From the NCBI GenBank assembly GCA_025360455.1, contig JANYCF010000077.1:1-39172 (forward strand): DNA of 39,172 nucleotides, written 5' to 3'. Source of the stretch: Opitutaceae bacterium (GTDB lineage Bacteria > Verrucomicrobiota > Verrucomicrobiia > Opitutales > Opitutaceae). The notes under the pieces are model-generated. The model was not told where the DNA came from. It searched no databases and saw only the letters and a list, made by a program, of their open reading frames with translations. Shown here one piece after another: positions 1-39,172 of the stretch; within the stretch, counting starts at the first letter, position 1; every line of letters begins with the position of its first letter. The translations under genes were made by a program, and so were the position numbers.

Positions 1-1114
1 GCGAAGCTTTGAACACCAAGGCCTCGAAACCGGGAGTAATCGGCGTGGACAGCTCAACACTCAATGCCTTGGCACGGGCGATGACTTCCTGGGGATCGGA
101 AATGTCGGCCGGCGTGATCCTGTTCATCACGTCGGCGGCGGTGTAGCCCAGCATGCGTTCAGCGCCGACGTTGAAAATCTGGATGACACCCTTGGCGTCG
201 GTGGCGATGCTGGAGAAATTGGCGCTGTTGAAAATGGCGCTCTGCAGGGCGCCCGCTTTGAGCAGCGCGGCTTCGGCCTGCTTGCGCGCGGTGTTGTCGG
301 TGCCGATCAGGAGATAACCGATGATGGCGTCCTGCGCATCGCGTAACGCGGTGACGGATACCACGGCGGGGAAGCGGCTGCCGTCCTTGCGGAAGTACGT
401 CAGCTCGTAGATATCCTCGATGCCGCGCGAGGCCTTGAACACCAAGGCCTCGAAGCCGGGCGTAATCGGCGTCCCCAACTCGACGCTCAGCGCCTTGGCG
501 CGGGCGATAACCTCCTGCGGATCGGAAATGTCGGCCGGCGTGATCCTGTTCATCACTTCGGCGGCCGTATAGCCCAGCATGCGCTCGGCCCCGACATTGA
601 AAATTTGGATGACACCCTTCGCGTCGGTGGCGATGCTGGAAAAGTTGGCGCTGTTGAAAATCGCGCTCTGCAGGGCGCCCGCTTTGAGCAGCGCGGCTTC
701 GGCCTGCTTGCGCGCGGTATTGTCGGTGCCGATCAGGAGATAACCGATGATGGCGTCTTGATCGTCGCGTAGTGCGGTGACAGACACCACGGCCGGGAAA
801 CGGCTGCCGTCTTTGCGGAAGTAGGTCAGTTCGTAGATGTCCTCGATGCCGCGCGAGGCTTTGAACACCAAGGCTTCGAATCCCGGCGTAATCGGCGTTC
901 CCAGTTCAACGCTCAGCGCCTTGGCCCGTGCGATCACTTCCTGCGGATCGGAGATGTCGGCCGGCGTGATCCTGTTCATCACCTCGGCGGCGGTGTAACC
1001 CAGCATGCGCTCGGCTCCGACGTTGAAAATCTGGATGACGCCCTTCGCGTCGGTGGCGATGCTGGAGAAATTGGCGCTGTTGAAAATCGCCTTCTGCAAC
1101 GCACCCGCCTTAAG
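1..1114 (-). repeat. 426-bp coding tandem repeat (PAS unit), 2.6 copies in view
   Basis: The period is exactly 426 bp (142 codons): the same landmark (TTGAACACCAAGGC) falls at 9, 435 and 861. Units are 689-1114, 263-688 and 1-262 (partial). The protein is almost invariant, while the DNA differs mostly at third codon positions. One visible amino-acid change near the left end makes the third copy read SVELSTP where the others read SVELGTP. Confidence 0.95.
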
Positions 1115-1192
1115 CAGCGCCTCTTCGCGCCGGACTTCGGTGACGATCTGCGCTGCCACCGGGTCACTGTCGAGAATAGGTTTTTGATTCAT
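1..1192 (-). CDS. Tandem PAS-domain sensor protein, N-terminal part (runs off left edge)
   Basis: The reading frame is open from an ATG at 1192 to the window edge (397 codons, no stop). An SD-like AGAGGA lies about 9 bases before the ATG. After about 26 N-terminal residues the protein is a string of near-identical 142-residue PAS units. Each reads like a PAS core (IFNSANFSSIATDAKG, then FNVGAERMLGY) followed by a PAC-like end (FRKDGSRFPAVVSVTAL, then IIGYLLIGTDNTARKQAEAA). Two full units and most of a third are visible. PAS units of this kind usually precede a histidine kinase or hybrid kinase core, which would lie left of the window. No signal peptide or membrane segment is visible, so a cytoplasmic sensor is likely. 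From memory, very similar PAS repeats are common in proteobacterial hybrid kinases, so lateral transfer is possible. The output domain cannot be known from here. Confidence 0.88.
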   Translation of the reverse strand, partial: MNQKPILDSDPVAAQIVTEVRREEALLKAGALQKAIFNSANFSSIATDAKGVIQIFNVGAERMLGYTAAEVMNRITPADISDPQEVIARAKALSVELGTPITPGFEALVFKASRGIEDIYELTYFRKDGSRFPAVVSVTALRDDQDAIIGYLLIGTDNTARKQAEAALLKAGALQSAIFNSANFSSIATDAKGVIQIFNVGAERMLGYTAAEVMNRITPADISDPQEVIARAKALSVELGTPITPGFEALVFKASRGIEDIYELTYFRKDGSRFPAVVSVTALRDAQDAIIGYLLIGTDNTARKQAEAALLKAGALQSAIFNSANFSSIATDAKGVIQIFNVGAERMLGYTAADVMNRITPADISDPQEVIARAKALSVELSTPITPGFEALVFKAS

Positions 1193-1576
1193 GTTTGTTT
1201 CGTTCCTCTTGGACCCAGCATCGTATGGGATGCGAGGACATCCCATTCCCGGTCAGATTATCATTAGCTGCACTCGGCTCTCGCTGAGAGCCTGTCGAAC
1301 GAGTGTTAAGTCGTCTGCCATCAGCACGGTGATTTTTTCCAATTTCCTCACTTGGACCAGCGTGGTGGGTGTTGTCATTTAGCGAACATCGACCGATTTA
1401 ACGCCTATTGCTTTGAAATAGCGATGGGGTAAAACCCTATCTCCACAGTTTTTCGACTGCACTCTCCAAAGGAGGCACAGAAAGGACCGTCACTGTTAAA
1501 GTAAACCGGCCTTCCGAAAGGATAGCTCTCCCACGGGCTTGCTGGCCGGATTGTATATCCCCAAGGATAGTCCACT
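1193..1576. other. Intergenic region between divergent PAS sensor and Nudix genes
   Basis: Apart from the receiver remnant at 1253-1378, I see no gene in this stretch. It must carry the promoters of both flanking genes. I found no confident -35/-10 pair or operator. Confidence 0.5.
1253..1378 (-). pseudogene. Truncated response-regulator receiver remnant (NarL/FixJ type)
   Basis: A 41-residue reading frame starts with ATG at 1378 and stops with TGA at 1253. Its middle reads KITVLMADDLTLVRQAL, which closely matches the first beta strand, acidic pair (ADD) and first helix of NarL/FixJ-type receivers (commonly VLxADDHxLVRxGL). The frame then stops, before the phospho-acceptor Asp and the output HTH. 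It sits 60 bp upstream of the PAS sensor gene on the same strand, the place where a partner regulator could once have been. It is most simply the broken 5' end of a lost response regulator. It might still be translated as a leader, but I see no sign of function. Confidence 0.6.
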
Positions 1577-2149
1577 ATGAAACTCCCGACCCTGCTTCAT
1601 GCCACCCGCTGGATTCATCTGCTCCAAAAAGATAATTGGATCTATGCCAGCCGCCGCCGGCCGGATGAGCCAAAGCGGATTGATGCGGTGACCATTGTGA
1701 CGCTGCATCGGAATCAACCGGAGGATTCTGGGCTCTTGCTCGTGGTGCTTGAAGAATTCCGCCCGGCCATCGATCAGTGTGAGTTTAGTTTTCCGGCCGG
1801 GTTGCTCAATCCCGGTGAATCGATTCTCCAGGGCGCGACGCGGGAGCTGAAAGAGGAAACCGGACTGGACGTCGCGCTGGTCCGGCATGTCTCGGGGGAA
1901 ACTTTCACGTCAGCTGGTTTGTCGGATGAATCGCAGGCGTACGTGATGCTCGAAAGCCAGGGCACGCTCGCGCTCAATCCTGGCATAGACGGGGAACGCA
2001 TCACGGTTCATCTGCTTACGCAGCAGGGCTGTCTCGATTTGCTGGAGAAGAATCGTCAGGGCACCGCGGCGATTTCCTCCCGACTGTGGCCGGTGCTCAT
2101 GAGCGTGGCTTACAGTGGAAATTTCGCGGGCGTGCGCATCGCGCCGTAG
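1577..2149 (+). CDS. Nudix hydrolase, ADP-ribose pyrophosphatase-like
   Basis: The 190-residue protein has a full Nudix box at about residues 75-97 (GLLNPGE, seven residues, then RELKEETGL). The pattern is Gx5Ex7REUxEExGU, with the catalytic and metal-binding glutamates E90, E93 and E94 present. The preceding FPAGLLNPGE is typical of the ADP-ribose/NDP-sugar pyrophosphatase branch (NudF/YjhB-like), which hydrolyses nucleoside diphosphates linked to another moiety in the cytoplasm. Length fits the family. The ATG at 1577 has a purine-rich AAGGA about 10 bases upstream. It is a single-gene unit, convergent with the FG-GAP gene downstream, with an inverted repeat between them. The exact substrate cannot be read from sequence. 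Confidence 0.93.
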   Translation: MKLPTLLHATRWIHLLQKDNWIYASRRRPDEPKRIDAVTIVTLHRNQPEDSGLLLVVLEEFRPAIDQCEFSFPAGLLNPGESILQGATRELKEETGLDVALVRHVSGETFTSAGLSDESQAYVMLESQGTLALNPGIDGERITVHLLTQQGCLDLLEKNRQGTAAISSRLWPVLMSVAYSGNFAGVRIAP

Positions 2150-2196
2150 AATGGGGCAAGCTTGTTCGTCCCATCACGCAGTGCGCGGAATTCTTT

Positions 2197-2293
2197 TTGT
2201 AGGAGCCTGTTTACAGGCGACTGCCTTGGTTGAATTTTGCCGGAGTTTACTGGCAAGCGATCATTCAGGTCGCCTGTAAACAGGCTCCTACAA
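2197..2293. repeat. Long palindrome, type 1 (perfect 25-bp arms)
   Basis: The left arm 2197-2221 and right arm 2269-2293 are perfect inverted copies of 25 bp, with core GGAGCCTGTTTACAGGCGAC, around a 47-base loop. Each arm can also fold alone (GCCTGT...ACAGGC). It lies between the converging Nudix and FG-GAP genes, where it may help end transcription from both sides. Related copies are at 32096-32172 and 35815-35895. Confidence 0.95.
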
Positions 2294-2338
2294 TTGGAAC
2301 GAACATGTCTTTCACCGGACTCGTTCGACGGTATCAAT

Positions 2339-5300
2339 TCATGAACTTGGCGCGGGAATCGTGAGGCTGGTCGTGTTGGCCGGAACGGCGTGTTCGGTGG
2401 TGCGGCCCGACGGCCAGCGGATGTGGATCGTCTTTGGCGGATTCGAATCCGGATAACCGAAGAAACTGGCGGCCGTCGACTGGCTGGCGTAGCCGGAGCC
2501 GGCATAAACCTCACTCGTCTGGAGCGAGCCGTCGGCGAGTTCGACCGTGAGGCGGGCGCCGATCGCGGTGGGGTTGCCGGCCGGGCCGCGCAGGTCGACG
2601 CGCAGGGATTTGCGGCCGACGACGCCGTGGTTGCGAAACGCGAGCGTGGCATCGTTGTTTCGCGAGACGAGAAAGTCCGGCCAGCCGTCGTGATCGAGAT
2701 CGAACACGACCAGGGCTTTCGCGTCACCGGGCACGAGCAGGCCGCTCTCGGCGAGCGGCATCGCAGTGAAGTGTCCGTGGCCGTCGCCGCGTAGCAGCTG
2801 GCTCAGGCCGCCGTCAAAACGACCGACGGCGGGAATGGGTGCGAACGAGTTTTGCACCGCATAAATGTCGGCGTGGCCGTCGCCATCGAAATCGCCGGCG
2901 ACGATTCCTTGCAGCGGGGCGATCTGCGCCAAACGCGGTAGCGGTTCGAAACGGTACAGGCCATCGCTCTGGCTGAGGAATACGCCGCTGCGCAGTTCCG
3001 TGGCGGCGAAACGTTGCGCTTTCGCCAGCTTCTCGTCGCCGAATATTTCCCCCAGCGTCGCGTGCTCGAAATTATTGTTCAGGGGAAAGCGTTTCGAAAG
3101 AGCGGGAAACACGGCGACCAGGTCGCGGCGGGCGCGCCAGGGATAGAGGCGGTCGCCTTCGTAGTAGGCTTCGACGAGTTGCGCGGTGCCGTCGCCTTTG
3201 AAGTCACCGGAGTAAAGCAGCGCTGGATGCACCGCGTCAGCGTGGTATTGGGTATTCAAGCCCACGTTGCCGACCACGTAATCCGGCCGGCCGTCGCCAT
3301 TGAAATCCGCCGCCGCGAGGGAGGTCCACCAGCCGGTGCCCGCAGCGGCAAAGCCCGCTTGCTCCGTCCAGTCTTCGAAACCTTTGCCCTGATGATTGTG
3401 GAAATATTTCACGCGGCCCCATTCCAGGGTTAGCAACAGGTCCAGCCATCCGTCGCCATCCACGTCGCTCCCCAGCGCGGCCGTTACCATCCCCACTTCC
3501 CGCAGTGCGGGCGCCAGTGCAGAGGTGACGTCGGCAAATTTCCCGTCGCGATTCGCGAGCAACGCGCTCTGCGGGGCCGAGGGATACTGGCCCGTTGCGA
3601 CCCGTCCACCGAGAAACACATCGAGCCGGCCCGTGTGGAAAAAATCTCCCGCGACCACTGCACCCACGTTGAGCGGCAGGGGCGGCAGCGCGTCTTCGCC
3701 CGCGGGACGGAAGCCGCCGTGGCCGTCGCCCAAGTAAAGGGCGGGTTGATAGTCGGGCATCCCGGCCGGCAAACTGTTGCCGCCCCGGGTCACCAGCAGA
3801 TCGCTGTGGCCGTCGCCATCGGCGTCGAACACGAGCAACGGGCCGTCGTTGACCGTGCTCGCGGCTGTCGCGGTCGCACGGGTGGGAGCAAACGTCCCTG
3901 CGGCGGTTGCGAGCATCACGCGACGCGGATCCAGCGTCGTGCCGCCCATCACCACATCGTCGCGATCTGCGCTGGCGATATTTCCCACGACGAGACTCGG
4001 ACCGCGGCGGTTGAAGCGGAAGGGGAGCAGCCGTTGTCCGGACGTTTCGTTGACTGGCTCTTCGCGCGAACGCAGGTCCAGGCCGGTGGCTTGGCTCACG
4101 TCGGAAAACTGAGTGGCGGCCGGAGGTTTCAGCTCTGGCGATGGCGCCGGCGTGGCACCGGCGGGCTCGGTGATGGTGAAGCGCCGGTCGACAGCGACGT
4201 TTTCAAAGGTCTGCACGTGACCGCTCGGCCAGGTGACAACCATGCGTTTGATGATCGTGTCATCACCTAGGCCGAAATGCAGTGCCGGTTCGCTGCTGGA
4301 AAGGTAGCCGCGCGCCAACCCGAGCTGGCGGACCTGCATGCCGAGCGCGCTCTCGATACGCACCGTCGCGCCCACGCCAAAGCGGTTGGAAACGGTGCCG
4401 CGAAGATCGATGATGATGCGATGACCGGTGGCGCAGTCGTTCCGCAGCACGCTGACGCTGTCGTGGTAATTGCTATAGACGAGGTCGAGGTTCCCATCGC
4501 CATCGAGATCACCAAAGGCCGCGCCAAAACTGACGCCCTTCTGATCCAGGCCCCACGCCGCGCTCACGTCGGCAAACTGGAGATCGCCGAGATTGCGCAG
4601 GGCGATTTGTTTTTCGGCGCGCATCGGGCTGGCGTACATGATGCGGATCCGTTCCTCCCCGGAGACAGCGCTCATCTGGCGTTTCACGACGTCCACTCCG
4701 GGATCGCGCGGGAAGCCATTGGTCACATGCAGATCGAGGTGCCCGTCGTTATCCAAATCCTCCAGCCGCGTGGACCACGTCCAGTCCGTGGCGGCAGTGC
4801 CGGTGAGGAAGCCGGCTTCGAGACAGTACCCGGTGCCGGTACCGAGCAGCAGCGCGTTGCGGTGATATTTCGGGGCACCCTTGGCGTCGTCCGGCCGCTC
4901 GTCAGTCCGCGCCCGCGCATCCGCCATGATGTGCTGGTCTTTCTCGTGGGTGGTCCCCGCCATGTCGGCGACGAAGAAGTCAATCAGCCCATCATTATTC
5001 ACGTCGCCGAAATCCGCCCCCATTGAGGAAAACGACGTGTGCGGCAGGAAACGTCCGGCCGCGTCGGAAAATGTTCCGTCGCGGTTGTTATGATAAAGCG
5101 TGTCGGGCACCCCGTAGTCGTAGGCCACATAAAGATCCGGCCAGCCGTCGTTGTCGTAGTCCCACCACGTGGCGGAATGACTCCGCGTTTCCCCGGTGAT
5201 GCCCGCGTGTTCGGTCACGTTCGTGAAGGTGCCGTCGCGATTGTTGTGAAACAGATAACCGCGTTGGCCGTTGGAACCGGTCGCGTTGTTCAACATATTG

Positions 5301-5968
5301 GTCGCGATATAGACATCGAGCCAACCGTCGCGATCATAGTCACAGAAAGCCGCCATGACCGAGGCATCCTTCACATCCAAGCCGTAGGCCTGGCCCATCT
5401 CCTTGAACGCCCCGTTGCCTTGATTGATATAAAGCAGGTTGGGCGCATTGAAACGGCAGAGATAAATGTCGAGGCGACCGTCGTTATTCACGTCGACAAA
5501 GGTCACGCCCGATTTCCAGATGCCGGCCGCCGCTCCCGGATCGCCCACGCCCGCCTGCTCCGTCACATCCGCGAATTTGAAATCGCCGAGATTGCGAAAA
5601 AGGAGGCAGCTTTCGGTTTTGCTCACCACGAAAATATCGGGCCGGCCGTCGCCGTCGTAATCACCGAGGGCGACACCGGTGCCGATCGAGCCGCCTTCAA
5701 ATTCCTGATAGAGATCGCCCCGCATCCGGGGATCGGCGAAACGATTTTCCGTGCGCACGCCCGTCGTTTCCGGAGGGAGTGGTGCAAACATCGTTTTCCC
5801 GCGCGGGTGGGCATGCGGCGCCAAGGGCTGATCGGTGAGGCTGTCGGCCGCGGCGGTGGCGGGGAGGGCGAGCGGGACAAACAGCAGGCCCAGCAGCACC
5901 AAGCGACGGACGAAAAACCCGGCGGTGGCTGACATGCGGGCGCAGGATTGATTTTCGGCGGCGAACAT
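2339..5968 (-). CDS. Secreted FG-GAP/VCBS repeat protein with two ASPIC/UnbV domains (CRTAC1-like)
   Basis: This is a 1209-residue protein. A signal peptide (RRLVLLGLLFVPLALPATAAA) follows Met12, so translation may really start at 5935; neither ATG has a clear Shine-Dalgarno. The body carries many calcium-binding FG-GAP/VCBS blade motifs of the type DYDGDGRPDIFV and DVNNDGRLDIYL, forming two beta-propeller-like halves. Each half ends in an ASPIC/UnbV-type domain: about residues 530-600 (GVGATVRIES... VVTWPSGHVQTFENV) and about 1135-1205 (AIGARLTVEL... IRWPSGRTTEH). CRTAC1/ASPIC proteins are extracellular or periplasmic and poorly characterised; binding to other proteins or to glycans is only a guess. 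Two complete propeller-ASPIC units in one chain suggest an internal duplication or fusion. It is divergent from the membrane protein at 6054. Confidence 0.9.
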   Translation of the reverse strand: MFAAENQSCARMSATAGFFVRRLVLLGLLFVPLALPATAAADSLTDQPLAPHAHPRGKTMFAPLPPETTGVRTENRFADPRMRGDLYQEFEGGSIGTGVALGDYDGDGRPDIFVVSKTESCLLFRNLGDFKFADVTEQAGVGDPGAAAGIWKSGVTFVDVNNDGRLDIYLCRFNAPNLLYINQGNGAFKEMGQAYGLDVKDASVMAAFCDYDRDGWLDVYIATNMLNNATGSNGQRGYLFHNNRDGTFTNVTEHAGITGETRSHSATWWDYDNDGWPDLYVAYDYGVPDTLYHNNRDGTFSDAAGRFLPHTSFSSMGADFGDVNNDGLIDFFVADMAGTTHEKDQHIMADARARTDERPDDAKGAPKYHRNALLLGTGTGYCLEAGFLTGTAATDWTWSTRLEDLDNDGHLDLHVTNGFPRDPGVDVVKRQMSAVSGEERIRIMYASPMRAEKQIALRNLGDLQFADVSAAWGLDQKGVSFGAAFGDLDGDGNLDLVYSNYHDSVSVLRNDCATGHRIIIDLRGTVSNRFGVGATVRIESALGMQVRQLGLARGYLSSSEPALHFGLGDDTIIKRMVVTWPSGHVQTFENVAVDRRFTITEPAGATPAPSPELKPPAATQFSDVSQATGLDLRSREEPVNETSGQRLLPFRFNRRGPSLVVGNIASADRDDVVMGGTTLDPRRVMLATAAGTFAPTRATATAASTVNDGPLLVFDADGDGHSDLLVTRGGNSLPAGMPDYQPALYLGDGHGGFRPAGEDALPPLPLNVGAVVAGDFFHTGRLDVFLGGRVATGQYPSAPQSALLANRDGKFADVTSALAPALREVGMVTAALGSDVDGDGWLDLLLTLEWGRVKYFHNHQGKGFEDWTEQAGFAAAGTGWWTSLAAADFNGDGRPDYVVGNVGLNTQYHADAVHPALLYSGDFKGDGTAQLVEAYYEGDRLYPWRARRDLVAVFPALSKRFPLNNNFEHATLGEIFGDEKLAKAQRFAATELRSGVFLSQSDGLYRFEPLPRLAQIAPLQGIVAGDFDGDGHADIYAVQNSFAPIPAVGRFDGGLSQLLRGDGHGHFTAMPLAESGLLVPGDAKALVVFDLDHDGWPDFLVSRNNDATLAFRNHGVVGRKSLRVDLRGPAGNPTAIGARLTVELADGSLQTSEVYAGSGYASQSTAASFFGYPDSNPPKTIHIRWPSGRTTEHAVPANTTSLTIPAPSS

Positions 5969-6053
5969 GGGGCAAGGCGGCGAGGGAAGGAACCCCGCTC
6001 CGCTGAGTCAAGGGCTTTGACCGTGCGCGAACTCTGCGGCCGCAACGTTCTCG

Positions 6054-8558
6054 GTGCGATTGCATTCGCATTTTCTAAAAATCACGCCAATTGCCGTGGC
6101 TCTCGTGATCAAGTCTCTCCGATCATCTTCCCTCGCCTGGTTGGCCGTTCCGCTCTGTGCGTGCGGATTTTTTTTTGGGATGAACGTGGTTCGCCTGCGG
6201 CACGTGGCGGAGGTATCCGCACAGGGTGGGTGGAGCGAGAAACAACCCGTGGCGCGTCTTGCCACCGCGTCGGCGCCGTCCGAGTTCGCAGCCGGCAACG
6301 GCTTGATTATTCCGGAGCACATCACGGAAAGTTTTCACTGGATGGCGCAGACCCAGCGGATGTTCACGCGCGGGGAATGGCGGGTGCGGCATATTGACTA
6401 CGAGAATGCGCCGCTCGGCCGCGCCGTGAATTCAACTTCGCCCTACCGGTGGTGGCTCGGCTGCCTTGCTTGGGGCGATCATGTTATTTCCGGCCGCTCG
6501 CCCGTGCAGTCGGTCGAACGCGCCGCGCGCGTTGCGGATCCGCTTCTGCATTTTTTGTTTCTGCTCGGAACCGCGCTCTTGGTCGCGTGGCGCTTCGGCG
6601 TTTTTTCGGCGGCGTTGGTTTCACTTGGCATCGTCACCCTCTTTCCGTTCGCCGCGGAATTTCTGCCCGGCGTGCCCGACGACCACGGGCTGGCGCACCT
6701 CTTTGCAATCGGGAGCGTGTTGCTGCTCCTCGTCGGAGTCGGCGCAAAAGCCGTGCCGACCGATTCCGACAAAGCGATGCGCCGCTGGTTTTTCTGCGCC
6801 GGCATAATTGGCGGTCTTGGACTTTGGCTCAGTGTGGCCGGTCAACTGCCGGTTCTCGCGGGAGTGGGAGCGGGCGCATTGCTCGCGGCATGGCTTGCGC
6901 GCGACCCCAGTAAGAAGGACACCTCGGCCCCAGTCATGTTGCCGTGGCGAACGTGGGCCGTGGGCGGCGCGGTTGCCACGCTGGGCGGCTACCTGTTGGA
7001 GTTTGCCCCCGCGCACCTCGGCAACTGGCATCTCGCCGCGATCCATCCGATTTATGGTTTGGCGTGGCTCGGGGGCGGTGAGGTGTTGGCGCAGGCAGCC
7101 GAATGGATTCAGGGCAAAAAAAATCCGCACACTTTCCGCACGCTTACGCTGCTCGTACTCGCGGCGCTCGCTCTCGTGTCCCTGCCGGTGGCTGTGTGGA
7201 AAGCCCACGATCACGTGTTCTTCAGTGCAGAGCTGCAATCGCTCCGACTGACAAAATTGCCGGACGGAGCCGTGGCGCAAAGTTTGGGCGAGTGGATTGC
7301 CCGCGAAGGAATGACGCTACCCGTTTGGTCCACGTTGCTCCCGTTGTTGTTGATTGCTCCCGCCCTTTGGTTGCTCACGCGACGCACGACCAGTGTGCTG
7401 CTGCGCGTGGCCGTGGCGGTGGTTCTGGGGCCGGTAATCGTGGCGCTCGGATTCGCTGCCGAGCAACTCGTCTGGTGGAATGAAGTCGATGGACTTTTGT
7501 TGGTGCTGCTGGTTGCGGTGACGGTGAATTGGTCGAACGTAAACCGTCCGAGCTATTACCGCCTCGCGTGGGTTGGGTTCGCCCTACTGCTGCTGGTCCC
7601 AGGTGTTTTCCAAATTGTGCTGCGACCCGGAATGAAAAGTGACCTATCTCAAGCGGAAGTGTTTGGTTTGGTGGAGCGGGATCTGGCTAGCTGGCTGGCG
7701 TTGCACGCCGATCCGGGCGGCGCGGTGGTGTTGGCCCCGCCCAATGAAAGCACGGCGCTCTGTTATTACGGAGGCCTGCGCGGGATCGGCACGCTCTCAT
7801 GGGAAAACAAAGAGGGCGTGGCGGCGGCCGTACGAATCTTGAGTGCGCCGAGTGCGCAGGAGGCGAAAGAATTGATCGATCAACGGGAGATCACCCACCT
7901 CATCATGCTCTCCTGGGATTCCTATTTCGACCAGTATGCGCGGGCGGGCACCGGACAACTTGAAGGATCGTTTCGCGCGGACCTTCGTTCGGGAAAACTG
8001 CCGCTCTGGCTTCGGCCGGTGGCTTATCAGCTGCCGACGATCACCGGTTTCGAAGGACAGTCGGTGACGCTTTATGAAGTGGTCGAAGAGCAGGATGAGG
8101 CGACAGCCTTGGGCCGGACGGTGGAGTATGATATCGAAATGGGCGCGATGGACCACGCCGTGACGACGGCGCAGGCGCTGCGGCGTTTTCCGGCGGATTT
8201 CGGCGCCTGGGTGGTGCAGGCCGAGGTTGAGTTGGCGAGTGGAGACGAAGCCGGATTCGCCCGATCGCTCAAGCGACTGCAGTCGCGGCTCGCGGCCAAG
8301 CCGGCTCCGAATCTCCAGTGGGATCTGCGCGTTGGACTCGCGTCGGTCCTCGTCAAAGCAAAGCAACCGGCTCTGGCGCGCGAACAAGTGAGCCTATGTC
8401 TGGCGGCCGTGGATGAGAAAAAAATCCGCGCACTTTCGACCGGTTCGCTTTATCGGCTGCTCGTGATGAGTCGCGGGTTCGGTTTGACCTTCGATGCGCC
8501 ATTGCACGCACGGGCGCTGGATCTATTGCCGAGTGATTTGCGGGCTCGGTTGAGGTAG
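6054..8558 (+). CDS. Polytopic membrane protein, GT-C/STT3-like layout, function unknown
   Basis: The frame gives 834 residues from a GTG at 6054. GTG codons at 6096 and 6108 are also possible starts, the latter placing the first membrane helix (SLAWLAVPLCACGFFFG) near the N terminus. A large loop rich in aromatic and charged residues follows (about 50-150, including FHWMAQTQRMFTRGEWRVRH and SPYRWWLG). Then come about eleven hydrophobic helices to about residue 530, and a soluble C-terminal part of about 300 residues with an alpha/beta feel. This order (helix, big first outer loop, many helices, soluble tail) resembles GT-C glycosyltransferases such as STT3/AglB, but I do not see a convincing DxD or WWDYG motif. 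I do not recognise the family. It converges on the LacI gene with a 12-bp gap. Confidence 0.85.
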   Translation: MRLHSHFLKITPIAVALVIKSLRSSSLAWLAVPLCACGFFFGMNVVRLRHVAEVSAQGGWSEKQPVARLATASAPSEFAAGNGLIIPEHITESFHWMAQTQRMFTRGEWRVRHIDYENAPLGRAVNSTSPYRWWLGCLAWGDHVISGRSPVQSVERAARVADPLLHFLFLLGTALLVAWRFGVFSAALVSLGIVTLFPFAAEFLPGVPDDHGLAHLFAIGSVLLLLVGVGAKAVPTDSDKAMRRWFFCAGIIGGLGLWLSVAGQLPVLAGVGAGALLAAWLARDPSKKDTSAPVMLPWRTWAVGGAVATLGGYLLEFAPAHLGNWHLAAIHPIYGLAWLGGGEVLAQAAEWIQGKKNPHTFRTLTLLVLAALALVSLPVAVWKAHDHVFFSAELQSLRLTKLPDGAVAQSLGEWIAREGMTLPVWSTLLPLLLIAPALWLLTRRTTSVLLRVAVAVVLGPVIVALGFAAEQLVWWNEVDGLLLVLLVAVTVNWSNVNRPSYYRLAWVGFALLLLVPGVFQIVLRPGMKSDLSQAEVFGLVERDLASWLALHADPGGAVVLAPPNESTALCYYGGLRGIGTLSWENKEGVAAAVRILSAPSAQEAKELIDQREITHLIMLSWDSYFDQYARAGTGQLEGSFRADLRSGKLPLWLRPVAYQLPTITGFEGQSVTLYEVVEEQDEATALGRTVEYDIEMGAMDHAVTTAQALRRFPADFGAWVVQAEVELASGDEAGFARSLKRLQSRLAAKPAPNLQWDLRVGLASVLVKAKQPALAREQVSLCLAAVDEKKIRALSTGSLYRLLVMSRGFGLTFDAPLHARALDLLPSDLRARLR

Positions 8559-8570
8559 GGCCGCAGATTT

Positions 8571-9632
8571 TTAAAGCGGACGCAAAGTCCGGCCTTCGTG
8601 CCAGTGGCCATGAACTTGCAGGGTACGGGGAATTTTTGGTATGCCGCGTTCACCGGCCTGCAATTTGGAAAACAACAAATCGACCGCCGCGCGGCCGATC
8701 TCGTCGGAATGCTGTTCAACCCCGCTCCAATCCGCATGCACCGAGGTCACGTCGAGCGAGACCAGACCGATATCCCGCGGAGCGTAGCGCCGGCGCGTGG
8801 TCAGCCAAGCCTCCATGTTATTCGGTTCGTTGCGAAAGGTGGAGAGAGTCAAAACGCAATCGACCGCGTGCTTATCGACCCATTCCAGGAACAGGTTCGC
8901 GTTCATTTTGGTGGGAAGGAGCGGGGGAATCTCAGCGAGGTGGGGCATGGTCGCGCGCAGTCCGGCATAACCGATGGACCACCGACCGTCGGTAATTTCG
9001 TTCTGATATTTTTCAATCGCGAGGCCGACGCGGCGACAACCGCACGCGGCGATCGCACGGGCGGCCATGGTCACGGCCTCGGCGTGATCGCTCACCACGC
9101 AATCGAGGCGCGGCGATTCGATGCAATGGCCCACCTGAACAAACGCGAAGTCATCCCACGGCAGTGAAATTTCGTGCGGTTCCGTCGGAAAGGCGGCCAA
9201 CAGCACGCCGGATATGCCGCGCGCGGTGAGGATCTCGCCGAGGCGACGCCCGGTCATGCCGCGGGAGCCGAGCGTAAATTCGGTGATGCCAAAGCCGAAT
9301 GATTCGGCGCGTTCGCGCGCGGCGTCCCAATTGCGCCAGAGCGTAGGCGTCGTGCGCCATTCCTGGGAATCCGCCACGGGCGTGACGAAGGCCAGGGTGC
9401 CGAGATGTTTTTGCGCTTCGCCACGGCGGGTGGCGCGCATGACCTGGCCGACGAGCGCATTGTGATGGTAGCCGGCGGCGGCGGCGGCGGCGAGGATGCG
9501 GAGCTCCGTGGCTTTCGCGACCTTCGCCGCGCCACTCAAACAACGGGACGCGGTGGAAACAGAAACCCCCGCCATTTTTGCGACCGCGTGAAGTGTTGGC
9601 GTCGTGTGAGGGGGAGGCACAACGGAGTTCAT
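8571..9632 (-). CDS. LacI-family transcriptional regulator
   Basis: From the ATG at 9632 the protein has 353 residues; an upstream in-frame ATG at 9719 would add 29 residues unlike the family. The N terminus is a LacI HTH plus hinge helix (about residues 13-55: TLHAVAKMAGVSVSTASRCL, then ELRILAAAAAAGY). The rest is a periplasmic-binding-protein-like effector domain (for example GISGVLLAAFP, RLDCVVSDHAEAV, IGLVSLDV). Regulators of this type bind a sugar and release or bind a short palindromic operator. The gene is divergent from the TonB receptor at 10066 and lies next to sugar phosphorylase and transporter genes, so it probably controls that block and itself. The ligand is probably an alpha-glucan oligosaccharide or disaccharide, inferred from context only. 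Confidence 0.93.
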   Translation of the reverse strand: MNSVVPPPHTTPTLHAVAKMAGVSVSTASRCLSGAAKVAKATELRILAAAAAAGYHHNALVGQVMRATRRGEAQKHLGTLAFVTPVADSQEWRTTPTLWRNWDAARERAESFGFGITEFTLGSRGMTGRRLGEILTARGISGVLLAAFPTEPHEISLPWDDFAFVQVGHCIESPRLDCVVSDHAEAVTMAARAIAACGCRRVGLAIEKYQNEITDGRWSIGYAGLRATMPHLAEIPPLLPTKMNANLFLEWVDKHAVDCVLTLSTFRNEPNNMEAWLTTRRRYAPRDIGLVSLDVTSVHADWSGVEQHSDEIGRAAVDLLFSKLQAGERGIPKIPRTLQVHGHWHEGRTLRPL

Positions 9633-10065
9633 GCGCTTTTTGTACGAGGGCGAAACCGTGCCGTCAAGAGTGACACCGCGGTTCCGTTGCGTTCCAAATT
9701 TTCTGCGGGCCACTTTCATTCAAGCGAGGGTGCGCGAAAAAATTTCCCTGTAAGAAAATTGTCCGCAACACGAAGCACGGGGAGAAGTCCGCCGCTGATT
9801 TCGCCGATAAAATCGGTCGGCTCCGCAACGTTTGCAAAGCAACGCAGTCGCGTTGGAAGAGTGTTTCATCGAAATCCAACCCAGCAGGCAGCGATTTCGG
9901 AGAAAGACTACTACCCACATCCTTCGTTTTTCTCGCGCTTCTGTTTTGTCCTATGAACATTATTAACACCCAAAAACACCTCAACTCCGTATCCCCTCGA
10001 CTGGGGAATACCTTTCTGAAGCGATGAGCAACCCCAACCCAATAATCCTTCCCGTATCCTCCCAC
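9633..10065. promoter_or_regulatory. Divergent control region between LacI regulator and TonB receptor
   Basis: This gap of about 430 bp is the likely control point of the sugar locus. Two small symmetric sequences stand out: GCAACGTTTGC at 9825-9835, whose centre AACGTT resembles LacI-type half sites around a central CG, and CCGATAAAATCGG at 9804-9816, a 5-bp inverted repeat with a 3-base spacer. Either could be an operator, but neither is proven. I could not place a confident -35/-10 box. Confidence 0.35.
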
Positions 10066-13000
10066 ATGAAGACTACCCACCTGCTTTCATGGCGCGCAGC
10101 CATGCTAGCCCTAGCGTTCACTTCCGGTGCGTACAGCCACGCCCAGACGACCGCCCCCGCCACTCCAGCCAAAGAGGAGGACATTGTTGTCCTGTCGCCT
10201 TTTGAAGTTTCAGCCTCTGCCACCGCCGAAAGTTACAATGCGGAAACCACGCTGGCCGGTAATCGACTCAACACCCAGTTGCGCGACATCGGCAGTGCCG
10301 TGACGGTTGTCACCAGCCAGTTCCTCAAAGATACCGCTGCGGTGAACAATGCTTCTTTGCTACAGTTCACCCCGAACTCCGAGGTGGGTGGCATCTACGG
10401 CAATTTTGCCGGCACCGGCGATGGGGCAGTGCTCATTGAGCCAAGCCAACGGCCCAACGAAAACACCCGTATTCGCGGCCTGGCCGCGGCTGACAACACC
10501 CGCGATTTTTTCCGCACCGATATTCCGTGGGACAGCTACAATGTTGATCGCGTGGATATTCAACGCGGGCCCAACTCCATCCTGTTCGGTCAGGGCAGTC
10601 CCGCCGGTATCATCAATGCAGGTTCCAAGGGTGCCAGCTTCCGCAATTCCGGGGAGATCGAGCTCCGCTATGGCAGCTACGGCAGCGCCCGCGGGACGCT
10701 CGATATCAATCAGGTGCTCGTCCCCGGTCAGGTTGCTTTCCGCATCGATGCCCTGTTCAACGATCAAAAATTCAAGCAGAAGCCTGCGTATTCGAAGGAC
10801 CAGCGCCTCTCCGGCGCGATCCGGATCGAGCCGGAATTTCTCAAGAAGAACGGCAATCGCACCATCTTCAAAGCCAACTTCGAATCCGGTCAGGTGGACG
10901 CCAACTATCCGCGTGAGCTCCCGCCGGTGGACAACATCACTCCGTGGTTCAAGACCGGTGCGGCCGGCGTGAATCAAATGCAATTGATCGGGTGGAATGC
11001 TTTCGATCACCTCTCCGGCCGGACCGGTCATGGTGCGGCGCGCGGCGCCGGCGAATTGTTGGCCGAATCCTCGCCCTGGATTCACAACGGCAGTTTCGGC
11101 ACACTGGGCGGGCAAGAGCCGGTGGCGTTTTTCTCCGGCAGCGGCGCACCCACGTATTGGATCACGTCGGTACCGCAGACGCTGCAGGGCAACGCTTACA
11201 ACCCAGGAAGTATCGGCGGATTTGCCGTCGCCCCGGGCTTTATCAACGGCATCGCGAGCACCTCGGCTTGGGCGGTCAACAGCGGCCAGCCGTATTCCGC
11301 CGGCGGTATCTATAAAAATAATCTCATCACCGATCCCTCGATTTTCAATTTCTACAATAAGTTGATCGACGGTAAGACCAAAAAAGAATGGCAGCGTTTC
11401 AATTCGGTTACGCTGAATCTTCAACAGACATTCTTGAACGACCAGGCGGGTTTCTCGATCGATTACGACAAAGAGCACTTTCAAAGCGGTGAGGTCGCCA
11501 TGTTAGGCGGCAATGTGGGTCTCTTTATTGATCCGATGAAAGTCTTCAACGATGGTACGCCGGACGTGGGTGTGACTCCGGGCGTGGAACCATTCTCGGA
11601 TGGTACCCGCAACACGAATCTGGGCCGTCCGTTTGTTTCGTCGACCCGAGGAGCCAACGATTCCTACACCAGTGATCTCGAGTCGAAGCGGGCCACGGCT
11701 TTCGTCACCCATAATTTCGACAAGGGTGAGAGGACCTGGCTGGGCCGCATTATCGGCACCCAGACACTCACGGGCCTGGTGGCGGATGACCAGCGCAAGA
11801 CGGACAGTCGCAATTGGAATCGCTATGGGTACATGGACCCGAGCGTCTACACGATCGAGCAACTGCAGTTGGGCACGAATAACTTCAACTCCGGTCCTTT
11901 GGTTCCGACCCAGATTGTCTACCTCGGTGGTTCGCTCCTGGGCAAAGCGGTCAGCGGGGCCAACATTCCGAGTGTGGCGGGTATTCCCACGCTCGAAAAC
12001 GGCCAGCTCCGTTATTTTAACGATCATTGGAATAAACCGACCGATCCGTTGGACCCGGGTTACGTCAACCCGAACGCGTATTGGGGTAACAACGCTTACC
12101 TGCCGGGCACACCCCGCTTTGATCAAACACAGGCGGATAATCCGGCGAATTACATCGGATGGACTTCGGCTCCCCTCAATGTGACGGACTCCGAAGCCAA
12201 GCTCGGCAACCGCGACCTGCTGACGACCCGGGCGGCGTTAAACAAATCGATCACCACTTCCCAGGCTCTGGTCTGGCAGGGCAAGATGCTCGACGGCGCA
12301 ATCGTCGGCACCTACGGCTGGCGCAAGGACATCAACAAGAGCTGGGCGGACACCCGCCAAGTGAGCAGCAATTCGGCGAATCGCGATTACAAGCGGATTG
12401 ATTTCAGCAACTATACATTAAGCCCGGTCCCGTATGACCGCGTAGAAGTTCAATCGCGCTCCTACAGCATCGTCGGGCATCTGATGGATCTCCCCGGCCT
12501 CAAGGATCTGACCAAGAACATGCCCTTCACGGTCAGTCTGCTTTATAACATCTCGACGAACTTCAAGCCCGATGCCAGTCGCGTGGATGTGGCGGGCAAT
12601 TCGCTCGCCTCGCCCTCAGGCAAGACCATTGACCGGGGCATCCAAATCGAGACGCGCGACGGCAAGTACTCGCTGAAAATCAATCGCTACATCACCTCGA
12701 ACAAAAATGCGACCAGCACGAACTCGAGTGCCTTCGGTTATGGCCTCGGTTCCTTCATGGGTTACAACGCCATCTGGACCAATGTCTGGGACTACCATAT
12801 CGGCAATGGTTACTTCGACAATCAGACTCCCGGTTTCTTCGAGTCGGGTCCGGTTCCACGGTACCTCTTCCGGACGGCGGGCACCGAAATTTCGACTCCC
12901 GAGACGGTGGCCGACCAACTCTCGTCTGTCGCCGGCATGCGTGCCTTCGAGAAAAACGTCGATACGGCCTTGCCGAATTTTTGGAAGGCGTGGGGTTTCA

Positions 13001-13785
13001 CCGATCTGGCTCACGTGCAATCCGGAGCAAAAATTCCTAACGCCGTGAACGGTGAAGTGCTCGTACCAAACGGATTCACCGTGACGGAAGACAGTGTCTC
13101 GAAGGGTTGGGAAATTGAGCTGAGTGCGCAGCCGGTGAAGAACTGGCGCTTGACGCTTAACGCCAGCAAATCGCAAGCGGTGCGGAGCAATATCGGCGGT
13201 GACGCGTTGAACAAACTCATGAACATTATCATAAAAGATATGCAGGGTCCGGCGGGCCAACTCCACTACTGGTGGGGCACGGCCGACGTTCCGCGCGCTG
13301 GTGCGGCACTCTACACCCAACTTAATCAGACCGGTGTCGACTGGGCCAGCCGCAAGCTCCTCGAAGGAAATAATGTGCCTGAGCTCCGCGAGTGGCGCAT
13401 CAACCTTATCTCCAACTACGACATCACCACGGGTAAATTGAAAGGTGCCAATTATGGTGGTGCGATCCGCTATCAAAGTAACGTCGGGATCGGTTATCCG
13501 CCGACGGGTAATCCGGCGGTGCCGGCTTCATACGGCTACGATCTTGCCAATCCCTACAAGGGACCGGCCGAGACAAACTTCGACTTCTGGGTGGGTTACA
13601 GCCGGAAGCTGACAGCCAAGATCAATTGGCACGTGCAGCTCAATGTTCAGAATGCGTTCAAGGGTAATTCTCTGATTCCGATCACAGTCCAGGGTCCGAT
13701 CGTGGGTACGACAGCCGGCACACCGGCGGGCTACCGCATCGCCCCCTCGCAGACCTTCACCCTCACCAACCGGTTTGAATTCTAA
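10066..13785 (+). CDS. TonB-dependent outer-membrane receptor
   Basis: From the ATG at 10066 the product has 1239 residues; an in-frame ATG at 10024 would put 14 extra residues before an otherwise normal signal peptide (MKTTHLLSWRAAMLALAFTS, cut near SHAQ). Directly after comes EDIVVLSPFEVSAS, the stretch typical of Opitutaceae TonB receptors, which probably includes the TonB box. The plug domain follows (RDIGSAVTVVTSQFLKD, RGPNSILFGQGSPAGIIN), then a very long beta-barrel. The chain ends in NRFEF, an aromatic C-terminal residue as expected for an outer-membrane barrel. Such receptors import oligosaccharides, siderophores or cobamides with TonB energy. Its place between a LacI regulator and a sugar phosphorylase cluster argues for an oligosaccharide. 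It is large for the family. Hairpins follow the stop. Confidence 0.93.
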   Translation: MKTTHLLSWRAAMLALAFTSGAYSHAQTTAPATPAKEEDIVVLSPFEVSASATAESYNAETTLAGNRLNTQLRDIGSAVTVVTSQFLKDTAAVNNASLLQFTPNSEVGGIYGNFAGTGDGAVLIEPSQRPNENTRIRGLAAADNTRDFFRTDIPWDSYNVDRVDIQRGPNSILFGQGSPAGIINAGSKGASFRNSGEIELRYGSYGSARGTLDINQVLVPGQVAFRIDALFNDQKFKQKPAYSKDQRLSGAIRIEPEFLKKNGNRTIFKANFESGQVDANYPRELPPVDNITPWFKTGAAGVNQMQLIGWNAFDHLSGRTGHGAARGAGELLAESSPWIHNGSFGTLGGQEPVAFFSGSGAPTYWITSVPQTLQGNAYNPGSIGGFAVAPGFINGIASTSAWAVNSGQPYSAGGIYKNNLITDPSIFNFYNKLIDGKTKKEWQRFNSVTLNLQQTFLNDQAGFSIDYDKEHFQSGEVAMLGGNVGLFIDPMKVFNDGTPDVGVTPGVEPFSDGTRNTNLGRPFVSSTRGANDSYTSDLESKRATAFVTHNFDKGERTWLGRIIGTQTLTGLVADDQRKTDSRNWNRYGYMDPSVYTIEQLQLGTNNFNSGPLVPTQIVYLGGSLLGKAVSGANIPSVAGIPTLENGQLRYFNDHWNKPTDPLDPGYVNPNAYWGNNAYLPGTPRFDQTQADNPANYIGWTSAPLNVTDSEAKLGNRDLLTTRAALNKSITTSQALVWQGKMLDGAIVGTYGWRKDINKSWADTRQVSSNSANRDYKRIDFSNYTLSPVPYDRVEVQSRSYSIVGHLMDLPGLKDLTKNMPFTVSLLYNISTNFKPDASRVDVAGNSLASPSGKTIDRGIQIETRDGKYSLKINRYITSNKNATSTNSSAFGYGLGSFMGYNAIWTNVWDYHIGNGYFDNQTPGFFESGPVPRYLFRTAGTEISTPETVADQLSSVAGMRAFEKNVDTALPNFWKAWGFTDLAHVQSGAKIPNAVNGEVLVPNGFTVTEDSVSKGWEIELSAQPVKNWRLTLNASKSQAVRSNIGGDALNKLMNIIIKDMQGPAGQLHYWWGTADVPRAGAALYTQLNQTGVDWASRKLLEGNNVPELREWRINLISNYDITTGKLKGANYGGAIRYQSNVGIGYPPTGNPAVPASYGYDLANPYKGPAETNFDFWVGYSRKLTAKINWHVQLNVQNAFKGNSLIPITVQGPIVGTTAGTPAGYRIAPSQTFTLTNRFEF

Positions 13786-13795
13786 TCTGGTGATT

Positions 13796-13877
13796 CGCCC
13801 CGGGGTTTAGGGTCCGGGGCGGATCTAAGACTGATTCGAGCGTAGGCTACCTCGCCAACCGTTAGGGGCGGTTGGCG
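13796..13877 (+). terminator. Two hairpins after the TonB receptor gene
   Basis: The first hairpin has arms CGCCCCGG (13796-13803) and CCGGGGCG (13814-13821). The second has arms CGCCAACCG (13853-13861) and CGGTTGGCG (13869-13877). Neither is followed by a T-run, so they may weaken rather than stop transcription into the next gene, or shield the receptor mRNA. Confidence 0.45.
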
Positions 13878-13989
13878 ATCACGATCATGCGGTGCGCAGC
13901 AAGGTGGTTCACCTCAGTGAACTGCTTCGCGCGCACCGCATCTCTTTCACTCCTCCAGCTCCAGCTGGATATCTACACATCAAAAACAA

Positions 13990-14871
13990 GTGGCACCGGT
14001 AAACGAAAAGCTGAACAGCAGTCAGGCCAGTCCATTGGCGATTTCAGGCAACGACCGATCGCAGGACTTCCGCCGTGACAGTCACCGGGCTGACGCGGAG
14101 AACGCCTTGGAATTCGATGCCGCGATTTTCGACATGGACGGCGTCATCACCCAAACCGCGGCCGTGCATTCCACGGCGTGGAAGCGGATGTTCGATGAAT
14201 ACCTCCGCGGTCGCGCAGATCGATCTGGCGAATCCTTCAAGGAGTTTTCCCACACCGGAGATTATCTGGTTTTTGTTGATGGCCGACCCAGAAGCCAAGG
14301 GGTCGCAGCCTTTCTGAAGTCACGGGGCATCATGCTCGATCCGGGGAACCCGGACGATCTGCCCGGCACCGAAACGATTTGCGGTCTCGGCAATCGCAAG
14401 AACGGACTCTTCAATCAAATTTTAGCGAGTGATGGGGTGGCGCTTTACGCTTCCACGCTTCTGCTCATCCAGGAAATGCGACGCGAGGGCATCAAAATCG
14501 GCCTGGCGACTTCCAGCAAAAATTCCGCCGTGATTTTGAATGCGACCGGCACCGCGCCGCTCTTTGCCACGATCGTGGATGGCCTGGTCTCCGAAAAGCT
14601 CGGACTCAAGGGCAAGCCGGAGCCGGATATTTTTTCAACCGCCAGCGCCAATCTGGGCGTATCCTGTGCGCGCGCCATCGTCATCGAAGATGCGGTGTCG
14701 GGTGTTCAGGCAGGCGCGAAGGGCGGCTTCGGCCTCGTGATCGGCGTGGCGCGCGAAGACAACGTGGCGGAACTGCGCGAGCACGGGGCCGACTTGGTGG
14801 TGCGGGATCTTTCCGAAACCAGCATCGAGCATATCAACCGGATGGTGCGGGCCAAGCGCGCCGGCGTCTGA
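13990..14871 (+). CDS. HAD-family beta-phosphoglucomutase-type enzyme
   Basis: The HAD catalytic signature FDMDGVIT carries the nucleophile D48 and acid/base D50. Other HAD motifs are S175/S176 (GLATSSKN), K209 (KGKPEPDIF) and the acidic pair E233-D234 (VIEDAVSGV). The cap region with VDGRPRSQGVAAFLKSRGI matches the beta-phosphoglucomutase group often found beside GH65 phosphorylases. The expected reaction is beta-glucose 1-phosphate to glucose 6-phosphate in the cytoplasm. The GTG at 13990 gives 293 residues with an unusual 40-residue lead. A TTG at 14107 with GGAG six bases upstream would start right before the catalytic motif and may be the true start. It lies 26 bp before the transporter gene. 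A phosphatase role is possible but less likely beside GH65. Confidence 0.9.
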   Translation: MAPVNEKLNSSQASPLAISGNDRSQDFRRDSHRADAENALEFDAAIFDMDGVITQTAAVHSTAWKRMFDEYLRGRADRSGESFKEFSHTGDYLVFVDGRPRSQGVAAFLKSRGIMLDPGNPDDLPGTETICGLGNRKNGLFNQILASDGVALYASTLLLIQEMRREGIKIGLATSSKNSAVILNATGTAPLFATIVDGLVSEKLGLKGKPEPDIFSTASANLGVSCARAIVIEDAVSGVQAGAKGGFGLVIGVAREDNVAELREHGADLVVRDLSETSIEHINRMVRAKRAGV

Positions 14872-14897
14872 TAGACCAAACCTAACCTCCTAAAAAT

Positions 14898-16403
14898 ATG
14901 CTCTTAAGAAAAAAACCTCGGTTAAGTTTTTGGCAGCTCTGGAACATGAGCTTCGGTTACGTTGGCATTCAATTTGGCTTTGCCCTGCAGAACGCCAACG
15001 TCAGCCGCATCTTCGAAACGCTGGGCGCGAAGGTGGATGAGATTCCGATTCTCTGGATCGCCGGGCCCGTGTCAGGCTTGCTGGTGCAGCCGGTCATCGG
15101 GTACCTGAGCGACAAGACATGGAACCGCCTCGGCCGCCGGAAACCGTATTTTTTGATCGGTGCAATTCTGGCGTCGCTTGCCCTGCTGGTGATGCCCAAT
15201 TCCCCCGTGCTGTGGTTCGCCGCCGGGATGCTGTGGATCATGGACGCTTCCATCAATGTCACCATGGAGCCCATGCGCGCCTTCGTGGGCGACATGCTGC
15301 CCGATGAGCAGCGTACCACGGGTTTTGCCGTCCAAACCTTTTTCATCGGGGCGAGCTCGGTCATCGGCTCGCTGCTGCCGTATCTGCTGACGAACTGGTT
15401 TCATCTGGCCAACACCGCGCCCGAGGGCGTTGTTCCCGATTCCGTGAAGTGGTCCTTCTACCTTGGCGGCGGTGTTTATCTGCTGGCCGTGCTGTGGACG
15501 ATTTTTTCCACGAAGGAATATTCACCGGAAGAGCAGGAAGCTTTTCACGCCAAGAGCAACGAGGCCGGTCAACCAGATCTCGTCGTCGAACTGGACGCGA
15601 AAAAATATACATTCGCCGGTGCCGGTCTGTTGTTGGGCGGCTTGATTTTTAGCCTGATTATCCGGCTGCTGGCGTGGGACAAGGGACTCTATATTCTCTC
15701 CTTCGGTGCCAGCTTCTATGGCGTCCTGCAGCTGGTGGCCGCGGCGCGGTACACGGCGGGGAAAAAGCAGGGCTTGGTCGAGTTGGTCCAGGATTTGAAC
15801 AACATGCCCGGCCCGATGCGCCAGCTCGCCTTGGCGCAGATGTTCACCTGGTTCGCCCTGTTCGCGTTCTTCATTTATTCCACCGCCGCCGTCACCAGCT
15901 ATCATTTTGGCAGCAGCGATCCGAAGAGCGCGGCGTATAACTTGGGCGCCAACTGGGTCGGGGTTTTGATGTCGGTCTACAACGGCGTGGCGGCGCTCGT
16001 GGCCTTTCTTCTGCCGGTTTTGGCCAAGCGCACGAGCCGGGTGATGACTCACCAGATCTGCCTCGTCATCGGCGGGCTGGGGCTGGGCTCGATGTACTTT
16101 TTCCACGATCCGCAGCTGCTGATTGTCTCCATGATCGGCCTCGGCATCGCCTGGGCCAGCCTGCTGACCATGCCGTATGCGATCCTGAGCAGCGTCGTCC
16201 CGTACCGGAAGATGGGCGTGTACATGGGCATGTTTAATTTCTTCATCGTCATCCCGCAAATTCTCGCGGCCGCCCTCCTGGGCCTGCTCGTACGCACAGT
16301 GTTTCACGGCCACACCATCTACGCGCTTGCGCTGGGCGGGGTGTCCATGATCGCGGCCGCAGGACTCATGCTGCGGGTGAAAGACGAGCGCAAAGAGATC
16401 TGA
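14898..16403 (+). CDS. MFS disaccharide transporter (SLC45/GPH-like, maltose/sucrose type)
   Basis: The 501-residue protein has about twelve hydrophobic helices. The N terminus ([20 protein letters not shown]) and the loop between helices 2 and 3 ([19 protein letters not shown]) match sugar:cation symporters of the SLC45/GPH kind, including bacterial maltose and sucrose carriers. It would move a disaccharide across the inner membrane with protons or sodium. It lies between the phosphoglucomutase (26 bp upstream) and the GH65 phosphorylase (5 bp downstream), which strongly suggests one transcript and a substrate split by the phosphorylase. No Shine-Dalgarno is evident before the ATG. Confidence 0.92.
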
Positions 16404-16408
16404 GCAAA

Positions 16409-18715
16409 ATGAAAAACCTTTGGGAAATCAGCACCACTGAATATGCCGGCGGCAAGGAAGGCGTCATGCGCCGCGGCAACGTCTATCAGCTCGCCAATGG
16501 CTACATGGGCTATCGCGGCACCTTGGACGAATTCGGTCCGGCTGAACTGGTCGGCATCACCCTCGCCGGCATTTTTGATCGCGTCGGCCTGGCCTGGCGC
16601 GAACCCGTCAATGCGCCCAACGGTGGCTATACGCGCGTGTCACTCGATGGGGTGGAGCGCTCCGTGCTCACCAGCAAAGTCACGCGGCACCACCAGACGC
16701 TGCACTTGGCTTCGGCCCGGTTCGAGCGGGAAACGGTCTTCTCCGCGCGTGCGAAAAAGCTGACGATCAAGTCGGCGCGTTTCCTCAGTGCGGACACGCC
16801 CAACCTCGGGGTGATCCAATACAGTGTGAGCTGCGACAAGGCTGCTAACATCACGATCCGCACCGGCATAGACGGCAACATCTGGGATCTGAACGGCCCG
16901 CACTTGTTGCAGCTGGCCGCGGAAAAACGGGAGGGGGTTCTGCTGGTGCAAGGCGTCACGAACGAAAATGCCAAGCGGGTGCTCGTCGCCGAAGCGATCG
17001 ATTTGAATTTTGGCGAGGAAACCCACGAATGGCAGGATCAGCGCAATCTCCGGGTGATCCGCTGGCAGGCGGAGGCGGGCCAGACCTACACGTTCCACAA
17101 GTATTTCGCGGTGGTCACGGACAACGACCTGGCCGGCAAACCGATTGAGCCAGCGGCGGTGAAGATGGTGCTGAAGGCGAAGGCGCTCGGCCACGCCGCC
17201 TGCTTGGAAAAGCACCGGGCCGAGTGGGCGAAAAAGTGGGAGCGTTGCGATGTGCAGATCGAGGGGGATGACGAAGCGCAGCTCGCGCTGCGCTACAGCA
17301 TTTTTCAATTGCTGATCGTGGCCCCCGTGGCCGGCAGCGCGAATTCGATTCCGGCGCGGGCCCTGTCGGGGCAGGTCTACAAGGGCGCTATTTTCTGGGA
17401 CACGGAAATGTTCATGTTCCCGTTCTTCCTGCACACTTATCCGGAGAAGGCGGTGGAGCTGATGCGCTACCGCATCAAGACGCTGGACGGAGCCCGCCGG
17501 AAGGCCCGGACGGAGGGCCCCGGTTATCGCGGCGCGTTCTATGCGTGGGAAAGCCAGGAGACGGGCGACGACGCCTGCTCGTATTTCAACATCGGCGATC
17601 CGTTTACCGGCCGCGATCTGCGCACGCATTTCCGGGACAAACAGGTGCACATCAGCGGAGACGTGGCGATCGCGCTGTGGGAATATTTCAAGCTCACCGG
17701 CGATGACTCGCTGTTGCTGGAGGGCGGCGCCGAGGTGATTTTGGAATGCGCCCGGTTTTATTTTTCCCACGCCTACTTTAAGAAAGAGAAGGGGCGCTAC
17801 GAGATTCTCGATGTGATCGGACCGGACGAATACCATGAGTGCGTCAACAACAACGCGTTCACGAGCATGGTGGCGAAGGAGACCTTCGTGATCGCCAATG
17901 CGATGGTGGAGCACCTGCGAAAAAATCAGCCCAAGGCCCTGCGCGCGCTGGTGAAGAAGATCGGCATCAGCCGCGAATTGGCCGACTTTCGCGAGGCCGC
18001 GCGCCTGCTGTATGTGCCCGCCCCGGATTCCAAGACGGGCGTTATCGAGCAATTCGACGGCTACTTCAAACTGCGGGACGATACGGTCGAGGAACTGAAG
18101 TCCAGGATGGTTCATCCGAACGAATACCTCGGCGCCGGCCAAGGATTGGCGGTGCCGACCAAGGTTATCAAGCAGGCCGACGTGGTCATGATGCTGAATC
18201 TTTTCAAGACCCGTTATTCCGCAAAAATTAAGCAGGCGAACTGGGAATATTACGAACCCCGCACCGAGCACGGCTCCAGTCTGAGCGCTTGTGCCTATGC
18301 GATGGTGGCGGCGGAATTTGGTGATCTCGACTTTGCCTACAAATATTTCCTGAAAACGGCGAAGATCGATCTCGAGGCCAAGTACAAGGTGTACGTGGGC
18401 ACCGTCTTCATGGGCGGCTCGCACCCGGCGGCCAACGGCGGGGCGTGGATGACCGCCGTGCTGGGCTTCGGTGGAGTGCAAGCCGACGAAAACCGGGTCG
18501 TGATCAATCCGCGTCTTTGCGCGCAATGGCAGACCTTCCGGTTTTATCTGGCGTACAAAGGCGATGGCTTCCGGATCAAGATCACGAAAACCGCGGTGAC
18601 GATTTCCTCGCCATCCACCAATGTTCGCAGACATACGATGCTCGTAGCAGGTAATAAAACGGAATGCGCCCCCGGCGCGTCCGTGACGGTCAAGTACCGG
18701 CCAACCAAACAGTGA
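16409..18715 (+). CDS. GH65 disaccharide phosphorylase (nigerose/kojibiose/trehalose/maltose group)
   Basis: The 768-residue length and domain order fit GH65: an N-terminal beta-sandwich (to about 270), a helical linker, an (alpha/alpha)6 barrel (about 290-680) and a small C-terminal beta sheet. FWDTE at 329-333 and the catalytic-acid motif VIGPDEYHE at 469-477 (acid E474), followed by VNNNAFT, are present. GH65 phosphorylases are inverting cytoplasmic enzymes that use phosphate to split an alpha-glucosyl disaccharide into beta-glucose 1-phosphate and glucose. That product is the substrate of the HAD mutase encoded upstream. The linkage preferred cannot be read from these motifs. The neighbouring GH87-type enzyme makes nigerose (alpha-1,3) the best guess, with kojibiose, trehalose and maltose still possible. 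No signal peptide is present, as expected. Confidence 0.93.
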   Translation: MKNLWEISTTEYAGGKEGVMRRGNVYQLANGYMGYRGTLDEFGPAELVGITLAGIFDRVGLAWREPVNAPNGGYTRVSLDGVERSVLTSKVTRHHQTLHLASARFERETVFSARAKKLTIKSARFLSADTPNLGVIQYSVSCDKAANITIRTGIDGNIWDLNGPHLLQLAAEKREGVLLVQGVTNENAKRVLVAEAIDLNFGEETHEWQDQRNLRVIRWQAEAGQTYTFHKYFAVVTDNDLAGKPIEPAAVKMVLKAKALGHAACLEKHRAEWAKKWERCDVQIEGDDEAQLALRYSIFQLLIVAPVAGSANSIPARALSGQVYKGAIFWDTEMFMFPFFLHTYPEKAVELMRYRIKTLDGARRKARTEGPGYRGAFYAWESQETGDDACSYFNIGDPFTGRDLRTHFRDKQVHISGDVAIALWEYFKLTGDDSLLLEGGAEVILECARFYFSHAYFKKEKGRYEILDVIGPDEYHECVNNNAFTSMVAKETFVIANAMVEHLRKNQPKALRALVKKIGISRELADFREAARLLYVPAPDSKTGVIEQFDGYFKLRDDTVEELKSRMVHPNEYLGAGQGLAVPTKVIKQADVVMMLNLFKTRYSAKIKQANWEYYEPRTEHGSSLSACAYAMVAAEFGDLDFAYKYFLKTAKIDLEAKYKVYVGTVFMGGSHPAANGGAWMTAVLGFGGVQADENRVVINPRLCAQWQTFRFYLAYKGDGFRIKITKTAVTISSPSTNVRRHTMLVAGNKTECAPGASVTVKYRPTKQ

Positions 18716-18721
18716 TCGCCC

Positions 18722-20488
18722 ATGAAAATTTTTATCACTCAACTCCGCACCCACAGGAAGGCAAAGCTGACCTCGGCTCTGCTGGTCGTGACTCTCGCCT
18801 TCGCGGGCGCCGCCGGTTTTTGTTACGGCAACGAACGAATCGGGGCTGACACACCGTGGACGACCTATGAAGCGGAGGCCATGAAAACCAACGGCGTGGT
18901 GCTGGGGCCGAAATATGCCGCCCATCTCGTGGAGACCGAATCCTCGGGCCAGCAGTGCGTGAAACTCACGGAGGTTGGGGGGGGCGTCGAGTTCGCCGCT
19001 GCAGCGGAGGCCAATGCCCTGGTGGTCCGTTTCAGCTTGCCGGATTCCGATGATGGCGTGGGCGTCGAGTCTTCGCTCGCGTTACTCATCAACGGCCAGG
19101 AGGTCCGGACGCTCGCGCTCACCTCCCATTATTCGAGGATCTACGGCGCGTATCCTTTTTTCAATACGCCGGCCGCCGGAATCCCGCGCAATTTCTACGA
19201 CGAAATTCGCGTCAAGGATTTGTCGATCACGAAGGGCGATGTGATCCGCCTGCAAAAGAACACGGCCGACGGTCACTATTGCATCCTCGACCTGGTCGAT
19301 CTGGAAAAAGTGCCGGCCCCGCTGGCGGCGCCCGCCAACGCGCTCTCCGTGCTTGATTACGGCGCGGGCGGCAAGGGCGTGACCGACGACACGGCGGCAC
19401 TGAAGAGTTGCCTGACCGAGGCCCTCAAGCAGGGGCGCACCGTCTGGGTCCCGGCCGGCGAGTATAAGCTGACGGGCGATATCGTCCTGCCTTCGGCTGC
19501 GTCGATCCAGGGTGCGGGTATGTGGCATACGACATTCGTCGGCGATGCCGCGCTCTACGGCCAGGCCGACCGGCGGGTGCGGTTTAAACTCGCGGGCAAA
19601 AATATTCACTTGGCCGATTTCGCGATCAGCGGAAAATTGAACTACCGCAATGACGACGAGCCCAACGACGGGGTTGTGGGGGCGGTGTGTTCTGATTCGA
19701 CGGTGGCTCGCATCTGGATCGAACACACCAAGACCGGCGCGTGGATCTATAATGGCACGCGATTGCGCCTCGAGGGGTGCCGGTTCCGTAATTTGCTGGC
19801 CGATGGCGTGAACCTCTGCACCGGATGCAATGGAATTGTAGTCGAGAACTGCAGCACGCGCGGCACCGGCGACGATTGTTTCGCCATCTGGCCGACCGTC
19901 TCCGACCAGGGTTACGTGCAGGATGCGCGTCCGGGCAATAACGTGATCCGGCACTGCACGGGTCAGTTGCCCTTCCTCGCCAACGGTGGCGCGGTTTACG
20001 GCGGACAAAACAATTGCATCGAGGATTGCCTCTTCACGGACATCACCACGGCTTGCGGCATTCTCCTCAGTACGACCTTCCCGACCGCGGATGAGGCGCG
20101 GAAGATCGACAACAACTTCAGCGGCACGACGGTGGTTCGGAATTGCGAATTGGTCCGCTGCGGCGGTGATGATCACGATTGGTCGTGGCGGGCCGCCCTG
20201 CAGCTCTGCGTGGATCGCAAGAGCATCTCCGGGATTTTGCTGAGTCACATTACCATCCGCGACAGTCTGTCCGATGGCTTGAGCGTCGTGGCTCCCGGCA
20301 GCACGAAAGTGGGCGCAACGCTATCGGAGGTGCGTCTCGAACAGGTAACTATTCTCAACTCGGGTATCGGTGCACCGGATCGCCACGCCCTGTGGATTCG
20401 TCAAGACGCGGTGGGAAACCTGACCGTCGTGGATTCGAATATCCCCAGCATCCAAAACGATTCTGCCAAGTTCGGCATTCGGCAGTAA
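18722..20488 (+). CDS. Secreted GH87-type alpha-1,3-glucanase (mutanase/mycodextranase-like)
   Basis: The 588-residue chain begins with a signal peptide (AKLTSALLVVTLAFAGAAG, cut around CYG/NE). Residues about 46-196 form a carbohydrate-binding-like beta-sandwich (TTYEAEAM, HYSRIYGAYPF, FYDEIRVKDL). From about 207 there is a right-handed beta-helix opening with LDYGAGGKGVTDDTAALKSC. The acidic cluster ADGVNL (D361) and RGTGDDCFAIW (D384, D385) has the same spacing, 23 then 1, that I recall for the GH87 catalytic Asp triad of the Paenibacillus enzyme Agl-FH1. GH87 enzymes hydrolyse alpha-1,3-glucan or nigeran outside the cytoplasm. The gene starts 6 bp after the GH65 gene, so the two are surely co-transcribed. 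Another beta-helix glycosidase or epimerase is possible if the family call is wrong. Confidence 0.78.
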   Translation: MKIFITQLRTHRKAKLTSALLVVTLAFAGAAGFCYGNERIGADTPWTTYEAEAMKTNGVVLGPKYAAHLVETESSGQQCVKLTEVGGGVEFAAAAEANALVVRFSLPDSDDGVGVESSLALLINGQEVRTLALTSHYSRIYGAYPFFNTPAAGIPRNFYDEIRVKDLSITKGDVIRLQKNTADGHYCILDLVDLEKVPAPLAAPANALSVLDYGAGGKGVTDDTAALKSCLTEALKQGRTVWVPAGEYKLTGDIVLPSAASIQGAGMWHTTFVGDAALYGQADRRVRFKLAGKNIHLADFAISGKLNYRNDDEPNDGVVGAVCSDSTVARIWIEHTKTGAWIYNGTRLRLEGCRFRNLLADGVNLCTGCNGIVVENCSTRGTGDDCFAIWPTVSDQGYVQDARPGNNVIRHCTGQLPFLANGGAVYGGQNNCIEDCLFTDITTACGILLSTTFPTADEARKIDNNFSGTTVVRNCELVRCGGDDHDWSWRAALQLCVDRKSISGILLSHITIRDSLSDGLSVVAPGSTKVGATLSEVRLEQVTILNSGIGAPDRHALWIRQDAVGNLTVVDSNIPSIQNDSAKFGIRQ

Positions 20489-20591
20489 TCAGTCTATTGC
20501 CGTTCGAGTATCCGGGCGGTGAATGGTTTACTGGAAGACTAACAGAGAAAAGTGAGTTGGGCTCGATTGCTTGCTCTCGGCGCTAAGCTGA

Positions 20592-20939
20592 TCACGCATA
20601 CCCCAAGGTCATCGGGGCGCCAATGAGGTCGCGCTGTTCTTGCGTGATCACATAGGCAGAAACTTGTTTCTGCATACCTCGCACCGTGGCCGCCTGAGCC
20701 TCATAAGTGGAGGTCCGCTTCTGATTGTTCTGCAGAAATTCGGCATCCATCGAACGACTAATCAGCTGCTGGATGCGCTCCTGTTGCTGGTCTGATGCTT
20801 GTTGGTCTTGGTTCAACCGGCTGCTGATGGTCTCCGCCTGTTTGATTTGGCGCGTCTGGCTGGACGGGGTGGAGCTGATATTAAGCATGGCCTGACGAGC
20901 GATAAGCTGGCCACGATTTTCAGTTATGGGGCTGGGCAT
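20592..20939 (-). CDS. Hypothetical Gln-rich coiled-coil protein
   Basis: The 115-residue frame is not recognised. The sequence is rich in Gln, Ser, Arg and Thr and mostly helical in character (RQIKQAETISSRLNQDQQ, QQQERIQQLISRSMDAEFLQ), with a likely coiled coil over about residues 25-60. There is no signal peptide or membrane helix. AGGA lies about 15 bases before the ATG. It stands alone and convergent with the GH87 gene. The coherent composition favours a real gene, but it could be spurious. Confidence 0.55.
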   Translation of the reverse strand: MPSPITENRGQLIARQAMLNISSTPSSQTRQIKQAETISSRLNQDQQASDQQQERIQQLISRSMDAEFLQNNQKRTSTYEAQAATVRGMQKQVSAYVITQEQRDLIGAPMTLGYA

Positions 20940-21194
20940 TATTTATTGGTGGATCCTGGGGCGGATAGGGGAATTTTTCGTTTTCGATGCCGAGTGTCCA
21001 GCTTAGGCTTGGTCACAGAATTGTGAAATCGCGTCACGTCGCGTCGCGTATAAGCTGCGCCCCGCGATTGGTGGCGACGGGTGGTTTGCCGGTGGTCGTG
21101 GTTGAGCGATGCGGTGAGCTGAACTCTTTAGGTTCTTCGCGTTTCCGCTGGGTGAGGACAGAATGCGGCTAAGTGCTGCACCGAGGCAAACCCA

Positions 21195-21258
21195 CGGCCG
21201 AGGGCGGCCGCGCTCCTTTTGGCCTCGTGCATTCAGGGCGAGCGGGCGCCCTCGACCG
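21195..21258. repeat. Imperfect palindrome (GAGGGCGSCCGC type)
   Basis: The left arm 21195-21216 (CGGCCGAGGGCGGCCGCGCT...) and right arm 21236-21258 (ending GCGCCCTCGACCG) are imperfect inverted copies around a 19-base loop. Each arm is GC-rich enough to fold alone. No second copy was noticed in the window. Confidence 0.7.
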
Positions 21259-21330
21259 CATTTCGTCCCCCCAACGACCTAGCAGAAACAGCGAGGAACC
21301 ATTCTTTATTCTAAACCCGGTAGTTGGATT

Positions 21331-21467
21331 GAACCACAGATTGCACAGAGAGCACGGATACAGAACTTTGAATTAAAAAATCAGCATAACCATCCTCACT
21401 CTGCGGATGAGCCAATCCTTCAGCGCATCGTCTTGGTTCTCTGTGCATTCTGTGCAATCCGTGGTTC
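21331..21467. repeat. Long inverted repeat (GAACCACRGATTGCACAGA type)
   Basis: The left arm 21331-21355 and right arm 21443-21467 match at 22 of 25 positions as inverted copies. Each begins (reading inwards) GAACCAC, then R, then GATTGCACAGA. The interior of 87 bases holds no gene. It lies just beyond the 3' end of the cupin gene. Confidence 0.85.
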
Positions 21468-21538
21468 CAAATGCCTGGAAATAGATATTCGTTGTTTTCT
21501 CCTCTGCGAACTCCGCGTTTCGACTGCCGTTTCTTGGT

Positions 21539-21904
21539 TTATCCCAATGTTTCGTAGCAACCGGGCGTGAAGCGCGGGGTGCAAATGCAATAGAAAATCA
21601 GATCGGTCGTGCCTTCGTTGGTTATTTGCTGGGGTGCATCCGCCGGGATCACCACGACAGAACCCGGTCCAACCTTTGCCGGAGTCAGTGTGCCAATGCG
21701 CATGATGCCACTACCGGATACGATGACGTAGCGCTCAGCCACTCCGCGCAGGCGGTGCCGTTGGGTGGTGACGCCCGGCGTCACGCGTGCACGCGCAATC
21801 GAGGTCGTGGCATCGCTGAGATCGTTCCAGGTTTCAAGAATCCAGCAACGTTCCGAAGTGAGAAACTCCGTCTGCATGTCGGGGTGATGAATCGTGGGGC
21901 GCAT
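21539..21904 (-). CDS. Small single-domain cupin protein
   Basis: The 121-residue protein is a compact cupin barrel. Motif 1 spans about residues 44-64 (GVTTQRHRLRGVAERY, then VSGSG) and motif 2 starts near 80 (PGSVVVIPADAPQQITN). Metal-ligand positions are incomplete: H50 and E57 are present, but the second His of motif 1 is Leu52 and the His of motif 2 appears to be Gln. Metal binding may be altered or absent. Similar small cupins include sugar isomerases and uncharacterised binding proteins. No operon partner is adjacent; it is divergent from the gene at 22073. Confidence 0.85.
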   Translation of the reverse strand: MRPTIHHPDMQTEFLTSERCWILETWNDLSDATTSIARARVTPGVTTQRHRLRGVAERYVIVSGSGIMRIGTLTPAKVGPGSVVVIPADAPQQITNEGTTDLIFYCICTPRFTPGCYETLG

Positions 21905-22072
21905 GGGGTTGCTGCATGGTTTAAACCAAAAGCGTTAAGCGCAAAGCTCGAAAAATATGCGCTCAGGATCGGGAGAGGGCATCGTGAATTGCTGGTTGAT
22001 CGATGGGTTGTCGTTTGACGCCGATGGGTTGGCTGCTGCTGACTGATGCGCCCTCCTTAACCGCTTCAACCC

Positions 22073-22585
22073 ATGCGTCGTACTTTTTTCTTCCTCGTGG
22101 TGATTTCTCTTTTCCTCGGCTCCCGGTCTTGGCTGGTCGGAGCGCAGGTGCAGGTGCCCACGCCACGTCCGTCGATAACGCTTCCCGCTCTGGGGGAGGA
22201 GGTGCCGTTGCCGCGCATTAAGGAAATCTGCGAGTCATACGGGCTGCATGATCTTTGGCGGAAAATCGAGCGCGATCCTCCGATCCATCCTTTCAAAAGT
22301 GATGGCTGCACGGGTTGGTTCGATGATTGGAGGGGCGTCAGTCTTTATCCGGCCGGGTTTCTTCACGATCTGAAGTATTGGGCAGGTTACCAGGGTGAGG
22401 AGGTCGAGCGTCTCGTGGCCGATGCGGAATTGATGATCGATGTTGCCCGGTTACTGGGTTCCACGCCGATGGCAGAGACGATGTTTCATGGCGTGCGCTT
22501 GGGTGGGAGCGAGAAGCTGAACGCTTCGTTTTCATGGGGTTTCGGGCGGGTGGGGCAAAAGAGTGAAACGGTAAGCGATAAATAA
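22073..22585 (+). CDS. Secreted phospholipase-A2-like protein
   Basis: The 170-residue product has a signal peptide (RRTFFFLVVISLFLGSRSWL, cut near VGA). The mature part shows a pattern I associate with prokaryotic PLA2-fold proteins: FKSDGCTGWFD (D78, C79), then PAGFLHDLKYWAG with the His-Asp pair H98-D99, then VADAELM (D117), and a GVRLGG motif near 140. In PLA2 enzymes the His-Asp dyad is catalytic and Asp helps bind calcium. Cysteines are few, so disulfides are sparse. Whether it hydrolyses phospholipid is unknown. It stands upstream of the HtrA gene on the same strand, about 70 bp away. Confidence 0.72.
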   Translation: MRRTFFFLVVISLFLGSRSWLVGAQVQVPTPRPSITLPALGEEVPLPRIKEICESYGLHDLWRKIERDPPIHPFKSDGCTGWFDDWRGVSLYPAGFLHDLKYWAGYQGEEVERLVADAELMIDVARLLGSTPMAETMFHGVRLGGSEKLNASFSWGFGRVGQKSETVSDK

Positions 22586-22653
22586 GCCGAAACTTTCAGT
22601 TTTGTAATATTGGGGAAAGGATGGGGAGAGGGAGGGGTGTTATTGTCTGGGCC

Positions 22654-24171
22654 ATGAAAACAACACTTTCCGCTCTTTTGCATCGTCGGTTTGCTCTCTT
22701 GGCCGGTTTGGCCGCTGTTGCCGGTTTACTGGCGGGCGCCGCCGGAGTCTCCAGCTCCTCTTCTCCTCTCGTTCTTAAACACGAGACCAAGGAGGTCAAT
22801 CGCAGCCAGCTCGAACGGGCGAGCTATTCCGATGTCGTCAAACGCGTCGCTCCAAGCGTGGTTAAAATCACCAGTCAGATCAAAGCCAAGCGGGTCCGCA
22901 TGAACGGTGGCGAAAATCCCATGTTCGAAGATCCGATGCTGCGTCAGTTCTTCGGCGGGCGTATGCCGGAAATGCAAAGTCCGGCGCAAACCGGCCTCGG
23001 CTCCGGGGTCATCATCAGCGCCGATGGCTATATCGTGACGAACAACCATGTGGTTGAGGGCGCGGACCAACTCACGGTCACCGTCGACGACGGTCGCGAA
23101 CTGACCGCGAAGGTCATCGGCCGCGATCCGCTTACGGATATCGCCATCATCAAAGTTGACGCGAAGGATCTGCCGGCGGTGACGTTTGCGGATACGAACA
23201 AGATTGAAGTTGGGGACCGCGTACTCGCGATTGGTAATCCCTTTGGGATCGGCGAGACGGTGACGAGCGGCATCGTCAGCGCGAAAGGCCGGCGCGTCGG
23301 CATACTGAGCGACGTGAAGGGCTTTGAAAATTTTATCCAGACCGATGCGGCCATCAATCCGGGTAATTCCGGTGGCGCGTTGATCGATATCGACGGTCGG
23401 GTGATCGGCATTAACACCGCCATCATGAGTCGTTCGGGTGGCTCGCAAGGCGTCGGTCTGGCCGTGCCCGCTAATCTCGTCCGGCAAGTCGCGGAGGGAT
23501 TGGCGAAGAATGGCAAAGTGGTGCGCGGCTTTCTGGGCGTGAACGTGCAGGACATCTCGCCGGCACTGGCCGAATCCTTTGGGTTTAAGAATCGCGCCGG
23601 TGCTCTCGTGGCCGAAGTCACGCCTGACAGTCCGGCGGCCAAAGCTGGTCTCAAGGAAGGCGACGTGATTACCTCTTTTAACGGATCGGCAGTCGCCGAC
23701 GCCAACCGACTCACGCTCGAAGTGACTGCCGTGGCGCCCGGCACCAAAGTTGATCTGGAAGTGCTCCGTGACGGGAAAACTGAAAAATTGGTTGCGACCA
23801 CCGGTGACCGTTCGAATCAAAAAGGCGGCCGTTCGGTGGAATCCACGAGTCCGAACAATGACGAAGGCGTCTTGAACGGAGTCGCCGTCGAAGACCTGAC
23901 GCCGGAAGCGCGCCGCGAAATGAACCTGCCCGCCCGGTTGAAGGGAGCCGTGATTTCGCAAGTCGCCCCGGATTCGGCTTCGGCCCGGGCGGGAGTGAGT
24001 GCGGGTGATGTGATTCTCGAGATCAACCGCCAGCGTGTATCCTCGGCGGAGGAAGCCATCGATCTGAGCGCCAAGGCGGAAGGCAAGAAAACCTTGCTGA
24101 AGCTCTGGTCGCGCGGCTCCACGATCTTTGTGGTCGTCGACGAAACGGAATCGGCCAAGGACAATTCATAA
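22654..24171 (+). CDS. HtrA/DegP-family periplasmic serine protease (Do-like)
   Basis: From the ATG at 22654 the product has 505 residues and a good export signal (MKTTLSALLHRRFALLAGLA and onward). An earlier in-frame ATG at 22621 would spoil that signal. The trypsin-like domain has the full triad: H132 in TNNHVV, D162 in DPLTDIAIIKV and S239 in NPGNSGGAL. Two PDZ domains follow (about 280-375 and 405-495: GFLGVNVQDISPALAESFG; GAVISQVAPDSASARAG). Do-like proteases degrade or refold damaged envelope proteins, with PDZ domains sensing misfolded chains. Length matches the family. It precedes a two-component system by about 140 bp with a strong terminator between, so regulation of one by the other is plausible but they are not one transcript. 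Confidence 0.96.
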   Translation: MKTTLSALLHRRFALLAGLAAVAGLLAGAAGVSSSSSPLVLKHETKEVNRSQLERASYSDVVKRVAPSVVKITSQIKAKRVRMNGGENPMFEDPMLRQFFGGRMPEMQSPAQTGLGSGVIISADGYIVTNNHVVEGADQLTVTVDDGRELTAKVIGRDPLTDIAIIKVDAKDLPAVTFADTNKIEVGDRVLAIGNPFGIGETVTSGIVSAKGRRVGILSDVKGFENFIQTDAAINPGNSGGALIDIDGRVIGINTAIMSRSGGSQGVGLAVPANLVRQVAEGLAKNGKVVRGFLGVNVQDISPALAESFGFKNRAGALVAEVTPDSPAAKAGLKEGDVITSFNGSAVADANRLTLEVTAVAPGTKVDLEVLRDGKTEKLVATTGDRSNQKGGRSVESTSPNNDEGVLNGVAVEDLTPEARREMNLPARLKGAVISQVAPDSASARAGVSAGDVILEINRQRVSSAEEAIDLSAKAEGKKTLLKLWSRGSTIFVVVDETESAKDNS

Positions 24172-24211
24172 AAAAATCAATTTAGGCAGGTGTGTGTTAG
24201 GGTAGCCAACT

Positions 24212-24269
24212 CAGCCCCGGTCTGTCTTCCGGCCTTCGGGTCGGACGGCAGGGCGGGGCTGTTTTGTTT
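24212..24269 (+). terminator. Rho-independent terminator after htrA-like gene
   Basis: An 8-bp GC-rich stem, CAGCCCCG (24212-24219) with CGGGGCTG (24254-24261), encloses further pairing and runs into a T-rich tail (TTTTGTTT). Confidence 0.85.
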
Positions 24270-24310
24270 GGCGCTTTTCAAAACCACTCCTTTCCTCTCA
24301 CACTATCCCC

Positions 24311-24982
24311 ATGCGTGTACTCGTCGTTGAAGATGATGCGAAGATTGCTTCCTTTATCGTCCAAGGATTCAAGCAGTCGGGCTTCGCGGTCGACCATGCG
24401 GACGACGGCGAGGCGGGCTTGGCGTTGGCGGAAACCACGGATTACGATGCGGCCATCGTCGACATCATGTTACCGCGGCTCGACGGGCTGAGTCTGGTGC
24501 GACGGCTGCGGGCAGCGCGGCGGCCCATCCCGGTTTTGTTTTTAAGCGCCAAGAGTTCGGTTGATGATCGGGTGCGTGGCTTGGAGATCGGCGGCGATGA
24601 TTATCTGACCAAGCCGTTTTCTTTTTCCGAACTGTTGGCACGCGTGCAGGCGTTGATCCGGCGCTCCAGCCGGTCACCTGAAGCGACCAAGCTCGTTGCG
24701 GGTGACGTCACGCTCGATCTGGTCAGCCGGGAGGTGACTTGCGCCGGCCAGTTGGTGATTTTGCAGCCGCGGGAATTTTCCTTGCTGGCTTTTCTGCTCC
24801 GACACGCCGGCCGGCCGGTAAGCAAGACCATGATTCTGGAAAATGTGTGGGACTACAGCTTCGACCCGCAAACCAACGTCGTGGACGTGGTGGTTTCCCG
24901 CCTGCGCGCGAAGATCGATCCGGATCATCTGCGACTCGAAACGGTGCGCGGAGTCGGTTATATTTTTCGTCCCCATGTTTGA
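24311..24982 (+). CDS. OmpR-family response regulator
   Basis: The 223-residue protein has a receiver domain (1-about 115) with acidic pocket E7-D8-D9, phospho-acceptor D51 (IVDIMLP), S79 and K101 (YLTKPFSF). A winged-helix DNA-binding domain follows (about 130-221: LQPREFSLLAFLLRHAGRPV, VVDVVVSRLRAKI, VRGVGYIF). It resembles the CusR/CopR/QseB branch. The stop codon overlaps the start of the kinase gene by 8 bp (ATGTTTGA), so the pair is translationally coupled. Its position after an HtrA-like protease suggests a role in envelope stress, an inference from context only. Confidence 0.96.
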   Translation: MRVLVVEDDAKIASFIVQGFKQSGFAVDHADDGEAGLALAETTDYDAAIVDIMLPRLDGLSLVRRLRAARRPIPVLFLSAKSSVDDRVRGLEIGGDDYLTKPFSFSELLARVQALIRRSSRSPEATKLVAGDVTLDLVSREVTCAGQLVILQPREFSLLAFLLRHAGRPVSKTMILENVWDYSFDPQTNVVDVVVSRLRAKIDPDHLRLETVRGVGYIFRPHV

Positions 24983-26372
24983 TCGCTTGCGTCAATCTCT
25001 CGCGCTCCGGCTCGCCTGGCAATATGCGCTGATGTTCGCGCTCTTTGTCGCGATCCTGTTCGGTGTGCTCTATTGGGTGCTCGCCCGCTCGCTGGAACAA
25101 CGCGAGCAGCAGGCGGTGGAACAGCGGGCGGAAGATTTTGCGGCGGCGTATCAGAACGGCGGGCCGGCGGAGTTGAGCGCGATGGTGCGCAGCGATACCG
25201 CGCCGGATGTGCGGACGCTTTTTGTGCGGCTCATCAGTCCGGACAATACGGCGGTTTTTGTGGCGGCACCGCCGGATTGGATTGAAACCCAGGTGGAGCA
25301 ATTCCCGGTGCCCGAGTGGGCGGGAGTTATCGCGGAAAGAAAAACGCAAACGGTGCGCGTGCCGAAAAATGCGCTGCGGGATTACACGATCGCCTCGCAT
25401 CCGTTGCCCAATGGCTGGCTCTTGCAGGTGGGGCGGCTTACCGATAGCCGGCCGGTGTTGCTTGCGCCGGTGCGCCGCGCCTTTGTCGGCGTGGGCGCTA
25501 TGGCGCTGCTGCTTTCTGTAGGTGGCGGGACCTTGCTTGCGTGGCGGGCGACGCGGCCGTTGCGCCTCGTTTCGGAGACGGCGCGGCGCATTCTGGAGAC
25601 GGGTGATTTGGCGGCGCGGGTGCCAGGTCCGGCGGGGAGCGGTGAGTTGGATGCACTCGTGCGTCAGCTGAATACGTTGCTCGATCGAAATGCCGCCCAT
25701 GTCCAAGTGCTGCGCGATACGCTCGATAATCTCGCGCACGATTTGCGCACGCCCCTCACGCGACTGCGCGGCACGGCCGAGCTGGCGATGCAGGATAGCG
25801 GCGATCCCGCCGAAGCGCGCGGGGCGCTGGCCGATTGCGTGAATGAATCCGACCGGCTCCTGCATTTGCTCGAACGACTGCTTGATATTTCCGCCGCCGA
25901 GGGTGGTGCGCTCAAACTCAACCGCGCGCAGTTTGATTTGCGCACGGTGGTTGAGCGCGCGACTGATTTGTATCGTGAGGTGGCGGAGGAAGGGAAAATT
26001 ACCGTGACGCAGGAGTTGCCGGTGGCGGTGAACGTGACGGCTGATGCGATCCGGTTGGGGCAGGTGATCAACAATCTCGTGGATAACGCGCTCAAGTACA
26101 CGCCCAGTGGCGGACGCGTTACGGTCGGCGTTTCAGCGGACGCGACGCGGGCCCATTTTACGGTGACAGACAACGGCCCCGGTGTACCGGCAGGGGAGCG
26201 GGCTGCGATTTTCCGCCGGCTTTATCGCAGCGACAGCAGCCGTTCGCAGCGCGGGTTCGGGTTGGGGCTCAGTCTCGCGAAGGCCATGGCCGAGGCGCAC
26301 GGCGGCACGATCACGGTGGACGATGCTCCCGGTGGTGGAGCGCGTTTCACGCTGAGTCTACCGCTCGCTTAG
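24975..26372 (+). CDS. Membrane sensor histidine kinase
   Basis: The product starting at the ATG at 24975 (MFDRLRQSLALRLAWQY) has 465 residues. The frame is open further upstream, but that part lies within the regulator gene. Layout: helix 1 (about 15-37), an extracytoplasmic sensor region (about 40-165), helix 2 (about 168-190), HAMP (about 190-245), HisKA with H255 (DNLAHDLRTPLTRLRG), and an ATPase domain with the N box (NNLVDNALKYTPSGG), G1 (TDNGPGVP), F box and G2 (GFGLGLSLAKAMAEAHGG). It would phosphorylate the partner regulator encoded just before it. The periplasmic sensor region shows no known domain by eye, so the signal is unknown. Confidence 0.96.
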   Translation: MFDRLRQSLALRLAWQYALMFALFVAILFGVLYWVLARSLEQREQQAVEQRAEDFAAAYQNGGPAELSAMVRSDTAPDVRTLFVRLISPDNTAVFVAAPPDWIETQVEQFPVPEWAGVIAERKTQTVRVPKNALRDYTIASHPLPNGWLLQVGRLTDSRPVLLAPVRRAFVGVGAMALLLSVGGGTLLAWRATRPLRLVSETARRILETGDLAARVPGPAGSGELDALVRQLNTLLDRNAAHVQVLRDTLDNLAHDLRTPLTRLRGTAELAMQDSGDPAEARGALADCVNESDRLLHLLERLLDISAAEGGALKLNRAQFDLRTVVERATDLYREVAEEGKITVTQELPVAVNVTADAIRLGQVINNLVDNALKYTPSGGRVTVGVSADATRAHFTVTDNGPGVPAGERAAIFRRLYRSDSSRSQRGFGLGLSLAKAMAEAHGGTITVDDAPGGGARFTLSLPLA

Positions 26373-26400
26373 TTTTTCATTTCCTTTGGTTTTGGACGGG

Positions 26401-26456
26401 GTAGCTGTGAGCGCCAGCGAGCAGACGGGAGACCACTTGCTGGCGCTCGTGGCTAC
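26401..26456. repeat. Imperfect palindrome (GTAGCYRYGAGCGCCAGC type)
   Basis: The 21-bp arms 26401-26421 and 26436-26456 pair at 17 of 21 positions, with core GAGCGCCAGC, around a 14-base loop. It lies about 30 bp after the kinase stop, where it could act as a transcript end. Confidence 0.85.
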
Positions 26457-26645
26457 ATGAACTAAAAACATCTGCGGAGTGGTGGCATTGGCTTCTTGAG
26501 TAAGTTCCCCGGATGTAATTTTCGGAGGATCAGTTTCAGGCAAGATATGCGCAGCCCTGCTTGGGTGATTCGAGTATCTTTAATTAGGGAAAGTGTCGGG
26601 GCCGGGTTTTTGTATAACTTTCATTGTTCGCAAGATTTCCACGCT

Positions 26646-26903
26646 ATGAACAATTGTGATCCCACTGACGAATTGCGGGGGAAAATTGTCTCTTTAACCT
26701 TGGCTTGTCCCAAGGGTCTGATCGTCGCGGACTGCCCTTTCCGTCTGCTGAACGAATTATGCCATGGCACGAAGATGGACACGCTCAACCAAATGGATCG
26801 GGCTGCGCTGCTGAGCCTGTTCGATTATCCGGCCACTTGCTGTTGTCCCGCTGATCCGCGGCAATGCGCGCAGGAATTTAACATGGGTGGCAGCGATATT
26901 TGA
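26646..26903 (+). CDS. Small Cys-rich hypothetical protein
   Basis: From the ATG at 26646 the frame encodes 85 residues with eight cysteines (C4, C21, C30, C39, C65, C66, C67, C74), including a CCC triplet in ATCCCPAD. The spacing suggests a metal site or Fe-S cluster, but no known motif fits. No signal peptide is seen, so it would be cytoplasmic. The frame is open back to 26496, but those residues look non-coding. I do not recognise the family. It stands alone between the two-component system and the GH9 gene. Confidence 0.55.
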   Translation: MNNCDPTDELRGKIVSLTLACPKGLIVADCPFRLLNELCHGTKMDTLNQMDRAALLSLFDYPATCCCPADPRQCAQEFNMGGSDI

Positions 26904-27018
26904 ACAAGATGAAGGGACGGCTATCGGCATCGCTATTCTTTAGAAATTCTTTCTTCGAGGGCATTCGAGGTGGAACTCCATTGCTCTCGGCGAAAGCCTG
27001 GTCTCATTTTGTTTTCCA

Positions 27019-28713
27019 ATGCGTTATTTCCTGCCTTCATTCGCCCTGCTTGTTTTAACGCTGCGTGCCGCTGACCCCGCTCCTTTGCCGGCTCCGGAAT
27101 ATGATTGGCAATCCAAGGTGCTGCCAGCTGTACCGGCCCCGGCGGCAATTCGGGTTAACTCCATCGGCTTTTCGAGCGGGGCTACAAAAATGGCTACCGT
27201 TGTCGGTAAAGAACGTCCTTTCACGATCATCGATGTGGCGACGAACCGCGTGATATTGTCCGGCGTGAGTGGCCACAGCTTTGTTACGGCAGAGATCGAT
27301 ACGGGTGGCGAAATACTTTCGATGATCGACTTCAGCGCGGTGCACACTCCCGGGCGTTATGTGATCGAGGTGCCGGGCCTAGGGCGTTCGGCGTCATTCG
27401 CCATCGGAGATCGCGTGTGGAATGACTCTTTCCGAGTGGTGACCCGGGGCATGTATCTGTGGCGCTGCGGAGTGGCGGTTGATACCGTGGTTAACGGTCA
27501 GCCATATCATCATGATGCCTGTCATCTGGACGACGGCTTGCTCGATAAAGTAGGCGGTCCAGCCGGCACGAAGATTTCCAGTACCGGTGGCTGGCACGAT
27601 GCGGGTGACTATAACAAATATGTGGTGAATGCCGGTGTGACCGTGGGCCTCATGTTCAAGGCGTGGGAGCAATTCCGTCCGGCGCTCGAAACGCTCAAGC
27701 TCGACCTTCCCGAAAGCGGCAAAGGAATGCCGGATTTACTGGCAGAATTAAAATTTGAATTCGACTGGCTCTTCACGATGCAGGCGGAAGATGGCCGTGT
27801 GCACCACAAACTCTCGGCGGTGAATTTTAATTACTGGGGTCCGCCCGACAAGGATGTGAGCAAACGCTTTATCAGCCCGTGGGGTTCAGCGGCCACGGCG
27901 GATTTTGCGGCTATGATGGCGTTGGGGGCGCGTCATTTTCGCGAGTACAACGCCGCTTATGCTGATCGTTGTCTGCTCGCGGCTACGCGGGCCTGGGCCG
28001 TGCTCGCTGCCCATCCCGAGGATCACCCGGCCGATCTCTCGGCGTTTCATACGGGCACCTATGCGTGCCCGGATCCGGTGCACCGCTTGTGGGCGGCGGC
28101 GGAACTTTGGGAAACCACCGGTGATGCCGTCTACAAAACTGATTTTGAACAGAGGGCGCAGAAAGTGGAGTTTAGTCCCATGGGGCCGGACTGGGGTGAT
28201 TTGCACGATATCGCTTTGGGCACGTATCTGCTCAGTAAACGTACGGGCCGTGACGCCGCGTTGCTGGCCCATCTGAAGACTAATTTAATCGCACGAGCTG
28301 ACACCATTGTGCAAACCGCCCGGCATAATGCCCATGCCCGGCCGCTCGGCGATATCGCTCGATCATTTTTTTGGGGCTGCAATGGCACCGTCGCCGGACA
28401 AACCTATCTCCTTCATATTGCCGATCATGTTTCGCCCAATCCGGCATACCGGAGCACGGGGGCGGATGCGCTCGGTTATCTTTTCGGGCGGAATTATCAC
28501 GGTCGCTCCTATGTGAGCGGGCTGGGCTTTCAACCGCCCGAGCACACGCATGATCGCCGCGGCACGCCGCAATTACCCGGCTACTTGGTGGGCGGGCCTT
28601 TTCCGGGCGCCCGGTATTGGTACGACCAGTGGAAGGATCCCTCGCGCAATGAAATCGCGATCAACTGGAACGGTTCGCTTATCTATGCGTTGGCGGCGTT
28701 TGTTGAGCCGTAG
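27019..28713 (+). CDS. GH9 family glycoside hydrolase with N-terminal Ig-like domain
   Basis: The 564-residue protein has a short signal peptide (MRYFLPSFALLVLTLRA). An Ig-like domain of the CelD N-terminal type covers about residues 42-130 (IRVNSIGF, TPGRYVIEV). The (alpha/alpha)6 catalytic domain follows. The GH9 base motif GGWHDAGDYNKYV supplies D194 and D197, and the late motif NEIAINWNGSLIYALA gives the acid E545. A His-containing PPEHTHDRR and FGRNYHGRSYVSGLG are also typical. GH9 enzymes are mostly inverting endo-beta-1,4-glucanases, but this Ig-GH9 group also includes exo-glucosaminidases and other activities. It acts in the periplasm or outside. It is a single gene followed by a strong terminator. 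Confidence 0.93.
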   Translation: MRYFLPSFALLVLTLRAADPAPLPAPEYDWQSKVLPAVPAPAAIRVNSIGFSSGATKMATVVGKERPFTIIDVATNRVILSGVSGHSFVTAEIDTGGEILSMIDFSAVHTPGRYVIEVPGLGRSASFAIGDRVWNDSFRVVTRGMYLWRCGVAVDTVVNGQPYHHDACHLDDGLLDKVGGPAGTKISSTGGWHDAGDYNKYVVNAGVTVGLMFKAWEQFRPALETLKLDLPESGKGMPDLLAELKFEFDWLFTMQAEDGRVHHKLSAVNFNYWGPPDKDVSKRFISPWGSAATADFAAMMALGARHFREYNAAYADRCLLAATRAWAVLAAHPEDHPADLSAFHTGTYACPDPVHRLWAAAELWETTGDAVYKTDFEQRAQKVEFSPMGPDWGDLHDIALGTYLLSKRTGRDAALLAHLKTNLIARADTIVQTARHNAHARPLGDIARSFFWGCNGTVAGQTYLLHIADHVSPNPAYRSTGADALGYLFGRNYHGRSYVSGLGFQPPEHTHDRRGTPQLPGYLVGGPFPGARYWYDQWKDPSRNEIAINWNGSLIYALAAFVEP

Positions 28714-28786
28714 AAAATAGCGGATCCGTCGATCATTCTTTCACCCACGTATCCTTGAGCGATCGATAGTTGGGGTCTAGACGCAG

Positions 28787-28815
28787 AAAAGCCGCTCACC
28801 CCTGAGCGGCTTTCT
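28787..28815. terminator. Rho-independent terminator after GH9 gene
   Basis: The stem GCCGCTCA (28791-28798) / TGAGCGGC (28803-28810) has a 4-base loop, with A-run before and TTTCT after, so it could work in either direction. It lies about 75 bp after the GH9 stop. Confidence 0.85.
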
Positions 28816-29329
28816 ACCCTAACTAACACCAAATAAACAAATGAAGTATATAACGTAAGACGCATGAGCTGCGAAAACGTTCAAAGTACGTTCAGATTTT
28901 TAGATTACATTTTTTGTTATTTTTGGGCTGGTTGAGCCGGCACTTCGTAAATGAGTCTCGCTCCGAAACATCCATGAGAGGTGGACAGGGTAGAGTGAGC
29001 GGTTTGATCGTGGCTTTATTTGGATTTCCACCGGAGTCAGCGGGTCGTCAACTGACCGCTCATGCTCGAAATCGTGGTCTGCTCAAAGGCCTGAAGGGTC
29101 GGGGCAGGCGTTTTTTCCGGCGTCTTCATGAACCCAGGCAGGTGATGCGAGTGCGCTGGGTTCCGCGCATTAAACCAATTAACCGAATAATCATTTCGTT
29201 TCATAATCCTGCACATTCTTCAGTAACATATCTCAATTGTTTGGCTTCTGATAAATTGCATTTTCTATAGGTTCATTCTCACTGCCATTTTGCTTCGGCT
29301 TTGTCTGTTTAACCAGGCTTCCCCTTTCC
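28816..29329. other. Long leader region before the oxidoreductase cluster
   Basis: This 514-bp stretch has lower GC than its surroundings. A frame at 28914-29270 (118 codons) lacks protein-like composition and I do not count it as a gene. An inverted repeat of 8 bp, TGAGCGGT (28996-29003) and ACCGCTCA (29055-29062), could form a hairpin. The promoter of the next gene must lie here, but I could not place it. Confidence 0.45.
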
Positions 29330-30694
29330 ATGAATAACCCCGCCCAGAACCCCGTCTCCCGTCGCCGCTTTCTGCAAACGGCTTCTCTCGCCGCTCTTGC
29401 CGCTGGCATGTTGCCTCGGAGTCTTGCCACAGAGGCGAGCGCCACGCCGCCCCTTTTCAAAAATCTCGTGACCGATGGACGCAAACTGCGCATCGCCTGT
29501 GTCGGCATCGGTGGCAAAGGCTACAGCGACACCATGGCCTGCCTCGGCGAGGATATCGTCGCGCTGTGCGACGTCGATTTCGTCACCGGCCAACGCTCTT
29601 TCACTGAGCTGCCACTCGCGGCCCGTTATCAGGACTATCGGCAGATGTTGACGGAGATGGGCGATCGCATCGACGCCGTCACCGTGACGACGCCCGATCA
29701 CATGCATTTTCCCATCGCACTTATGGCGATTGAAATGGGTAAACACGTCTACGTGCAAAAACCGCTGACGCACACGATCGAGGAAGCGCGCATGCTCAAA
29801 GCGGCGGCGTTGAAACACGGTGTCGTCACACAGATGGGTAATCAGGGTCACGCCAACGAAGGCACGCGTCTCACCAAGGAATGGATTGATGCCGGCGTGC
29901 TCGGCACCGTGCGAGAAGTTCACCTTTGGACCAACCGTCCCGTTTGGCCGCAGGGTTTGGCGGCCCGGCCGGAAACCCAACCCGTGCCTGCGACGGTGGA
30001 TTGGAATCTCTGGCAAGGCGTCGCTCCGGAAAACAGCTACAGCAGCAAGGTCATGCCCTTCAATTGGCGCGGCTACTGGGACTACGGCTGCGGTGCGCTG
30101 GGCGACATGGGTTGCCACATTATGGACGCCGCTTTCTGGACGCTCGATCTTCGTGGTAATTGCACCGTGAGTGCAGAGAGTATCGACAACAGCGACATCA
30201 GCTGTCCCAAATCGTCCGTCGTCACGTACCATTTTCCTCAGCGGGGCAATCGCGCTCCGGTCAAAGTGGTCTGGTATGATGGTGGCAACAAACCCGCCGT
30301 GCCGAAGGAACTCGGACCTGATGTGAAACTGCCCGGCGGCGGCTCGATTATTTATGGCGATAAGGGCGTGTTGATTGACTACGACGATTACAACGCCGCC
30401 CCGCGCTTGATCCCCGAGGAGCGCATGAAAGCCTTCACCGATCGGCCCAAGCGCTCGATTCCCCGTGTGCCGAAATCCAATCCGCACCTTGAGTGGATCG
30501 CGGCTTGCAAAGGCCTGGGCCCGGCTCCCGGCTCCAATTTCATCGACCACTCGGTCGATCTCACGGAGTTCGTTCTGCTCGGCAACGTCGCCATTCGCGC
30601 CGGCAAACCCATCGAGTGGGATTCGGCCAACCTGACCTGCACCAACCTGCCCGAAGCCAATCGCTTCGTCCGCAAAACCTACCGCGTTTATTAA
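29330..30694 (+). CDS. Tat-exported Gfo/Idh/MocA oxidoreductase
   Basis: The 454-residue protein opens with a twin-arginine signal (SRRRFLQTASLAALAAGM), so it folds with its cofactor before export. The Rossmann domain starts at about 53 with RIACVGIGGKGYSD (dinucleotide loop). The EKP-like motif appears as VYVQKPLTHT with K144, the usual catalytic lysine in a variant EKP (QKP). The C-terminal alpha/beta domain contains WDYGCGALGDMGCHIMDAAF. Members use NAD(P) to oxidise or reduce sugar hydroxyls. Exported ones with tightly held cofactor act on sugars outside the cytoplasm. It begins a run of same-strand genes with DUF1080 and a second Gfo/Idh/MocA, which suggests oxidation of a glycoside at C3. 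Confidence 0.94.
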   Translation: MNNPAQNPVSRRRFLQTASLAALAAGMLPRSLATEASATPPLFKNLVTDGRKLRIACVGIGGKGYSDTMACLGEDIVALCDVDFVTGQRSFTELPLAARYQDYRQMLTEMGDRIDAVTVTTPDHMHFPIALMAIEMGKHVYVQKPLTHTIEEARMLKAAALKHGVVTQMGNQGHANEGTRLTKEWIDAGVLGTVREVHLWTNRPVWPQGLAARPETQPVPATVDWNLWQGVAPENSYSSKVMPFNWRGYWDYGCGALGDMGCHIMDAAFWTLDLRGNCTVSAESIDNSDISCPKSSVVTYHFPQRGNRAPVKVVWYDGGNKPAVPKELGPDVKLPGGGSIIYGDKGVLIDYDDYNAAPRLIPEERMKAFTDRPKRSIPRVPKSNPHLEWIAACKGLGPAPGSNFIDHSVDLTEFVLLGNVAIRAGKPIEWDSANLTCTNLPEANRFVRKTYRVY

Positions 30695-30718
30695 TCCCGA
30701 CCCTGCACGATCACTCCC

Positions 30719-31462
30719 ATGAAACGTATATTCTCCCTCTTTCTCGTCTCGGTCGGTTGCTTGCTCGCCAACGCCGATACACCCGCAGCCAAATCAGTTC
30801 AAGCGCCCGCTCCCGGCTTTAGCAACGATGTCCATGCCGTCTTCGTGCCCGGTCGCGGCAAGGACTCCGCCCGCTGGCCCGCGCCGCAACCGCTCTTCGC
30901 CCGCGATCTCAGCAATGCCGATATGCAACCCGGCGCCTGGGCCTTCAACGCCGCCGGCGTGCTCGCCCCCACTCGCGCGACCGGCGCCAAAGCCAATGGC
31001 GATGTCTGGACCAAGGAAACCTACGGCGATTTCGCCGTCTCCCTGGAATTCCGCACCTCGGAAAAATCCAACAGCGGGGTCTTCATCCGCGCCACCGACA
31101 TCGTCGATTGGCTCCAGAACTCCATCGAGATTCAAATTCTCCAAGGGGATGAAGACAAACCCGTCCACTTGGTCGGCGCGATTTTCGATGTCGCCGCGCC
31201 CGCTCGACAGGTTCCGATCACGCCCGGTGAATGGTATCGTTACGTCATTACCGCGAAGGGCAGCACGATCACGGTTGTGCTCAACGGCGAGGAAGTAAAC
31301 AAGGTGGATCTCGAACTGTGGAAAGATGCCGGGAAAAATCCTGACGGCACGGCGAATAAATTCACGAAGGCCTACAAAGACATGGCTCGGGCCGGCCGCG
31401 TCGGCCTCCAAGATCACGGCACCCCCATCGAGTTCCGCAATCTCTTCATCGAGCGCCTCTAA
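30719..31462 (+). CDS. Secreted DUF1080 / 3-keto-disaccharide hydrolase domain protein
   Basis: The 247-residue product has a signal peptide (MKRIFSLFLVSVGCLLANAD). The rest is a single concanavalin-like beta-sandwich of the DUF1080 family: WTKETYGDFAVSLEFRTSEK, NSGVFIRATD, NSIEIQIL, PGEWYRYVITAKGSTITVVL, GRVGLQDHG and IEFRNLFIERL are the hallmark strands. DUF1080 proteins are annotated as 3-keto-disaccharide hydrolases, and some are now known to cleave 3-keto-glycosides by elimination. It starts 24 bp after the oxidoreductase, so the two probably act in sequence on the same glycoside: oxidise at C3, then split. Confidence 0.93.
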   Translation: MKRIFSLFLVSVGCLLANADTPAAKSVQAPAPGFSNDVHAVFVPGRGKDSARWPAPQPLFARDLSNADMQPGAWAFNAAGVLAPTRATGAKANGDVWTKETYGDFAVSLEFRTSEKSNSGVFIRATDIVDWLQNSIEIQILQGDEDKPVHLVGAIFDVAAPARQVPITPGEWYRYVITAKGSTITVVLNGEEVNKVDLELWKDAGKNPDGTANKFTKAYKDMARAGRVGLQDHGTPIEFRNLFIERL

Positions 31463-31504
31463 TTTGTTGGCCCGCACTTCCGTGAACCTTCCCGTATAAT
31501 TTCC

Positions 31505-32056
31505 ATGTCTAATCCGATTCCAACCCCAGATTCCAACGGTCAACCGAGCTGCAAGGGCGAGGGCCTCTCCGCTTCCTGCGCATTTATTCTGCTCCGGCTC
31601 TGGCTGGCCATGCGCGCTATCGCCACCGGTTTGGAAAAATTCGCCGGCAAAGTTTCCGAGCAGAAACCGCTCCTCGATGAATTCGGCCAGCCCGATATCA
31701 ACGGCACCATGGTCGCCGTCGAGCACAAGGTTTACGCGCTGAAATATTATCAAGGCATTCCCGCCGCGCTCCAATCCAAGTTTGCGGCCGAGCCGTTGCT
31801 GCCCGATTTTTTGCTAAAGCCCTATGCCGCCACTCTCGGCTACGTGCTCATCATCGCCGGCGTGATGCTTCTGCTCGGGATCGCCACCCGCGTCTCGCTG
31901 GTCATCCACGGTCTGATTTATCTCAGCCTGACTTTCGGGCTGATTTTGATCAACGAAAGCGGCGGCGTTGCCTGGCTCGCCATCCATATGTTGCTCGTCG
32001 TGGCGGCGCTGCTCCTCGCCAAGCACAACCGTTGTCGGCTGATCAAGCGCTGGTAG
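31505..32056 (+). CDS. DoxX-like membrane protein
   Basis: The 183-residue protein has about four hydrophobic helices: near 23-40 (AFILLRLWLAMRAIATG), 107-127 (YAATLGYVLIIAGVMLLLG), 128-150 and 155-172. A conserved-looking GLEKFAGK follows the first helix. This layout matches DoxX/DoxD-type quinol-linked membrane proteins. It lies 42 bp after the DUF1080 gene in the same direction. It might pass electrons from the exported oxidoreductases to the quinone pool, but this is a guess from position. The N terminus is polar and has no signal peptide. Confidence 0.75.
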   Translation: MSNPIPTPDSNGQPSCKGEGLSASCAFILLRLWLAMRAIATGLEKFAGKVSEQKPLLDEFGQPDINGTMVAVEHKVYALKYYQGIPAALQSKFAAEPLLPDFLLKPYAATLGYVLIIAGVMLLLGIATRVSLVIHGLIYLSLTFGLILINESGGVAWLAIHMLLVVAALLLAKHNRCRLIKRW

Positions 32057-32095
32057 AATCTCTTCTCGCTGCCATCTATGATATTTCTTCCTTGT

Positions 32096-32172
32096 GTAGG
32101 AGCCTGCTTGCAGGCGACTCGGAACACCCGCTGACCATTCGAATATTTAGTCGCCTGTAAACAGGCTCCTAC
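32096..32172. repeat. Long palindrome, type 1, second copy
   Basis: GTAGGAGCCTG...GGCGACT at the left and AGTCGCCTGTAAACAGGC then TCCTAC at the right match the arms of 2197-2293. The left arm carries GCTTGC where the other has GTTTAC, and its inner fold is kept (GCCTGC...GCAGGC). It separates the DoxX gene from the second oxidoreductase gene. Confidence 0.92.
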
Positions 32173-32211
32173 CTTCCAAACCAACACGTCTTCCTCCTCT
32201 GCCTTTCGCAC

Positions 32212-33558
32212 ATGCTTCCTTCAAAAATTCCATCCTCGGCCTCGGACGTTAACCGGCGCGACTTCGTGAAAGCCGGCCTGCTGGTGGGCGGCGGCATTTT
32301 GCTCGGCGCTCCGGCCATCTTGCGCGCGCAAACTCCACCCGCTGACGCGCTCCAAATCGCCCTTGTGGGCGTCGGTTCGCAGGGCCGCATTTTGCTCGAC
32401 GCCATGCTCGGTTTACCCGGCTTAAATTTTCGCGCCGTCTGCGACATCTGGCCCTTCAGCCGCACGTACGGCCAAAACCGGCTCGCCAAGTCCGGTTTCA
32501 AGGTCGAGGCCTACGCCGATATCGAGGACATGCTCGCCAAGGAAAAAGGCCTCGATGCCGTCATCATCGCCACGCCCGATTTCTGGCACGCCCCTCATAC
32601 TAATCTCTGTTTGAAGGCGGGCCTCCATGTTTATTGCGAGAAGATGATGTCGAATACCATCGAGGGCGCCCGCTCAATGGTCCACGCCATGCGCGAATCC
32701 GGCAAGCTCTGCCAGATCGGCCATCAACGCCGCAGCAATCCGCGTTACCTCCACGCGCTCGATAATATCATTAAGAAAGCCCGCTTGCCCGGCCGCCTCA
32801 CCAATGCGAATGCGCAGTGGAACCGCGCCGTCACGCCCGATTCCGGCTGGCCGAAAAATGCCGTGCTGCCCGACGACGTGCTGAAGAAATATGGCTTCAA
32901 GGACATGCATCAATTCCGCAACTGGCGCTGGTTCCGCGATCTTTCCGGCGGTCCCATCTCCGATCTCGGCGCGCATCAGATCGATATCTTCAATTGGTTT
33001 TTCCAGTCGAATCCCACCAGTGTCATGGCTTCCGGCGGTACGGATTACTACAAAGGCCGCGAGTGGTACGATAACGTGATGGCGATCTTCGAATACGCCA
33101 CGCCCGAGGGCAATGTCCGCGCGTTCTACCAAGTGCTCACGACCACGAGTGCCGGCGGCGGTTACTTCGAGCAGTTCATGGGCGACGAAGGCTCGGTCAA
33201 AATTTCCGAGAATCCGTCCCTCACCAAAGTCTATCGCGAAGACCGCGCGCCCGATTGGGAAAAGTGGGTCGATCTCAGCTACATCAAGAAAAGCGCCGCT
33301 GCCGCCGCCCCTCCGGTCGCCGGAAAAGTCGACGTCCGCGAGACGGCTCCGCTCGTCGCTTACGAAATCCCCGTCGTCCTCGACAAACCGCTCCATCAGC
33401 CCCACCTCGAAAATTTCTTTTTGGCCATCCGTGGCCAGGCGAAACTCAACTGCGATGCCGCCCACGCTTTCACGAGCGAAGCCGCGATTTTTCAGGTCAA
33501 TCCGGCCGTCGCTTCCCGCTCCACTTACGACTACAAACCCGCCGACTTTATCGCCTGA
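32212..33558 (+). CDS. Tat-exported Gfo/Idh/MocA oxidoreductase, second copy in cluster
   Basis: The 448-residue protein has a Tat signal (NRRDFVKAGLLVGGGILL, cut near RAQ). The Rossmann start is IALVGVGSQGRI (about 49-60). The EKP-like motif is YCEKMMSN with K144 and Glu143 kept. The C-terminal domain includes GGPISDLGAHQIDIFNWFF, where His is a typical active-site residue. It is only distantly similar to the oxidoreductase at 29330, so the pair is not a recent duplication and may handle different steps (for example oxidation and reduction). The discoidin-domain gene follows after 10 bp. Confidence 0.94.
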   Translation: MLPSKIPSSASDVNRRDFVKAGLLVGGGILLGAPAILRAQTPPADALQIALVGVGSQGRILLDAMLGLPGLNFRAVCDIWPFSRTYGQNRLAKSGFKVEAYADIEDMLAKEKGLDAVIIATPDFWHAPHTNLCLKAGLHVYCEKMMSNTIEGARSMVHAMRESGKLCQIGHQRRSNPRYLHALDNIIKKARLPGRLTNANAQWNRAVTPDSGWPKNAVLPDDVLKKYGFKDMHQFRNWRWFRDLSGGPISDLGAHQIDIFNWFFQSNPTSVMASGGTDYYKGREWYDNVMAIFEYATPEGNVRAFYQVLTTTSAGGGYFEQFMGDEGSVKISENPSLTKVYREDRAPDWEKWVDLSYIKKSAAAAAPPVAGKVDVRETAPLVAYEIPVVLDKPLHQPHLENFFLAIRGQAKLNCDAAHAFTSEAAIFQVNPAVASRSTYDYKPADFIA

Positions 33559-33568
33559 CCTCTCCGTT

Positions 33569-34225
33569 ATGAAAAAACTTTTGCTCCTCACCTCGCTTAC
33601 GTTCGCCGCTCTCACCGCTCGCGCGGAAGAAGCGCTCACTCCGCTCAAAATTGAGTTTCCTCCGCCCATGCTCACCGGCACGCCGGTTCCGGCCAAGCTG
33701 GCCAATCTGGAAGCACCCAACGTCAAGCCGCCCCAGATACTTGTCCCCGCTGGTGTGACCAATCTGGCCAAAGGGAAAAAAGTCACCTCCTCTGATCCTG
33801 CGCCGGTCATCGGTGATCTCTCTCTCATCACCGACGGCGACAAGGAGTCCGAAGAAGGTTACTTCGTGGAACTCGATCGCGGTCTGCAATGGGTTCAAAT
33901 TGATCTGGGTGCGTCGGCCGAACTCTACGCCATCGCCGTCTGGCATTTCCATTCCCAAGCTCGCGCCTACATGCAGATGATCGTGCAAGTCTCCGATGAT
34001 CCCGAATTCAAGAAAGACGTGCACACGCTGTTTAACAACGATGAGAAAAACGCCGCTGGCTTCGGTGTCGGTGCTTCACCGGCCTACCTCGAGAAAAACA
34101 CCGGCCGCGTGATCCCGGCGAACAAAGCCGTCGCCCGCTACGTCCGTCTTTATAGTGCAGGCAACACCGCCAACGAGCTCAACCACTACATCGAAGTCGA
34201 AGTCTTTGGCCGACTCCGCCCATAG
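33569..34225 (+). CDS. Secreted discoidin (F5/8 type C) domain protein
   Basis: From the ATG at 33569 the product has 218 residues with a signal peptide (MKKLLLLTSLTFAALTARA). The frame is open upstream, but that is shadow of the oxidoreductase gene. A galactose-binding-like discoidin domain spans about 65-216: NLAKGKKVTSSDPAPVIG, LITDGDKES, VQIDLGASAELYAIAVWHFH, ARYVRLYSAGN and HYIEVEVFG. Such domains bind sugars or surfaces. It lies 10 bp after the oxidoreductase and so is probably co-transcribed. Its role may be to hold substrate near the exported enzymes. Confidence 0.9.
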   Translation: MKKLLLLTSLTFAALTARAEEALTPLKIEFPPPMLTGTPVPAKLANLEAPNVKPPQILVPAGVTNLAKGKKVTSSDPAPVIGDLSLITDGDKESEEGYFVELDRGLQWVQIDLGASAELYAIAVWHFHSQARAYMQMIVQVSDDPEFKKDVHTLFNNDEKNAAGFGVGASPAYLEKNTGRVIPANKAVARYVRLYSAGNTANELNHYIEVEVFGRLRP

Positions 34226-35801
34226 TCGCCGACTTTTTCTGGTCGCCGCCGCGTTTCTGCTCCTCGGCGCGGCGTTTTTGCGCTGGTCGCAGATCGAGCG
34301 CCGGCCCTTTCACGCCGACGAAGCCGTCCAAGCTTATCAAACTTGGCAGCTGTTGCGCGGTGAAGGTTACACTTACGATCCTGCCGATAAACATGGGCCG
34401 TTCTTGTATTATGTCGCGGCCGGTCTCACGAAAATCACCGGTGGTTCTTCCGCCACGCTCAATGAAACGCACCTTCGCTCAATCACGATGCTCGCCGGAC
34501 TCGGCACGATCGCTCTGCTCCTCGGCGCGGCGGCCCGACTTGGCGGTGGTGTGGTATTGATCGGAGCTGCGCTGCTTGCCGTCGCCCCGCTGGCGATCAT
34601 CTACGACACTTATTTTATCCAAGAAGCATGGTTTTGTTTTTTCACCTGGGCCTTGTTTTTCGCGGCGTTGCGATGGTGCGGGAATGGTCATGGGGTAGGG
34701 ACGGACCGCTGGGCCGTCCGCGAATGTCATGCCGGCGCGCCCAGCAGTCGCGCCCTACCCACGAGCTCACGAAACCCAAGTCTTCTTGGATCTATTCTCA
34801 TTGGCGCACTCGCCGGTCTCATGCAGGCCACGAAAGAAACTTCCGTCATTCATTTCGCCGCGTTAGGCGTGGCGTGGCTCGCCACGCGGTTCTTTGTCAT
34901 AGGTGGAACTCGGCCTCTGGACGGGTTTCTTGAACACACGCCCGGGAAAACCCGTCCGGAGGCCGGGTTCCACCTCAATGCAATTCATCACGTCCTCACC
35001 GCCCTCGTCACTGCCGCCTTCGTCTACGTTCTCTTCTACTCGGCTTTTTTCACGCACTGGATCGGGGTGATTGATGGCGTGTGCACCTATTTCACCTACG
35101 CCGCTCGCGCCGCCGGCAGCGCACACGATCAACCGTGGTACTACTATTTTGCAATGCTCTGGCCTCATTCTCTCGCCGGGGTACACTGGGGCGAGCCGCT
35201 GTTACTTCTCGCAGCCTTGGTCGGAATAATCTGTGCCTTCACGCCATGTGCCCACTCCTCCCATCGTGCGCTCGCGGTTTTCACGCTCACGCTGTTGGTG
35301 CTCTACAGCCTCATTCCGTACAAGACTCCTTGGCTGCTGCTCACGCCCTACGTCGGTCTGACTTTGCTCGCCGGACTCGGAGTCACTCGGTTGGCGAATG
35401 GGTTGCCCGGCCAACTTGCGCGCTTCGCCCCGGCAGGGTTCGCTCTCGTGCTCGTCGTGGCCTGTCTCTGGCAAAATTTCCCGGCGCTTGGCCGCTACGC
35501 CAACGACGACCGCAATTCGTATGTTTATCAACCCACGTCCGCTGATCTTCTTCGACTCGTCAGCGTGATTGCTGCACTGTCGGCCCATCAAAAAATTGCC
35601 ATTATCAGTCCCGACCATGCGTGGCCGTTGCCATGGTATTTACGCAACCGGGCGCTGGTCGGGTATTTTTTTACGCCGCCCGCAGATCTTTCTGCCTACG
35701 ATCTGGTGCTCTACGACTCCCGGCTGGATGTGCCGCTCCCGGACTCAGTCACCGCTTTCGGTCTCCGACCGAATGTGATTCTTTGGAGCACTTCACGATG
35801 A
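34206..35801 (+). CDS. Agl23-like GT-C membrane glycosyltransferase, with palindromes inside the gene
   Basis: A TTG at 34206 gives 531 residues and overlaps the discoidin gene by 20 bp. The frame extends back to a GTG at 34155, but the product would then start deep inside the upstream gene. Helix 1 is RRLFLVAAAFLLLGAAFLRW. It is followed by HADEAVQAYQTWQLL (acidic GT-C motif, D38-E39) and DPADKHGPFLYYVAAG, which match the 'flippase activity-associated protein Agl23' family (a PMT/GT39-like group). About ten more helices follow. Such enzymes transfer sugars from a lipid carrier outside the membrane. Residues about 163-185 and 232-257 are encoded by two palindromes and read as low-complexity loops. 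The acceptor is unknown. Confidence 0.82.
   Translation: MADSAHSRRLFLVAAAFLLLGAAFLRWSQIERRPFHADEAVQAYQTWQLLRGEGYTYDPADKHGPFLYYVAAGLTKITGGSSATLNETHLRSITMLAGLGTIALLLGAAARLGGGVVLIGAALLAVAPLAIIYDTYFIQEAWFCFFTWALFFAALRWCGNGHGVGTDRWAVRECHAGAPSSRALPTSSRNPSLLGSILIGALAGLMQATKETSVIHFAALGVAWLATRFFVIGGTRPLDGFLEHTPGKTRPEAGFHLNAIHHVLTALVTAAFVYVLFYSAFFTHWIGVIDGVCTYFTYAARAAGSAHDQPWYYYFAMLWPHSLAGVHWGEPLLLLAALVGIICAFTPCAHSSHRALAVFTLTLLVLYSLIPYKTPWLLLTPYVGLTLLAGLGVTRLANGLPGQLARFAPAGFALVLVVACLWQNFPALGRYANDDRNSYVYQPTSADLLRLVSVIAALSAHQKIAIISPDHAWPLPWYLRNRALVGYFFTPPADLSAYDLVLYDSRLDVPLPDSVTAFGLRPNVILWSTSR
34693..34760. repeat. Palindromic element inside the Agl23-like gene (GGGTAGGG type)
   Basis: The 27-bp arms 34693-34719 and 34734-34760 share GGGTAGGG and GCTGGGC and pair at 20 of 27 positions. 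The positions that differ are compensated within each arm: the left folds GGACGG/CCGTCC, the right GGCGCG/CGCGCC. A relative lies in intergenic DNA at 38924. Here it is translated in frame. Confidence 0.88.
34901..34975. repeat. Palindromic element inside the Agl23-like gene (AGGTGGAACYCGGCC type)
   Basis: The 28-bp arms 34901-34928 and 34948-34975 pair at 26 of 28 positions, both mismatches leaving G:U pairs. The span is 75 bp, exactly 25 codons, so it can be an in-frame insertion. A further 7-bp hairpin (GCGTGGC/GCCACGC, 34872-34887) lies just upstream. Confidence 0.88.
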
Positions 35802-35814
35802 CGACTTCACTCAT

Positions 35815-35895
35815 TTGTAGGAGCCTGTTTACAGGCGACTCAGGGCGCCCGCCCACGGACAACGCGCGTGGTCGCCTGCAAGCAGCCTCCTGCAA
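35815..35895. repeat. Long palindrome, type 1, third copy
   Basis: The left arm at 35815 repeats TTGTAGGAGCCTGTTTACAG plus GCGAC of the copy at 2197 exactly. The right arm (ending 35895) carries GTCGCCTGCAAGCAGCCTCC. It fills the gap between the Agl23-like gene and apbE-like gene. Confidence 0.92.
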
Positions 35896-35931
35896 AGAAC
35901 TGACATGGCGAATGTCTCCTGACGTTCACGC

Positions 35932-36951
35932 ATGAATTTCCGCCTGCAACTTCCTCCCCGCCTCACCGCCTGTACCCACTCGGCGATGGCGACCGAATTC
36001 GTCTTTCATCTCGGCGGACATGAACCCGCTTATCTCTGCCAAGCGGCAGCCGAAGCCTTCGCCTTGATCGATCAAATCGAAGCGCATCTCAGTTTCTATC
36101 GCGAATCGAGCGACGTCACGCGTCTCAATCGCGCTCCTGCCGGGGCAGAAATATCTGTCAGTCCTGATACGCTCGCGTGTCTGGCGCACGCAGCCGAAGC
36201 TGCATGCCTGACCGGTGGTGCGTTCGATGCTTTTAACGGCCGCGCTTCGGTCGCCGCGAAAAATCAACAAGTCCCGCTCTACCTCAACGACTCCCCCGAG
36301 CCGAGTGAGGGTGATGTGGTGTTAGCTGGTAGCGGCAGGCGTCTCTGCCTGCCGTTCGCCTTGAGCCCACAGGCAGAGACGCCTGGGGCTACGTCCGAAT
36401 CATCGTCAGCAGTAGAACTGGCCAAACAAAAGTCGACGGTGAGGGATGCCCCCGTTCCGGTGGTGAGCCTGCATCCGGCGGTTGGTATTGTCCACAAGCT
36501 GCGCGCCGGACCGTGGGTCGATCTCGGTGCTCTCGGCAAAGGCTACGCCCTCGATCAAGCCGCCGAGTTGCTCGCCGAGTGGGGCATCACTCATGGTTGC
36601 CTCATTGCCGGTGGCAGCAGTTTGCGCGGTCTGGGTGAGGCAAGCTGGCTCCTGGAAATTGACCACGCGAAGGCGCCACTCGTGTTACCTGCGGGGTTTT
36701 GTCTCGGCGCTTCCGGTTTTCAATTTCAACCCGGCCACGTTATTGATTCCCGACTGGTCCCGAAATCTTCTGCCACGATTCGTGCTCTCGTGTTGGCGCC
36801 CAATGCCGCGCTGGCTGATGCGTTGAGTACAGCCGCGATGTTGCTCACTCCCGCCCAACTCGCCCAGCTCACGTGCGACCAACCGGGAGTTGCCAGTCTG
36901 GTCGTTGACGCCATTGGTCAACGCCACCGCTACGGCCCGCCTTTCGCATGA
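35932..36951 (+). CDS. ApbE-family FMN:protein flavin transferase
   Basis: The 339-residue protein has the ApbE signatures: MATEFVFHL (19-27), the EAHLSFYRESSDVTRLNR region (50-67), TGGAFDAFNGR, VDLGALGKGYALDQ (196-209), GGSSLRGLG, GHVIDSR (a variant of the usual HIIDP) and a late DALSTAAMLL. ApbE moves FMN from FAD onto a Thr of target flavoproteins or acts in related flavin chemistry, usually in the periplasm. No signal peptide is visible here, so a cytoplasmic place is possible, as in some Bacteria. Residues 133-154 (SGRRLCLPFALSPQAETPG) come from an embedded palindrome and lie in a variable region before the FAD-binding motif. No FMN-target protein is encoded in the window. Confidence 0.9.
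   Translation: MNFRLQLPPRLTACTHSAMATEFVFHLGGHEPAYLCQAAAEAFALIDQIEAHLSFYRESSDVTRLNRAPAGAEISVSPDTLACLAHAAEAACLTGGAFDAFNGRASVAAKNQQVPLYLNDSPEPSEGDVVLAGSGRRLCLPFALSPQAETPGATSESSSAVELAKQKSTVRDAPVPVVSLHPAVGIVHKLRAGPWVDLGALGKGYALDQAAELLAEWGITHGCLIAGGSSLRGLGEASWLLEIDHAKAPLVLPAGFCLGASGFQFQPGHVIDSRLVPKSSATIRALVLAPNAALADALSTAAMLLTPAQLAQLTCDQPGVASLVVDAIGQRHRYGPPFA
36329..36392. repeat. Palindromic element inside the apbE-like gene
   Basis: The 23-bp arms 36329-36351 and 36370-36392 pair at 21 of 23 positions around an 18-base loop, sharing CAGGCGTCTCTGCCTG. Each arm also folds alone (GGCAGGC/GCCTGCC on the left). It is translated without breaking the frame. Confidence 0.88.
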
Positions 36952-36964
36952 ACCGTTGTAGATA

Positions 36965-37182
36965 AAACCACTAATCCACATTCATAGGCACTAATCAGAA
37001 TTTATTATTACCTTTGCGTAAGTGTACGCACAGCTTGCTCGGCAAAACCGGCATGGCCACAAGGGCCAGCCCTACAAATTCCGTAGGGCCGGCCCTTGTG
37101 GCCGTGCCGAGAACGTCGCCGGTCGTTTAGACACAAACTTTGGTAACGATTGATTGTGAGCTTTAGTGAACATTAGTGGTTT
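36965..37182. repeat. Outer inverted repeat (AAACCACTAAT type) enclosing another palindrome
   Basis: AAACCACTAAT at 36965-36975 and ATTAGTGGTTT at 37172-37182 are perfect 11-bp inverted ends. Decayed CACTAAT copies continue inwards on both sides. A different palindrome (37049-37109) sits between them. This 287-bp gap holds no gene. Confidence 0.7.
37049..37109. repeat. Inner palindrome (CGGCAYGGCCACAAGGGCC type)
   Basis: The 27-bp arms 37049-37075 and 37083-37109 pair at 25 of 27 positions, both mismatches leaving G:U, around a 7-base loop. It is one of the strongest hairpins in the window and may also end transcription after the apbE-like gene. Confidence 0.95.
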
Positions 37183-37238
37183 CAACTCTGAGTTTCGGAT
37201 CGTAGGCTCGTGCAGAAATACATGATCGATATCTTCGC

Positions 37239-37976
37239 ATGACTCTGCCCGACACCGTACTCGTCTTGCCGACCTACCACGATAGCACAGGGCTGGCCGA
37301 GTTTTTGCCCAAGCTTTGTGCGGAGCTTGCCCGTGGGGTCGGAGGAATAGTGGTGCAGGTGGTCGAGGATGGTTCTTCAAGGGGAGAGCAGATGTGGATC
37401 ACCAACGAAATCGATCGGCTGCGCCGCGAATTTAATTTTCTCCAGCCGTTGTTGATTCTTACCCGCAATCAAGGCAAAGGACACGCGATCCGCACCGGAT
37501 GGGCGGCGCACCCGGCGATGAAATGGCTGGGCTTTGTCGATGCCGATGGTGCGGTCCCTGCGACCGAAGTGGTGTCACTGCTGGGTTTCACCAGAAGGGC
37601 TGCGCAACCAGCGCTGTCCATTGCCGTGCGGACAGAGCAACCCGGTAAAATCATCACGCGTTTCTGGCATCGCCGGTTCGGCAGTCGGATTTTCAACCGG
37701 TGGGTGAGGCTTTGCCTCAAGCTTAACCTGCCCGACACGCAATGCGGCTTGAAGGTGATCCCGGCTTCATTGTCCCGCGAAGGCGCTTGGCGCGAAGATG
37801 GTTTTGCCTTCGATCTGGAGTTGCTGCTCCGCGCCCGCGCCGTCGGTTTACCTATCGTCACGCAACCTATTTCGTGGAGGGAGCATGCCGGTTCATCGCT
37901 CAGTCCCGGCGCGATGCTCGGCCTGTTCGTTGCGGCGTGGCGGTTGCGTAAAACCAAAGCCGGCCGATTCAGTTGA
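37239..37976 (+). CDS. GT2-family glycosyltransferase (ALG5/dolichyl-phosphate-glucosyltransferase-like)
   Basis: The 245-residue protein is a GT-A glycosyltransferase of family 2. The start TVLVLPTYHDSTGLAEFLPK leads to EDGSS at 43-47, RNQGKGHAIRTGW (77-89) and the metal-binding FVDADGA at 99-105. DTQCGLKVI and EDGFAFDLELLLRARA are typical of the ALG5/DPM1 branch, which loads a sugar from a nucleotide onto a polyprenyl phosphate at the inner face of the membrane. There is no C-terminal membrane helix. Such a product could be the donor for the Agl23-like enzyme encoded nearby. The ATG at 37239 fits well. A repeat begins at its stop codon. Confidence 0.92.
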   Translation: MTLPDTVLVLPTYHDSTGLAEFLPKLCAELARGVGGIVVQVVEDGSSRGEQMWITNEIDRLRREFNFLQPLLILTRNQGKGHAIRTGWAAHPAMKWLGFVDADGAVPATEVVSLLGFTRRAAQPALSIAVRTEQPGKIITRFWHRRFGSRIFNRWVRLCLKLNLPDTQCGLKVIPASLSREGAWREDGFAFDLELLLRARAVGLPIVTQPISWREHAGSSLSPGAMLGLFVAAWRLRKTKAGRFS

Positions 37977-38085
37977 GAGCCAAGAGTTGAGAGCTGAAAG
38001 CCCGAACGACACTGCAAAAGCAATCGGCAAAGACTCCTTCAACTCACTCACCCTTTGGTTTGGCTCTCGACACTCAGCTCTAGAC
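37973..38085. repeat. Imperfect inverted repeat of GAGAGC units
   Basis: Units of GAGAGCCAAGAGTTGAGAGC at the left (from 37973) are mirrored by TTTGGCTCTCGACACTCAGC at the right (to 38085). The left end overlaps the stop codon of the GT2 gene. Confidence 0.6.
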
Positions 38086-38113
38086 TGCCTTGGTACGATT
38101 CAGACACCGATAA

Positions 38114-38230
38114 TTTAGCCGCAAAAAGGCGCAAAGTGTTTTTGCCATGCAGTTCATGTTATACGCGCGCCTATAGGCGCATTGACAGCCTCGCTCACTC
38201 CCACATTTTTGTGCCTTTTTGTGGCCATAA
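38114..38230. repeat. Inverted repeat (GCCRCAAAAAGGCRCAAA type) with inner palindrome
   Basis: GCCGCAAAAAGGCGCAAAG near 38118 and TTTGTGCCTTTTTGTGGC ending near 38225 are imperfect inverted copies. Between them is the perfect 14-bp palindrome GCGCCTATAGGCGC (38167-38180). Part of this, TATACGCGCGC, recurs directly at 38340-38350, and TTTGCGTTCTTTGTGCC near 38383 is another decayed arm. The gap 37977-38451 holds no gene I can support. Confidence 0.7.
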
Positions 38231-38451
38231 TTCTGCCGACTTGCTAGCGGCGTAACCGAGTGAAATCTTGCATAAAAAAGAAGATTCTCCGAGATAGTAG
38301 CACGAAGTTGCCGGTGGAAATTGTGGCCTTCAAGGCGCCTATACGCGCGCAGTCGACCTATTCAGCAGGCCAAAAGAAACTTTGCGTTCTTTGTGCCCAA
38401 ATAATTTGCGGAATTGTGAGTGATCATTTTACTGACGACTTCCATCTCCCC

Positions 38452-38910
38452 ATGAAAAAACTCCTGCTCCTTCCCGCCCTCGGTCTCCTGTTTTCCCTGA
38501 CGCCCCCGCTCATCCGCGCGGAAGGCGACCAGCCCAAGCCAGAAAAACCCCAGCACGAAGATACCGAACTCGAGAAGTCGATGGACATCCTCGGCAAAGC
38601 CTGGCGCAAACTGCGCAAGCAAGCCGATGATCCCACGAAAAACGCCAGTTCCCTTGAGCTCATGGCGACCATTCAAGCCGCCGCTCAAGAGAATTTAAAA
38701 TATACGCCCGATCTCGCCAAGGACATTCCGGCCGAAAAACGCGACAAGTTCATCGCCGGTTATCAGGAAAAGATGAAGGAGTTGATCGCCGCGTTCGAGC
38801 AGCTCACCGCCCACTTCAAAGCCAATGAAAACCCCGCCGCCGTTGCTCTTATCGCGAAGATCGGCACCATGCAGAAGGAAGGTCACAAAGAATATAAGCG
38901 CCCCGAGTAA
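38452..38910 (+). CDS. Cytochrome b562-family periplasmic protein
   Basis: From the ATG at 38452 the product has 152 residues with a signal peptide (MKKLLLLPALGLLFSLTPPL, cut near IRA). The frame is open back to 38260, but that part lies in repeat DNA. The mature part is a four-helix bundle like cytochrome b562: LEKSMDILGKAW carries M44 and GHKEYKR carries H145. These occupy the places of the axial heme ligands Met7 and His102 of the E. coli protein. The family binds heme b non-covalently in the periplasm and probably carries electrons. No redox partner is encoded next to it. Confidence 0.78.
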   Translation: MKKLLLLPALGLLFSLTPPLIRAEGDQPKPEKPQHEDTELEKSMDILGKAWRKLRKQADDPTKNASSLELMATIQAAAQENLKYTPDLAKDIPAEKRDKFIAGYQEKMKELIAAFEQLTAHFKANENPAAVALIAKIGTMQKEGHKEYKRPE

Positions 38911-38923
38911 CGGTTGACTTATA

Positions 38924-38980
38924 GGTAGGGCGCGACCGCTGGGCGCGCCGAATATGAAACAGGGCGGTCCCAGCGATACC
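38924..38980. repeat. Palindromic element, GGTAGGG type, intergenic copy
   Basis: The left arm GGTAGGGCGCGACCGCTGGG then CGCGCC (38924-38949) closely matches the arms of the element within the Agl23-like gene. The right arm (38962-38980, ending CCCAGCGATACC) is more decayed. Confidence 0.75.
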
Positions 38981-39059
38981 CCCGAGCAAAAAAAACGAGA
39001 GCAGAAAACCATTCCTCCGAGCGAGTACATAACTTGAGAGTGCCGGATTCGTTGGGCGA

Positions 39060-39172
39060 TTAAGCGGCGGCGGCGAGGCTGGTGCCCTCGATGCGGGATA
39101 GATCAATCCGCGAGCGGAGGAATATCGCGAAGGTTGGGTCTGCGGGTGAAGTCGCGAGATATTCCGGCAGGC
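39060..39172 (-). CDS. 3' end of an unidentified gene (runs off right edge)
   Basis: A minus-strand frame enters from the right edge and stops with TAA at 39060-39062. It encodes 36 residues, including LPEYLATSPADPTFAIF and RSRIDLSRIEGTSLAAAA. The composition is protein-like and no stop interrupts it. I do not recognise the family from so little. Confidence 0.5.
   Translation of the reverse strand, partial: LPEYLATSPADPTFAIFLRSRIDLSRIEGTSLAAAA

Follow-up and report, generated by a model that had tools for sequence, protein, structure and literature searches.

The window, by which we mean the whole 39,172-nucleotide stretch of Opitutaceae DNA analysed here, carries six neighbouring genes between positions 8571 and 20488, and both the open reading frames and the Pfam families agree with the positions proposed in the first-pass annotation. 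A LacI-family regulator is encoded on the reverse strand (8571..9719; PF00356, the LacI helix-turn-helix, 45 bits). On the forward strand follow predicted genes for a TonB-dependent outer-membrane receptor (10024..13785; 1253 aa with a C-terminal Phe; PF07715 Plug, 37 bits), a beta-phosphoglucomutase-type HAD protein (13990..14871; Pfam HAD), an MFS sugar symporter (14898..16403; PF07690, MFS_1, 90 bits), a GH65 inverting phosphorylase without a signal sequence (16409..18715; Pfam N, central, and C domains, the central PF03632 at 315 bits), and a GH87 alpha-1,3-glucanase with an N-terminal signal-like segment (18722..20488). The last four genes, described earlier as 5-26 bp apart, are indeed separated by only 26, 5, and 6 bp, and a gap of 204 bp lies between the TonB and HAD genes. 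Because the LacI helix-turn-helix and the homology in the HAD frame each begin at residue 42, both frames probably start too far upstream, with the real LacI start near 9632 (Met30). A search of 20489-22072 for a decayed gene found none (best E 0.03), and a profile search among the scanned window proteins saw no SusD partner and hence no SusC/SusD pair of the Bacteroidota type of polysaccharide utilization locus (PUL).

The product of the last gene scores 117 bits against PF22815 (CatAgl_D1) and 109 bits against PF22816 (CatAgl_D2), both with cut-offs of 27, and contains a hydrophobic segment at residues 16-34. Its best solved relatives by sequence are GH87 alpha-1,3-glucanases, as are the top seven matches of a fold search, three of which are entries that contain nigerose; the TM scores, normalised to query length, reach 0.79-0.82 for 5zru, 7c7d, 6k0m, and the 6k0m mutants. 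Asp361, Asp384, and Asp385 are invariant across 15 aligned sequences, three solved enzymes included, and their spacing (23 residues, then 1) equals that of the catalytic Asp1045, Asp1068, and Asp1069 of the Paenibacillus enzyme, which are mutated in 6k0p, 6k0q, and 6k0s and whose numbers were taken from the PDB titles. By profile, fold, and catalytic triad, the gene is thus assigned to GH87 as an alpha-1,3-glucanase, in keeping with the first-pass annotation, and the two Pfam domains together with the fold matches rule out a beta-helix protein of another family. According to the accessible part of one source, GH87 includes mycodextranases as well as alpha-1,3-glucanases (PMC13421300), and the polymer might then be nigeran, an alternating alpha-1,3/alpha-1,4-glucan, whose alpha-1,4 links would be cut by a mycodextranase so as to free nigerose for the rest of the locus. 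An inner pathway based on nigerose would suit either polymer, while the top sequence and fold matches, all of them alpha-1,3-glucanases, speak against nigeran, albeit with little weight in a comparison set that holds no mycodextranase. On balance, we consider nigeran an unlikely substrate and retain alpha-1,3-glucan as the presumed polymer.

The GH65 product keeps the machinery of a phosphorylase and does without the base of a hydrolase. Its general acid Glu lies in GPDEY, the phosphate-site serine pair is kept (HGSSLS), the phosphate-site loop retains a histidine (His672, read by alignment), and its nearest folds are GH65 phosphorylases. The phosphate-site Lys position is occupied by Arg, likewise found by eye in the alignment of the phosphorylase BsGGP, and the position of the catalytic base Glu616 of the GH65 hydrolase FjGH65A (PMC8626586), traced through the GH65 of a further locus (L203), holds a Gly. 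Because the acid Glu and both serines are kept and Gly stands at the hydrolase base position, we read the enzyme as a phosphorylase. Bacterial GH65 hydrolases do exist (PMC8626586, PMC8537180), and Glu620, which is invariant in a 13-row alignment of the clade described below, adjoins the phosphate site, so one may ask whether the disaccharide is instead hydrolysed to two glucoses, with the HAD protein serving another reaction. The intact phosphate site with its BsGGP-like Arg, the Gly in place of the base, and the co-encoded beta-phosphoglucomutase make this highly improbable, and phosphorolysis is assumed hereafter.

As for the mutase, the top solved relative of the HAD product is the beta-phosphoglucomutase 8h5s (197 bits). 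The protein carries the FDMDG (DxD) motif and is closest to characterised beta-phosphoglucomutases, features by which it classifies as one, with TIGR02009 at 144.4 bits (about 9 below the cut-off of 153.35) and TIGR01990 88 bits below its cut-off. The symporter is nearest to the solved SUC1 and SLC45 member 4, and it scores 107 bits against the sucrose/proton symporter model TIGR01301, under the cut-off of 511. The solved relatives of the receptor are TonB receptors.

The substrate of the GH65 enzyme was approached through its fingerprint. At CsKP positions 64, 392, 394, 402, 416, and 585 it reads EEQSHG, which departs from all the published motifs of maltose, trehalose, kojibiose, oligo-nigerose, and trehalose-6-phosphate enzymes (PMC8537180) and is also unlike EIGPHP, read here for BsGGP. 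The pattern EEQ[ST] is common to all 45 members of its clade (the EEQ clade) in a 90-row tree, which contains neither trehalose phosphorylases nor characterised nigerose phosphorylases and uses LbMP as the maltose reference. Maltose phosphorylase is ruled out by its motif (KV[MF]NES) and by LbMP sitting in a different clade; trehalose phosphorylase by motif only (TRIGPP, from one tested enzyme); kojibiose phosphorylase by EEAPxx with W391/E392/T417, where our enzyme has W/E/F; and glucosylglycerol phosphorylase by the BsGGP fingerprint. Nevertheless, the nearest solved enzyme is the glucosylglycerol phosphorylase BsGGP (479 bits, vs 368 for kojibiose phosphorylase), the EEQ clade is sister to BsGGP in the tree, and the kojibiose-subsite residues Trp391 and Glu392 are retained. 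The enzyme could accordingly act on kojibiose, 2-O-glucosylglycerol, or 3-O-glucosyl-rhamnose, with the GH87 gene as a mere passenger. We find this rather doubtful: Thr417 of the kojibiose site is replaced by Phe or Tyr and the remaining fingerprint letters differ, SVSWRQ (a one-sequence subgroup that we assign to rhamnoside phosphorylase by elimination) has no letter in common with EEQSHG, and the adjacency of GH87 and GH65 recurs across several phyla.

Nigerose phosphorylase (EC 2.4.1.279) is therefore our best call, and a probable one, since the fingerprints of the other types are excluded and members of the EEQ clade are often accompanied, outside Verrucomicrobiota, by a further GH65 similar to alpha-1,3-oligoglucan phosphorylase. 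In one clostridial family, a sample of 397 genomes yielded 11 with GH65 matches at E 1e-110 (the first draw, of 299 genomes, gave 9), none of them recognisable as Lachnoclostridium phytofermentans; regions of nine were fetched, and in 7/9 loci an EEQ-clade GH65 is followed or preceded directly by another GH65, one bearing an F/Y-A fingerprint. The same tandem occurs in Paenibacillus athensensis, two further Clostridia contigs, and one Planctomycetes MAG. The pairing recalls Cphy_3313 and Cphy_3314, neighbouring numbers given in the available text of PMC8950772 as nigerose phosphorylase and alpha-1,3-oligoglucan phosphorylase, a likeness in the pairing, and the window differs in carrying the disaccharide-type GH65 alone. 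Of the six positions of the oligo-nigerose phosphorylase fingerprint FAITQA (PMC8537180), no more than the first two surely agree with the second-type enzyme, whose loop differs and whose fourth letter varies. Two outcomes had been named beforehand as contrary to the proposed route, a GH65 in the maltose or trehalose branch and a beta-helix protein outside GH87, and neither was encountered at the sequence level. The placement outside the maltose branch and the lack of a maltose or trehalose fingerprint thus hold up, and nigerose specificity itself stays a prediction. EEQ[ST] may serve as a fingerprint for further probable nigerose phosphorylases.

Verrucomicrobiota relatives preserve the cassette as a whole. 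GH87 regions were retrieved from six of them, and the TonB, HAD, MFS, GH65, and GH87 genes occur together in all six; five of the six have an orthologous LacI (58-83% identity), and the sixth has a LacI at 31%. Over all relatives compared, identity is 66-87% for the symporter and, in the conserved loci, 45-64% for the receptor (one receptor piece, in L118, at 36%). Close GH65 relatives (at least 48%) were found in 12 of 387 sampled genomes of the phylum, and GH87 is present in 9 of these 12 vs 7 of the 375 others (Fisher p 4.9e-12, indicative only, because the sampled genomes share ancestry and include that of the window). This co-occurrence and the conserved cassette rule out a chance neighbourhood. 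The three remaining genomes (G300, G238, G081) gave no GH87 match at 1e-20 and have different neighbours, and GH65 is absent from the fetched DNA of 47 of 78 named GH87 loci. One GH65 was found in the window's genome, the disaccharide-type enzyme of the locus. In locus L093 it is replaced by another EEQ-clade member (47%) while MFS (80%) and GH87 (61%) stay, and in L092 a GH71, a family linked to alpha-1,3-glucan in the accessible part of PMC9061262, lies beside GH87 and two GH65s (36 bits, cut-off 34). The HAD-MFS-GH65-GH87 core is also found in Alphaproteobacteria. A tblastn search against plasmids returned 95 records, all below 60% identity, which were not used further.

Between lacI and tonB, at 9825..9836 (no strand assigned), lies the 12-bp near-palindrome GCAACGTTTGCA, whose ideal form would be CTGCAA-CGT-TTGCAG. 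It is the sole exact copy in the 4.85-Mb genome and recurs exactly in 13 of 18 tonB-upstream stretches, with one mismatch in a 14th; in all ten examined loci with this LacI, window included, such a site is present at 0 or 1 mismatch. Because of its uniqueness, its placement, and its repetition upstream of tonB in relatives, GCAACGTTTGCA is probably the LacI operator. Four loci (L095, L121, L148, L153) with the exact site and no LacI ortholog in the fetched DNA count against this, and judged on the window by itself the motif does not stand out, as 30 of 100 shuffles gave a match at one mismatch. LacI bound there would keep both lacI and tonB repressed, and through transcriptional read-through also the four genes that follow tonB, and would let go in response to a sugar signal. 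Hairpin-like repeats in the TonB-HAD gap also count against the proposed scheme, as does the fact that a look upstream of the HAD gene revealed no operator-like site. Palindrome lists for the intergenic stretches and a palindrome count across loci led nowhere. The 12-bp site may be used for finding regulon members.

Many fungal walls, like the matrix of dental-type biofilms, contain alpha-1,3-glucan as a major component. We think it likely that the six genes form a single LacI-controlled locus for such an alpha-1,3-linked glucan, a route whose coherence, as proposed earlier, is borne out by families, catalytic residues, and conservation as a unit, with the substrates predicted. The secreted GH87 enzyme would degrade the polymer, yielding nigerose and short nigero-oligosaccharides; these pieces would cross the outer membrane by way of the TonB receptor, and the symporter would move the disaccharide into the cytoplasm. 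There, GH65 would convert nigerose and phosphate to glucose and beta-glucose 1-phosphate, which the mutase would isomerise to glucose 6-phosphate, so that each disaccharide costs one ATP less. Maltose and trehalose phosphorylase operons, which combine GH65, beta-phosphoglucomutase, and MFS, share this inner logic of symporter, phosphorylase, and mutase, whereas they serve another linkage and the window adds a secreted GH87 and a TonB receptor.

The first-pass annotation regarded such a pathway as undescribed, which stands only in part. In the available portion of PMC9061262, Lachnoclostridium phytofermentans has a GH87 near a nigerose phosphorylase cluster (Cphy_1874, the GH31_u1 Cphy_1877, an ABC transporter, and LacI) proposed for nigerose breakdown; GH65, GH87, and LacI in one neighbourhood are shared with the window, but that layout is Gram-positive and has ABC import plus a GH31 glucosidase, whereas the window has a TonB receptor, an MFS symporter, and no GH31 among its six genes. 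Likewise, a branched-mutan PUL predicted in 2026 for Prevotella melaninogenica (GH87, GH97, GH71/99, TonB, SusD, SusR; PMC13421300, as far as its accessible text goes) shares GH87 and a TonB-dependent transporter, yet ends in a hydrolytic GH97 step and includes SusD, in contrast to the phosphorolytic GH65/mutase, MFS, and LacI here. Our literature searches found no paper on GH87 with GH65 polysaccharide utilization, on a GH87 glucanase in Verrucomicrobi-, on mutanase/1,3-glucan in Opitut-, or on the catalytic Asp of a GH87 1,3-glucanase, and for nigerose in Verrucomicrobi- they turned up work on diet and gut. The idea was thus known from a Clostridium; what is new is its outer-membrane (TonB) version, along with a view of how widely that version occurs and of the site that probably switches it. 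We lean, with some reserve, towards a regulon that serves alpha-1,3-glucan of fungal walls or biofilms by TonB uptake and phosphorolysis, has no SusD, and is built on a mobile four-gene core which may have passed between Verrucomicrobiota and Alphaproteobacteria, with local outer-membrane receptors and, in Verrucomicrobiota, a dedicated LacI with the conserved GCAACGTTTGCA operator. As the core occurs in the deposited strain Rhizomicrobium electricum DSM 21034 (L134), where no relative of the window-type TonB or LacI was found, and, together with TonB, in the Verrucomicrobiae bacterium DG1235 record (L130), which is not marked as a MAG, the prediction is testable.

The six genes that the first-pass annotation had placed at 8571-20488 were found as open reading frames at their claimed coordinates: lacI at 8571-9719 on the minus strand, followed on the plus strand by genes for a TonB receptor (10024-13785), a HAD protein (13990-14871), an MFS transporter (14898-16403), a GH65 enzyme (16409-18715) and a GH87 enzyme (18722-20488). 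Pfam matches were to LacI HTH, TonB Plug, HAD and MFS_1 for the first four products; the GH65 product has all three domains of its family and the GH87 product the two catalytic domains. The HAD protein scored 144.4 bits against NCBIfam TIGR02009 (beta-phosphoglucomutase family; cut-off 153.35), with beta-phosphoglucomutase 8h5s as its best solved relative (197 bits), and the MFS protein gave a sub-threshold NCBIfam match to a sucrose/proton symporter, with SUC1 and SLC45 member 4 as the best solved relatives. A single GH65 was found in the window's genome, which is 92.9% complete. The locus was rightly observed, and its reading as an alpha-1,3-glucan/nigerose pathway is supported, with the GH65 substrate and the polymer predicted from sequence.

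Profile, fold, solved relatives and three aspartates all identify the last gene as the GH87-type glucanase that had been proposed. Its best solved relatives are GH87 alpha-1,3-glucanases (188, 185 and 126 bits), and in a PDB fold search with its AlphaFold model (mean pLDDT 85.4) the best seven hits were all GH87 alpha-1,3-glucanases at TM 0.79-0.82, followed by a sharp fall. PDB titles of solved GH87 enzymes name D1045A, D1068A and D1069A mutants with bound nigerose or tetrasaccharides; D361, D384 and D385 of the window enzyme are invariant in a 15-row alignment and are likewise spaced 23 and 1 residues apart. Residues 16-34 form a hydrophobic segment compatible with a signal sequence. Within the window's genome, PF22816 scored 109.5 bits at this gene and exceeded its cut-off at two further stretches (42.3 and 28.1 bits) of contig C157, where three consecutive GH87-like beta-helix stretches of 24-27% identity lie at 11779-15721, two of them above the Pfam cut-off. 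Translated comparison of the ca. 1.6 kb 3' of the GH87 gene (20489-22072) with the proteins of the window plus one GH99 revealed no recognisable gene.

Among solved proteins, the GH65 enzyme scored highest against 2-O-glucosylglycerol phosphorylase (479 bits), ahead of kojibiose phosphorylase at 368 and maltose phosphorylase at 217 bits, and the nearest folds to its model (mean pLDDT 81.3) are GH65 phosphorylases; since loop 390-411 was modelled at pLDDT under 50, the model was left out of the substrate argument. De Beul et al. described six fingerprint positions for GH65 specificity, with KV[MF]NES printed for maltose and EEAPxx for kojibiose, and with TRIGPP (trehalose), FAITQA (alpha-1,3-oligoglucan), EEAPWS (kojibiose) and DQGQDE (trehalose 6-phosphate) in four tested enzymes (PMC8537180). 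In an alignment with kojibiose phosphorylase these positions are EEQSHG in the window enzyme, and EEQ followed by S or T was read in all 31 other relatives of at least 46% identity in the fingerprint alignment. A quick 90-row maximum-likelihood tree placed it in a 45-row clade (SH-aLRT 99); EEQ occurs in exactly 45 of the tree's rows, always with S or T next. Sister to this EEQ clade (99) is the glucosylglycerol phosphorylase BsGGP, which reads EIGPHP in our alignment and is described as a distant relative of kojibiose and nigerose phosphorylases (PMC3899277). The maltose phosphorylase LbMP falls outside, in a 21-row group (98) with 15 rows reading F or Y, then A; FAITQA agrees with these rows with certainty at the first two positions only. 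Glu620, just before the phosphate-site His (TEHGSSLS), is invariant in a 13-row EEQ-clade alignment, and the aligned solved GH65s carry Leu, Met or Val there.

Genes of the EEQ type and the F/Y-A type adjoin each other in 7 of 9 fetched clostridial-family loci, as well as in Paenibacillus athensensis, two further Clostridia contigs and one Planctomycetes MAG. Because such pairs parallel Cphy_3313 and Cphy_3314 of L. phytofermentans, listed as nigerose phosphorylase and alpha-1,3-oligoglucan phosphorylase, respectively (PMC8950772), we infer that the EEQ-type GH65 is a nigerose phosphorylase. Hydrolysis by the window enzyme was also considered. Hydrolase residues of GH65, including the base Glu of the kojibiose hydrolase FjGH65A, are given in PMC8626586; this Glu is kept in the L203 protein (958 bits to FjGH65A), through which the position was traced, but is replaced by Gly in the window enzyme, so that hydrolysis is unlikely.

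A 12-bp near-palindrome between lacI and tonB, GCAACGTTTGCA (9825-9836), is a candidate LacI operator and occurs exactly only once in the window's genome. One-mismatch matches arose in 30 of 100 shuffles of the window, where the site is not striking; its weight comes from conservation across loci, as it recurs as a 12-mer upstream of TonB. It was exact in 13 of 18 stretches of 450 bp before TonB, with one mismatch in L117, two in L093, four in L097 and five each in L039 and L130; L118, whose contig ends 91 bp before TonB, was excluded from this count. All 10 examined loci with an orthologous LacI (57-83%, plus the window itself) had the site with at most one mismatch. Among the 8 loci where no orthologous LacI was found, it was exact in four (L095, L121, L148, L153) and absent from the other four, namely L039, L093 and L097 (LacI at 31-33%) and L130 (no LacI found). 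Across 16 genomes searched, all 8 locus-bearing ones had the site at the locus (11 of all 17 sites) and, among the 8 chosen as locus-free genomes, one had a single copy; the pattern read backwards, as a control, gave 4 sites. In six distinct loci lacI has moved behind GH87, and a second copy precedes it exactly in L035, L036 and L096 and with 3 mismatches in L038; in L120 a one-mismatch copy sits where the lacI match begins, and in L037 the best site has at least 4. No similar site was found upstream of the HAD gene. One genome (G006) has four more exact copies outside the locus, possibly further regulon members or chance occurrences. The TonB-HAD gap (13786-13989) contains by eye hairpin-like repeats, e.g. 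CGCCAACCG...CGGTTGGCG, possibly an attenuator or a partial terminator.

The TonB, HAD, MFS, GH65 and GH87 genes occur together in all six first-fetched relatives, five of them with an orthologous LacI, and in three further loci of the family, L095 (no LacI found), L096 (orthologous LacI) and L097 (LacI of 32% identity). L093, from the same order, keeps TonB, MFS and GH87; its GH65 is an EEQ-clade member of 47% identity, and its HAD is a different one encoded on the opposite strand. In a draw of 387 genomes of the phylum, GH87 (E 1e-20) was present in 16, a close GH65 in 12 and a GH65 match at E 1e-60 in 32; nine had both GH87 and a close GH65, and in three of the seven with GH87 but no close GH65 (L094, L099, L100) another GH65 type adjoins it. 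The three genomes with a close GH65 and no GH87 match at E 1e-20 (G300, G238, G081) have a HAD adjoining the GH65. In two of them (L089 of G300 and L090 of G238) the EEQ-clade GH65 lies near genes with sulfatase-like starts, judged by eye, possibly a second use of the enzyme; a pectate-lyase-like match in the G300 neighbourhood was weak, at 26.2 bits against a cut-off of 27.

A set of 84,980 species, each represented by one genome, was scanned with GH87 alignment A2, and the best 80 of 162 confirmed matches, in 78 loci, were kept. Among these 78, a GH65 of at least 44% identity was present in 25 and only another GH65 in 6; none was found in the fetched DNA of 47, some on short contigs, including all 27 loci labelled Bacteroidota by their titles. 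HAD, MFS, GH65 and GH87 were all present in 18 of these 78 loci, 12 of them with TonB. Three Alphaproteobacteria loci, one from the deposited strain Rhizomicrobium electricum, carry this four-gene core, and their GH65s cluster together within those of Verrucomicrobiota in the 90-row tree, which suggests transfer of the core between the two groups. In none of these three loci did a search at E 1e-12 turn up a relative of the window's TonB; the R. electricum locus has a TonB receptor of another kind on the opposite strand. Elsewhere, L092 has a GH71 gene (36 bits, cut-off 34) next to its GH87 and its two GH65s, and in L130 GH87 is followed by a GH99 gene (50.5 bits), whose GH71 match is under the cut-off.

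Related systems have been described: a putative GH87 lies near Cphy_1874 with GH31_u1, an ABC transporter and LacI (PMC9061262), and PMC13421300 predicts for Prevotella a locus combining GH87, TonB and SusD and states that no GH87 locus has been determined experimentally. The locus is therefore of a known kind and its Verrucomicrobiota version is a new variant, of which we found no description in the open-licence literature searched.

Upstream of the locus, 2339-5968 (minus strand) encodes an FG-GAP/ASPIC-UnbV repeat protein, a 77% relative of which directly precedes the TonB gene in L095 (G201), where no lacI was found, and 6054-8558 (plus strand) encodes an 834-aa protein with 11 hydrophobic segments and no match in Pfam or the PDB. 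Downstream, two Gfo/Idh/MocA oxidoreductase genes and a 3-keto-disaccharide hydrolase-type gene at 29330-35801 look like a separate 3-keto-glycoside pathway.
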